From Anaerolineales bacterium (GTDB lineage: Bacteria > Chloroflexota > Anaerolineae > Anaerolineales > UBA6663): 41,882 bases of DNA. Each line of letters opens with the position of its first letter. The first letter of the stretch is position 1. A model generated the notes under the pieces. It was given only the letters and a program-made list of their open reading frames with translations. It searched no databases and was not told the DNA's origin. Below, one piece after another: positions 1 to 41,882 of the stretch. The DNA lies in the NCBI GenBank assembly GCA_020845955.1, contig JADLEU010000323.1:1-41882 (forward strand). Reading direction: 5' to 3'. A program made the position numbers and the translations under genes.

Positions 1-17
1 CATCTCCCGCGCAAGCC

Positions 18-46
18 TTGATTTCCATCATTACGTCGGGTATCAT
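18..46 (+). promoter_or_regulatory. Candidate promoter of rpe
   Basis: TTGATT (18-23) and TATCAT (41-46) are separated by 17 bases, a good sigma-70 type match. The rpe ATG lies only 9 bases after the -10 hexamer, so the transcript would have a leader of about three bases or none. No Shine-Dalgarno sequence is visible before the ATG, which fits. Confidence 0.5.
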
Positions 47-55
47 GACGCCGCC

Positions 56-718
56 ATGAAAGTAGCGCCGTCTATCCTATCAGCCGACTTCACGCAGCTC
101 GGCGCGCAAATTGCCGAATGTGAAGCCGCCGGGGCAGATTGGATCCACATAGATGTGATGGACGGCCACTTTGTGCCGAATATCTCGCTGGGACCCGTCA
201 TCGTTGAGGCCGCCCGTAGGGCCACCCGGCTCCCGCTGGACGTGCATCTCATGATTACGGCGCCCGAGCGCTATCTTGCGGCGTTTGCGCGCGCTGGCGC
301 AGACCGGCTGACGGTGCATTTGGAGGCCTGCCCGCACTTGCACCGCACGGTTCAGCAGATCAAGCAGTTAGACAAAGCCGCGGGGGTGGCGCTAAACCCG
401 GGCACGCCCGCCGCGGCGGTCAGCGAGGTGCTGAGCGAAGTCGATCTTCTGCTCGCCATGACCGTCAACCCCGGCTTCTCGGGGCAAAAGTTCATCGCCA
501 GCGTGCTGCCCAAGATCAGACAGCTCCGACAGATGATCGCGGCGGCCCGGCCCGAGGGCGGCGTCGAGATTCAGGTTGATGGCGGCATTGACGCCGAGAC
601 GGCGCCGTTGGTCATTGCCGCTGGCGCCACCGTTCTGGTGGCGGCCAGCGCGATTTTCAAGGCAAATGTGGGGATTGGAGAAGCGATTGGCAGGATCAGG
701 GAGAGCGCCGGCAATTAG
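56..718 (+). CDS. rpe: Ribulose-phosphate 3-epimerase
   Basis: This 220-residue protein interconverts D-ribulose 5-phosphate and D-xylulose 5-phosphate in the cytosolic pentose phosphate pathway. It is full length for the family and shows the expected TIM-barrel landmarks: APSILSADF at the N terminus, HIDVMDGHFVPN near residues 32-43, DVHLMI near 62-67, the MTVNPGFSGQKF phosphate-binding segment near 135-146 and VDGGID near 174-179. The metal-binding His, Asp, His and Asp all appear present. The ATG at 56 gives the conserved MKVAPSIL start and sits just behind a promoter-like sequence. It converges with rpmB. In Bacillus rpe also lies just before rpmB and yloU, so the neighbourhood is conserved. 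Identity is secure. Confidence 0.97.
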   Translation: MKVAPSILSADFTQLGAQIAECEAAGADWIHIDVMDGHFVPNISLGPVIVEAARRATRLPLDVHLMITAPERYLAAFARAGADRLTVHLEACPHLHRTVQQIKQLDKAAGVALNPGTPAAAVSEVLSEVDLLLAMTVNPGFSGQKFIASVLPKIRQLRQMIAAARPEGGVEIQVDGGIDAETAPLVIAAGATVLVAASAIFKANVGIGEAIGRIRESAGN

Positions 719-753
719 CGGTGGACGCCAATTGGCCGCAGTGCCCATGCCGG

Positions 754-767
754 GAACTGGCCAGTTC
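754..767. repeat. Palindrome between convergent rpe and rpmB
   Basis: GAACTGGCCAGTTC is a perfect 14-base palindrome, flanked by GGG on the left and CCC one base further on the right. It lies between the ends of two convergent genes, where a bidirectional terminator is expected, but there is no clear T-tract. Its role is uncertain. Confidence 0.35.
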
Positions 768-778
768 ACCCTTGCCCG

Positions 779-970
779 TTAGGCCTTGACCTTCCCCAAC
801 GTCCGGATGCACTTTGCGCACAGCGTCTTCTGGACCATCCGGCCGGTCTTTGGATCGTAGACGGATGTCTTCTGAAGGTTGGGACGGAAGAGGCGCGGAG
901 TGCGGTTCTTGGCATATGAGACGTTTCGCCCAACTACCGGAACCTTGCCGCAATTTGCACACTTGGCCAT
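779..970 (-). CDS. rpmB: 50S ribosomal protein L28
   Basis: This 63-residue protein is the large-subunit ribosomal protein L28. It starts MAKCANCGK and has a second CAKCIRTL pair near residues 51-58, so it is the zinc-binding (four-cysteine) form. The central segment with SYAKNRTPRLFRPNLQK is typical of the family, as is the length. The ATG at 970 is preceded by AAAGGA at a spacing of about ten bases. It is transcribed away from the Asp23 gene and towards rpe, the same opposed orientation that rpmB has relative to yloU in Bacillus. The 147-base divergent gap contains a strong inverted repeat that may matter for its expression. Confidence 0.96.
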   Translation of the reverse strand: MAKCANCGKVPVVGRNVSYAKNRTPRLFRPNLQKTSVYDPKTGRMVQKTLCAKCIRTLGKVKA

Positions 971-1024
971 GGCAGTGAAATCCTTTGCTGCACTGGACTA
1001 CGAGGCAGGCTGAGACAATGAACA

Positions 1025-1067
1025 GCGAACCACAGCGTGGTTCGCCACTGAAGCCGAAGCGACTTCG
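1025..1067. promoter_or_regulatory. Inverted repeats in the rpmB/Asp23 divergent gap
   Basis: GCGAACCAC (1025-1033) and GTGGTTCGC (1037-1045) form a perfect 9-base inverted repeat with a 3-base loop. A smaller repeat CGAAG/CTTCG follows at 1055-1067. The strong one would lie in the rpmB leader or promoter region on the minus strand. It could be an operator or an RNA hairpin; a ribosomal protein feedback site is conceivable but unproven. Confidence 0.4.
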
Positions 1068-1117
1068 AGTGTGATCGTACCATAAGCTGGCGCTTCTATC
1101 AACCCCGGGAAGGCCGC

Positions 1118-1477
1118 ATGCCTGAGGACACTAACCCGCTGGGCAACATCGAGATCTCGCCCGCTGCGATTGCCACCATCGCCAGCCAGGCCGTTCTGCA
1201 ATCGTACGGTGTCGTGGGCATGGCGGCAAAAAACGTGGTCGATGGCCTGACCAACCGCCTCACTCGCGATCCGCGGCACGGCATCGACGTGCGCGTGGAG
1301 GGCGATGAGATTTCGATAGACGTGTACGTTATTGTCGAGTATGGCACGCGGATTTCATCAGTCACCAACAGCGTGGCCAATACCGTGCGCTTCTACGTGG
1401 AGCGCGCCTTGGGTGCTGCGATTGGTGATATCAATGTGCACGTCCAGGGACTGCGCGTTAGCACTCCTGATGCCTGA
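1118..1477 (+). CDS. Asp23/Gls24 family envelope stress protein (YloU-like)
   Basis: This 119-residue protein belongs to the Asp23/Gls24 family. The start LGNIEISPAAIATIASQAVLQSYGVVGMA and the later DVYVIVEYG and NVHVQGLRV strands are characteristic. Members are small soluble proteins often linked to membrane or cell-envelope homeostasis; the exact role of the YloU branch is not settled. The ATG at 1118 is preceded by GGGAAGG at a spacing of about five bases. The gene is followed almost without gap by the DAK2 kinase gene, the same pairing as yloU-yloV in Bacillus, which suggests a link with the fatty acid kinase system. Family assignment is firm and function is not. Confidence 0.88.
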   Translation: MPEDTNPLGNIEISPAAIATIASQAVLQSYGVVGMAAKNVVDGLTNRLTRDPRHGIDVRVEGDEISIDVYVIVEYGTRISSVTNSVANTVRFYVERALGAAIGDINVHVQGLRVSTPDA

Positions 1478-1496
1478 GCTGAGGCAAGAGAGACTG

Positions 1497-3209
1497 ATGA
1501 CGAAAAGTCACGATGCCGAGGCGCAGCGGTCTGTGCGCCAGATCCGGCTGGCTGCTCAATTGCCTCGCTGTGACGGCCTGGGACTCAACCACCTCACCCT
1601 GGCCGCGCTAATCTGGCTGGAGACCAATCACAAGGCCGTCAACGCCCTCAATGTCTTTCCCGTGCCCGACGGCGACACGGGAACGAACATGTTGCTGACC
1701 ATGCAAGCCGCCTTCCGCGAGATCAAGGGCAGCCGCGAGCTGAACGTCAGCAAAGTGGCGCATGCTATTGCGCAGGGCGCGCTGATGGGCGCCCGCGGCA
1801 ACTCAGGTGTGATCCTTTCTCAGATCTGGCGCGGGTTCGCACGCGGGTTGGGCAACGCCGAGGCCTTCGACGCCGACCTCCTGGTCCATGCGCTGGGCAC
1901 TGCCTGCGAGACGGCTTACCGCGGCGTGGTCAAACCGGTAGAAGGCACTATCCTGACGGTCATTAAGGACATTGCCACCGCGGCCGAGCAGGCCGTGGCA
2001 GGCGAGCCGGAGCAGCGCGACTTGCGCCAACTTCTGGCTGTCTGCGCCAAAGCTGCTGCGGAAGCGGTGGCGCGCACGCCCGAGCAGATGCCGCTCTTGA
2101 AGCAGGCCGGCGTGGTTGACGCGGGGGGCAAGGGCCTGGCCCTGCTCCTCGATGGCATGCTGCGGCACTTGCGCGCCCAACCCCTGGACATTGCTGAAGT
2201 GGCGGAGATTGTGCCGCTGGACCTGGCCGCGGTCGGCGCTGCCCTGGACGCGGCCGAGCCCGGCCAGGAATGGGAAGTTGTGCTCGATTTTCGGCCGCGA
2301 GGCGTGCTGCACTTGCCTACGCTCTACAGGCGGTTAGAGCAGATCGGCGCCTCCATCCAGGTCGGGGAAGGCGAAGGTCTGTACCGCGTCCACGTGCACC
2401 TGTTGCGGACCCGTCGCCATGAGCCCATTGAGTTGGCCGAAGAGCTGGGCACCGTGGTCAAGGTGCACATGGAGAACCTGCTTGACCAGATGAACGACAC
2501 TCGGGCCCCAGCGGGTGGCGCCGAAGCCCTGCCGCTGTCGGCCGTCAAGCCGGGGCAGTTGGCCGTGGTAGCGGTCTCCCCCGGCCTGGGCCTTTCGCGC
2601 GTCATGGCCTCTCTAGGCGCGGCTGCGATTGTCAGCGGGGGGCAGACCATGAACCCCTCCACTCAGGACATCCTGCAGGCGATCGGCGACGTTCCCACCG
2701 ACCGCGTGATCGTGCTGCCGAACAACAAGAACATCATCTCAGCCGCCATCCAGGCCGCCGAGATGACAGTCAAGCAGGTTCGCGTGGTGCCGACCCGGAC
2801 AGTGCCGCAGGGCATCGCCGCTCTGCTGAACCTGGTCCCCGATGGCGACCTGGAGACCGTGCAGGCGTGCATGGAGCGAGCTTTGGCCGCGGTCCAGACC
2901 GGCGAAGTGACCACCTCCAGCCGCAGCGCGAACGTGGCCGGCGTCGCTATCCAGGAGGGCCAATTCGTCGGCCTGCACAACACGCAACTCAAGGCGGCGG
3001 GCGATGCGCTGGCCGCGGTGGTGTTGGCGCTGCTGGAGGAAATGCAGGCCAGCCAACACGAGCTGGCCACCTTCTATTACGGCGCCGATGTCAGCGCCGA
3101 GGCGGCTACCGCGATGGCCGCCCAGGTCAGGACGGATTATCCCAATTTGACCGTTGAGTTGCACGCCGGCGGTCAGCCTCATTATCACTACATCTTTTCG
3201 ATCGAGTAA
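1497..3209 (+). CDS. fakA: DAK2-domain fatty acid kinase catalytic subunit (FakA/YloV family)
   Basis: This protein of about 570 residues matches the FakA/YloV family in length and layout. FakA phosphorylates fatty acids that are presented by a DegV (FakB) partner, giving acyl phosphate for phospholipid synthesis. The DAK2 nucleotide- and metal-binding motif NVFPVPDGDTGTNM lies near residues 50-63 and ALMGARGNSGVILSQ near 94-108. The C-terminal half carries the family's FakB-interacting and accessory regions, ending near HYHYIFSIE. I prefer the ATG at 1497 (MTKSHDAEAQ), behind a purine-rich GAGGCAAGAGAG; the in-frame ATG at 1470, which overlaps the previous stop, is an alternative. The reading frame stays open further upstream inside the Asp23 gene, but that part is shadow. 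Two DegV genes follow, supporting the kinase role. Confidence 0.88.
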   Translation: MTKSHDAEAQRSVRQIRLAAQLPRCDGLGLNHLTLAALIWLETNHKAVNALNVFPVPDGDTGTNMLLTMQAAFREIKGSRELNVSKVAHAIAQGALMGARGNSGVILSQIWRGFARGLGNAEAFDADLLVHALGTACETAYRGVVKPVEGTILTVIKDIATAAEQAVAGEPEQRDLRQLLAVCAKAAAEAVARTPEQMPLLKQAGVVDAGGKGLALLLDGMLRHLRAQPLDIAEVAEIVPLDLAAVGAALDAAEPGQEWEVVLDFRPRGVLHLPTLYRRLEQIGASIQVGEGEGLYRVHVHLLRTRRHEPIELAEELGTVVKVHMENLLDQMNDTRAPAGGAEALPLSAVKPGQLAVVAVSPGLGLSRVMASLGAAAIVSGGQTMNPSTQDILQAIGDVPTDRVIVLPNNKNIISAAIQAAEMTVKQVRVVPTRTVPQGIAALLNLVPDGDLETVQACMERALAAVQTGEVTTSSRSANVAGVAIQEGQFVGLHNTQLKAAGDALAAVVLALLEEMQASQHELATFYYGADVSAEAATAMAAQVRTDYPNLTVELHAGGQPHYHYIFSIE

Positions 3210-3242
3210 CTCGCCGACAACACCTTTGCTGGTACCCCACCT

Positions 3243-4169
3243 ATGCCTACCGTTCGTATCGTTACCGACAGCACAGCTCACTTCATGGACCCGGATTTCC
3301 CGGCCAAGCATGGTGTCACCGTGGTGCCGCTGACCATCCAATTTGGCCAGCAAGACTTGCTCGAAGGCAAGGACATCGACGCCGAGCGCTTTTTTCAGCG
3401 CGTGGCGGCCGGCGGCCCAATCCCAACGGCCCTGGCGCCCACGCCTCGCCAGTTCGCGGCCGTGTACGAGCAGGCCTGCCGCGGAAACGGCGACATCCTC
3501 TCGATCCACGTGTCGAGCAAGCTCAGCCGCACCCTGCACAACGCGCGCTTGGGTGCCGATGAGGTGCTCGGTCGCTGCAAGATCCATCTCATCGACTCGC
3601 TGACTACTTCTTTTGGTCTGGGTCTGCTCGTGGAACAAGCCGCGCTGGCCGCCGCGCGGGGCGCCTCGCAGGAAGACATCGTCCGCATCGTCCGCGGTAT
3701 GGTGCCGCGCCTGTATGCCGTCTTCTTCATCGAGACGATGGAGTTCCTGGCCAAGGCCAAGCGTATCGGCAAGGCCCAAGCGGTGCTCGGCTCGATGCTG
3801 GGCATCAAGCCGTTTCTGACGCTGGAGGATGGCGACATCGTGCCCATGGAAAAGGTGCGCAACCGCCAGCAGGCTGTGGAGAAGCTGGTTGAGTTTGTGG
3901 CCGAGTTCTCCAACATCGAACATCTGGCCATTTTGCAGAGCGGCCTCAGCCACACGGATGACACGCGCCTCCTCCTGGAACGCCTGGCCTTGGAATTCCC
4001 GGGCCGCAGTTGGCCAGTCTTCGTCTATAGCCCCAGCCTGGGCACTATCGTTGGCCCGCATGCGATGGGCGTAGTGGTGTTTGAGGGCGAAGGCGAACCC
4101 GAGGCCCCGCCGGCTTATGCCGCTCGGCAGCGCGACGAAGAGCTGCGCTCACGCCGGGCCAAGGGCTAA
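3243..4169 (+). CDS. DegV family fatty-acid-binding protein (FakB-like), first copy
   Basis: This 308-residue DegV protein should bind a fatty acid and present it to FakA for phosphorylation. The family start VRIVTDSTAHF holds the TDS head-group-binding motif. Further marks are SIHVSSKLSRTLHNA near residues 89-103, IDSLTTSFGLG near 120-130, ETMEFLAKAKRIGKA near 163-177 and LGIKPFLTLEDG near 184-195. The usual SGTYQSA-like segment is changed to SKLSRTLHNA, which may affect acyl chain choice. The ATG at 3243 lies 33 bases after fakA. It is somewhat longer than common members (about 280), with extra charged residues at the C terminus. The second DegV copy follows directly. Two DegV partners with one kinase is a familiar arrangement, usually explained by different chain or saturation preferences. 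Confidence 0.9.
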   Translation: MPTVRIVTDSTAHFMDPDFPAKHGVTVVPLTIQFGQQDLLEGKDIDAERFFQRVAAGGPIPTALAPTPRQFAAVYEQACRGNGDILSIHVSSKLSRTLHNARLGADEVLGRCKIHLIDSLTTSFGLGLLVEQAALAAARGASQEDIVRIVRGMVPRLYAVFFIETMEFLAKAKRIGKAQAVLGSMLGIKPFLTLEDGDIVPMEKVRNRQQAVEKLVEFVAEFSNIEHLAILQSGLSHTDDTRLLLERLALEFPGRSWPVFVYSPSLGTIVGPHAMGVVVFEGEGEPEAPPAYAARQRDEELRSRRAKG

Positions 4170-4189
4170 CGCGGAGCGGGCGCTCATCC

Positions 4190-5020
4190 GTGCCTCCTGC
4201 TGTACGCATCGTAACGGACTCAAACGCCGACCTTCCCGCCGCCCTGGCGGCGCAACACGCCATTGGGGTCGTGCCCTCCCTACTAAACCTGGACGGCCGT
4301 TCGTACCGGGAGGGCGTCGACATCAGCCGCACCGAATTCTACGAACGTCTCCCTACGTTGAAACAACCGCCGACGTCAGCCGCGCCTTCGACCGGCGACT
4401 TCGAGGCGGTCTTCCGCGCTTGCGGCGACGCTTTGGTCGTATCGATCAATCTGGCCAGCAAACTCAGCGCGGTCTACAACGCCGCCCGGCTGGCGGCTGA
4501 GTCCTTTGGCGGGCGCGTGACTGTGATTGATTCGGCATCTGTATCGATGGGCCAGGGCTGGCAGGTGCTTGCTGCGGCGGAGGCCGCCACGGCCGGAGCC
4601 GGCCTAGAGGCGGTGCTGGACATCGTGCGCTCTGTGCAGCGCAGGGTGCGGCTGATGGCCGCGCTGGACACGGTAGAGTATTTGCGCCGCAGCGGCCGGG
4701 CCAGCAGCCTAACAACTTTGATGGGCGAACTCTTGCAGATTAAGCCCCTGATTGAAATAGCCAATGGCGAAGTCCGGGCGCTGGGCCGGGTGCGAACGCG
4801 CGAAAAGGCCCGTGACAGCCTCGTCGCGCACATCGAGGCTCTCGGCCCGCTCGAACGCCTGGCCGTCGTGCACACCGCCGCCCTGGCAGACGCCCAGGCG
4901 CTCGCCGCCCAACTTGCCCCGCGAGCGGCGGAACCGCCGGTCGTGGTCGAAGCCACGTCAATCCTCGCGGCGCACGTTGGACCGGGGACGCTCGGGCTGG
5001 CCGCCTTGACCGCGGATTAG
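4190..5020 (+). CDS. DegV family fatty-acid-binding protein (FakB-like), second copy
   Basis: This 276-residue protein is a diverged paralog of the preceding DegV protein and of normal length. It begins VRIVTDSNADLP, and shows VSINLASKLSAVYNAARLAA near residues 84-103, IDSASVSMGQGW near 115-126, DTVEYLRRSGRASSL near 158-172 and LLQIKPLIEIANGEV near 180-194. The start codon is GTG at 4190, about ten bases after GGAGCGGG, and 20 bases after the previous stop. The fatty acid head-group motif TDS is kept. The low identity between the copies suggests an old duplication and probably different ligand preference. An unrelated lipid-binding role is possible, but the fakA context makes the FakB role likely. 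Confidence 0.88.
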   Translation: MPPAVRIVTDSNADLPAALAAQHAIGVVPSLLNLDGRSYREGVDISRTEFYERLPTLKQPPTSAAPSTGDFEAVFRACGDALVVSINLASKLSAVYNAARLAAESFGGRVTVIDSASVSMGQGWQVLAAAEAATAGAGLEAVLDIVRSVQRRVRLMAALDTVEYLRRSGRASSLTTLMGELLQIKPLIEIANGEVRALGRVRTREKARDSLVAHIEALGPLERLAVVHTAALADAQALAAQLAPRAAEPPVVVEATSILAAHVGPGTLGLAALTAD

Positions 5021-5115
5021 CCCAACTGGCACATACTTGGGCGGCAGGTTCCGCTCGAGCCCCAGTCCAGCCAGCGTGCTGCTGTCCAGCGCGCTGACCC
5101 CCTGGCAATCGGACC

Positions 5116-5143
5116 TTGTTGCCAATCCCTTTCGGGGTAAAAT
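5116..5143 (+). promoter_or_regulatory. Candidate promoter of recG
   Basis: TTGTTG (5116-5121) and TAAAAT (5138-5143) are separated by 16 bases. The preferred recG ATG at 5151 follows the -10 hexamer after only 7 bases, predicting a transcript that begins at or beside the start codon. Confidence 0.45.
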
Positions 5144-5150
5144 CATCCTT

Positions 5151-7889
5151 ATGCAACCTGCACTCGACCAATTGCAGAAGATCGTCTCGCTTGAGACCAC
5201 GAACGGATACCAGAACCAAGCCGTGATTGGCGGTCTGCCCAAGATGTTGGTGTTTTGGGAGCCGAACGCGCGTCGCACGGGCCTTGACCCGGCTTTTATT
5301 GAGGCCATGGCGGCCAAGATCAGGATCTATCCGGACCTCAGCGCCGAAGACCGGCCCGCCGCCATCCAGGTGATGCTTCAAATGGTGCGCGATGCTGCCC
5401 GCGCCGCCGCGCCACAGCGCGCGGCGGCGCCACCTGAGCCTGGCGAGCGCCCTGCTTCTCACCCGCCCACGCGCCCCACCGAGGCAGCGCGACCAGAGCG
5501 CTCTGCTGTGGCGCCGCCGCCGCCCGAGGCCAGGCGCGCGAATCCTTCTACTACCAACACCGGTTGGCCGGCAGGGCGCGACCATCCACCGGCCGGTGTG
5601 CCGACGGCCCCGGCGACATCACAGCCAACCGTCCAAACGCAGCCCCCCCACTCGCGTCCAGCCAAAGGGAGCAAACCGGCTAGGCCGCAGGCTGCGCCGC
5701 AACCGCGGGGGCGCCGGGCCGACGTCGACTTCGGCAGTGAGCAGCCGGTCGATCCGCGCCCGCGTCGGCCCAGCGCGCCGCGCCCGCTGCGGGCCGACAC
5801 GCCTTTAGATGCCAATGCCGGCCTCGAGGCGCCCCTCACCGTGCTGCGAGGCGTTGGACCCGAGACAGCGGCGCTGTACGCCCGGCTGGGCCTGACCCGG
5901 CTGCGCGATGTGCTGATGTATTTCCCGCGCCGATACGACGATTATTCGCAAATGAAGACGATCAACCGCCTGGAATATGGCGAAGAGTGCAGCGTCATTG
6001 CCACGGTGTGGGAGGCGAAGCTTCGCCCCATCCGTGGTGGACGCCAAAAGTTGCTCAAGGTCGTCCTGTCCGATGGCACCGGCGCGCTGGAGGCCACCTT
6101 CTTCAACCAGGAACGCCTGGTCAAGCAGTTGACCCCCGGCCGGCAGATTGTGATTTCCGGCCGCATTGATCAGTATCTGGGCCGCCTGACCATCCGGCCT
6201 GACGAATGGGAAGACGTCGATCGCGAATTGCTCAGTACGGGCCGGATTGTGCCGGTCTATCGCAGAACGACCGACCTGTCCCTGAAGACCATTCGCAAGA
6301 TGACGTCGCAGGTCGTTCAGTTTTGGGCGCCCCGGCAGCCCGACCCGCTGCCGCCGACACTGGTCGAGGCAGCCGCTGTCATGCGTTACGCCGATGCGCT
6401 CGGGCAAATCCACTTTCCCGACAGCCAGGAGCGGCTGGCCGAGGCCCAGCACCGGCTCGCCTTCGATGAGCTGCTGTTGCTTCAACTGGGTGCGCTGCGG
6501 CAGCGCCGCGAATGGCAGGCGCACAATGGAGAGCCCCAGGTGGTATCCGACGAGTGGCTGAGCGATTTCTTGGTCACCCTGCCATACCCACTCACGGGCG
6601 CTCAGCAGCGTGCTCTGGATGAAATCCGCACCGATATGGCCCGTGACGTGCCCATGAACCGGCTGCTCCAGGGCGATGTGGGCTCAGGCAAGACCGCCGT
6701 GGCCGCCTGCGCCATGGCGGTGGCGATTGAGGCGGGCGCGCAGGCCGCGCTAATGGCGCCGACCAGCATCCTGGCCGAGCAGCACCATCGTACCTTGCTG
6801 CAGTTGCTGGCCCCCGTCGTTGGCGGCCCCGAAGCCGCTCGGCGCAGCGTGCGCCTGCTGCAGAGCGCGCTGTCGGCCCTGGAAAAGCAGGAGGTGTATG
6901 CCGCCCTGCGCTCGGGCGAAGTCAAGGCCGTCGTCGGGACCCATGCGCTGATAGAAGGCCCGGTGGAGTTTGCCAACCTGGGGCTGGTCATTGTGGATGA
7001 GCAGCACCGGTTCGGAGTGGCCCAGCGGGCAGCGCTGCGCGCTAAAGGCGGCAACCCGCACCTGCTGGTCATGACGGCCACGCCCATCCCGCGCTCACTG
7101 GCCCTCACGGTATATGGCGACCTGGACCTGACCCTGCTGGACGAGATGCCGCCTGGGCGCAAGCCGATCCGCACCCACCTCCTGCGCGCCCAGGAGCGCG
7201 AGCGCGGCTACGCCTTTATCCGTAACCAGCTCCAGCAGGGACGGCAGGCCTTCGTGATCTTTCCGCTGGTGGAAGAATCGGACAAGCTCGACGCCAAGGC
7301 CGCCGTCGCCGAGCACGAACGCCTACAGGCCAACGTTTTTGCCGACTACAAACTCGGTTTGCTGCACGGCCGCATGCGGCCCGACGAAAAGGATGTCGTG
7401 ATGGCCGCCTTCCGGACCGGGGAGTATCACGTCCTGGTCTCGACTTCGGTGGTCGAGGTGGGTGTCGACGTGCCAAACGCTACAGTGATTTTGATCGAAG
7501 GCGCCAACCGGTTTGGACTGGCTCAGCTCCACCAGTTTCGCGGTCGGGTTGGCCGCGGCGAACACGCCTCGTTCTGTCTGCTGGTGTCGGATGTGCCCAC
7601 CGCCAGCACCGACCAGCGTCTGCATGTCCTGGAGCAATCACAGGACGGCTTCTTCCTGGCTGAGAAAGACCTGGAGTTCCGCGGTCCGGGTGATTTCCTG
7701 GGCACGCGGCAGTCTGGATTTGCCGCGCTGCGCATGGCGCGGCTCAGCGACCTGGCTACTATCGAAAAGGCCCGGCGTATCGCCCGCCAGATCTTCGAGC
7801 GCGATCCTGAATTGCAAGCGCCCGAGTGCCAGTTGTTGGCCAGCCGGTTGGCTGAGTTTTGGGCGCCAGGCGCCGGCGACGCCAGCTAA
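5151..7889 (+). CDS. recG: ATP-dependent DNA helicase RecG with N-terminal extension
   Basis: RecG reverses stalled replication forks and branch-migrates junctions. This version has about 912 residues, compared with about 690 for the Escherichia coli type. Residues 1-85 form a helical region (LDQLQKIVSLETTNGYQNQA), followed by a Pro/Ala/Arg-rich linker to about residue 215. The wedge/OB domain starts near 220 with the helix-hairpin-helix-like VLRGVGPETAALYARLGL. The helicase core has LLQGDVGSGKTA (Walker A) near 505-516, DEQH near 615-620, TATPIPRSLALT and the C-terminal QFRGRVGRGEHAS. The reading frame extends upstream to 5037, but the ATG at 5151 fits the extended-family start and lies just behind a promoter-like sequence. 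The extension resembles that of Thermotoga and cyanobacterial RecG as I recall it. Confidence 0.94.
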   Translation: MQPALDQLQKIVSLETTNGYQNQAVIGGLPKMLVFWEPNARRTGLDPAFIEAMAAKIRIYPDLSAEDRPAAIQVMLQMVRDAARAAAPQRAAAPPEPGERPASHPPTRPTEAARPERSAVAPPPPEARRANPSTTNTGWPAGRDHPPAGVPTAPATSQPTVQTQPPHSRPAKGSKPARPQAAPQPRGRRADVDFGSEQPVDPRPRRPSAPRPLRADTPLDANAGLEAPLTVLRGVGPETAALYARLGLTRLRDVLMYFPRRYDDYSQMKTINRLEYGEECSVIATVWEAKLRPIRGGRQKLLKVVLSDGTGALEATFFNQERLVKQLTPGRQIVISGRIDQYLGRLTIRPDEWEDVDRELLSTGRIVPVYRRTTDLSLKTIRKMTSQVVQFWAPRQPDPLPPTLVEAAAVMRYADALGQIHFPDSQERLAEAQHRLAFDELLLLQLGALRQRREWQAHNGEPQVVSDEWLSDFLVTLPYPLTGAQQRALDEIRTDMARDVPMNRLLQGDVGSGKTAVAACAMAVAIEAGAQAALMAPTSILAEQHHRTLLQLLAPVVGGPEAARRSVRLLQSALSALEKQEVYAALRSGEVKAVVGTHALIEGPVEFANLGLVIVDEQHRFGVAQRAALRAKGGNPHLLVMTATPIPRSLALTVYGDLDLTLLDEMPPGRKPIRTHLLRAQERERGYAFIRNQLQQGRQAFVIFPLVEESDKLDAKAAVAEHERLQANVFADYKLGLLHGRMRPDEKDVVMAAFRTGEYHVLVSTSVVEVGVDVPNATVILIEGANRFGLAQLHQFRGRVGRGEHASFCLLVSDVPTASTDQRLHVLEQSQDGFFLAEKDLEFRGPGDFLGTRQSGFAALRMARLSDLATIEKARRIARQIFERDPELQAPECQLLASRLAEFWAPGAGDAS

Positions 7890-7899
7890 GCGCACCTGA

Positions 7900-7905
7900 T
7901 ACGAT
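7900..7905 (+). promoter_or_regulatory. Candidate -10 element before coaD
   Basis: TACGAT is followed 7 bases later by an in-frame GTG (7913), and then by GAGGAG (7934-7939) in front of the more likely TTG start at 7946. No -35 match is seen. Either a short-leader transcript or plain read-through from recG is possible. Confidence 0.25.
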
Positions 7906-7945
7906 CTTTATTGTGAGGCGCACTCCGCCAGGCGAGGAGAACATC

Positions 7946-8482
7946 TTGAAGATAAGAGCTGTCTACCCGGGCACGTTCGACCCGATCCATTTCGGTCACG
8001 AAGATATCGCCCGGCGCGCCGCCAACCTGTTCGATGAACTGCTCATTGCGGTTTACGACAGGCCGCTCAAGTCCTTGTTGTTTACCCCCGACGAGCGCCT
8101 GGAGTTGGTGCGCATTTCGGTGGCGTGCATGGGTCTGACCAACGTCAGCGTGACGGGCTACAGCGGTCTGACCGTTGACTTCTGCCACACGGTCGGCGCG
8201 CAGGTGATGGTCCGCGGCCTGCGAGTGTTTTCCGACTTCGAGCACGAGTTCCGCATGGCCCTGGCCAACCATCGCCTGGTGCCCGAAATTGAAACCGTGC
8301 CGTTCATCACCAGCGAGCAGCACACCTTCCTCAGCTCGACCTCGGTGCGCGAAATCGCCTCCCTGGGTGGCGACGTTAGCTCCATGGTGCCGCCCCACGT
8401 GGAGGCCGCTATGAAGCGCCGCTTTAGCGAATTAGGCGAGGACGGTGCCCGGGTCGTGCCCCTGACGTCTCTGAGGGACTGA
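7946..8482 (+). CDS. coaD: Phosphopantetheine adenylyltransferase
   Basis: CoaD transfers AMP from ATP to 4'-phosphopantetheine, making dephospho-CoA in coenzyme A synthesis. The 178-residue product has the nucleotidyltransferase signature AVYPGTFDPIHFGHEDIARRA near residues 4-24, then VRGLRVFSDFEHEFRMA near 89-105 and the second signature FLSSTSVREIASLGGDV near 127-143. The C-terminal tail after VPPHVEAAMKRRF is slightly longer than usual. I choose the TTG at 7946 because GAGGAG lies six bases before it and the product then begins MKIRAVYPGTFDP, as is typical; GTG at 7913 is an in-frame alternative. It sits 56 bases after recG, so co-transcription is plausible. Identity is secure. Confidence 0.95.
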   Translation: MKIRAVYPGTFDPIHFGHEDIARRAANLFDELLIAVYDRPLKSLLFTPDERLELVRISVACMGLTNVSVTGYSGLTVDFCHTVGAQVMVRGLRVFSDFEHEFRMALANHRLVPEIETVPFITSEQHTFLSSTSVREIASLGGDVSSMVPPHVEAAMKRRFSELGEDGARVVPLTSLRD

Positions 8483-8512
8483 ATTGCGTTCCGGCCGCAA
8501 TTCGTGTATCTT
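8481..8512 (+). promoter_or_regulatory. Inverted repeat overlapping a candidate promoter of the coiled-coil gene
   Basis: GAATTGCG (8481-8488) and CGCAATTC (8496-8503) form a perfect 8-base repeat with a 7-base loop, starting inside the coaD stop codon. TTGCGT (8484-8489) and TATCTT (8507-8512), 17 bases apart, make a candidate promoter whose -35 region lies in the repeat. The repeat may be an operator or a weak terminator of coaD; no T-tract follows directly. Confidence 0.4.
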
Positions 8513-8560
8513 ATGGCTTTAACGTGATCCGCTGCACGGTCCCCTTTGGGGGAGGGCAAT

Positions 8561-9028
8561 ATGGACATACTGCATCTGGTTGACCGCTTGGAAGAGATCT
8601 TCAACGCCGGCACGGCCATCCCCTTGAGCCACAAGCTAATGGTAGATGAGGACCGGGTGTTGGAGATTATCGACCAGATGCGGGTCTCCATCCCTGAAGA
8701 GGTCAAGAAGTCGCAGCAGGTGCTGGCGCAGCGCGATCGCATCTTGGCCCAGGCACAGGAGGAGGCCGCCCGTACCGTGCAACTGGCTAAGGAAAAGAGC
8801 GAGCAGCTCCTCAGCCGCGAGACATTGGTCCAGCAGGCCCAGGCCAAGGCCGAGCAGATCATCCAGGCGGCCCGGGCTGACACGGCCCAAATCCGCGCGG
8901 AAGCCGATGAATACACGCTCGACGTGCTCACCAAGCTCGAAGCCGAGCTGGTCAGGTCTCTGACGCAGGCTCGCAACGGCATTGCCAAGCTGCGCGCCGA
9001 CGCGGGCGTTCCCGAGGTCGCCGGATAG
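8561..9028 (+). CDS. Coiled-coil protein of unknown function
   Basis: I do not recognise a precise family. The product of about 155 residues starts MDILHLVDRLEEIFNAG, has a helical head with VDEDRVLEIIDQMRVSIPEEVKKS near residues 28-51, and then a long Ala/Gln/Glu/Arg-rich heptad stretch to about residue 125 that should form a coiled coil. It resembles proteins annotated as ATP synthase subunit B-like, V-type ATPase subunit H-like or DivIVA-like, but no membrane segment is present. The ATG at 8561 follows a GGGGGAGGG tract. The gene lies between coaD and rpmF. A structural, envelope or division-scaffold role is a guess. Confidence 0.75.
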   Translation: MDILHLVDRLEEIFNAGTAIPLSHKLMVDEDRVLEIIDQMRVSIPEEVKKSQQVLAQRDRILAQAQEEAARTVQLAKEKSEQLLSRETLVQQAQAKAEQIIQAARADTAQIRAEADEYTLDVLTKLEAELVRSLTQARNGIAKLRADAGVPEVAG

Positions 9029-9056
9029 AGGCCCAAGCGCGAAGCGCGCTCTCGCC

Positions 9057-9085
9057 TTGACAGGTCTGTTCCCCGCCCTTATAAT
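9057..9085 (+). promoter_or_regulatory. Consensus promoter of rpmF
   Basis: TTGACA (9057-9062) and TATAAT (9080-9085) are separated by exactly 17 bases, a perfect sigma-70 consensus. Transcription should begin near 9092, giving a leader of about 79 bases before the rpmF ATG. Confidence 0.85.
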
Positions 9086-9094
9086 CGCCTTCGT

Positions 9095-9119
9095 TGCCTG
9101 CCGGCAGTCTCGGCAGGCA
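9095..9119 (+). promoter_or_regulatory. Hairpin at the 5' end of the rpmF leader
   Basis: TGCCTGCCG (9095-9103) and CGGCAGGCA (9111-9119) are a perfect 9-base inverted repeat with a 7-base loop. It would form right at the 5' end of the transcript from the consensus promoter. It may stabilise the messenger or act as a protein-binding site; no T-tract follows, so it is not a standard terminator. Confidence 0.5.
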
Positions 9120-9170
9120 TTACTGTGCGCCTTGCAGGGGACGTGCCTCAAAGAGGCAGAAGGAACGATC

Positions 9171-9365
9171 ATGCCGCCGCATCCGAAACGAAAACACTCG
9201 AAGGGGCGTCGCGATCGCCGGCGCGCTCACGATGCCCTGACCCCCATCGCTCTAGTCACCTGCCGCAACTGCGGCGAACTGCGCCCGCAGCACACCGTCT
9301 GCGCCAACTGCGGCCACTACGAGGGTAAGGAAGTCATCGCTGTCAAGAAGCCAGAAAAAGGCTAA
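9171..9365 (+). CDS. rpmF: 50S ribosomal protein L32
   Basis: This 64-residue product is ribosomal protein L32. It begins MPPHPKRKHSKGRRDRRRAHDAL, a normal basic tail, and carries the zinc ribbon cysteines in VTCRNCGELR and TVCANCGHYEGKEV, near residues 30-35 and 44-47. The ATG at 9171 follows AGAAGGA at a spacing of about seven bases. An in-frame upstream extension to 8982 overlaps the coiled-coil gene and is not needed. A perfect promoter and a leader hairpin precede it. fabD follows after a gap of about 150 bases, matching the common pairing of rpmF with fatty acid synthesis genes in bacteria. Secure. Confidence 0.95.
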   Translation: MPPHPKRKHSKGRRDRRRAHDALTPIALVTCRNCGELRPQHTVCANCGHYEGKEVIAVKKPEKG

Positions 9366-9378
9366 GACCAGCGGGAGC

Positions 9379-9420
9379 GCGCGGGATACGGAGCCTGAGC
9401 TCAGGCCAGCTTACCCGCGC
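9379..9420. repeat. Nested inverted repeats between rpmF and fabD
   Basis: An outer pair GCGCGGG (9379-9385) / CCCGCGC (9414-9420) encloses a perfect 14-base palindrome GCCTGAGCTCAGGC (9393-9406), with unpaired seven-base arms between. It may act as a T-less terminator of rpmF or as an operator for fabD. The inner palindrome is symmetric enough for a dimeric regulator. Confidence 0.4.
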
Positions 9421-9513
9421 CCGATGCACGCCGCTTGCCGAGCGTAAAGGCCGTTACCCGTGCCTTCTCATCGCCGGCAGATCACCTCGCGCAGCCCCAC
9501 ATACAAAACCGCC

Positions 9514-10467
9514 ATGTCCCTCACTGCCGCTGCTACCGCCTTCGTCTTTCCCGGCCAGGGTTCGCAGTTTGTGGGCATGGGCCGTGACCTGGTCCAGCAT
9601 TCGCCCGCCGCGCACGAGGTGTTTGCCGCGGCTGACGATGTGCTTGGGTTCGGCCTGACGCGCTTGTGCTGGGAAGGGCCGGAAGCGGAACTCAACGATA
9701 CTCTCAACGCCCAGCCTGCGCTGCTCACATGCTCGATCGCGGCGCTGAGGGCATTGCACGAGCGCCTGGGAGACTTCACGCCCAGGCTGCTAGCCGGCCA
9801 CTCGCTGGGTGAGATCACCGCCTTGGTAGCGGCCGGCGCCATGGAATTAGAGGATGGGCTGATGCTCGTGCGCAAGCGCGGCGAGCTCATGAAGGCGGCG
9901 GGTGAGCGCGCCCCGGGTGGGATGACGGCCATTCTTGGGCTGGATGCGGCGGCCCTGGTGGGCATCTGCGGCCAGGCGAGCGCACAGACTGGTGGCATTG
10001 TGCAAATAGCCAACGACAATTGCCCTGGCCAGGTGGTCCTATCGGGCGATTGCGCCGCACTCGACAAGGCCGCTGAGCTCGCCAAGGGTCGCGGCGCCAA
10101 GCGAACCCGGCGCCTACCGGTGTCCATCGCCGCCCACTCCCCGCTGATGCAGTCGATCGTGTCTGAGTTCACGCAGACGGTGGAAGCCGTGCCACTCATC
10201 GGCCCACTGCCCCCCATCGTCAGCAACATCACTGCCACGGCAGTGAGCGACCCCAATGAGCTACGCCGTGAGCTGCCCGCCCAATTGACGTCTCCGGTGC
10301 GCTGGACTGACTCAGTGCGCTACATGCTGGCCCAGGGCTTGACCAGCTTTGTCGAGCTAGGCCCAAAAGACGTGTTGACCAGTCTGCTCAAGCGTATCAA
10401 CGGGAGTGCTCGGGGCAAGGCTGTGGGCACGCCGGAGGAGTTGGAGGCGGTGCTCGGAGATTGGTAG
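9514..10467 (+). CDS. fabD: Malonyl-CoA:acyl carrier protein transacylase
   Basis: FabD loads malonyl groups from malonyl-CoA onto acyl carrier protein for fatty acid elongation. The 317-residue product has AFVFPGQGSQFVGMGRDL at the N terminus, the nucleophile elbow LAGHSLGEITALVA near residues 90-103 with its serine, the arginine region VRKRGELM near 119-126, and the catalytic histidine in SIAAHSPLM near 200-208. The ATG at 9514 gives a family-typical start; a GTG at 9460 would add 18 residues without conserved content. TACAAA at 9502-9507 lies 6 bases before the ATG and may be a -10 element. plsX, fabG and acpP, its frequent partners, are not next to it. Secure. Confidence 0.95.
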   Translation: MSLTAAATAFVFPGQGSQFVGMGRDLVQHSPAAHEVFAAADDVLGFGLTRLCWEGPEAELNDTLNAQPALLTCSIAALRALHERLGDFTPRLLAGHSLGEITALVAAGAMELEDGLMLVRKRGELMKAAGERAPGGMTAILGLDAAALVGICGQASAQTGGIVQIANDNCPGQVVLSGDCAALDKAAELAKGRGAKRTRRLPVSIAAHSPLMQSIVSEFTQTVEAVPLIGPLPPIVSNITATAVSDPNELRRELPAQLTSPVRWTDSVRYMLAQGLTSFVELGPKDVLTSLLKRINGSARGKAVGTPEELEAVLGDW

Positions 10468-10485
10468 CCGGGCTGGCCAAAGCGC

Positions 10486-10659
10486 CTATTCCCAACGTCC
10501 CAGAAGGAAGAGCGCCACAGCGCCAACTAACATGCCCAGGATAAAGACGGCCGGCTGGTCAAGGCCCGAGAAAGCTACTAACAGCCCGCCGACAAAGGCG
10601 CCGGCCAGGGAACGGCCCCACCAGCTGCGGATGATCTTCTTCCACGTAATGCGTTCCAT
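10486..10659 (-). CDS. Small two-helix membrane protein (57 residues)
   Basis: This short gene is easily missed. Reading the minus strand from ATG at 10659 to TAG at 10486 gives 57 residues: a basic, tryptophan-rich start (MERITWKKIIRSWWGRS), a hydrophobic helix near residues 18-31 (LAGAFVGGLLVAFSG), a turn with LDQP, a second hydrophobic helix near 37-53 and the end LGRWE. Two membrane segments with a positive N terminus suggest a small inner-membrane protein. Upstream lie a perfect 10-base hairpin and an extended -10 element. AGGAG lies about 15 bases before the ATG, farther than ideal. It converges with fabD, 18 bases away. I do not recognise a family; function is unknown. Confidence 0.65.
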   Translation of the reverse strand: MERITWKKIIRSWWGRSLAGAFVGGLLVAFSGLDQPAVFILGMLVGAVALFLLGRWE

Positions 10660-10684
10660 AATCCGACTCGATCGCTCCTGAACT

Positions 10685-10709
10685 GCGCGCGGCTGAGGCA
10701 GCCGCGCGC
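10685..10709 (-). promoter_or_regulatory. GC-rich hairpin in the leader of the small membrane protein gene
   Basis: GCGCGCGGCT (10685-10694) and AGCCGCGCGC (10700-10709) form a perfect 10-base stem with a 5-base loop. It lies between the putative minus-strand promoter and the small gene's start, so it should be in the 5' untranslated region. Confidence 0.45.
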
Positions 10710-10719
10710 CGGACCAACG

Positions 10720-10734
10720 GTGCTATTCTAGCAC
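10720..10734. promoter_or_regulatory. Palindrome GTGCTATTCTAGCAC containing an extended -10 element
   Basis: The arms GTGCTA and TAGCAC flank three bases. On the minus strand it holds TGCTAGAAT, an extended -10 element for the 57-residue membrane protein gene. On the plus strand TGCTATTCT is also an extended -10-like sequence pointing at the PIG-L gene. Nearly the same palindrome occurs at 19854-19871. Confidence 0.5.
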
Positions 10735-10841
10735 GCGCCTGCCAGCCGGCTGGCTGCCCCCTGCCCTGGGGCCTTGGAGCTGTCATTGATCCCACGCGCG
10801 ACGGCCGGCTCACCGGCCAGCGCCGGTCACGGGCTTAGCAT

Positions 10842-11702
10842 ATGACTGCTGAACACACATTGATCTTTGTTGGGGCGCACCCCGACGATGAATCGTTCGG
10901 GATTGGCGGCACTCTGGCCAGATACGCTCAGGCGGGAGTTCGGACCTACTATGCCTGCGCTACGCGCGGCGAGGTGGGCGAGGCATCGCCCGAGCACCTG
11001 GCCGGCCACCAAAGCCCAGGTGATATGCGCTGGGCCGAACTGATGTGTGCGGCCCAGGTGCTGGGCCTGGCCGATGTGCTCTACTTGGGCTATCGAGACT
11101 CAGGTATGCCAGGCTCGCCTGACAATCACGCACCCGGCGCGCTGGCGGCGGCGCCACTCGATGAGGTAACCGGCCGGGTGGTCGCCGTGCTGCGACGGCT
11201 GCAGCCACAAGTCGTAATCACCTTCGACCCGATTGGCGGCTACCGTCACCCCGACCATATCGCTATGTACCAGGCTGCTACGAGGGCCTTCCACGCGGCC
11301 GGCGACGCCAGCCAGTATCCCCAGGCCGGCCCGGTCTACCAGCCCCAGAAGCTGTACTACTCCGTCTTCACCCGAACGCTCCTGAAGCTGGCCGTGCGCC
11401 TGCTGCCGCTCATGGGTCGCGATCCGCGCCGGTTCGGCATCAATCACGACATCGACCTGGTTAGCCTGACGACCGAGGACTTCCCCGTGCATACCGTCAT
11501 CGACGTCGGCGGGCCAGCTGCCAGGGCCAAGCTCGCCGCGGCGGAATGTCATCGTAGCCAGTTAGGCAGCGGCGCCGGGTCGCCCCGGATATTCACCCTG
11601 CTGAACCGGTTCGTCCCGCAGCGCGAAACGTTCATGCGCGCCTACCCAGAGCCGCCGGCCCGCGCCACGCGCGAGCACGACCTGTTTGCGGGTGTGAGCT
11701 GA
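10842..11702 (+). CDS. PIG-L/LmbE family zinc-dependent N-deacetylase
   Basis: This 286-residue protein belongs to the PIG-L/LmbE deacetylase family, whose members remove an N-acetyl group from GlcNAc-linked substrates (MshB, Mca, BshB, lincomycin LmbE). The zinc site motif AHPDDESFGIGG lies near residues 12-23 and the second motif ITFDPIGGYRHPDHIAMYQA near 127-146 supplies the histidine. The length and the insert near residues 170-215 resemble the MshB/Mca branch more than the short BshB branch. The ATG at 10842 gives MTAEHTLIFVGAHPDD. No thiol-synthesis partner lies beside it, so the substrate cannot be named. It converges with the V4R-like gene, with only six bases between stops. Confidence 0.88.
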   Translation: MTAEHTLIFVGAHPDDESFGIGGTLARYAQAGVRTYYACATRGEVGEASPEHLAGHQSPGDMRWAELMCAAQVLGLADVLYLGYRDSGMPGSPDNHAPGALAAAPLDEVTGRVVAVLRRLQPQVVITFDPIGGYRHPDHIAMYQAATRAFHAAGDASQYPQAGPVYQPQKLYYSVFTRTLLKLAVRLLPLMGRDPRRFGINHDIDLVSLTTEDFPVHTVIDVGGPAARAKLAAAECHRSQLGSGAGSPRIFTLLNRFVPQRETFMRAYPEPPARATREHDLFAGVS

Positions 11703-11708
11703 TACGAT

Positions 11709-12344
11709 CTAGTCAAGCGGGTGTTTGTCGATGGCAAACGTGCAATTGGGTCCGCCGGCAGCTCGGCATTGGGTCTCGACAACCCGAAAGCGGCGGCCGC
11801 CCGTGCCCCAGAAGATAGCTTCCTCGAGCAGGCCGCCGGCGAGCTGGCAGCAGGGCTCGCCGGTATGGCGCTGCCAGCAGACCGGGCATCGTTCGATGAT
11901 CCACAGGTGATGGGTTTCGGTCTCCGAGAGTTTGACGATCTGGTCGCTGAATTGGTTGAATACCCGGGCGAACACATCCAACCCAACGCGGAACTTCATT
12001 CCCAGCGGCATCAGCCGCATGGGCAGATCGGCGATCCCCAGGATCGGATCGAAACCTTTCAGACCCAATTCCAGCGTGCCGCGCCCGATCCGCAGGTTGA
12101 GCTGGCGGCCTCCGCGCGGGCCGAACACGCCCTCCGTGGCGGCCTGAAGATCGCTGACGGTTTGGAACGGAAAGCGCTTTTCGAAATTCCCCAGCGGCAT
12201 CGTTGACAGCAGCCGCTCGTGGCCCGCTACCCGCAGGACTTCCAGCAGCCGCTGCGGGCCCAACTCTTGCCGCATGGAGTGCAAGATAATGCGCCCCATG
12301 CGGTTCGGGTAAAAGTAGTGGTTGGTTGGCGCCTGCTCGCTCAT
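11709..12344 (-). CDS. V4R-like cysteine-rich protein, lut operon copy
   Basis: The 211-residue product resembles proteins with a V4R (4-vinyl reductase, hydrocarbon-binding-like) domain. N-terminal HYFYPNRMGRIILHSM is followed by a helical middle, and the C-terminal third has ERCPVCWQRH, EPCCQLAGGLLEEA, a conserved Glu-Thr-Gln-Cys and GGPNCTFAIDKHPLD. At least five cysteines are spaced as in a metal or small-ligand site. A clear paralog lies at 22241, sharing YYPN(R/K)M, YGPRGGR, FNKFSDQ-like, CPVCW-RH and PCC segments. The gene starts 30 bases after lutC and is probably the last gene of the lut operon. V4R domains are known as ligand-sensing or vinyl-reductase modules; the role here is not known. 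Family call is moderate. Confidence 0.7.
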   Translation of the reverse strand: MSEQAPTNHYFYPNRMGRIILHSMRQELGPQRLLEVLRVAGHERLLSTMPLGNFEKRFPFQTVSDLQAATEGVFGPRGGRQLNLRIGRGTLELGLKGFDPILGIADLPMRLMPLGMKFRVGLDVFARVFNQFSDQIVKLSETETHHLWIIERCPVCWQRHTGEPCCQLAGGLLEEAIFWGTGGRRFRVVETQCRAAGGPNCTFAIDKHPLD

Positions 12345-12374
12345 GCCGTTCCAGATGCTGCGCGGCGGCAGTCA

Positions 12375-13073
12375 TTAGGTGACCAGCACGGCCACGACCT
12401 CGCGCGGCCCATGGACCCCCACGGTCAGGGTCATCTCGATATCGGCAGTGCGGCTTGGGCCCGTAATCAGGGTCAGGTTGCTGGCGGCCGCCAGGGCCTC
12501 GCCGCTGGCGGCCGCGCCGCCCCTCGCCAGCCAGGCCGCCCACGAAGCGTAGACATGGTCAGCCGTGAAAAACGCCACGTGAGTCTCTACCGACAGCGAG
12601 GCCAGGCGCGGACGGCCCGGGCCGGCGCGTAACGCCAGGCTACCTGTCTCGGCGAACACGGCATCGACCCCCGTGATCCCCACCTTGATCGTCTCCCAGT
12701 GAGCCAGCATTGCGCTTCGCCCCGGCTCGGCAGCCGGCAGAGCCTCGCCCACGACCTTCACCCCGCGCTCGCGCAGGGCGTCCAGCAGGCCAGGCACAGG
12801 CAGGGCAGGCTGCTCCCAAGCCAGTACTTCGTTCACACCGCGCTGCTGCAGGCACTGTGCCAGCCAGCTGCCTGCCTGCGCTTGTGGCAGCGTCTGAAAG
12901 CTCCCGCCAAGTGTCTGTAGCTCGGTCGCAAAGCGCGACACCTGCGAGGCGGCATCGGCTTGTGCCAGGCCGGAAACGGCATCGGGCAGCACCGCCGGCG
13001 ATGGCGCCAGATGGCTGCCCGTCTTCAGCGCCTGGCGGATCTTCCCCAGGATGAAATTACGCGACGGAGGCAT
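12375..13073 (-). CDS. lutC: LUD domain protein LutC
   Basis: LutC is the third component of the LutABC system that oxidises L-lactate to pyruvate. The 232-residue product has the LUD-domain C terminus: VGITGVDAVFAETGSLALRAGPGRPRL near residues 130-156, THVAFFTADHVYAS near 162-175 and ITGPSRTADIEMTLTVGVHGPREVVAVLV at the end. The ATG at 13073 lies just two bases after the lutB stop, so translation is probably coupled. Length and order A-B-C are as usual. Variants of this complex act on other 2-hydroxy acids, so lactate is likely rather than certain. Confidence 0.92.
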   Translation of the reverse strand: MPPSRNFILGKIRQALKTGSHLAPSPAVLPDAVSGLAQADAASQVSRFATELQTLGGSFQTLPQAQAGSWLAQCLQQRGVNEVLAWEQPALPVPGLLDALRERGVKVVGEALPAAEPGRSAMLAHWETIKVGITGVDAVFAETGSLALRAGPGRPRLASLSVETHVAFFTADHVYASWAAWLARGGAAASGEALAAASNLTLITGPSRTADIEMTLTVGVHGPREVVAVLVT

Positions 13074-13075
13074 GG

Positions 13076-14545
13076 CTAGTCGCTCTTGGCCTTGCCGGCA
13101 GCCCGGATCTTCCAGCGGTCGCGGAAGGGTCGCGCCGCGAACGCTGGAAAGTCGCGCCGGTCAGTCCAGGCGTTCAATGGCGGCGGCAGCCGCCGCACCC
13201 AATTGCCGCGGCCCAGCAAGCCCGTGGCCAGGGCGGCAGCGCGCTGCGCCAGCCGATAGCGACCCGGCTGGGCCATTACCCATTCCCACGCTCTCAGGCC
13301 CAGCCTCAGCCAGGCTGGCGGTAGGCCGGCCGCCACGTGCTGACCGCGCACGACCAACAACATCGTCGGGATATCGATGCGCACCGGGCAGATGTCGCGG
13401 CACGCGCCACACAAGGTGCTGGCGTTGGCCAGTTCGCTGAAGTCGCTGCCGAACAGCCCCGCCGAGACCACCGACCCAATCGGCCCGCCGTAGGGTGACC
13501 CGTAGGCATGGCCGCCGATCTCGGTGAAGACAGGGCACACGTTGAGGCAGGCCCCGCAGCGAATACACAGTAGCGCCTCGGCCAACGCGCCGCCCAACAT
13601 GCGCGCGCGGCCGTTATCGACCAGCACCACGTGCAGCTCTTCGGGCCCGTCAGGCTCGAAGGCGCGGCGCGGCCCGCTCAATAGTGAGACATAGGACGTG
13701 ATCTTCTGAGCAGTGGCCGAGCGCGGCAGCAAACGCAGCATCACTTCCAGGTCGGCCAGCGTGGGCACCAGCCGTTCCAGGCCCATCAAGGCAATGTGTA
13801 CCGGCGGCACCGTCGTGCACAGCCGGCCGTTCCCCTCATTCGTGATAAGGGCCAGTGTCCCCGTCTCGGCCACGCCAAAGTTGACGCCCGAAATGCCCAC
13901 ATCGGCGCTGAAGAAGACGCGCCGCAGCTCGGCACGCGCCAAGGCTGTCATGTGGGCCACGTCGAGCGTCGGCGCCATCCCAAACCGCTCGGCGAACAGC
14001 GCCGAAACCTCCTCCCGCCGCAGATGTACCGCCGGCGTGATCAGGTGCGCCGGCGGCTCGCCGCGGAGCTGCACGATGAACTCGCCCAAGTCAGTCTCGA
14101 CCACACGGATACCCTCGGCCTCTAGCGCGTGGTTGAGCTCAATTTCCTCGCTCATCATCGACTTCGACTTGGCCACCAGCAGCGGGGTGGTGCGCCCAGG
14201 CGGCCGGCGGCCGGCGGCCGCCTGGACCAGATCCAGGATAATCTGCTGTGCCTCGGCCGCGTCGGCCGCCCAATGCACCCGGCCGCCGTTACGCTCCACG
14301 CTCGCCGCGAACCGCTCCAGGTAGCAGTCGAGGTGCGACAGAGTTTCGAGCCGAATGGCACGCCCACGATCGCGGGTCGCCTCGGCGGCTGGCAGCGCCG
14401 CAAACGCCAGGTCACGACCTGCTACCCGGCGTTCGTGATTGCGGTCCAGCGCCACTTGCAGAATCGGATTGCGCAACGCTGTGGCGATGCGCGCCTTGAA
14501 GGCGCCGTGGCTTTGCCCAGCAGTGCGAGGCGGATCCGTCGTCAC
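13076..14545 (-). CDS. lutB: Iron-sulfur LutB, lactate utilisation
   Basis: LutB carries iron-sulfur clusters and passes electrons during lactate oxidation with LutA and LutC. The product has about 489 residues. The N-terminal LUD-like half includes VAKSKSMMSEEIELNHALE near residues 121-139 and FGVAETGTLALITNEGN. Two [4Fe-4S] motifs follow: CIRCGACLNVCPVFTEIGGH and LCGACRDICPVRIDIP, with SPYGGPIGSV between them. A GTG at 14545, nine bases after GAGG and close to the lutA stop, gives a sensible start; the frame continues to 14626 inside lutA but lacks conserved sequence there. It sits between lutA and lutC on the minus strand. Confidence 0.93.
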   Translation of the reverse strand: MTTDPPRTAGQSHGAFKARIATALRNPILQVALDRNHERRVAGRDLAFAALPAAEATRDRGRAIRLETLSHLDCYLERFAASVERNGGRVHWAADAAEAQQIILDLVQAAAGRRPPGRTTPLLVAKSKSMMSEEIELNHALEAEGIRVVETDLGEFIVQLRGEPPAHLITPAVHLRREEVSALFAERFGMAPTLDVAHMTALARAELRRVFFSADVGISGVNFGVAETGTLALITNEGNGRLCTTVPPVHIALMGLERLVPTLADLEVMLRLLPRSATAQKITSYVSLLSGPRRAFEPDGPEELHVVLVDNGRARMLGGALAEALLCIRCGACLNVCPVFTEIGGHAYGSPYGGPIGSVVSAGLFGSDFSELANASTLCGACRDICPVRIDIPTMLLVVRGQHVAAGLPPAWLRLGLRAWEWVMAQPGRYRLAQRAAALATGLLGRGNWVRRLPPPLNAWTDRRDFPAFAARPFRDRWKIRAAGKAKSD

Positions 14546-14555
14546 CTTGTCGACC

Positions 14556-15311
14556 TCATTCAGCCGGCGCCAGGACCTGTGCCAGGTGCAGGCACCGCAC
14601 CGTGGAACCATCTCGCCGCAGCCCACCCTGCAAGTGCAGCAGGCAGCTCATGTCGGCGCTCACCAGCGTCTCAGCGTCGCTGGCCCGCACGCCGGCCAGC
14701 TTGTTGTCGAGCATGGCAGCCGACAGATCGCCGTACTTGACGGCAAACAGCCCCCCGAAGCCGCAGCACTCGGCCGCCTGCGGCAGCGGCCTGAGCTCAA
14801 CCCCCGGCACCGCCGCGAGAAGCCGCTCAGGCGCCTGCCTGACACCCAAGCCGCGCAACAGATGGCACGAGGGGTGATAGGCTACCCGGCCTCGAAAAGG
14901 GCTGGCGCCGGCCACCTGGTCGGGCGCGAGCCGCAGCTCATCCAGCAGGAACTGCGACAACTCGAACGTGCGCGCGGCCAGCGCTTTGGCGCGCGCGCGG
15001 TTGGGCGGATCGTCGCGGAACAGGTCCAGGTAACCATGCACGATCATCGCCGCGCACGAGCCCGACGGCGTCACGATCGGATCAGCCGAGCGCTCAAAGA
15101 CGTCGAGGAAGTGCAAGGCCAGCCGCCGGGCTTCTTTGCGGAAACCACCATTGTAGCCGGGCTGGCCGCAGCACGTTTGCGCCTCGGGAAAGTCGACTTC
15201 CACACCCGCATGCTCAAGCAGCCGGACCGCTGCCTCCCCCACATCCGGGAAGAGCGCATCGATGATGCAGGTGACGAAAAGCTGAACGCGCTTGGGGCTG
15301 GCAGTAGGCAT
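14556..15311 (-). CDS. lutA: Heterodisulfide-reductase-type LutA, lactate utilisation
   Basis: LutA is the CCG-domain subunit of the lactate oxidation complex. The 251-residue product has both cysteine-rich motifs: TCCGQPGYNGG near residues 46-56 and AECCGFGGLFAVKY near 181-194, together with VTCIIDALFP near residues 13-22 and PSCHLLRGLG. I choose the ATG at 15311 (MPTASPKRVQ). An ATG at 15320 adds three residues but overlaps the TATAAT hexamer that probably drives the gene. It is the first gene of a minus-strand operon lutA-lutB-lutC-V4R and is divergent from glgP. Confidence 0.93.
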   Translation of the reverse strand: MPTASPKRVQLFVTCIIDALFPDVGEAAVRLLEHAGVEVDFPEAQTCCGQPGYNGGFRKEARRLALHFLDVFERSADPIVTPSGSCAAMIVHGYLDLFRDDPPNRARAKALAARTFELSQFLLDELRLAPDQVAGASPFRGRVAYHPSCHLLRGLGVRQAPERLLAAVPGVELRPLPQAAECCGFGGLFAVKYGDLSAAMLDNKLAGVRASDAETLVSADMSCLLHLQGGLRRDGSTVRCLHLAQVLAPAE

Positions 15312-15318
15312 GCTTGCC

Positions 15319-15324
15319 ATTATA
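15319..15324 (-). promoter_or_regulatory. TATAAT -10 element of lutA
   Basis: On the minus strand TATAAT is followed by 7 bases and then the ATG at 15311, so the transcript would be leaderless. The -35 region is weak (GTCACG at a 17-base spacing). Confidence 0.45.
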
Positions 15325-15522
15325 AGCCGGATTGACGCTGCCGTGACGCCAGGCTAACTGCCCCTGAGCGAGTGGCCCGCCTAGGCTCGCCACGTCCGCG
15401 GCCCCTCTGATGGGTCTTGACGATACCATCAAGCTCGGCAATGTTCGTGAGCGCAATCGCGGCACTCGACCGGCCAGGCGCAATACGCGCCATTCCGCCC
15501 GCTACTAGCGCCAGCGGCGCTG

Positions 15523-15531
15523 TGGTATAGT
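15523..15531 (+). promoter_or_regulatory. Extended -10 promoter candidate of glgP
   Basis: TGGTATAGT is an extended -10 element (TGn before TATAGT, 15526-15531). No good -35 element is seen. Transcription would begin near 15538, immediately before the hairpin described next. Confidence 0.4.
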
Positions 15532-15541
15532 CGAAGCAACT

Positions 15542-15590
15542 GCCCCTTCTCTGTTGCCATAAATCTTGGCACGGCGGAGGGGCGTTTTTG
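15542..15590 (+). terminator. Terminator-like hairpin in the glgP leader
   Basis: GCCCCT (15542-15547) pairs with AGGGGC (15578-15583). Between them TTGCCA (15554-15559) and TTGGCA (15566-15571) form a second stem through TGCCA/TGGCA. GTTTTTG follows directly. This has the shape of an intrinsic terminator lying between the putative promoter and glgP. Since the upstream gene runs the other way, nothing needs terminating here; an attenuator or a small terminated RNA of about 53 bases is possible. Confidence 0.5.
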
Positions 15591-15660
15591 AGCGCATCGC
15601 GCACGGCGCCGGCAGGACGCCCCACAGCCGGCCGCGCGTCATTGAAGGAGAAGAGAGCGG

Positions 15661-17832
15661 ATGCTAGCTGATATGAGACATGCCGGTGTCGTGCCGGCAC
15701 TCGAGGCGATTGGCCTGCCGCGGCGCCTGGAACGGCTGAGTGTGCTGGCCAGCAATCTCTGGTGGACCTGGCACCCCGAAACCTGGGAGCTGTTCAAGCT
15801 GATCGACAGCACCCTATGGACCGACACGTATCACAACCCAGTCAGATTCCTGCGTCAGGTCAGGCGCAAGGCCCTAAACGCCGCCGTGCACAACCGGCGC
15901 GTTCTCGAGCTCTATGACCGAACGGTGACGGCGTTCGACGCCTATATGAACCCCGCGCAGACCTGGTATGCGAGCGCCCACCCTGACAGGCTCGATCACC
16001 TGATTGCCTATTTCTCCACCGAGTTTGGCCTGCACGAATCCTTTCCCACGTATGCCGGCGGCCTGGGCATACTCTCCGGCGACCACGCCAAGGAGGCGTC
16101 GGACCTGGGTCTACCCTTCGTGGGCATCGGCTTTCTCTACAACCAGGGCTATTTTTCACAGCGGATCACCGAGGACGGCTGGCAGGAGGCTGGCTACCGG
16201 CGTTACTCCTTCGAAGATGTCCCTGTTATCCCCTTTCAGAAGGAAGATGGGCAGCCCTTATTGGTCTCGGTCGAGCTCGCCGGTCGTGTTCTTCACGCCC
16301 GCGTCTGGCGCATCCAGGTGGGGCGAGTGCCGCTGATCTTGCTCGATAGCGACGTCGAACAAAACGCCCCCAGCGACCGCGATCTCACCGCGCGCGTGTA
16401 CGGCGGCGACCTGGACACGCGCATCTCGCAGGAGGTCGTGCTGGGCATTGGCGGCGTGCGCGCGCTGCGTGCGCTCAACATCGAGCCGAAGGTCTGGCAC
16501 ATGAATGAGGGCCACTCGGCCTTTATGGCCCTGGAGCGCCTGCGCGAAAAGATCGTGGCTGGGGCCACATTTGCGGAAGCCGAAGCCCGCGTCCAGGCGG
16601 CCACGGTCTTTACCACGCACACGCCTGTCCCCGCCGGCAATGAGGAGTTCCCCGACTGGCTCATCGACCGCTACTTTAGCCAATACTGGGGCCAGTTGGG
16701 CCTGGACCGCGAGCGCTTCATAGACCTGGCGCGTCACTCGCAGCCTTGGGGTCAGACTTTCAGTATGTCGATGCTGGCGATCCGTATGGCGCACCTGCGC
16801 AACGGTGTCAGCGAGCTGCATGGGCGCGTCAGCCGGCGGATGTGGCACTTCATGTTCCCCGATCAGCCCGTCGAGCGGGTTCCCATTGGGTCCATCACCA
16901 ACGGCGTCCACACCGGCACCTGGCTGGCCCGTCGCATGAAAAACCTGTACGACCGTTATCTCGGCCACAATTGGATGGAGGCTTTGGACGACCCGGCCAC
17001 CTGGCAGGCTATCTACGCTGTGCCCGACGAAGAGCTGTGGGCGGTCCGGCGACACCTGAAACGCAAGTTGGTGGCTTTCGCCCGCGAGCGGGCCCGCGCG
17101 GAATGGCAGACGGCCAAGCGACATCCGATTCAAATCCTGGCCGGCGGCACCCTGCTCGACCCGTACATGCTCACCATCGGCTTCGCCCGGCGCTTCGCCA
17201 CCTACAAGCGCGGCTCGCTGGTGCTGCGCGATCCTGACCGGCTAATGCGGCTCGTCAATGCCGTCGAGCGCCCGGTACAGATTATCTTCGCCGGCAAAGC
17301 CCACCCGATGGACGAACCTGGCAAGCTCATCATCCAGGAGGTGTACCGCACCCTCAAGCGCGCCGAGTTTGGCGGCCGCATTGTCTTCTTGGAAGATTAC
17401 GATATCAACCTGGCCCGCTTTCTGGTTCAAGGGGTGGATGTGTGGCTGAACACCCCGCGCCGCCCGCTAGAAGCCTCGGGCACCTCGGGCATGAAGGCCG
17501 CGCTCAACGGCGTGCTCAACTGGTCCGTGCTCGACGGCTGGTGGCAAGAAGCCTACCACGGCGAGAACGGTTGGGCTATCGGCGACGAAACCGAGTATGC
17601 CGACCCGGATGAACAGGATCAGCGCGATGCCGAGAGCCTTTACGATACGCTCGAGAACCAGATCGTGCCGCTCTACTACGCGAACGGCGGTCCAGACGGC
17701 CCCGGCGGCTGGCTCCGCCGAGTGAAGACCTCCATCGCCACACTGGCCCCCACCTTCAGCACCCGCCGCATGGTTAAGCAGTACGTGGAGACGATGTATC
17801 TCAACCGCGCGCCGGAAGTGGCGGCCGGCTAG
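15661..17832 (+). CDS. glgP: Alpha-glucan (glycogen) phosphorylase
   Basis: This 723-residue GT35 enzyme releases glucose 1-phosphate from glycogen or maltodextrin using phosphate and pyridoxal phosphate. The N terminus holds the DUF3417-type segment (LSVLASNLWWTWHPETWELF, residues 28-47) found in the shorter bacterial and archaeal phosphorylases. Other marks are AYFSTEFGLHESFPTYAGGLGIL, VWHMNEGHSAFMALERL near 279-295, FTTHTPVPAGNEEF, GFARRFATYKRG and the pyridoxal-phosphate lysine in SGTSGMKAALNG at about residue 612. The ATG at 15661 follows AAGGAGAAGAGAG. The preceding leader has a promoter candidate and a terminator-like hairpin, suggesting attenuation. The next gene begins four bases after its stop. 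Confidence 0.95.
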   Translation: MLADMRHAGVVPALEAIGLPRRLERLSVLASNLWWTWHPETWELFKLIDSTLWTDTYHNPVRFLRQVRRKALNAAVHNRRVLELYDRTVTAFDAYMNPAQTWYASAHPDRLDHLIAYFSTEFGLHESFPTYAGGLGILSGDHAKEASDLGLPFVGIGFLYNQGYFSQRITEDGWQEAGYRRYSFEDVPVIPFQKEDGQPLLVSVELAGRVLHARVWRIQVGRVPLILLDSDVEQNAPSDRDLTARVYGGDLDTRISQEVVLGIGGVRALRALNIEPKVWHMNEGHSAFMALERLREKIVAGATFAEAEARVQAATVFTTHTPVPAGNEEFPDWLIDRYFSQYWGQLGLDRERFIDLARHSQPWGQTFSMSMLAIRMAHLRNGVSELHGRVSRRMWHFMFPDQPVERVPIGSITNGVHTGTWLARRMKNLYDRYLGHNWMEALDDPATWQAIYAVPDEELWAVRRHLKRKLVAFARERARAEWQTAKRHPIQILAGGTLLDPYMLTIGFARRFATYKRGSLVLRDPDRLMRLVNAVERPVQIIFAGKAHPMDEPGKLIIQEVYRTLKRAEFGGRIVFLEDYDINLARFLVQGVDVWLNTPRRPLEASGTSGMKAALNGVLNWSVLDGWWQEAYHGENGWAIGDETEYADPDEQDQRDAESLYDTLENQIVPLYYANGGPDGPGGWLRRVKTSIATLAPTFSTRRMVKQYVETMYLNRAPEVAAG

Positions 17833-17835
17833 ACA

Positions 17836-18345
17836 ATGTCGCCCATAATCGCTGGGCTGTTTATCTTCTCCATGCGTGTGATCGACATGTCACTCGATAC
17901 CGTGCGCCTGCTGTTCGTCATGCGCGGGCGCCGGTTGCTGGCAGGATTAATTGGCGCTCTGCAGGCGGCTGTGTTCATCGTGGCCGTCAGCACAGCCCTG
18001 CGCGGCCCTCTCAACGCCTGGACCGTGCTGGGCTACGCCAGCGGCTATGGCCTGGGCGTCATCCTCGGCATGGTGGCCGAAGAGCGTCTGGCCATCGGGT
18101 TCGCCATGTTTCGGATCTATTCGCCGGCGCGCGGCGCCGCCCTGGCCGCGGTCTTGCGTGCAGCCGGGCACGCCGCCACCGAGTTCACCGCGCAGGGCAA
18201 GGATGGCACTGTAACGGTCATCAACGCGGCAGTGCCGCGCAAAGAGATCCCAACCGTGCGCGCCCTCATCGACTCGGTAGACGAGCACGCCTTTGTGACC
18301 GTGGATGAAGTTCGCCCCTTGCGGCGCGGCTACTTCCGCCACTGA
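17836..18345 (+). CDS. DUF5698/DUF2179 (UPF0316, YebE-like) membrane protein
   Basis: This 169-residue protein fits the UPF0316 family. The N-terminal half has three hydrophobic helices (LFIFSMRVIDMSLDTVRLLF near residues 8-27, LIGALQAAVFIVAVSTAL near 38-55 and LGYASGYGLGVILGMV near 64-79). The soluble C-terminal half (VINAAVPRKEIPTVRALIDSVDEHAFVTV) is a DUF2179-type domain. The motif MRxIDxSLDTxR near residues 13-23 is typical. It begins four bases after glgP, so the two are probably co-transcribed. Cellular function is not established; DUF2179 domains occur in proteins that may bind small ligands. Confidence 0.85.
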   Translation: MSPIIAGLFIFSMRVIDMSLDTVRLLFVMRGRRLLAGLIGALQAAVFIVAVSTALRGPLNAWTVLGYASGYGLGVILGMVAEERLAIGFAMFRIYSPARGAALAAVLRAAGHAATEFTAQGKDGTVTVINAAVPRKEIPTVRALIDSVDEHAFVTVDEVRPLRRGYFRH

Positions 18346-18371
18346 AGGCCAGCGGCTCGGCAAGTTGGCCT
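18346..18371. terminator. Weak hairpin between convergent genes
   Basis: AGGCCA (18346-18351) and TGGCCT (18366-18371) start right after the DUF5698 stop and are followed by CCCTCTT. It may act as a weak terminator facing the convergent DUF3048 gene. The stem is only six bases. Confidence 0.25.
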
Positions 18372-18447
18372 CCCTCTTATCATCTGAGGTCGTGGCCGCC
18401 GCCGCCCTGCTGGGCGCCGCGTCCCTGCCAGGTTCGTGATCTGGGCG

Positions 18448-19788
18448 TTAGGGACCCGGAGTTACGGGCGCAGCCAGTGTAGCGTTCGGGTCCAGGTAGC
18501 CTTCTGGCGTCAGCGTGGGCGTTTCCGTCGGCGGCACCGGACAGTCGCGCTTGGTATCGAGCACTTTGTTCGTGACTGTATAGGTCGCCCCGTTTAGCGC
18601 GGCGTCGGCCGTCAGTCCAACCACCGCAAGCCAGGTATTGCCTGGCCGCAGCGGGATCACCTGACCGTCATTCATCTCTAGCCGCAAGCGCCAACTCGTC
18701 GTGGCATCGCGGTGCCAGCGCCCCTCGTAGAGCTGCCCATCGCGGAAGACCTTGGCCGGCCCAATCGTCCACAACTGAATCTCCATCCCACAGTTGCCGC
18801 CATCCCGGAAGTCTTCCGGCACGAAGTTGTTCTGATGATTGGCGAACAGAACCACTACGTTAGATGCCGTGATCGGCTGGTTCGTGAGCGCATCGACGTG
18901 GGCCATCAGCTCGCCACTGGTATCCTTCTCCTGCCAGCGCGTATAGCTGCCGGGGGCGGTGGCGTAGCGCCAGGCCACATGCGCGGCCAACGAGTAATCC
19001 AACAGCACTTCGCCGGCTGGCGTCCCGCCCGGCAGCGCGGCCGCCGAAAACGCAAAACCCGACTGGGCAGTGCGGGTATCGCCGGCCCGATCAGCGGTGG
19101 CCGCCCAGAGTGCTTCGGTGCTGGCAAACAGGGTGTTGGCATCGTCAGGCGACTCGCGGCACAGCGGCGGGCACACGTAGCTGCTCTCCTCTGATACTAG
19201 CCGCCAGACGTTTTCACCCAGAAACCAGGGGTTAGCCCGCAGGTGCTGCATAGTGCCCAGGCTGGAGCCGGAGGTGACCAACATGGCCCCGAACATCGGG
19301 GCGATTTCCGTATCAATGTAACGTGCCGAGCGGATCGAGCCGACTTTGACCGCATCATTCTGCAGGTAGAGCGCAGTGAAGCGCGTCAGACCGGCCTCGG
19401 CCAGGTGCTCGAACACTAGGTCGGCCAGAGCCAGGCCGGATTGAGGCCGGACGGCATAGGGGAAATTGGACACCTTGACCGCGATCGGCATGCGGTCGAG
19501 TTGAGCAGGATCGGCAGCCTGGCCGGTCAGCGGGTTGATGCCAGCCGGGTACGTATCGGGCCCGTAGACAGGCGCCCTGGTGGCGGTAGGCTCCCCTCGG
19601 GTTGCCGCTGGCGCGCTCGTGGCCGCGGCGGTCGCAGGCGCTGCCGGGGTGTCCATAACGGGCGCCGGGCTGCCAGTCTGGTAGACGGCGACGATCGCTG
19701 GGGCCAGCGTGGGGGTGGCGGGAGCCCCCCGGCAAGCGGCCAGGGCAGCCAGCCCCAGCAGACACGCTACTTGACTCGCACGCTGCAT
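18448..19788 (-). CDS. DUF3048 (YerB-like) lipoprotein
   Basis: The 446-residue product is an exported lipoprotein of the DUF3048/YerB family. The signal peptide CLLGLAALAAC has a lipobox LAAC with the lipidated Cys near residue 19, followed by a long Ala/Pro/Thr-rich tether to about residue 75. The folded part starts INPLTGQAADPAQLDRMPIAVKVSN and shows RPQSGLALADLVFEHLAEAGLTRF and KVGSIRSARYID, all typical. A C-terminal Pro/Thr tail ends the protein. I choose the ATG at 19788 because GGAG lies about eight bases upstream and it gives a proper signal peptide; the frame is open to 19815. A palindrome with a -10 element lies upstream. Molecular function is unknown, probably envelope-associated. 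Confidence 0.9.
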   Translation of the reverse strand: MQRASQVACLLGLAALAACRGAPATPTLAPAIVAVYQTGSPAPVMDTPAAPATAAATSAPAATRGEPTATRAPVYGPDTYPAGINPLTGQAADPAQLDRMPIAVKVSNFPYAVRPQSGLALADLVFEHLAEAGLTRFTALYLQNDAVKVGSIRSARYIDTEIAPMFGAMLVTSGSSLGTMQHLRANPWFLGENVWRLVSEESSYVCPPLCRESPDDANTLFASTEALWAATADRAGDTRTAQSGFAFSAAALPGGTPAGEVLLDYSLAAHVAWRYATAPGSYTRWQEKDTSGELMAHVDALTNQPITASNVVVLFANHQNNFVPEDFRDGGNCGMEIQLWTIGPAKVFRDGQLYEGRWHRDATTSWRLRLEMNDGQVIPLRPGNTWLAVVGLTADAALNGATYTVTNKVLDTKRDCPVPPTETPTLTPEGYLDPNATLAAPVTPGP

Positions 19789-19853
19789 TTCAGGATCTCC
19801 AACACGGGGATTCAAACTTGAATCTAATCATTGGCCGGGCGGGGTTCCGCGGG

Positions 19854-19871
19854 ATGTGCATTCTAGCACAT
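19854..19871 (-). promoter_or_regulatory. Palindrome with extended -10 element before the DUF3048 gene
   Basis: ATGTGC (19854-19859) and GCACAT (19866-19871) flank ATTCTA. On the minus strand it contains TGCTAGAAT, an extended -10 element pointing to the DUF3048 gene. The ten bases ATTCTAGCAC are identical to 10725-10734, which is in front of another minus-strand envelope gene. Confidence 0.5.
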
Positions 19872-19885
19872 GAATCCGCTCAGGT

Positions 19886-19914
19886 TTGACGCCTCCTAAC
19901 CTTGACTGTATAAT
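19886..19914 (+). promoter_or_regulatory. Near-consensus promoter of the DUF4388 signalling operon
   Basis: TTGACG (19886-19891) and TATAAT (19909-19914) are separated by 17 bases. The leader of about 53 bases contains a small hairpin GGCTG/CAGCC (19928-19941). The promoter is divergent from, and close to, that of the DUF3048 gene, so the two may influence each other. Confidence 0.8.
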
Positions 19915-19973
19915 CGCCGCCAGTTTTGGCTGGTTTCAGCCACGCCAGGTAATGCCCGGAGTCTAAGGATCCC

Positions 19974-20810
19974 ATGGCGCTCAAGGGCAATTTACGTGAT
20001 TTTTCCACCACCCAGCTGCTCAACCTGATCAACCTGGCTAAGAAGACCGGCACGTTGGTCGTTGAGGGGCCAAATCAGGCGGCGCAGCTGGCGTTTCGCA
20101 ACGGCAAGCTTATTTATGGGCAGCTGGCCCAGGAAGATGGAAACCTGACCAGCATCCTGCACAAGGCCGGCAAGCTCAACGACGAGCAGGCCCGAGTGTT
20201 GCGCGAGCGCGCCGCCAGGTCGACCGATAAAGAGCTTGGGTTGCTGCTGATCAATGCCGGCTATGTCAGCCAGACCGACATCTTGCTCAGCATCCGCGCG
20301 CATGTGCTCGACATCGTCTATCGCCTGATCACCTGGGTCGAGGGGCTCTTCCGTTTCGAACAGGGGGTCATGCCGAGCGAAGACCGCATCACCGTTCCAA
20401 TCGAGCTAGAAAATGTCATCATCGAGGGCGCGCGCCGTATGCGCGAGTGGGAGCGGTTGGTCGAGGAGTTGCCCAGCCTTGATATGGCGCTCAAGTTCAC
20501 CGAGCATCCCAACGTCAACATCCGCGACATGAAGCTGAGCGTGGAAGAGTGGCGGGTAGTTTCCTTTATCAACCCTAAGAACTCCATGAAGGCTATCGCC
20601 AAGCAGAATAACCTGACTGATTTGGAGATCCGGCGCATCGTCTACGGGCTGCTGCAGGCCGGCCTTGTAGAAGTGATTCGGCCCGAAGGCGCTCCGCGGC
20701 CCCTGCCCTTTGGCTTGTCGCCCCGCAAGCCCAGCCCGCCCACGCCAGCCGAGAAGACCGCCGCCCGCGGCCTCGTCAACCGGCTGATTGCGCGGATCCG
20801 GTCGCTGTAG
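19974..20810 (+). CDS. DUF4388 (PATAN-like) domain protein
   Basis: The 278-residue protein has a DUF4388 domain in residues 1-110: MALKGNLRDFSTTQLLNLIN, KKTGTLVVEG, LAFRNGKLIYGQL. A further helical region includes LLINAGYVSQTDILLSIRAHVLDIVYRL. Residues 178-240 (EEWRVVSFINPKNSMKAIAKQ and LEIRRIVYGLLQAGLVEVI) look like a winged-helix. The C-terminal 40 residues are Pro/Arg-rich. DUF4388 proteins often accompany response regulators and MglA-like GTPases and are thought to be protein-interaction modules. It is the first gene behind a strong promoter and lies 35 bases before the GTPase gene. AAGGA precedes the ATG. Confidence 0.85.
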   Translation: MALKGNLRDFSTTQLLNLINLAKKTGTLVVEGPNQAAQLAFRNGKLIYGQLAQEDGNLTSILHKAGKLNDEQARVLRERAARSTDKELGLLLINAGYVSQTDILLSIRAHVLDIVYRLITWVEGLFRFEQGVMPSEDRITVPIELENVIIEGARRMREWERLVEELPSLDMALKFTEHPNVNIRDMKLSVEEWRVVSFINPKNSMKAIAKQNNLTDLEIRRIVYGLLQAGLVEVIRPEGAPRPLPFGLSPRKPSPPTPAEKTAARGLVNRLIARIRSL

Positions 20811-20845
20811 CGGTCATTCGCGTAGCTGGAAGGACCACCGATCGC

Positions 20846-21379
20846 ATGCAAACCGTCAAAATGGTCGTAACCGGCCCGTTCAACTCGGGCAAGACCCAGT
20901 TCATCCAAGCGGTCAGCGAGATTGACGTGGTGTCGACCGAACGGCGGATCACCTCCGAGGCCGAGCGCATCAAGGAGAACACCACCGTCGCCATGGATTT
21001 TGGCCGCATCACGGTCGACGCCGACCTGGTGCTCTACCTGTTTGGCACGCCCGGCCAAAAGCGTTTTGACTTCATGTGGGAAATCCTGTCGGAGGGCATG
21101 CTGGGCTTCGTGGTCATGGTCGACAGCACTCGTCCAGAGACGTTTCGAGAGGCCAAGAGCATTCTTGAGACCTTCCGCGCCTACGCGCCCACTCCCTACG
21201 TCGTCGCTGCCAACAAGCAGGATAACGACGAGGCCTGGCCGATCGAAGACCTGCGCATCGCGCTGCGGCTGGCGCCCGAGATCAAGCTCATCCCGTGTGT
21301 CGCCACCGAGCGCGAGAAGGTCAAGACGGTGCTGCTCGAGCTCCTCTACTCGATCTTGGCCGAGATGGAGACCTCCTGA
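20846..21379 (+). CDS. Small Ras-like GTPase (MglA-related)
   Basis: This 177-residue GTP-binding protein has a P-loop GPFNSGKTQFI near residues 10-20, a switch threonine candidate in KENTTVAMDFG near 43-53, the G3 motif FGTPGQKRFDFMW near 66-78 and the G4 motif NKQD near 118-121. The G3 is TPGQ rather than DxxGQ, as is common in bacterial MglA/Rup-type GTPases. The adjacent DUF4388 protein is a frequent partner. In other bacteria such GTPases control polarity, motility or vesicle-like processes with a Roadblock GAP, but no Roadblock gene is present here. Function in this operon is unknown; a switch between the sensor proteins and the lipid enzymes is one guess. Confidence 0.9.
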   Translation: MQTVKMVVTGPFNSGKTQFIQAVSEIDVVSTERRITSEAERIKENTTVAMDFGRITVDADLVLYLFGTPGQKRFDFMWEILSEGMLGFVVMVDSTRPETFREAKSILETFRAYAPTPYVVAANKQDNDEAWPIEDLRIALRLAPEIKLIPCVATEREKVKTVLLELLYSILAEMETS

Positions 21380-21428
21380 CCTGGCCGATCAACGGCAGCG
21401 GCTGGGCCGCCGCTGCCGCCCCACACGT

Positions 21429-22232
21429 ATGAGTTCCATCGTGACTGATCAAGGCAGCGTCCACTACGAGAGCTACGGCTCGGGAGCGCCTGTCATCCTG
21501 CTGCATGGCTGGATCGGTTCCTGGGGTCTCTGGCAGCCGACGATGGAAGCGCTGGGGCGCAGCTACCGCTGCTATGCGCTCGACTTCTGGGGGTTTGGCG
21601 AATCGGGCAAGAAACGCTCTTCTTACGCCGTGAGTGATTTCACCGAGCTGGTGCGCCAGTTCATGGACGCCCTTGGCATTGCCCAGGCGCCGCTCATCGG
21701 CCACTCGATGGGCGGCACCACCAGCCTGGGCACAACCGTCCGTTACCCCGACCGGGTCACCAAGGTCTGTGTCATCGGCTCGCCAATCGTGGGCACCTCG
21801 CTCTCGATCCTCTTGCAGATGGCTGGCGTGCCCTGGATCGGCTCGGTCGTCCGCAACATGCTGCCGCTGCTTAAATTTGGGATTCGCGCGGCCGCGCCCC
21901 TGATCACCCGAGACCCAAAGTGGTACGACATGGTTGCCCTCGACCTGTCACGCACGACGGTTGAGTCCTTTTTCAGCAGCATTGGCTCATTGCGCCGGAC
22001 TGACTTGCGGCCGCGGCTGCCGGAAATCAAGGTGCCCGTGCTGGGCATTTATGGCCAGCGCGACGTCATCGTCCACCCCAAGCAGTATCAGCCGCTGCTA
22101 GCGGGGGTCAAGCACGCTCGGGCCGAGTTGATGCCGAAATCGGGCCACTTTCCTATGCTGGATGAGCCCGACAAATACCTGGGCGTAATCCGCGGCTTTC
22201 TCGACACAGCGCCTCCCCGGGGGGACTTGTAG
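21429..22232 (+). CDS. Alpha/beta hydrolase (active serine kept)
   Basis: The 267-residue protein is an alpha/beta-fold hydrolase. The oxyanion-hole motif LLHGWIGSWGLW lies near residues 23-34, the nucleophile elbow IGHSMGG has Ser93, the acid is in YGQRDVIVHP and the histidine in SGHFPMLDEPD. A lid with hydrophobic helices (LSILLQMAGVPWIGSVVRNMLPLL) near 120-145 suggests a lipid-like substrate. The ATG at 21429 gives MSSIVTDQGSVHYE; upstream frame extension overlaps the GTPase gene and is shadow. A paralog at 34417 has Gly at the nucleophile position. The V4R-like gene starts eight bases after its stop. The substrate is not known; an ester, thioester or acyl substrate is inferred. Confidence 0.88.
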   Translation: MSSIVTDQGSVHYESYGSGAPVILLHGWIGSWGLWQPTMEALGRSYRCYALDFWGFGESGKKRSSYAVSDFTELVRQFMDALGIAQAPLIGHSMGGTTSLGTTVRYPDRVTKVCVIGSPIVGTSLSILLQMAGVPWIGSVVRNMLPLLKFGIRAAAPLITRDPKWYDMVALDLSRTTVESFFSSIGSLRRTDLRPRLPEIKVPVLGIYGQRDVIVHPKQYQPLLAGVKHARAELMPKSGHFPMLDEPDKYLGVIRGFLDTAPPRGDL

Positions 22233-22240
22233 GAGCCCCG

Positions 22241-22882
22241 ATGGAGCAACCCAGCGCGGCCCACAGCCCCGAATACTACTATCCGAACAAGATGGTGCGC
22301 ATTATCCTCCTGGCGATGGAGGAGGTCATGGGCCGCAACGGCGTCAACGCTGTCCTGAACCTGGCCCAGCTCAAGCACCTGGTCAACAATTTCCCGCCCA
22401 ACAACTTCGACCGGCAGGTGACCTTCTCGGACTTGGGCGCCCTGATGCGCTCGCTGGACGAAATGTACGGGCCGCGTGGTGGGCGAGGCTTGGCGCTGCG
22501 GGCCGGGCGGGCCTGCTTCAAGTACGGCCTCAAGGAGTTCGGGCCAGTGCTGGGGATTGCGGACCTGGCGTTTCGCCTACTGCCGCTGCACATGAAGCTC
22601 AAGGTTGGCGCCGGCGTCTTTGCCGAGACCTTCAACAAGTTCAGCGACCAGGTGGTGCACTTGGGCGAAACCGAGGAACAATTTCTGTGGGAGATCCAGC
22701 GCTGCCCGGTTTGTTGGGACCGCCACGCTGAAACGCCCTGCTGCTTCCTAGCGGTCGGCATCCTGCAGGAGGCCCTCTATTGGGTCAGTGGCGGCAAGAA
22801 TTTTGAGGTCTCTGAAACCGCCTGTGTCGCCTGCGGCGCGGGATCGTGCCTGATCGTGATCGAAAAGAACCCGCTGGACTAA
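22241..22882 (+). CDS. V4R-like cysteine-rich protein, signalling operon copy
   Basis: The 213-residue product is a paralog of the protein at 11709-12344. Shared segments are YYYPNKMVRIIL, YGPRGGRGL, LGIADLAFRLLPL-like, FNKFSDQ, QRCPVCWDRHAETPCC and the C-terminal SGGKNFEVSETACVACGAGSC. This copy has more cysteines at the C terminus (ACVACGAGSC) than the other. The layout resembles V4R-domain proteins, which bind small ligands such as porphyrin precursors or hydrocarbons. It begins eight bases after the hydrolase and its stop overlaps the next ATG (TAATG), so the three genes are tightly coupled. Function unknown; a metal-bound sensor or redox role is possible. Confidence 0.7.
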   Translation: MEQPSAAHSPEYYYPNKMVRIILLAMEEVMGRNGVNAVLNLAQLKHLVNNFPPNNFDRQVTFSDLGALMRSLDEMYGPRGGRGLALRAGRACFKYGLKEFGPVLGIADLAFRLLPLHMKLKVGAGVFAETFNKFSDQVVHLGETEEQFLWEIQRCPVCWDRHAETPCCFLAVGILQEALYWVSGGKNFEVSETACVACGAGSCLIVIEKNPLD

Positions 22883-24159
22883 TGCGCAAGTACGTCCTCC
22901 GCGACCACCGTCACGTGCACCCCTTCAATGAGGAGGCGCGTGATCTACGCATCCAGAATAAACCCCTCTGGCTCCACCAGCGCGACACGCTGGCGTCTTA
23001 TACAACTCAGGAGATCGTCGCCGACCGCTTCGATGCGCTGCCGCGCGATGGGGCCGAATGTCTGGTCCATGCCGATAACCTGTATTTCGACCAGGAATAC
23101 ATTGAAGCCTTTATGCGGGCGGCCCGCCAGCTCGGTGTCCCGGCCCGCGCGGCCTTTGCACCCGACAACAAGACCTTCCAGCAGCACTCTCTGCCCCTTT
23201 CGACCAGCTTCGAACGCGACGGCAACCTCTACCTGGCCAACCTGTGGTACTTCCCGGCGGGCATCACGAACGACCCGCAGCCGGTCGTTATCGACTTTCA
23301 GAGCCGCGAGATCGGCTACTACCATGTGCCGACCTACATGGCTGCTGATCAGGGCGATCTGGTTTACCAAGTGCCGCTGTTGGGCTTGATCGCCATCGAC
23401 GCTTGGGTCCACATCCTGATGGCCGACATGGTCTTCGGGCTCTTCAAGCGCGGCGCCCGCTTCGAAAAGCGCGCCCAGGAGAGGACGGCGTTCAAGCTGC
23501 GGGTGTTGTGGCGCGCACTGCTGGAGCAAAAACAGGTGCTGCGCTGTTCCGACGTGGTTCGGATCGGCCGCAACTGCACCATCGACCCCTCCGCCACCAT
23601 CACCGGCCCGTCGTCCATTGGAGACAACTGCACCATTGGAGCCGGGGTCGCCATCGACAATTGCACCATCGGTGACAATGTCAACATCTCTCAGGGCTGC
23701 CAGTTGCTGCTGTCGACCGTTGGCGACGGGGCGTTCCTGCCGTTCCGAGCCTCGCTGTTCATGACCACCCTGATGGAAAACGCCATGGTGGCCCAGAACA
23801 CCTGCCTGCAGCTGTGCGTCATCGGCCGCCGCACGTTTATTGGCGCTGGCAGCACCTTCACTGACTACAACCTGCTCCCCACCCCCATCCGCGCCATGAA
23901 CGCCAACCTGGAGTTGCGCGACAGCAGCGCACCGGTCCTGGGCGGCTGTGTCGGGCACAACTGCCGCATTGGCTCGGGCATGATCATCTATCCAGCCCGG
24001 ACGATCGAGTCCGACGTGGTGCTCTTCGCCTCGCCCGAGCGGCGCGTCGTCGACCGCAACATCGCTTTTGAGGACAGCGATCATCACAAGATCCGGCTGG
24101 CGCCTCTACACCGGCGGCTGTACCCCCGCAAGGGCGAGAAAGTGGCCGACACCTGGTAA
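22882..24159 (+). CDS. Left-handed beta-helix (hexapeptide repeat) protein with nucleotidyltransferase-like N-terminal region
   Basis: The product of about 425 residues starts MRKYVLRDHRHVHPFNEEARDL. The N-terminal half (residues 1-225) has ECLVHADNLYFDQEYIEAFM and NKTFQQHSLPL, vaguely like a sugar-nucleotidyltransferase or a unique domain, but lacks a clear GxGTRxxP signature. The C-terminal half from about residue 230 has hexapeptide repeats (IGRNCTIDPSATITGPSSIG, IGDNCTIGAGVAIDNCTIG, IGRRTFIGAGSTF, VGHNCRIGSG), forming a left-handed beta-helix as in GlmU and acyltransferases. The ATG at 22882 overlaps the preceding stop. The next gene is an acyl-ACP-reductase-like enzyme, which suggests acyl or sugar transfer linked to lipid. 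The precise reaction is unknown. Confidence 0.75.
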   Translation: MRKYVLRDHRHVHPFNEEARDLRIQNKPLWLHQRDTLASYTTQEIVADRFDALPRDGAECLVHADNLYFDQEYIEAFMRAARQLGVPARAAFAPDNKTFQQHSLPLSTSFERDGNLYLANLWYFPAGITNDPQPVVIDFQSREIGYYHVPTYMAADQGDLVYQVPLLGLIAIDAWVHILMADMVFGLFKRGARFEKRAQERTAFKLRVLWRALLEQKQVLRCSDVVRIGRNCTIDPSATITGPSSIGDNCTIGAGVAIDNCTIGDNVNISQGCQLLLSTVGDGAFLPFRASLFMTTLMENAMVAQNTCLQLCVIGRRTFIGAGSTFTDYNLLPTPIRAMNANLELRDSSAPVLGGCVGHNCRIGSGMIIYPARTIESDVVLFASPERRVVDRNIAFEDSDHHKIRLAPLHRRLYPRKGEKVADTW

Positions 24160-24179
24160 CCGGTTGCCGGTTACCCACG

Positions 24180-25271
24180 ATGGACACCTTCGCCTTCATC
24201 ATCCACCCGATCGACCCAAAGCGCGACGTAAGCCGCAAGTTCCCGCTGTTGGGCCGGCTGCTCACCCCTGCCCAGATCAACTTCCTCAGCACCTTCTTTC
24301 CACCCGTCTACATTTCTCAAATTGACGGGCTGCGCTCGCCGGCAACCGGCCGGGAAGTTAGGGGGTGGTTTGTGGCCTGTCCGCTGACCCCGGCGCGCAT
24401 GCTCGAATTGCCCGAAAGCACGGTGTACCGTAAAATAGTGGAGACTGGCCGGTTTGCAGAGCGTCTGGGGGCGCAAATCCTGGGCCTGGGAGCGTTTACG
24501 TCGGTCGTGGGAGATGCCGGCCTAACGATTTCCCAAAGGCTCTCCATCCCGGTGACTACGGGCGATTCCTATACCGTGGCGGTGGCCGTCGAGGCCGTGA
24601 TCGCCGCGGCGCGTCAGATGGAGGTTCCGCTGGCGAGCGCCTCGGCGGTGGTGCTAGGGACAACGGGCGCAGTTGGCGCCGCGGCGGCCGAGCTCTTGGC
24701 CGGCGACATCGGCAAGCTTTGGCTGATCGGGCGGCGTCCAGATGCTTTGCAGACGCTCTGCCGGCGGCTGCGCGAGCGCACGCCGGCCCGGGTGGCCGTG
24801 GCCACCGACCTGGCGCCGCTGGCCAAGGCTGACCTGGTGCTGACAGTGACAAGCGCGCTCGACAGCCTGATCGAACCGCGGCACTTACGCCCGGGCGCGG
24901 TAGTGTGCGATGTGGCTCGCCCGCGAGACGTGTCGGCGCGAGTCGCCGCCGAGCGTGATGATGTGCTCGTGATTGATGGCGGTATGGTGCAGATGCCCGG
25001 CACAGCCACTCGGCTAAATTTCGATTTTGGGTTTCCGCCTGGTATGGTGTACGCCTGCATGGCAGAAACCATGGCGCTGGCGTTAGAAGGCCGGAACGAA
25101 AGCTTTACCCTCGGCCGCGCGATTACGATCGAAAAGGTGCGCGAGATTGCCGCGATGGCGTCGAAACATGGGTTCCGATTGGGCGGGCTCCGGTCCTTCG
25201 AACGCGCCGTCACGCCCGAACAGATCGAGCGCGTTGCGGCGCGGGCCGCTCGGGCCAGGGGAGGCGTGTGA
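24180..25271 (+). CDS. Acyl-ACP reductase-like (AAR-like) enzyme
   Basis: I place this 363-residue protein near the long-chain acyl-ACP reductase family, best known from cyanobacteria, which makes fatty aldehydes from acyl-ACP with NADPH. It shares GLGAFTSVVGDAGL near residues 103-116, PVTTGDSYTVAVAVEAV near 125-141, the Rossmann motif VVLGTTGAVGAAAAELL near 157-173, the DVARPRDVS and VIDGGMVQMPG region, and MVYACMAETMALALEGRNES containing Cys293 - close to the catalytic Cys294 of the Synechococcus enzyme. The end RAITIEKVREIAAMASKHGF also fits. It would normally be auto-annotated as a shikimate-dehydrogenase-like protein. No aldehyde deformylating oxygenase is nearby. Activity is inferred; the active-site match makes it credible. 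Confidence 0.75.
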   Translation: MDTFAFIIHPIDPKRDVSRKFPLLGRLLTPAQINFLSTFFPPVYISQIDGLRSPATGREVRGWFVACPLTPARMLELPESTVYRKIVETGRFAERLGAQILGLGAFTSVVGDAGLTISQRLSIPVTTGDSYTVAVAVEAVIAAARQMEVPLASASAVVLGTTGAVGAAAAELLAGDIGKLWLIGRRPDALQTLCRRLRERTPARVAVATDLAPLAKADLVLTVTSALDSLIEPRHLRPGAVVCDVARPRDVSARVAAERDDVLVIDGGMVQMPGTATRLNFDFGFPPGMVYACMAETMALALEGRNESFTLGRAITIEKVREIAAMASKHGFRLGGLRSFERAVTPEQIERVAARAARARGGV

Positions 25272-26110
25272 TGACAGGCCGGTTGAGGCAGGGCAAGCGC
25301 ATCCTTCTCGTCGTAGAGGACGATCCCGACACCGCCAACTTGCTCTCGATGTTCTTCGGCGGCCACGAATTCATCGTCGACGTGGCTGGACGAGGCGAGG
25401 AGGCCGTGACGCTGGCGCGTCGGCGCCTGCCCGACGTGATCCTACTCGATATTGGCCTGCCCGACTTTGACGGTTACGCTGTCTGCGAAGAACTGCGCCA
25501 GTCGCCGCGCACCAGCCATATCCCCATCATCATGCTCAGCGAGAAGACCTCCCTGTCCGATCGGGTGACGGGGTTGGGCGCGGGCGCTCAAGACTACGTC
25601 ACCAAGCCTTTCGACCTCGAAGAACTGCGTCTGCGCGTCCAAAACCTTGTGGCCCGCTCGCTGCGCGAGAACTTGGTCGATCCGCGCACCAATCTGCCTA
25701 CCGGGCCGTGGATCGACGACCAACTCAAGCGCGTGCGTGAGCGGGCGGGTTGGCATGCGCTGCAGTGCCGGATCGAGGCCTACGAACCCTTCCTCGATCA
25801 GAATGGCTTTGTGGCCGGCGATGATGTGCTCAAGTTCGCAGCTCGCCTGCTACGCGAAGCGACCGACCAGTTGGGCACACCGGAAGACTTTATCGGCCAC
25901 CCCAGCACCGAGACGTTCTTGATTCTGACAGGCGCCGCCGAGCCCGACGCGCTGGCTGCCCGGCTGCGTAGCCGATTCAATACCGAAGTGGTCACCCATT
26001 ACAATTTCGTGGACCGCGAGCGCGGCTACATCCTGGCCAACGGCCCCGATGGCCAGGCGCTGCCGGTGCCCTTCATGACCCTGGAGGTCACCACTCGCGC
26101 GTCAAACTAG
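25271..26110 (+). CDS. Response regulator with degenerate GGDEF-like domain, first copy
   Basis: The 279-residue protein has a receiver domain (residues 11-130) with ILLVVEDDPD, the phospho-acceptor Asp60 in VILLDIGLPDFDGY and the lysine in DYVTKPFDLEEL. The C-terminal half, from DPRTNLPTGPWIDDQL, resembles a GGDEF domain, but its signature position reads HPSTETFLIL, so it cannot be an active diguanylate cyclase of known type. The ATG at 25271 overlaps the stop of the AAR-like gene. A paralogous regulator follows after 52 bases. It probably works with the giant kinase two genes downstream. The end RERGYILANGPDGQALPVPFMTLEV is shared with the paralog. Confidence 0.88.
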   Translation: MTGRLRQGKRILLVVEDDPDTANLLSMFFGGHEFIVDVAGRGEEAVTLARRRLPDVILLDIGLPDFDGYAVCEELRQSPRTSHIPIIMLSEKTSLSDRVTGLGAGAQDYVTKPFDLEELRLRVQNLVARSLRENLVDPRTNLPTGPWIDDQLKRVRERAGWHALQCRIEAYEPFLDQNGFVAGDDVLKFAARLLREATDQLGTPEDFIGHPSTETFLILTGAAEPDALAARLRSRFNTEVVTHYNFVDRERGYILANGPDGQALPVPFMTLEVTTRASN

Positions 26111-26162
26111 CGCCGAGCGCCAGCCCGCCCGGTACGGCCGAGCGGAGGAGAGGGAGGCACGG

Positions 26163-27059
26163 ATGAGCAAAGGCAGAATCCTCGTCGTCGAAGATGATTT
26201 CGACATTTCGAACATGCTGCGGATCTATTTCACGGGCCAGGGCTTCGAGGTCAGCGTCGCCCCGCGCGGCGGCGAGGCGTTGGCTATGACGCGTCAGAGC
26301 CTGCCGCACCTGATTGTGCTCGACATTATGTTGCCCGATATGGACGGCTACACGGTCTGCAAGCAGCTGCGGACGACAACCCGCACCAGCCACATCCCCA
26401 TCATCTTTCTCACCCAGAAAGATGAGCGCAGCGACAAGATCGCCGGCCTGGAACTCGGCGCCGACGATTACATTACGAAGCCCTTCGACATTGAGGAGCT
26501 CAAGCTGCGGGTGACGAACGCCATTGTGCGGCAGGAGCGCGAGAGCCAGACCGATCCACGCACTGGCCTGCCTTCCGGCCGGCTGATCGAGGACCACTTG
26601 CGCCGCATCATCCGCACACAGGGCTGGGCCTTGCTTGACTGTCGTCTGAACCACTTCGAGCGCTTCAAAGACGTCTATGGGTTCATTGCCGGCGACGAGG
26701 TGCTGCGGTTCACGTCCATTCTGTTGGGCGAAGTGGTCGATGAGGTCGGCACAGCCAATGACTTCATTGGCCATCCTGGCGGCGACAACTTTGTGGTCGT
26801 CACAACCACCGCGGCTGGTCCGCGCGTCCGCGATCGGTTGAAGGCCCGCTTCAACGACGAAATACTGACTCATTACAGCTTTGTCGATCGCGAACGCGGC
26901 TTTAGCCTCGCCAAGAACCACGACGGCCAGGAGGTCCAGGTGCCACTGATGACCATGGCGATTGGCCTAGTCACTTCTGAGACGCGCAGCTTCGCCGACA
27001 TCCGCGAGATCACCGAGCTCGCGGCCGAGGCCCGCCGGCAGGACGCGGTGGCCGTCTAG
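26163..27059 (+). CDS. Response regulator with GGDEF-like domain (GGDNF), second copy
   Basis: The 298-residue protein is a paralog of the previous one. The receiver has ILVVEDDFDISNML, Asp54 in IVLDIMLPDMDGY and DYITKPFDIEEL. The second half begins DPRTGLPSGRLIEDHL and holds HPGGDNFVVV, a near-GGDEF with Asn in place of Glu. In active cyclases the fourth position is Glu or Asp, so activity is doubtful but substrate binding may remain. AGGAGAGGGAGG lies just before the ATG at 26163. The C-terminal tail is about 20 residues longer than the paralog's. It lies 41 bases before the preferred start of the kinase gene and may be its output. Confidence 0.88.
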   Translation: MSKGRILVVEDDFDISNMLRIYFTGQGFEVSVAPRGGEALAMTRQSLPHLIVLDIMLPDMDGYTVCKQLRTTTRTSHIPIIFLTQKDERSDKIAGLELGADDYITKPFDIEELKLRVTNAIVRQERESQTDPRTGLPSGRLIEDHLRRIIRTQGWALLDCRLNHFERFKDVYGFIAGDEVLRFTSILLGEVVDEVGTANDFIGHPGGDNFVVVTTTAAGPRVRDRLKARFNDEILTHYSFVDRERGFSLAKNHDGQEVQVPLMTMAIGLVTSETRSFADIREITELAAEARRQDAVAV

Positions 27060-27100
27060 CACGCCGCTGGTTGACCGGCGGCCGGGATACACGACGAGGC

Positions 27101-30100
27101 ATGGGCTTTGGAGCCGCACTTCCGCTGGCACTGGCCGTCCTGGCGGTCGGCGCAGCGCTGCTGGGACTGACGGCCGTCAGCCTGCGCTGGCTTCGCCGGC
27201 GCAGGCTGACGGCCCTTGCCTATCGGCTGCCCGCCCTAGCGGCCGTGCCGGCCGCCGCCCAAGGGGCTGGGGTCGTGGTGGCTGCGCTGGGCGGCCGGGT
27301 AGAGTATGCCAACGAGCGTGCCCGCCAGCTCTTTGGCCTGAATGGCGAGGCGCCGCGACTGCGCCAGTTGCTGCACGCTGCCCAACCGCCGGACCGCCTG
27401 CTCGAACTGTTCGCCGCCGAGGGCCAGGCCGAAGTGAGCCTGGCCGACCGGCCGGTACAAGTCACTTCGCTGCGCGTGGCGCTGCCCGGCGAGCCGGAGC
27501 GCTTTGTGATCGTGTTGCGCGACACCACCGGCGAAGCGCTAGCCCGAGCCAACCAAGACAGTGTGCAAGCGCTGTGTGTCGTGGCCGATATCAATCGGTC
27601 CATCACGAGCAGCCTGGATCCTGCCGAGACCTATGACGCGGTCGTGGCGAGCTTGCCCCGTGCCTTCCGCTTCAGCTTAGCCGAGTTGAACCTGTGGGAC
27701 CCGGCTGCCGCCCTGCTGCGGCCGGTGCGCCATTCTGGCGATCAGGATTATCCGCGCCAGCTCGAACTGGTGGGTGCTCACTATGCGCCCGACGAGGGGT
27801 ATTCGGGCTGGATCACCACGCGCCGCGAGCCGCTGCTGGTGGCAAACATCAACGCCTATGAGGCTGTGCGGCCAAAGCTCTTTGGCGTTGACTTCCCGTT
27901 CGAGGCGTACCTTGGTGTGCCGTTGCTGATCGGAGATGACTTTGTAGGCACGCTGGAGTTGGCCAGCTATCACCCAGATGCCTTCCAGGTCAACGATCTG
28001 GCGGTGCTCAGCCTGATTGGCGCCCAGGCTGCTCAGGCCATTCGCAATGCGCAGCGCTTTGCCGAGCAACAGCGGCACGCGGCCGAACTTTCAGGCCTAG
28101 CGGAGATCACGCGCGCGCTGGAGGCCAGTTCCGACCCGCGCGAGCTCTATGGCCGCCTGGCTGCCGAGGTCGCCCGATTCCTGGCTGTTGAGCAGGTGGC
28201 CTTCATGGACTTTCAGCCCGAGGCCAGCCTCCTGATCGGACAGCCCCCGTTCCACGGGATGCCTGACATTGTGGCTGAGGTCTACCGTCTGGCGCTTGAG
28301 CCTGACAGCCTGGCCTTGCGGCTGTGGGAACTGGCCGAGCCCTGGCTGTCGAACGATGTGCCCAACGACCCCGATGTCGACGCGCTGGGCCTACGCGAGT
28401 TTGCCGTTGCCACTGGCGCGCGTACCACGCTGCTGGCGCCAATCGGCACGCCAGGCCGGCGCATGGGCCTGGTGCAAATCTCGAACAAGCTCGACGGTAG
28501 CCCTTTTCTGACCGATGACGTGCGCCTGCTGCAGGCCTTTGCCGCGCAAGTCGCCGCCATTCTCGACAACGCCCGGCTGGTGCGCGAGGCGCAGGTGCGT
28601 GCCGAGGAGGCCGACATTCTGCGCGGCATTGCCGCGGCGACGGCCGCCACGCCCGATCTGGACACCGCGCTGCGCCTGGCAATGCGCCAGGCAGCCAGCC
28701 TGCTGCGCTTCGACTACGGCATGATCGCGCTACTGGACGAGGCCCGTGGCGAGCTGGTGCCGCACCCCGCCTCGGTCTATGGCGGCCAGCCGGACGAGGC
28801 TCTGGCCGTCCGGCTGCGCAATGACGACCCGCTCTTTGCGGCCTCCATCACCCGCACGCGGCGGCCATTTCTCTCGGGCCGCGCCCTGCGCGACCGCCGC
28901 ATTGCCGGTTTCTATCGGCAGCTCGTGGAGCACTTCCAGGTCAACAGCGCCATGGACGTGCCCCTCGTCGTCAGCGACCGCTGCATTGGCGAGATGATTG
29001 TTGTGGCGCGCCGCGAGCACGCCTTCACCCGCAGCGACCTACGGCTGCTCTCTACCATCGCGTCACAGTTGGCCTCGGCCATCGAGCGGGCCCGGCTGTC
29101 TGCCGCCACCGACCAGAACCTGCAGCGCCGCGTCGATCAACTGACTGCGCTGACCCGTGTGAGCCGCGAGCTCAACCAGACGCTGGAGTTGGAGCGCATT
29201 CTGCGGCTCGTGCACGACGAAGTCGTGCATGCCACCCGGGCCGACTGCGGCACGCTGGTGTTGCTGGACCAGGAGGCCGCGCCCGGCAGTGTAGCCATGC
29301 GCCTGGGAGAAGAGACGCTGGGCAACATGCTGACGACGTTGGAAGCCGAGTTCGTGCGTGGTGAGGCCCCGCGCCGGCATGTGATCAGCTTGCCGCCGGA
29401 CTCGGAGCTTGCCGCCCATGCTGGTGTGCAATCTGTTCTGATAGTACCCATCCTTGTGCAGGGTCAGGTAGTCGGGTTGGTGCACCTGCATAGCCGCCGG
29501 GCGGTGGGCTTTGACGAATCGGCCCAAGAGGCCGCGCAGGCTTTGGCCGCGCAAACCGCCATCGCCGTTGAAAACACGCGTCGCTACGCCGAACAAATCC
29601 GACGGGCCGACTTGCTGCGCCGCCGGGCCGACCAGCTAGGCCAATTGTTCGAGGTCTCGCAAAGTGTGCGTTCTGACCGGCCGCTCGGCGACAACCTCGA
29701 GGCCATTGCCTTCGGCCTGCAGGAGGCCGTCGGCTTCAATGTCGTACTCATCAGCGTCCTCGACCCCAAATCTCGGCGTCTATTGGCCGCGGCGGCCAGT
29801 GGATTGCCGCTGGCTGCTTTTGAAGCCCTGACCCGGGTGCAGGTGTTGTGGGACGAGGTTGCTCGCGTTCTGCGCGATGAGTTTCGACTGAGCCAATCCT
29901 TCTTCCTCCCAGGCGAGCGCGCTGCCTCGCTCGTCCGTGGCCTGGAAAACCTGCTGGCCCACCAGTCCGTCACCGAGCCGGAAGTTCTGGCCGATTGGCA
30001 GCCCCAAGACGCGCTGCTGGTTCCCTTGCGCGGGTCGCACGACGAGCCGGTTGGCCTGCTCACAGTCGGCGGTCCCCGCGATGGCCGCCGGCCCGACCGG

Positions 30101-33100
30101 AACACAGTCGAGATCATCGAGATTTTCGCCAACCAGGCCGCGCAGGCGATTGAAAACGCGCGCCTGTATGCCGCAGCCGAGCGCCGCGCCGGACAACTAC
30201 TCGCGCTGCACCGCGTGGTCGAGGCCGCCAGCGCCCCGGCCAACCGCGGCCGCCTGGCCCAAATCGTCGTTACTACCCTGCTGGCCGAGATGCGCGGACC
30301 CGACGTCGCTGTTCTGGCGTTGCGAGCGGCCAGTAACGCCGCTCCCGGGGCGCCGCCGCGACTGGAAATTGCTGGCGCGGCCGGCACGATCCGGCCGCAC
30401 ATCGCGCTGGATCCACTGCTCGCCGGCACCACGCCCTTAGGCGACGCCGTAACCGGGGGTGGCCCGATGCTGCTGCTCCAGGCTGCCGAGACCGATTGGG
30501 GTCTCAACCCCTTCGTTGTCGCGTTAGAGGCCGCTTCCTTCGTCAGCGTCCCCATCGTCAGCCAGGGGGCAGCGGTGGGTGCCCTGTTTGTCGGCGCGCA
30601 TCACGCCGCCAATCAACCCAGCCCGTTCGAACCTGAAGACCTGGATGTCTACACGATCCTGGCCAACCAGTTGGGGGCACGTCTCGAAAGCGCCCGACTG
30701 GAGGCCGACATTGAACAGCGCGCCGCCCAGTTGGCGGCGCTGGCCGAGGTGTCGCAGACCATCACTGCCACCCTGCGCACGGTTGATGTGCTCCAGGCCG
30801 TGCTTGGTCCCCACGCTCTGCGCCGCGTTCTTGATTACGATAGCGTAACGCTCTGGCTGCGCGACGGCGAGCGGCTGCGCATCGCCGCTGCCCACGGATT
30901 CGAAGACGATGCTGAACGGCTTGGCCTGCAGGTCGACATCGCCGACAGTGTGCTCTTTGCCGAGATGGCCCGCACCCAGGCCCCCATCGTCGTGCCTGAT
31001 GTCTGGGCCGACCCGCGCTTCGCGGCCGGCCAGCTGCAGCCAACCCGATCTTGGCTGGCCGCACCGCTAGCCAGCAAAGGCCGCATCTTGGGCGTGCTGG
31101 CCCTCGACAAGGCGGAGGCGCACTACTACTCGCAGCAGGCTGCCTCCATCCTTCTGGCCTTTGCCAGCCAGGCTGCCGTGGCGCTCGACAATGCTCATCT
31201 GTTTGAGGAGAGCGAGCAGCGCACGCAGCTGCTCGACGAGCGCTCGCAGCGCCTGGCGCGGCTAAACCGCGTGTCCGCCCAGTTGAGCGGCACCCTCTAT
31301 GCGGATCAGATCTACGCCATTACCCTGACAGAGATGGTAGGCGCGCTAGATGTCGCCCGGGCGCTGGCGCTCACCCTGGATCCCGGCGGCCAGGCGCAGC
31401 TGACGGCCTACCACCCCGCCTTGCCGGGCGAGCCCGCGCCGGCCGGCTGGGTCCTGGGTCACGTGGCCGAAACGCTTACCGCCGTGGCAATGGAAGACGT
31501 TGTGCACGACGCCTTGCTGGCGACCGAACCCGGCGCGGCGGCCGCACTGCAGGCCCGCGGCGTCTGGTCCTTGCTGGTCGTGCCGCTGGTCATAGCCGGC
31601 CAGATGGCAGCGGCCATCCAGCTCGAGGAGACGCGCGCCGCGCGCCGCTTCACGCCGGGCGAGATCGAGTTGGCGCAGACCTTGGCCAACCAGGCGGCGG
31701 TCGCCGTGCAGAACGCCCGTCTGTACGCCGAGACTAAGGCGCGCAACGAAGAGCTGGTGGTGCTCAACCGCGTCACCTCCACCGTCAACTCGCTGCTGGA
31801 CCTCGAAGCCATGCTGCGCGCCACGGCGCGCGAAATGGTACCGATCTTCGCAGCCCGGCATTGCGGCATCGCCCTGCTCAACGCCGCGGGCACCCACCTA
31901 ACCGTAATCGCCGATGCCTCAGCTCGCCCGGATGACCCAAGCTCTGCCGGCCTTGCCATCGCTCTGGCTGGCGACCCTTCATCGGTGCAAGTCATCGAAA
32001 CCGGCCAGTCGCTGATAGTGCCACGCGCTTTTGAGAACCCACTGACTGAACCAATTCACGACCTGCTGCGCGAGCGCGCCACGCACTGCCTGATGATCGT
32101 GCCTCTCCGCACGCGCGGTGAGGTCATTGGCACCATTGGCCTCGACACCGACCAGTCCGACCGCGTCTTCACGGCGCCCGAGGTGTCGCTGGCCGAGACG
32201 CTCGCCGGCCAGATCGCTGGCGCGGTAGAGAATGCCCGCTTTGCCCAGGAATTGGAGGCGCGCGTCACCGCCCGTACGGCCGAGGTCCAACGCGAGCGCG
32301 AGCGCGTCGAGATCCTGCTGCAAGTCACAACCGAGCTGTCGTCAAGCCTGGACCTCGATCGAGTGCTGACCCGCGCTCTGCAGCTCGTGACCGAATCGAT
32401 CCATGCCGACCGCGGCGCGATCTACCTGATCGACATGGAGTCCGACCAGTTGACCTACCGCGCCGCCCTGGGCCGCCCGCAGCCATTACCGCCGGGCGGC
32501 CAGCCAGCCTCCTTCCGCCGCAGCGAGGGTCTGGTCGGCTGGGCTATCCAGACCCGGCAGGGCGCGGTCATCGCGGATCTGGCCGCCGACCGGCGCTCGG
32601 AACCACTGCCCGATCTGGGACACGAGCAGCGCAGCGCCCTGGTCGTGCCGCTGTTGGCTAACGAAGATTCGCTTGGCGCGATGATTCTGTTCAGCCCGCA
32701 GCCCAACACCTTTGACGAGGATCAGCTTCGACTGGTCTCCGCTGCCGCCAACCAGGTCGCCGCCGCCATCAACAACGCCGAGCTCTACCGCTTGATCCGC
32801 GACCAGGCCGAGCGCCTAGGAGCCATGCTGCGTGGGCAGCAGGTGGAAGCCACCAAGAGCCGCGCGATCCTGGAAGGCATTGCCGACGGCGTCCTGGTGG
32901 CTGGCGCCGATGGGGCCGTGATCCTGATCAATGTGGCTTGCGAGCGCATCCTGGGACTGGACCGGCAGCGCGTGGTGGGCCATCCGATCACCGAACTCGT
33001 TGGCATCTATGGCGCGGGCAGTCAGGCGTGGACCGAGGCGATTCGCCGCTGGGGGCGAAACCCCAACAGTTATCAACCGGGCGATTTCGTCGATCAGCGC

Positions 33101-33925
33101 CTGACGCTCGACAATCAGCGCGTCGTCTCCGTCCATCTGGCACCGGTGATCGCGGCTGACGAGTACCTGGGCGCGGTGTCGGTTATCCGCGATATTTCCC
33201 GAGAAGTGGAGGTCGACCGGCTCAAGAGCGAATTCGTGACCAATGTCAGCCACGAACTGCGCACGCCCATGACCTCCATCAAGGGGTATGCTGACCTGCT
33301 GCTGCTCGGCACGGCGGGCGCGCTCCAGCCCGATCAGGCCCGCTTCTTGGAGGTCATCAAGAGCAACGCCGACCGCTTGAGCCTGCTGGTCAACGACCTG
33401 CTCGACATCTCGCGTATCGAGGCGGGTCGAGTCCAGCTGGCGCTGCGTCCTATCCCGATCGCCGACGTTATCGATGACGTTTTGATTACGCTGCGTGGCC
33501 GGATTGAGGACGATCAGAAGCCCATGACGCTTACGGCGCGAGCCGGCCCTGGGCTGCCGCCGGTGTGGGCCGATCGCGCCCGTATCACGCAGATCATCAT
33601 GAACTTGGGCGATAACGCCTTCAACTACAGCCACCCCGGCGGCGAAATCGTGCTCTGCGCTCGGCACGACCCGGAGGCGCGCGAAGTAATCGTAGAGGTG
33701 ACCGACAGCGGCATCGGCGTTGCGCCCGAAGATCAGCCCCGCCTGTTCGGCCGCTTCTATCGCGGCGAAGATGCGCTCGTGCTGGCCAACCCGGGCACTG
33801 GCCTGGGCTTGGCAATCGCGCGCCAGTTGGCCGAGATGCACGGCGGGCGGCTGTGGTTGGCGCGGTCTGAAGTCGGGCAGGGCAGCACCTTTGCCCTGGC
33901 GCTGCCAATGGCAGAGACAGCCTAA
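27101..33925 (+). CDS. Giant sensor histidine kinase with about ten GAF domains
   Basis: The product of about 2274 residues starts with one membrane segment (residues 4-28) and a basic stretch, then a PAS-like piece (VVVAALGGRVEYANERARQL, about 62-81). By repeated ends of the type A.Q.A.A..NA.L I count ten GAF-like units starting near residues 153, 330, 507, 682, 846, 1033, 1212, 1386, 1553 and 1739. A PAS domain follows near 1920 (ILEGIADGVLVAGADGAVIL), then HisKA with His2051 in VSHELRTPMTSI and an HATPase domain with NLGDNAFNYS, DSGIGVAPED and GTGLGLAIARQL. Start is uncertain: TTG at 27071 or ATG at 27101. It is flanked by three response regulators. The ligands of the GAF units are unknown. 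Confidence 0.93.
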   Translation: MGFGAALPLALAVLAVGAALLGLTAVSLRWLRRRRLTALAYRLPALAAVPAAAQGAGVVVAALGGRVEYANERARQLFGLNGEAPRLRQLLHAAQPPDRLLELFAAEGQAEVSLADRPVQVTSLRVALPGEPERFVIVLRDTTGEALARANQDSVQALCVVADINRSITSSLDPAETYDAVVASLPRAFRFSLAELNLWDPAAALLRPVRHSGDQDYPRQLELVGAHYAPDEGYSGWITTRREPLLVANINAYEAVRPKLFGVDFPFEAYLGVPLLIGDDFVGTLELASYHPDAFQVNDLAVLSLIGAQAAQAIRNAQRFAEQQRHAAELSGLAEITRALEASSDPRELYGRLAAEVARFLAVEQVAFMDFQPEASLLIGQPPFHGMPDIVAEVYRLALEPDSLALRLWELAEPWLSNDVPNDPDVDALGLREFAVATGARTTLLAPIGTPGRRMGLVQISNKLDGSPFLTDDVRLLQAFAAQVAAILDNARLVREAQVRAEEADILRGIAAATAATPDLDTALRLAMRQAASLLRFDYGMIALLDEARGELVPHPASVYGGQPDEALAVRLRNDDPLFAASITRTRRPFLSGRALRDRRIAGFYRQLVEHFQVNSAMDVPLVVSDRCIGEMIVVARREHAFTRSDLRLLSTIASQLASAIERARLSAATDQNLQRRVDQLTALTRVSRELNQTLELERILRLVHDEVVHATRADCGTLVLLDQEAAPGSVAMRLGEETLGNMLTTLEAEFVRGEAPRRHVISLPPDSELAAHAGVQSVLIVPILVQGQVVGLVHLHSRRAVGFDESAQEAAQALAAQTAIAVENTRRYAEQIRRADLLRRRADQLGQLFEVSQSVRSDRPLGDNLEAIAFGLQEAVGFNVVLISVLDPKSRRLLAAAASGLPLAAFEALTRVQVLWDEVARVLRDEFRLSQSFFLPGERAASLVRGLENLLAHQSVTEPEVLADWQPQDALLVPLRGSHDEPVGLLTVGGPRDGRRPDRNTVEIIEIFANQAAQAIENARLYAAAERRAGQLLALHRVVEAASAPANRGRLAQIVVTTLLAEMRGPDVAVLALRAASNAAPGAPPRLEIAGAAGTIRPHIALDPLLAGTTPLGDAVTGGGPMLLLQAAETDWGLNPFVVALEAASFVSVPIVSQGAAVGALFVGAHHAANQPSPFEPEDLDVYTILANQLGARLESARLEADIEQRAAQLAALAEVSQTITATLRTVDVLQAVLGPHALRRVLDYDSVTLWLRDGERLRIAAAHGFEDDAERLGLQVDIADSVLFAEMARTQAPIVVPDVWADPRFAAGQLQPTRSWLAAPLASKGRILGVLALDKAEAHYYSQQAASILLAFASQAAVALDNAHLFEESEQRTQLLDERSQRLARLNRVSAQLSGTLYADQIYAITLTEMVGALDVARALALTLDPGGQAQLTAYHPALPGEPAPAGWVLGHVAETLTAVAMEDVVHDALLATEPGAAAALQARGVWSLLVVPLVIAGQMAAAIQLEETRAARRFTPGEIELAQTLANQAAVAVQNARLYAETKARNEELVVLNRVTSTVNSLLDLEAMLRATAREMVPIFAARHCGIALLNAAGTHLTVIADASARPDDPSSAGLAIALAGDPSSVQVIETGQSLIVPRAFENPLTEPIHDLLRERATHCLMIVPLRTRGEVIGTIGLDTDQSDRVFTAPEVSLAETLAGQIAGAVENARFAQELEARVTARTAEVQRERERVEILLQVTTELSSSLDLDRVLTRALQLVTESIHADRGAIYLIDMESDQLTYRAALGRPQPLPPGGQPASFRRSEGLVGWAIQTRQGAVIADLAADRRSEPLPDLGHEQRSALVVPLLANEDSLGAMILFSPQPNTFDEDQLRLVSAAANQVAAAINNAELYRLIRDQAERLGAMLRGQQVEATKSRAILEGIADGVLVAGADGAVILINVACERILGLDRQRVVGHPITELVGIYGAGSQAWTEAIRRWGRNPNSYQPGDFVDQRLTLDNQRVVSVHLAPVIAADEYLGAVSVIRDISREVEVDRLKSEFVTNVSHELRTPMTSIKGYADLLLLGTAGALQPDQARFLEVIKSNADRLSLLVNDLLDISRIEAGRVQLALRPIPIADVIDDVLITLRGRIEDDQKPMTLTARAGPGLPPVWADRARITQIIMNLGDNAFNYSHPGGEIVLCARHDPEAREVIVEVTDSGIGVAPEDQPRLFGRFYRGEDALVLANPGTGLGLAIARQLAEMHGGRLWLARSEVGQGSTFALALPMAETA

Positions 33926-33983
33926 CAGCCGGTCCAGGCATGCCGGGCGCTGGGCGCGGGTGTGTCTCGGGAGAGGATAGAGG

Positions 33984-34370
33984 ATGGCGAAGATCTTGGT
34001 TGCTGAAGACGAACGGGATATCCGCGATTTGATTGCTTTCACTCTGCGCTTTGCGGGCTACGAGGTGTTGACGGCCAATAATGGCGAAGAGGCGGTCCAG
34101 CTCACCCAGCAGACCCTGCCCGATCTGGTACTGACCGATGTCCGGATGCCGAAGATGACGGGCTACGAAGCCTGCCGCATGATCAAAACCGACCCCGCTA
34201 CCCAGCACATTCCTGTGGTCTTCCTCTCCGCCAAAGGCCAGGAGGCCGAAGTCCAATCCGGCCTGGCCGCCGGCGGCGATGAGTATCTGCTCAAGCCCTT
34301 CGCCCCCGATCAGCTCACCCGCAAAGTAGCCGAGATCCTGAGCAAGCCGCGGCCCGAGACGGCCGCGTGA
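33984..34370 (+). CDS. Single-domain response regulator (CheY-like)
   Basis: This 128-residue protein is a lone receiver domain. It starts MAKILVAEDERDIRDLI, has the acidic pair, the phospho-acceptor Asp52 in LVLTDVRMPKMTGYE, the Ser in VVFLSAKGQE and the lysine in LLKPFAPDQL. AGAGGATAGAGG precedes the ATG at 33984. It lies 58 bases after the kinase gene and very likely receives phosphate from it or shuttles it to the other regulators. It has no output domain, so it must act through protein contact, for example with the DUF4388 protein or GTPase of the same cluster (a guess). Confidence 0.93.
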   Translation: MAKILVAEDERDIRDLIAFTLRFAGYEVLTANNGEEAVQLTQQTLPDLVLTDVRMPKMTGYEACRMIKTDPATQHIPVVFLSAKGQEAEVQSGLAAGGDEYLLKPFAPDQLTRKVAEILSKPRPETAA

Positions 34371-34416
34371 CCAATCCAGGCGCGCCGCCAGATGGGCGGC
34401 GCCGGTAAGGGAGAAT

Positions 34417-35205
34417 GTGAGCGCGCTGATCGTCGACGACGAGCTGATCCACTACGAGGTGCTGGGCCGCGGCCGGCCGCTGATCTTTCTGCATGGCTGG
34501 TTGGGGTCCTGGCGGTATTGGATTCCGACCATGCAGACGCTCAGCGCCGACTACCGGACCTATGCGCTAGACCTGTGGGGCTTCGGCGATTCCGCCAAGG
34601 TCAGCCAGCGTTACCATCTCGATGCCCAGGCCGAGATGTTGGCGCATTTCATGGAACAGCTGGGCATCCTGAAGGCGGCCTTTGTTGGCCATGGCCTCGG
34701 CGGCGCGGTGGTGCTGCGCCTCGCGCGCCGCTACCCCGATCTGGCTGACCGCGCGATGGCCGTGGGCCTGCCGCTGCGCGGCAGCGCGATTAGCCCGCGC
34801 TTGCTGACCGGCTCAGCCGTGGCCCTGGTCGAGGCGTTGCTGGGCAAAGGCCCGGCTGTCGATCCGATCAGCCGCGAAGCCGCCAAGGCCGACCCGCACG
34901 CGATTGACAGCACCGTTCGAGCCGCGATGGACACTGAGTTGCGCGCCGAGCTCGTCGAGCTTCGTCCCCCTTGCCTGCTCGTCTACGGCGACAAAGATCC
35001 CGTCATCGGGACGCCAGACGAGGCCGCCCTCGCCGAGCTGAACGGCAACGTCCACACTATCGGGCTGGAAGACTCGCGCCATTTCCCAATGCTGGACGAG
35101 GCGGCCAAGTTCAACCGCTTGCTGGCCGATTTCCTGGCTCTGCCCGCCGGTGAGAGTCTGAGCAATCTGAGCCTGAAAGACGAGTGGCACCGCCGGGTGC
35201 GCTGA
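34417..35205 (+). CDS. Alpha/beta hydrolase-fold protein lacking the nucleophile serine
   Basis: This 262-residue protein is a paralog of the hydrolase at 21429 (compare FLHGWLGSWRYWIPTMQTL with the equivalent segment there). The nucleophile elbow reads VGHGLGGAVVL: position 93 is Gly (GGC) where the paralog has Ser93. The acid Asp194 in YGDKDPVIG and His222 in DSRHFPMLDEAA remain. It is therefore probably not a normal serine hydrolase; it could be a binding protein, pseudo-enzyme or use different chemistry. The start is GTG at 34417 after AAGGGAG. It is the last gene of the plus-strand cluster. A single base change could explain the loss, so a sequencing error should be excluded. Confidence 0.88.
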   Translation: MSALIVDDELIHYEVLGRGRPLIFLHGWLGSWRYWIPTMQTLSADYRTYALDLWGFGDSAKVSQRYHLDAQAEMLAHFMEQLGILKAAFVGHGLGGAVVLRLARRYPDLADRAMAVGLPLRGSAISPRLLTGSAVALVEALLGKGPAVDPISREAAKADPHAIDSTVRAAMDTELRAELVELRPPCLLVYGDKDPVIGTPDEAALAELNGNVHTIGLEDSRHFPMLDEAAKFNRLLADFLALPAGESLSNLSLKDEWHRRVR

Positions 35206-35333
35206 CCGGCGCCGCTGCTAGTGCAAGATTAAGGACCTATTCGGGACTGGCGGAGGTGCCGCGCTCGTGCGACGCGCCCACCGGCAGGCCGAGGCCGGCC
35301 TACGGGATCCCGACAGGGTCGTCTGATACCTCA

Positions 35334-36020
35334 CTAGGCCGGCCTGCCCAGCACGGGCCAGCCGTTGGCCGCGGCGTGAGCGGCCAGTCGTTTGTCCGGA
35401 TACACGGCCGCCGGGAAGCCCACCAGCGAAAACAAGCCCATATCCGAGAAGGAATCGGCATAGGCATAGCTGGCCGCGTAGTCCACGACCAGGCCGAGGC
35501 GGGCGAAGTGCGCGCGCACATAGACCGCCTTGTGCTCGTCGATACACGGCGCTCCCGCCATACGCCCCGTGTAGCGCCCGTTCGCAGTTTCCGCCGGCGA
35601 ACCGATGGCGTGCGGCACGCCCCACATTTCGGCCACCGCCCGCACGATCGCAGCCGGCGCGCCTGAGACCAACGCCACAACGTGCCCCCGGGCCAGATGG
35701 TCGTCTAGCACCGGCCGAATGTCGGGGCGCGTGACCCGGCTCACGTATTCGCGGGCCACCCAACTGGCGAGGGACTGCATCTGGACAGCATCAAAGCCGC
35801 GAAAATACCAGGGCAGATGTGCGCTCCACCAGCGCCGGAAGATAGCCTCCGGCAGCATGCCCGCCGATCGCAACGGCACAAGCGGGTAGTGCAGCCCAAC
35901 GAAGAGGGCGTGGGTTAGCCGCCGCTCGCCCCGCTCGGCGAAGTAGTCCATCAGGCCCTTCCACACGTTATGTGTGGTCAGTGTGCCGTCGATATCGAAG
36001 AAAGCGGCTGGCAGCGGCAT
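35334..36020 (-). CDS. HAD-IB family phosphatase (SerB-like)
   Basis: This 228-residue protein is an HAD hydrolase of subfamily IB. Motif I is FFDIDGTLTTHNVW with Asp9 and Asp11, motif II is VVALVSGAPAAIV near residues 113-125, the lysine of motif III is in IDEHKAVYV and motif IV is YAYADSFSDMGLF. Members include phosphoserine phosphatase and phosphatases of lipid or acyl intermediates. The N-terminal cap (KGLMDYFAERGERRLTHALFVGLHYPLVPL) is hydrophobic and fits the IB branch often found near lipid acyltransferases. The ATG at 36020 lies 81 bases from the acyl-CoA synthetase stop, beyond a strong terminator. TTGGA/TCCAA arms (36025-36037) precede it. The substrate cannot be named. Confidence 0.85.
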   Translation of the reverse strand: MPLPAAFFDIDGTLTTHNVWKGLMDYFAERGERRLTHALFVGLHYPLVPLRSAGMLPEAIFRRWWSAHLPWYFRGFDAVQMQSLASWVAREYVSRVTRPDIRPVLDDHLARGHVVALVSGAPAAIVRAVAEMWGVPHAIGSPAETANGRYTGRMAGAPCIDEHKAVYVRAHFARLGLVVDYAASYAYADSFSDMGLFSLVGFPAAVYPDKRLAAHAAANGWPVLGRPA

Positions 36021-36034
36021 GTGTTTGGAAGATC

Positions 36035-36081
36035 CAACAAAAGGCCCGGGGCAGAGCCGGCGGTCGGCTGTGCCCCGGGCC
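36035..36081 (-). terminator. Strong intrinsic terminator of the acyl-CoA synthetase gene
   Basis: GGCCCGGGGCA (36043-36053) and TGCCCCGGGCC (36071-36081) form a perfect 11-base stem; AGCCG/CGGCT extend it inside across one mismatch. On the minus strand it is followed by TTTTGTTG, as expected for an intrinsic terminator. It separates the synthetase gene from the HAD gene. Confidence 0.85.
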
Positions 36082-36101
36082 GCTAGGCGCTGTCACCCCG
36101 T

Positions 36102-37811
36102 TCAGGCGGCCGCCGCCTTTTCCTTGTGCTCGCGCACCAGTTCCCGGCGCAGCACCTTGCCAACCGTCGTCTTGGGCAGTTCTGACCGGAACTCGATTTG
36201 GGTCGGGATCTTGAACTTGGCCAGCTTGTCGCTGCACCAGGCGCGGATCTCGTCTTCGGTGGCCGTTTCGCCGGGTCTCAGCACCACCCAGGCCTTGACT
36301 GTCTCACCGCGGTACGCATCAGGAATACCCGCCACGCCGACTTCCTGCACCTTCGGGTGCGTCGCGAGCACCTCTTCGATCTCGCGCGGCCATACCTGAA
36401 AGCCGCCCGCCTTGATCAGCTCCTTCTTGCGGTCGACGATGTAGAAGTAGCCATCCTCGTCCATGCGCGCGATGTCGCCAGTATACAGCCAGGGCCCGCC
36501 GCCGTCGGGGTCGGGCCGCAGCGCGTTGTTGGTCTCCGCCTCCATGTTCCAATAGCCCTTGAAGACTTGCGGTCCGCGGATGACCATTTCGCCGATCTCC
36601 CCCACCGACATTCGGGTGACGCCGTCCTCCAGCGAAACGATGCGGCAGTCGACATCGGGCAGCGGCATGCCGATGGAGCCTTCCTTGTTTTTGCCCAGGA
36701 ACGGATTGCAGTGGGTAGCCGTCGGCGCTTCCGAGAGGCCATAGCCCTCGAACAGCTTGCCGCCGGTGACGCGCTCGAACGTGTTTTTCGTCTCGAGTAG
36801 CAGCGGGGCCGAGCCCGAAATACAGGCCCGGATCGAGCGCAGGTCGTACTTGCCGGCCTTGACGTCAGGGTGGTTATTGATGGCGTTGTACAGCGTGGGT
36901 ACGCCGGGGAAGATCGTCGGGCGATACTTGTTGATGCTCTCGAGCACGTCCTTGAGGTCGCGCGGATTGGGAATCATGACCAGGGAGGCGCCGCAGGACA
37001 GGGCAAAGGCCATGCCGGCGACCATGCCATACACGTGGAACATGGGAATCGCCATCAGCGTTACTTCCTGGCCTTCGCGCATGTCTAGCAGCCAGGACCG
37101 GATCTGGAGCGTGTTCGCCACGAGACAAGAGTGCGTGGCAATCGCGCCCTTGGAGAGGCCGGTTGTGCCCCCCGAGTACTGTAGCAGCGCCACGTCGTCG
37201 CCGGTCAGGGCCAGCTTGGGCCGCTGGGCGGCCGTGTGCTGGGCCAGGAGGTCCTTCATCCACACGTCGCCCGCCGCCAGCGTTACGTGGTGGCCGTCCT
37301 TCTTCTCCTTGAGCAGACCGAACAGCAGCCCCAGGACCGGCGGAAGCTGCTCCTTGATATTGGTGACAATCAGCTTCTTCAGCTGGGTCTGGGCCTGCAC
37401 TTCCTTGACGCGCTGATAGAAGTTGCTCATTACCAGCATCAGCTCGACGCCCGAATCCTTCAGCTGATGCACGATCTCGCGCGGAGAGTAGAGCGGGTTT
37501 GTGGCTACCACCACGCCGCCCGCCTTGAGGATACCGAAATAGGCGATTACGAACTGGGGGGTGTTGGGCATAAAGATCCCTACTCGGGCGCCCGGCTTGA
37601 CGCCTTGAGCAGCCAGGGCCGCCGCCATTCGGTCGCACTGGTCGTTAACTTCCTTGTAAGTCAGGACGCGCCCCTTGAAGACAGTGCAGGGTCGGTCGGG
37701 AAATTTGGCCGCTGACTCCTCCAGCAAGGCGTATAGGGGCTTGTTTGGATAGGGCGCCAGTGAGGGCGGCACGCCCTTATCGTAGTGCTGGAGCCAGGGC
37801 TTCTCATCCAT
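36102..37811 (-). CDS. Long-chain fatty acid-CoA ligase
   Basis: This protein of about 569 residues activates a carboxylic acid, probably a long-chain fatty acid, to its CoA thioester through an acyl-AMP. The AMP-binding signature YSGGTTGLSKGAI lies near residues 210-222, the A5-type motif LFEGYGLSEAPTATHCNP near 353-370, LYTGDIARMDEDGYFYIVDRKKELIKAGG near 440-468 and the C-terminal lysine in PKTTVGKVLRREL. The start KPWLQHYDKGVPPSL is typical of FadD-type enzymes. I choose the ATG at 37811, with AAGGAGAG about nine bases upstream; ATG at 37829 is the alternative. It has its own promoter and terminator, so it is monocistronic. Confidence 0.92.
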   Translation of the reverse strand: MDEKPWLQHYDKGVPPSLAPYPNKPLYALLEESAAKFPDRPCTVFKGRVLTYKEVNDQCDRMAAALAAQGVKPGARVGIFMPNTPQFVIAYFGILKAGGVVVATNPLYSPREIVHQLKDSGVELMLVMSNFYQRVKEVQAQTQLKKLIVTNIKEQLPPVLGLLFGLLKEKKDGHHVTLAAGDVWMKDLLAQHTAAQRPKLALTGDDVALLQYSGGTTGLSKGAIATHSCLVANTLQIRSWLLDMREGQEVTLMAIPMFHVYGMVAGMAFALSCGASLVMIPNPRDLKDVLESINKYRPTIFPGVPTLYNAINNHPDVKAGKYDLRSIRACISGSAPLLLETKNTFERVTGGKLFEGYGLSEAPTATHCNPFLGKNKEGSIGMPLPDVDCRIVSLEDGVTRMSVGEIGEMVIRGPQVFKGYWNMEAETNNALRPDPDGGGPWLYTGDIARMDEDGYFYIVDRKKELIKAGGFQVWPREIEEVLATHPKVQEVGVAGIPDAYRGETVKAWVVLRPGETATEDEIRAWCSDKLAKFKIPTQIEFRSELPKTTVGKVLRRELVREHKEKAAAA

Positions 37812-37894
37812 GCTCGTCTCTCCTTGCAATGGTGCAATCGACGCGTCGGCCGCCTGCCTTGCGCTGGCCGAACCATGGTGTTCTAGCTTGTTTT

Positions 37895-37923
37895 AGTATA
37901 GATCGGGCAGTAATGACCGTCAA
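37895..37923 (-). promoter_or_regulatory. Near-consensus promoter of the acyl-CoA synthetase gene
   Basis: On the minus strand TTGACG (37918-37923) and TATACT (37895-37900) are separated by 17 bases. The transcript would start near 37888 and have a leader of about 77 bases. Confidence 0.75.
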
Positions 37924-37938
37924 CGGCGCAAGCCAGCC

Positions 37939-37981
37939 AATCGGGTTGGGAAGCCGTCACGCGGCCTTCCCAGTCCCGATT
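37939..37981. terminator. Long hairpin between the zinc-ribbon and acyl-CoA synthetase genes
   Basis: AATCGGG (37939-37945) pairs with CCCGATT (37975-37981), TGGGAAG (37947-37953) with CTTCCCA (37966-37972), and CCG (37954-37956) with CGG (37962-37964), with small bulges. No T-tract follows on either strand. It could end the transcript from the zinc-ribbon gene just before the synthetase promoter, or bind a regulator. Confidence 0.5.
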
Positions 37982-38029
37982 ATTAGACAATGGCAGTCTC
38001 TTTTGTGCGCTCCCATTCAGTCCGGGGAG

Positions 38030-38740
38030 CTAGTCAGACGGCGGCTCGCGCACTTGCAGATCAGCAAAGGCCACGACGGCCCGCTCAGACTTCCCCGGTG
38101 TGACCACGAGGCGCAGCCGGCCGCTCGGAAAGCGGTCGTCGCGCAGCGCCGCCGCCAGTACCCCGTTGAAGTACACCCGCAGCAGCTCGCCGCGCATGAT
38201 GACGCGCAGCCGGTTGGCCTCGCCCCAATCTCCGCGCAACGCTGGATGGCTCGTCCACGGCACCAGGTCGCCGCCCCAATCGGTCTTGGCGTGCCAGCCC
38301 AGGCTGAACGTGGCCTGCGCGGAGAGGCGCGCTACATAAGCACCAGTGTCCCACGAGCGCAACTCAAAACCGGCGCTGACATCGTTGCGGCTGCCGGAAA
38401 TAAAGCGGATGGTTGCGTTGGCGTCAAAATCGTCCAGCGGCCCAGGCGTCCGCACCACCGGATGACTCTGGTCGGAGGGCGGGAAGCTGGCCCACAGCTC
38501 GGCCGGGGAGCCGGACCGGAACTCCAGATTGTCGGGCATGCCAGCAATCCAGCCGGGCAGCTCCGGGTCACGAAAGTCGGCGCCCAACAGCAGGTTGCCC
38601 AGGCTGGGCTGGGGTGTCATGGATGTCGGGACGCGAAACGAGCTGCCGCAGTAGCTGCAGGCCGCCACATCGCCGCGCGGCGTGCGTAGGTCGACGGCGG
38701 CCCCGCAGTTCACGCAGTTCAATTCCTTGATCGCGGGCAT
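38030..38740 (-). CDS. Zinc-ribbon protein with a lectin-like (concanavalin A-like) domain
   Basis: I do not recognise a named family. The 236-residue protein begins with a zinc ribbon, LNCVNCGAAVDLRTPRG...CSYCGSSF, with two CxxC pairs near residues 9-12 and 28-31. After a linker (residues 36-50) comes a beta-rich region with DFDANATIRFISG, AGFELRSWDTGAYVARL, RLRVIMRGELLRVYFNGVL and RLRLVVTPG, reminiscent of LamG or DUF1080-like jelly-roll domains. There is no signal peptide, which is odd for a sugar-binding-like domain. The gene follows the CoA-transferase gene after 12 bases, probably in one operon. Function unknown; binding of a carbohydrate or protein is a guess. Confidence 0.8.
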   Translation of the reverse strand: MPAIKELNCVNCGAAVDLRTPRGDVAACSYCGSSFRVPTSMTPQPSLGNLLLGADFRDPELPGWIAGMPDNLEFRSGSPAELWASFPPSDQSHPVVRTPGPLDDFDANATIRFISGSRNDVSAGFELRSWDTGAYVARLSAQATFSLGWHAKTDWGGDLVPWTSHPALRGDWGEANRLRVIMRGELLRVYFNGVLAAALRDDRFPSGRLRLVVTPGKSERAVVAFADLQVREPPSD

Positions 38741-38752
38741 GGCGGACAGGCG

Positions 38753-39577
38753 CTACGCGGCGGCCAGGGCCGCTTCCTGCAACAGAATGGCGCGCAATGC
38801 CTCTCGTCGCGCGGCGCCGCCGAGCATCTCCAGCCGGCGCACGCCCAGAGGATCGATCGCTTCGCGCAGCAGGCGCACGTCCTCGGTCGTGGGTGGCGGG
38901 GTCTCGCCACAGTCGGGCGCTGCCTCCAGCGGGAAGCCAGTCTTCGCCTGCACCTGGCTCAACGTTACGCCTGGGTGCAGCGATGTCAGCCGCATCCGGC
39001 CGCCGGCAAAGTCGAATTGGCCCAGGTCGGTCACCAGGTAGCGCGGGCCCGAGCCGCGCGTGCGCGCCGCGGTGTGGCCAAGCCCGGCCACGTAGTCGAC
39101 CTTCTCAACGAACGTCACCCGCGAGTGGCGAGGAACATATAGGCACACCTGGTCCTCATAGGTGGTCACGTCGGGGATGCCGCCGGTCCCGGGCAGCCGC
39201 AGGCGCGGCCGGCGGTAATCCTTGCCCAGGGCGATGTTGTTGAAATTGCCGCCCGCATCCACCTGCGCCGGCCGGAAGAACTCGAGCGGGCGCAGCTGCG
39301 GCAGGATCTCCGCCGCCACCCGCGCAAACCCCACGGTCAGCATGGCTTTGTCCAGCCACAACGCCTCCACCCGCGCCAGGCCCAACGGGGCCCATTCGCG
39401 GCAGACCCCCTGCCCGATGGCAGACGCAAACAGCAGGTTGGGCGCGTGGGTACACTTCGCCAGGAGATAGCCAGCCGCCACAAGCGGCGTGGCAATGCCT
39501 TGGGCCACCACCTCGCCATCAGTAATCTGACGGGCGATGCATACCGAGATCAGCTCGTCAATCGTGAAGTCCACCAT
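38753..39577 (-). CDS. CoA-transferase subunit beta-like protein (glutaconate/IpdB type)
   Basis: The 274-residue protein resembles the beta subunit of the two-subunit CoA transferases (GctB, IpdB). It starts FTIDELISVCIARQITDGEVVAQGIATPLVAAGYLLAK, and has LTVGFARVAAEILPQL, FFRPAQVDAGGNFNNIALG near residues 100-118 and YVPRHSRVTFVEKVDYVAGLGH near 146-168, typical of this family. The C terminus has LHPGVTLSQVQAKTGFPLEA, also seen in the family. The alpha subunit gene, usually just upstream, is absent here, so this is an orphan in this window. The candidate promoter (TAAAAT) with an overlapping inverted repeat lies about 45 bases upstream. The substrate is unknown. Confidence 0.85.
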   Translation of the reverse strand: MVDFTIDELISVCIARQITDGEVVAQGIATPLVAAGYLLAKCTHAPNLLFASAIGQGVCREWAPLGLARVEALWLDKAMLTVGFARVAAEILPQLRPLEFFRPAQVDAGGNFNNIALGKDYRRPRLRLPGTGGIPDVTTYEDQVCLYVPRHSRVTFVEKVDYVAGLGHTAARTRGSGPRYLVTDLGQFDFAGGRMRLTSLHPGVTLSQVQAKTGFPLEAAPDCGETPPPTTEDVRLLREAIDPLGVRRLEMLGGAARREALRAILLQEAALAAA

Positions 39578-39621
39578 ACGGTTGTCTTTGTCCTTAGCCT
39601 GGTTGGCCTCAGCCCTACGTT

Positions 39622-39651
39622 ATTTTACTGGCAAGGTGCTGGTCTTGCCAG
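39622..39651 (-). promoter_or_regulatory. Promoter and operator-like repeat of the CoA-transferase gene
   Basis: CTGGCAAG (39628-39635) and CTTGCCAG (39644-39651) are a perfect 8-base inverted repeat with an 8-base gap. On the minus strand TAAAAT (39622-39627) follows it directly as a -10 element, with TGGCAA at a -35 position 17 bases up. The repeat fills the promoter spacer, a classic place for a repressor. Confidence 0.5.
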
Positions 39652-39789
39652 CCAGGCGCGCGCCGCACGCTCGGCGACGCAGGTTCTCATCCACGCCCCA
39701 GCGCCATCTCAGCCAAATCTAAGCTGGCGCCGCCATAATCGCGGCTGTTGTCAGGGGTCACTCATCACACATGCTCAGGAGTCATTAAT

Positions 39790-40905
39790 ATGTCCGCGCG
39801 TCGTGTTCTACTTGCCTTTCTGGCCGTGGCTGCCATGGGCGGCACAGCCCTGTTTGGGGCTGCCGCCGGCGGCACAGCCGTCTATCTGGCTGCCCGCAGC
39901 CAGCTCGATACCGTTTCGCCAGCGCCCGATCCGGTTGTAGTCGAACCAGCCTCGCAGAGCAGCACCCTCACCGTTGACGTCAACTCGGCGGTCCAGGATG
40001 CTGTGGCCCGCGTCAGCCCGGCGGTCGTAACCGTTGTGAACTACGTCCGCGGTTCCGCTGCCGGCTCGGGATCGGGCGTCATTATCTCGCCTGACGGCTA
40101 CATCGTGACCAACAACCACGTCGTCGAGGGCAGCCAGTCGCTGGAGGTCATCTTTCAAGACGGCAGCACGGCCGACGCGGCTCTGCTGGGCACCGACCCC
40201 TTCGTCGACATCGCCGTGCTCAAGGTCAACGCTGCCGTGCCGGCCAGCGCCGAGTTCGGCAACTCCGATGTCCTTAACCCTGGCGAGACCGTCATCGCCA
40301 TCGGCTCGCCGCTGGGCGACTTTCGCAACACCGTGACCGTGGGCGTGGTCAGCGCCACTGGCCGCTCGATCGATACCGCGAGTAACTACACCATGGAGGG
40401 TCTGATCCAGACCGACGCCGCCATCAACCACGGCAACTCAGGCGGGCCGCTCGTCAACTTGGCCGGGCAGGTGATTGGCATCAATACCTTGGTCGTGCGG
40501 GGCAGTGGCTTTTCGGTAGATCAGGCTGAAGGCCTGGGTTTCGCAGTCGCCTCGAACGAAGTCAATGCCATCGCCAAGCAGTTGATTGAGCAGGGCTACG
40601 TGGCCCGGCCGTACCTGGGCGTCTCGTGGGAGCCGGTCACACCGGCGGTGGCCCGCCTCTATGGCTTGGGCTCCGAATGGGGCGTCTACATCACCACCGT
40701 GTACGACGCCAGCCCAGCTGGGGCCGCCGGGATCCGCGAGGGCGACATCATCACGGCCCTGGACGGCGTGACCCTCGACGCCGAACACCCGTTCATTAAC
40801 GCCCTGTGGGACCACGCCGCTGGCGACGAGGTCAAGCTGACCGTGGTGCGCGGCCGAGACTCTCTGACCGTCAGCGTAACACTGGCCGAGCGGCCACGCT
40901 CCTGA
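39790..40905 (+). CDS. htrA: Trypsin-like serine protease with PDZ domain (HtrA/DegP family)
   Basis: This 371-residue envelope protease degrades misfolded exported proteins. An N-terminal hydrophobic segment (VLLAFLAVAAMGGTALFGAA, residues 5-24) acts as a signal anchor, and an Ala/Ser/Pro linker follows. The catalytic triad is visible: His in IVTNNHVVEG near residue 106, Asp in DPFVDIAVLKV near 138 and Ser in INHGNSGGPL near 217. A PDZ domain follows from about residue 275 (RPYLGVSWEPVTPAVARL, AAGIREGDIITALDGV). The ATG at 39790 follows AGGAG at eight bases. The gene ends before a good terminator. Substrate and trigger are not evident. Confidence 0.93.
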   Translation: MSARRVLLAFLAVAAMGGTALFGAAAGGTAVYLAARSQLDTVSPAPDPVVVEPASQSSTLTVDVNSAVQDAVARVSPAVVTVVNYVRGSAAGSGSGVIISPDGYIVTNNHVVEGSQSLEVIFQDGSTADAALLGTDPFVDIAVLKVNAAVPASAEFGNSDVLNPGETVIAIGSPLGDFRNTVTVGVVSATGRSIDTASNYTMEGLIQTDAAINHGNSGGPLVNLAGQVIGINTLVVRGSGFSVDQAEGLGFAVASNEVNAIAKQLIEQGYVARPYLGVSWEPVTPAVARLYGLGSEWGVYITTVYDASPAGAAGIREGDIITALDGVTLDAEHPFINALWDHAAGDEVKLTVVRGRDSLTVSVTLAERPRS

Positions 40906-40931
40906 CCGCGGCGCTCGACCGCTCTCCTCCG

Positions 40932-40970
40932 AATTGCCCCTGGTGCTGGCACACCTGGGGCAATTTGCTT
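40932..40970 (+). terminator. Terminator downstream of htrA
   Basis: AATTGCCCC (40932-40940) pairs with GGGGCAATT (40957-40965), and GGTG (40942-40945) with CACC (40952-40955), closing on a 6-base loop. TGCTT follows. It lies 27 bases after the htrA stop. Confidence 0.75.
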
Positions 40971-41012
40971 AACGCCCGTGCTTTGGGAGGCGGCCACAAG
41001 ACTGGCCTGCGC

Positions 41013-41018
41013 TATAAT
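41013..41018 (+). promoter_or_regulatory. TATAAT element before the UPF0104-type gene
   Basis: TATAAT is followed 8 bases later by the ATG at 41027, again suggesting a near-leaderless transcript. No -35 match is obvious. Confidence 0.4.
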
Positions 41019-41026
41019 CCTTCCGC

Positions 41027-41882
41027 ATGCGTCGCCTGTGGCTGTCCCTCGTGCTATTGCTTGCCGTCTTTCTGATTCTGTCCAGCCTGGCCGAGGTGCA
41101 GCAGATCGCCGAGACGCTTCGGCGTGGCAACCCGCTCTGGTTAGGGCTGGCGCTCGTCCTGCAGTGGGTTTGGTTAGGCAACCTGGCGCTGACTTTGCGC
41201 AGTGTCTATCGGCTGCTGGGGTTGGAGAGCAGCACCACGCAGTTGCTGCATCTGGTAATTGTCAGCAACTTTGTCAACACGGTCGCGCCGTCCGCCGGCG
41301 TGGGCGGCATGGCCGTCTTCATCTCCGATGCGCGCCGCCGCACCCTCTCCACCGCTCGCGTGGCGATTGCCGGCGTGCTCTTTCTGATCCTGGACTATTT
41401 TTCGTTCTTGTGCGTCCTGACCTTAGGCTTAGTGGTGCTCTTTCGCCGCAACAACCTGACGGGCATCGAGTTGGGCGGGGCCGCCATCTTTCTCGTCATT
41501 GCGCTGGCGATCGCGGCGGTGCTGGTGGGCGGCATCATCTCGCCGGCCAAGTCTGAGCGGGTCTTGCTAAGAGCAGTCCGCGGTGTCAATCACCTGCTGG
41601 AGCCTGTTCTAAAGCGGTCCTATCTCTCTGAAGCCCACGCCCATGAGTTCGCCCTGGAGGCCGCTGCGGGTCTGAGCGTGCTGCGCACCCATTGGCTCGA
41701 ATATGTGCCCCCCACCCTGCTGTCGCTGCTGAGCAAGGCATTGATGATCGGCATTTTGATGCTGGCCTTCCTGGCCTTCGGCCAGCCTTTCTCAAGCGGC
41801 ACACTTGTGGCCGGCTTTAGCCTGGGCCATTTGTTTACCATCATCTCGCCCACGCCGGCTGGCATTGGAGTCGTGGAAGGCG
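41027..41882 (+). CDS. UPF0104/lysylphosphatidylglycerol synthase transmembrane-domain protein, 5' part
   Basis: The gene runs off the window; 285 residues are visible. The product begins MRRLWLSLVLLLAVFLILSS and has many hydrophobic helices (for example near residues 38-57, 104-125 and 143-167). NTVAPSAGVGGMAVFISDARRR near residues 83-105 and SPTPAGIGVVEG at the very end are typical of the flippase-like domain of the LPG synthase TM family (MprF N-terminal domain, AglD-like). Such proteins are thought to move or handle lipid-linked substrates. The ATG at 41027 follows a TATAAT by 8 bases, with no ribosome site. The full domain composition cannot be seen. Confidence 0.85.
   Translation, partial: MRRLWLSLVLLLAVFLILSSLAEVQQIAETLRRGNPLWLGLALVLQWVWLGNLALTLRSVYRLLGLESSTTQLLHLVIVSNFVNTVAPSAGVGGMAVFISDARRRTLSTARVAIAGVLFLILDYFSFLCVLTLGLVVLFRRNNLTGIELGGAAIFLVIALAIAAVLVGGIISPAKSERVLLRAVRGVNHLLEPVLKRSYLSEAHAHEFALEAAAGLSVLRTHWLEYVPPTLLSLLSKALMIGILMLAFLAFGQPFSSGTLVAGFSLGHLFTIISPTPAGIGVVEG

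Follow-up and report, generated by a model that had tools for sequence, protein, structure and literature searches.

The window (the whole analysed stretch of 41,882 nucleotides from an Anaerolineales bacterium) was found to encode a predicted thioester reductase of the superfamily that includes PigE and the cyanobacterial acyl-ACP reductase (AAR), which opens alkane synthesis in cyanobacteria, a placement given by its fold and its residues. The gene forms part of a signal-processing locus whose order is conserved across the Anaerolineae, well beyond the window genome, and it is an accessory part of that locus. Taken together, the protein is probably a thioester reductase accessory to the locus, with a product or acylation state that would serve its neighbours.

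The open reading frame at positions 24180-25271 of the forward strand opens with ATG, and its extent is exactly that given in a previous sequence-only reading of this DNA. That reading had expected automatic annotation to hide the enzyme under a shikimate dehydrogenase-like name, and the sole Pfam match above cut-off was indeed Shikimate_DH (PF01488), covering residues 147-258. In the NCBIfam search, the PigE model NF053554 matched residues 4-354 (E 7e-61) with 206.5 bits against a cut-off of 850, and the cyanobacterial AAR model TIGR04058 (EC 1.2.1.80; E 7e-29) reached 101.2 bits against a curated cut-off of 449.7. Since both scores were far under their cut-offs, automatic naming of the protein would fail or mislead. 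The TIGR04058 cut-off was passed by none of 400 Chloroflexota genomes, while one control passed it. When solved structures were searched with a profile built from 45 relatives, PigE (E 7e-52) and AAR 6JZU (E 6e-40) were retrieved, followed by a big gap; the profile check proposed earlier thus excluded a chance match. Additionally, a purifying signal was obtained for the gene, with a dN/dS of about 0.15-0.16 against orthologues, taken only from pairs with unsaturated synonymous sites (for instance, dN 0.186 and dS 1.166 against L048).

The predicted model of the protein (pLDDT 89.9, pTM 0.89) had AAR as its top fold match, with a Z of 34.7 and 3.0 Å rmsd over 328 residues, nearly the whole chain. 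The TAD of the carmabin pathway followed with Z 32.3, and the next unrelated fold family reached only Z 13.8 in the same comparison. The overlay therefore upheld the proposed AAR-type fold, and no better full-length match to another dehydrogenase family was found. A shikimate dehydrogenase-like enzyme, as the above-cut-off Pfam match would have it, is very improbable; this identity was rejected since the match was limited to the Rossmann domain and the quinate/shikimate dehydrogenase YdiB fitted the model poorly (Z 13.1, rmsd 6.9 Å). Glutamyl-tRNA reductase, which uses a cysteine thioester mechanism, resembled the protein in its Rossmann part, with a weak sequence match (E 6.7e-5) and a partial fold match (Z about 13).

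The motif YACMAET occupies residues 291-297, and phmmer, profile and MAFFT alignments agreed in placing its Cys293 opposite Cys294 of the Synechococcus elongatus AAR, as had been claimed, and opposite Cys296 of PigE. Cys293 was invariant in 45 relatives, and the cysteine of the C-x-A/S-E motif was found in every group member whose sequence extends that far. Judging from the whole-length fold match and the alignment, this putative catalytic residue would lie beside the cofactor pocket. The dinucleotide loop was kept as G160-x-x-G163-x-x-G166, with GATGDIG of AAR reading GTTGAVG, and the NADPH-phosphate triad R189/R193/R314 of AAR corresponded to R185, A189 and R313, two of the three positions being kept as R/K. 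In the alignment, Tyr247 of the AAR acyl tunnel was replaced by R247 (Q/R family-wide) and the tunnel-end tyrosines Y23 and Y26 by L23 and L28. Regarding the residues that dock the aldehyde deformylating oxygenase (ADO), R73 was aligned with P78, and R79 and K80 with R84 (variable in the family) and K85 (K/Q/R in the family). In the cyanobacterial enzyme, the acyl group is moved from ACP or CoA to a cysteine, Cys294, before hydride transfer from NADPH, and the mutation Y247A abolished stearoyl-CoA binding (PMC7089970). Given the changes of R193 to A189 and of Y247 to R247, the substrate handling of the window protein may differ.

Members of the AAR type beyond the cyanobacteria, namely PigE and PtTamH, were already known (PMC8341465, PMC9594044), so that point alone is not new. 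These relatives convert thioesters to aldehydes (PMC8341465, PMC9594044), and PtTamH is NADH-specific and active only on ACP-bound substrate (PMC9594044). The best profile match of the window protein was to the thioester reductase domain that occurs in PigE, of prodigiosin synthesis, and in PtTamH, of tambjamine synthesis; this domain shares its cysteine and the CMAET motif. In contrast, the PLP-dependent class III aminotransferase fused to it in both enzymes is absent from the window protein, which ends at residue 363, and the window gene has neither a pigment gene cluster around it nor an adjoining aminotransferase. A PtTamH-like fusion, in which the AAR-type domain comes after a class III aminotransferase, was observed in another Chloroflexota genome (L101, 5018-7567). 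The carmabin TAD (9E4S), known here from structure titles, one of which gives a Cys2238-dephosphocoenzyme A disulfide, shares the whole-length fold, but shows 16-17% identity and belongs to an assembly-line protein.

The kinship to the cyanobacterial enzyme that had been put forward stood in part. The protein shares with S. elongatus AAR (6JZQ/6JZU/6JZY) the whole-length fold, the position of the cysteine, the dinucleotide loop and two of the three phosphate-binding arginine positions. On the other hand, identity was 26-29%, Tyr247 and Arg73 were lost, the PigE profile matched better and the gene surroundings were different. The ADO family PF11266 was absent from the window genome (6.06 Mb, estimated 100% complete), as had been supposed, and matched in the S. 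elongatus control. In the maximum-likelihood tree, the AARs of the Anaerolineae locus formed their own clade (support 95/96), and a fused type with about 310 additional N-terminal residues formed a separate one (100/100). The Bacillota proteins, PigE and the TamH-like Chloroflexota protein were weakly joined, and the cyanobacterial AAR, represented by a single long branch, was grouped with a divergent Anaerolineae set (86/71, long branches). Because of this grouping, the window protein is not demonstrably a member of the cyanobacterial AAR family and is instead a member of the superfamily.

Table 1. Coordinates of the reductase gene, of the surrounding locus and of the fused relatives with their wax synthase genes (the latter in their own loci).
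Feature	Position	Strand	Basis or remark
DUF4388 protein, 278 aa, opens the conserved locus	19974..20810	+	domain search, locus comparison
Ras/Arf-like small GTPase, 177 aa	20846..21379	+	domain search, genome survey
alpha/beta hydrolase 1, GHSMGG nucleophile, conserved Asp and His	21429..22232	+	domain search, alignment; start picked by homology, ORF open from 21387
V4R-domain protein, 213 aa	22241..22882	+	domain search, locus comparison
nucleotidyltransferase-like (no GGxGTR) and left-handed beta-helix protein, adjoins AAR upstream	22882..24159	+	domain search, model
AAR/PigE-type thioester reductase, 363 aa	24180..25271	+	ORF call, profile matches, predicted model, alignments
putative catalytic Cys293 codon	25056..25058	+	ORF position, alignments, invariance in 45 sequences
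response regulator, degenerate GGDEF-like domain, 4-base overlap with AAR stop	25268..26110	+	
response regulator, GGDNF-type GGDEF-like domain	26163..27059	+	
histidine kinase, 2284 aa: PAS, ten GAF, PAS, HisKA, HATPase_c	27071..33925	+	
single-domain response regulator	33984..34370	+	domain search
alpha/beta hydrolase 2, nucleophile Ser replaced (GHGLGG)	34417..35205	+	
fused X-AAR and WS/DGAT, L121	5735-7954 with 4368-5738		4-base overlap, HHxxxDG in wax synthase
fused X-AAR and WS/DGAT, L122	6213-8435 with 8432-9802		4-base overlap, HHxxxDG
fused X-AAR and WS/DGAT, L124	87-2306 with 2303-3688		4-base overlap, HHxxxDG
fused X-AAR and WS/DGAT, L123	5961-8255 with 8228-9544		28-base overlap as called
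fused X-AAR beside WS/DGAT, G277:C9	25377-27460		

The signalling operon that had been described around the gene is real, and its class-wide extent lay beyond the reach of the previous reading. The conserved order runs from the DUF4388 protein through the small GTPase, an alpha/beta hydrolase, the V4R protein and the beta-helix protein to AAR, and continues with one or two response regulators, the giant GAF kinase, a further response regulator and a second alpha/beta hydrolase. The beta-helix protein combines an N-terminal nucleotidyltransferase-like domain devoid of the glycine-rich motif, which appears inactive from its sequence, with a left-handed helix, and it resembles ST0452, GMPPA/B and GlmU (moderate model, pLDDT 76). 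The catalytic triad was kept in the first hydrolase. In the second hydrolase of the window, Gly replaces the nucleophile Ser, as it does in seven out of ten orthologues, and the protein is possibly a receptor-like or structural pseudo-hydrolase. The GGDEF-like domains of two response regulators carry the altered signatures STETF and GGDNF and are probably not cyclases. No obvious aldehyde-consuming enzyme was found among the locus genes, and neither a report on an Anaerolineae AAR signalling locus nor a named system was found in the literature. In one relative (L116, 410-2298), genes for a roadblock/LC7 protein, a second V4R protein and a response regulator were observed directly upstream of the DUF4388 and GTPase genes, a neighbourhood that hints at an MglA/MglB-like GTPase switch.

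A protein of the window type was found in 47 genome loci, 44 of them from Chloroflexota (Anaerolineae); in these 44, the beta-helix gene lies upstream of AAR in 41 and a response regulator downstream in 42. Across 61 genomes, the GTPase was the most widely kept part (48), followed by the beta-helix gene (32) and the locus-type AAR (22, of which 21 also had the beta-helix gene), and the occurrence of these three genes was nested, with the exception of one fragmented genome. The P values for co-occurrence, calculated with shared ancestry ignored, were between 1e-4 and 2e-7, and 1.3e-4 among GTPase-bearing genomes. The locus AAR was missing in 11 of the 32 genomes having the beta-helix gene. In such loci AAR alone is missing and the beta-helix gene directly joins the response regulator: the neighbours close up, and no substitute enzyme was found at that position. 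No pattern linking V4R divergence to the absence of AAR was seen across the compared loci. Conversely, an Anaerolineae genome with a 60% identical AAR (L068, 7953-9101) had no signalling locus around it. Hence, neither AAR nor the beta-helix gene strictly requires the other. The nested occurrence and the closing up of the AAR-less loci describe a signalling core plus added layers, and AAR is an accessory part among those most easily lost from that core.

From its homologues, we infer that Cys293 of the window enzyme would accept the acyl group of an ACP or CoA thioester, and that reduction of the acyl-enzyme by NAD(P)H would then release a free aldehyde. As an accessory enzyme of the order-conserved locus, the reductase is most likely feeding or reporting to it: the aldehyde or the acylation state would most likely be used by the adjoining beta-helix/nucleotidyltransferase-like protein and the alpha/beta hydrolase, and the GTPase, kinase and response regulators would control that use. 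The beta-helix protein may be taken as the first candidate partner, because it adjoins AAR and co-occurs with it. The overlap of AAR with a response regulator gene, its position among signalling parts and the occurrence of the locus without it, as expected for an input module, would also fit a protein that senses acyl groups and NADPH instead of producing an aldehyde. Such a sensor would inform the GTPase and response regulators about the lipid or redox state through acylation of Cys293 and NADPH binding, with aldehyde release slow or absent. The loss of the nucleophile of hydrolase 2 in most orthologues points to non-catalytic enzyme folds in the locus; however, the catalytic features of the reductase are all kept in very distant members, and a sensor function is considered unlikely. 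That the lipid-derived aldehyde, or the acyl-enzyme, is itself the signal sensed by the locus, passing from a metabolite to a Ras-like GTPase/kinase circuit with V4R, the nucleophile-less hydrolase or GAF as receptors, is a speculative and rather unlikely extension.

The favoured reading, a thioester reductase serving the locus, leaves room for different substrates, and the "fatty" nature of the putative aldehyde is an assumption. PigE acts on a 3-acetyloctanoyl thioester. A similar non-fatty thioester (short-chain, hydroxylated or polyketide-like) is a tentative possibility for the window enzyme, one that would refine the favoured reading and is compatible with it. The far better match to the PigE than to the AAR profile and the changed tunnel residues argue for such a substrate, but neither a biosynthetic gene cluster nor a dedicated carrier protein was identified around the window gene.

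Wax had been among the fates offered for the aldehyde. The window genome encodes a fused paralogue (X-AAR, about 730 aa; G000:C67, L002), others of which are found in Chloroflexales, with 42-46% identity over the AAR part and the same cysteine; its N-terminal domain of 310 aa is absent from the window protein, and its clade stands apart from that of the window with full support. In five genomes, judged by their coordinates, the gene for the fused protein directly adjoins one for a WS/DGAT wax synthase (Table 1), and the L122 synthase passes both WS/DGAT Pfam models. Among 400 Chloroflexota genomes, WS/DGAT was present in 16 out of 19 that carry the fused protein of type 2, versus 32 of the 381 others; the type was assigned from copy number and, for retrieved sequences, also from the tree. 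A pathway from aldehyde to alcohol and on to wax or ether lipid, as with fatty acyl reductases and with the signalling genes only regulating, could draw on this adjacency in Chloroflexales-type genomes and on the window genome having both the fused paralogue and one partial WS/DGAT match. Nevertheless, WS/DGAT was found in none of the 28 other genomes with an operon-type AAR, and the window gene is devoid of the partner domain of the wax-linked paralogue. Consequently, this fate is quite improbable, and wax was discarded as the product of the window enzyme. The only WS/DGAT match of the window genome (G000:C369; L126, 6146-7060) is a partial catalytic domain (profile 33-182) with no HHxxxDG motif in its ORF, and may be divergent or broken.

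WS/DGAT-bearing bacteria are often devoid of known fatty acyl reductases (FarA in 1%, AcrB in 31%, FcrA in 26%), and the pathway drawn in the same study shows no AAR-type enzyme (PMC11948995). From its gene neighbourhood, the fused X-AAR is a candidate for acyl reduction in the wax ester synthesis of Chloroflexales; FcrA-type relatives of HMG-CoA reductase (HMGR) are a possible alternative. A search with PF07993 and PF00368 was uninformative, since PF07993 matched in nearly every genome and an HMG-CoA-reductase-family gene (PF00368) occurred in 16 of 16, making FcrA inseparable from ordinary HMGR. Furthermore, two genomes from a single Anaerolineae family (L100, 4580-7404, and L025) carry an AAR of the divergent clade preceded by a gene for an AMP-binding enzyme of the acyl-activating type, and the signalling locus of these genomes has no AAR. 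As the WS/DGAT and AMP-binding neighbours handle acyl chains, they support acyl reduction as the probable work of the family in Chloroflexota.

The domain of about 310 aa, which has no Pfam or NCBIfam match, forms the N-termini of the Chloroflexota fusions (L002, L090-L096). In Heliobacterium mobile and a Bacillota MAG (L073, 7085-8056, and L071, 7067-7972), it is instead encoded by a gene of its own directly upstream of AAR, and greA-like and lysS-like genes were located downstream of AAR in L071-L073.

Aldehyde-forming thioester reductases of the AAR fold have so far been associated with alkane synthesis and natural-product pathways. Here, a predicted reductase of this kind belongs, as an accessory component, to a signalling locus conserved across a major, mostly uncultured bacterial class, which suggests that acyl chemistry is used in signalling or envelope control. 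In addition, the survey singles out the fused relative, whose gene directly adjoins that of the wax synthase, as a candidate enzyme for acyl reduction in the wax ester synthesis of Chloroflexota.
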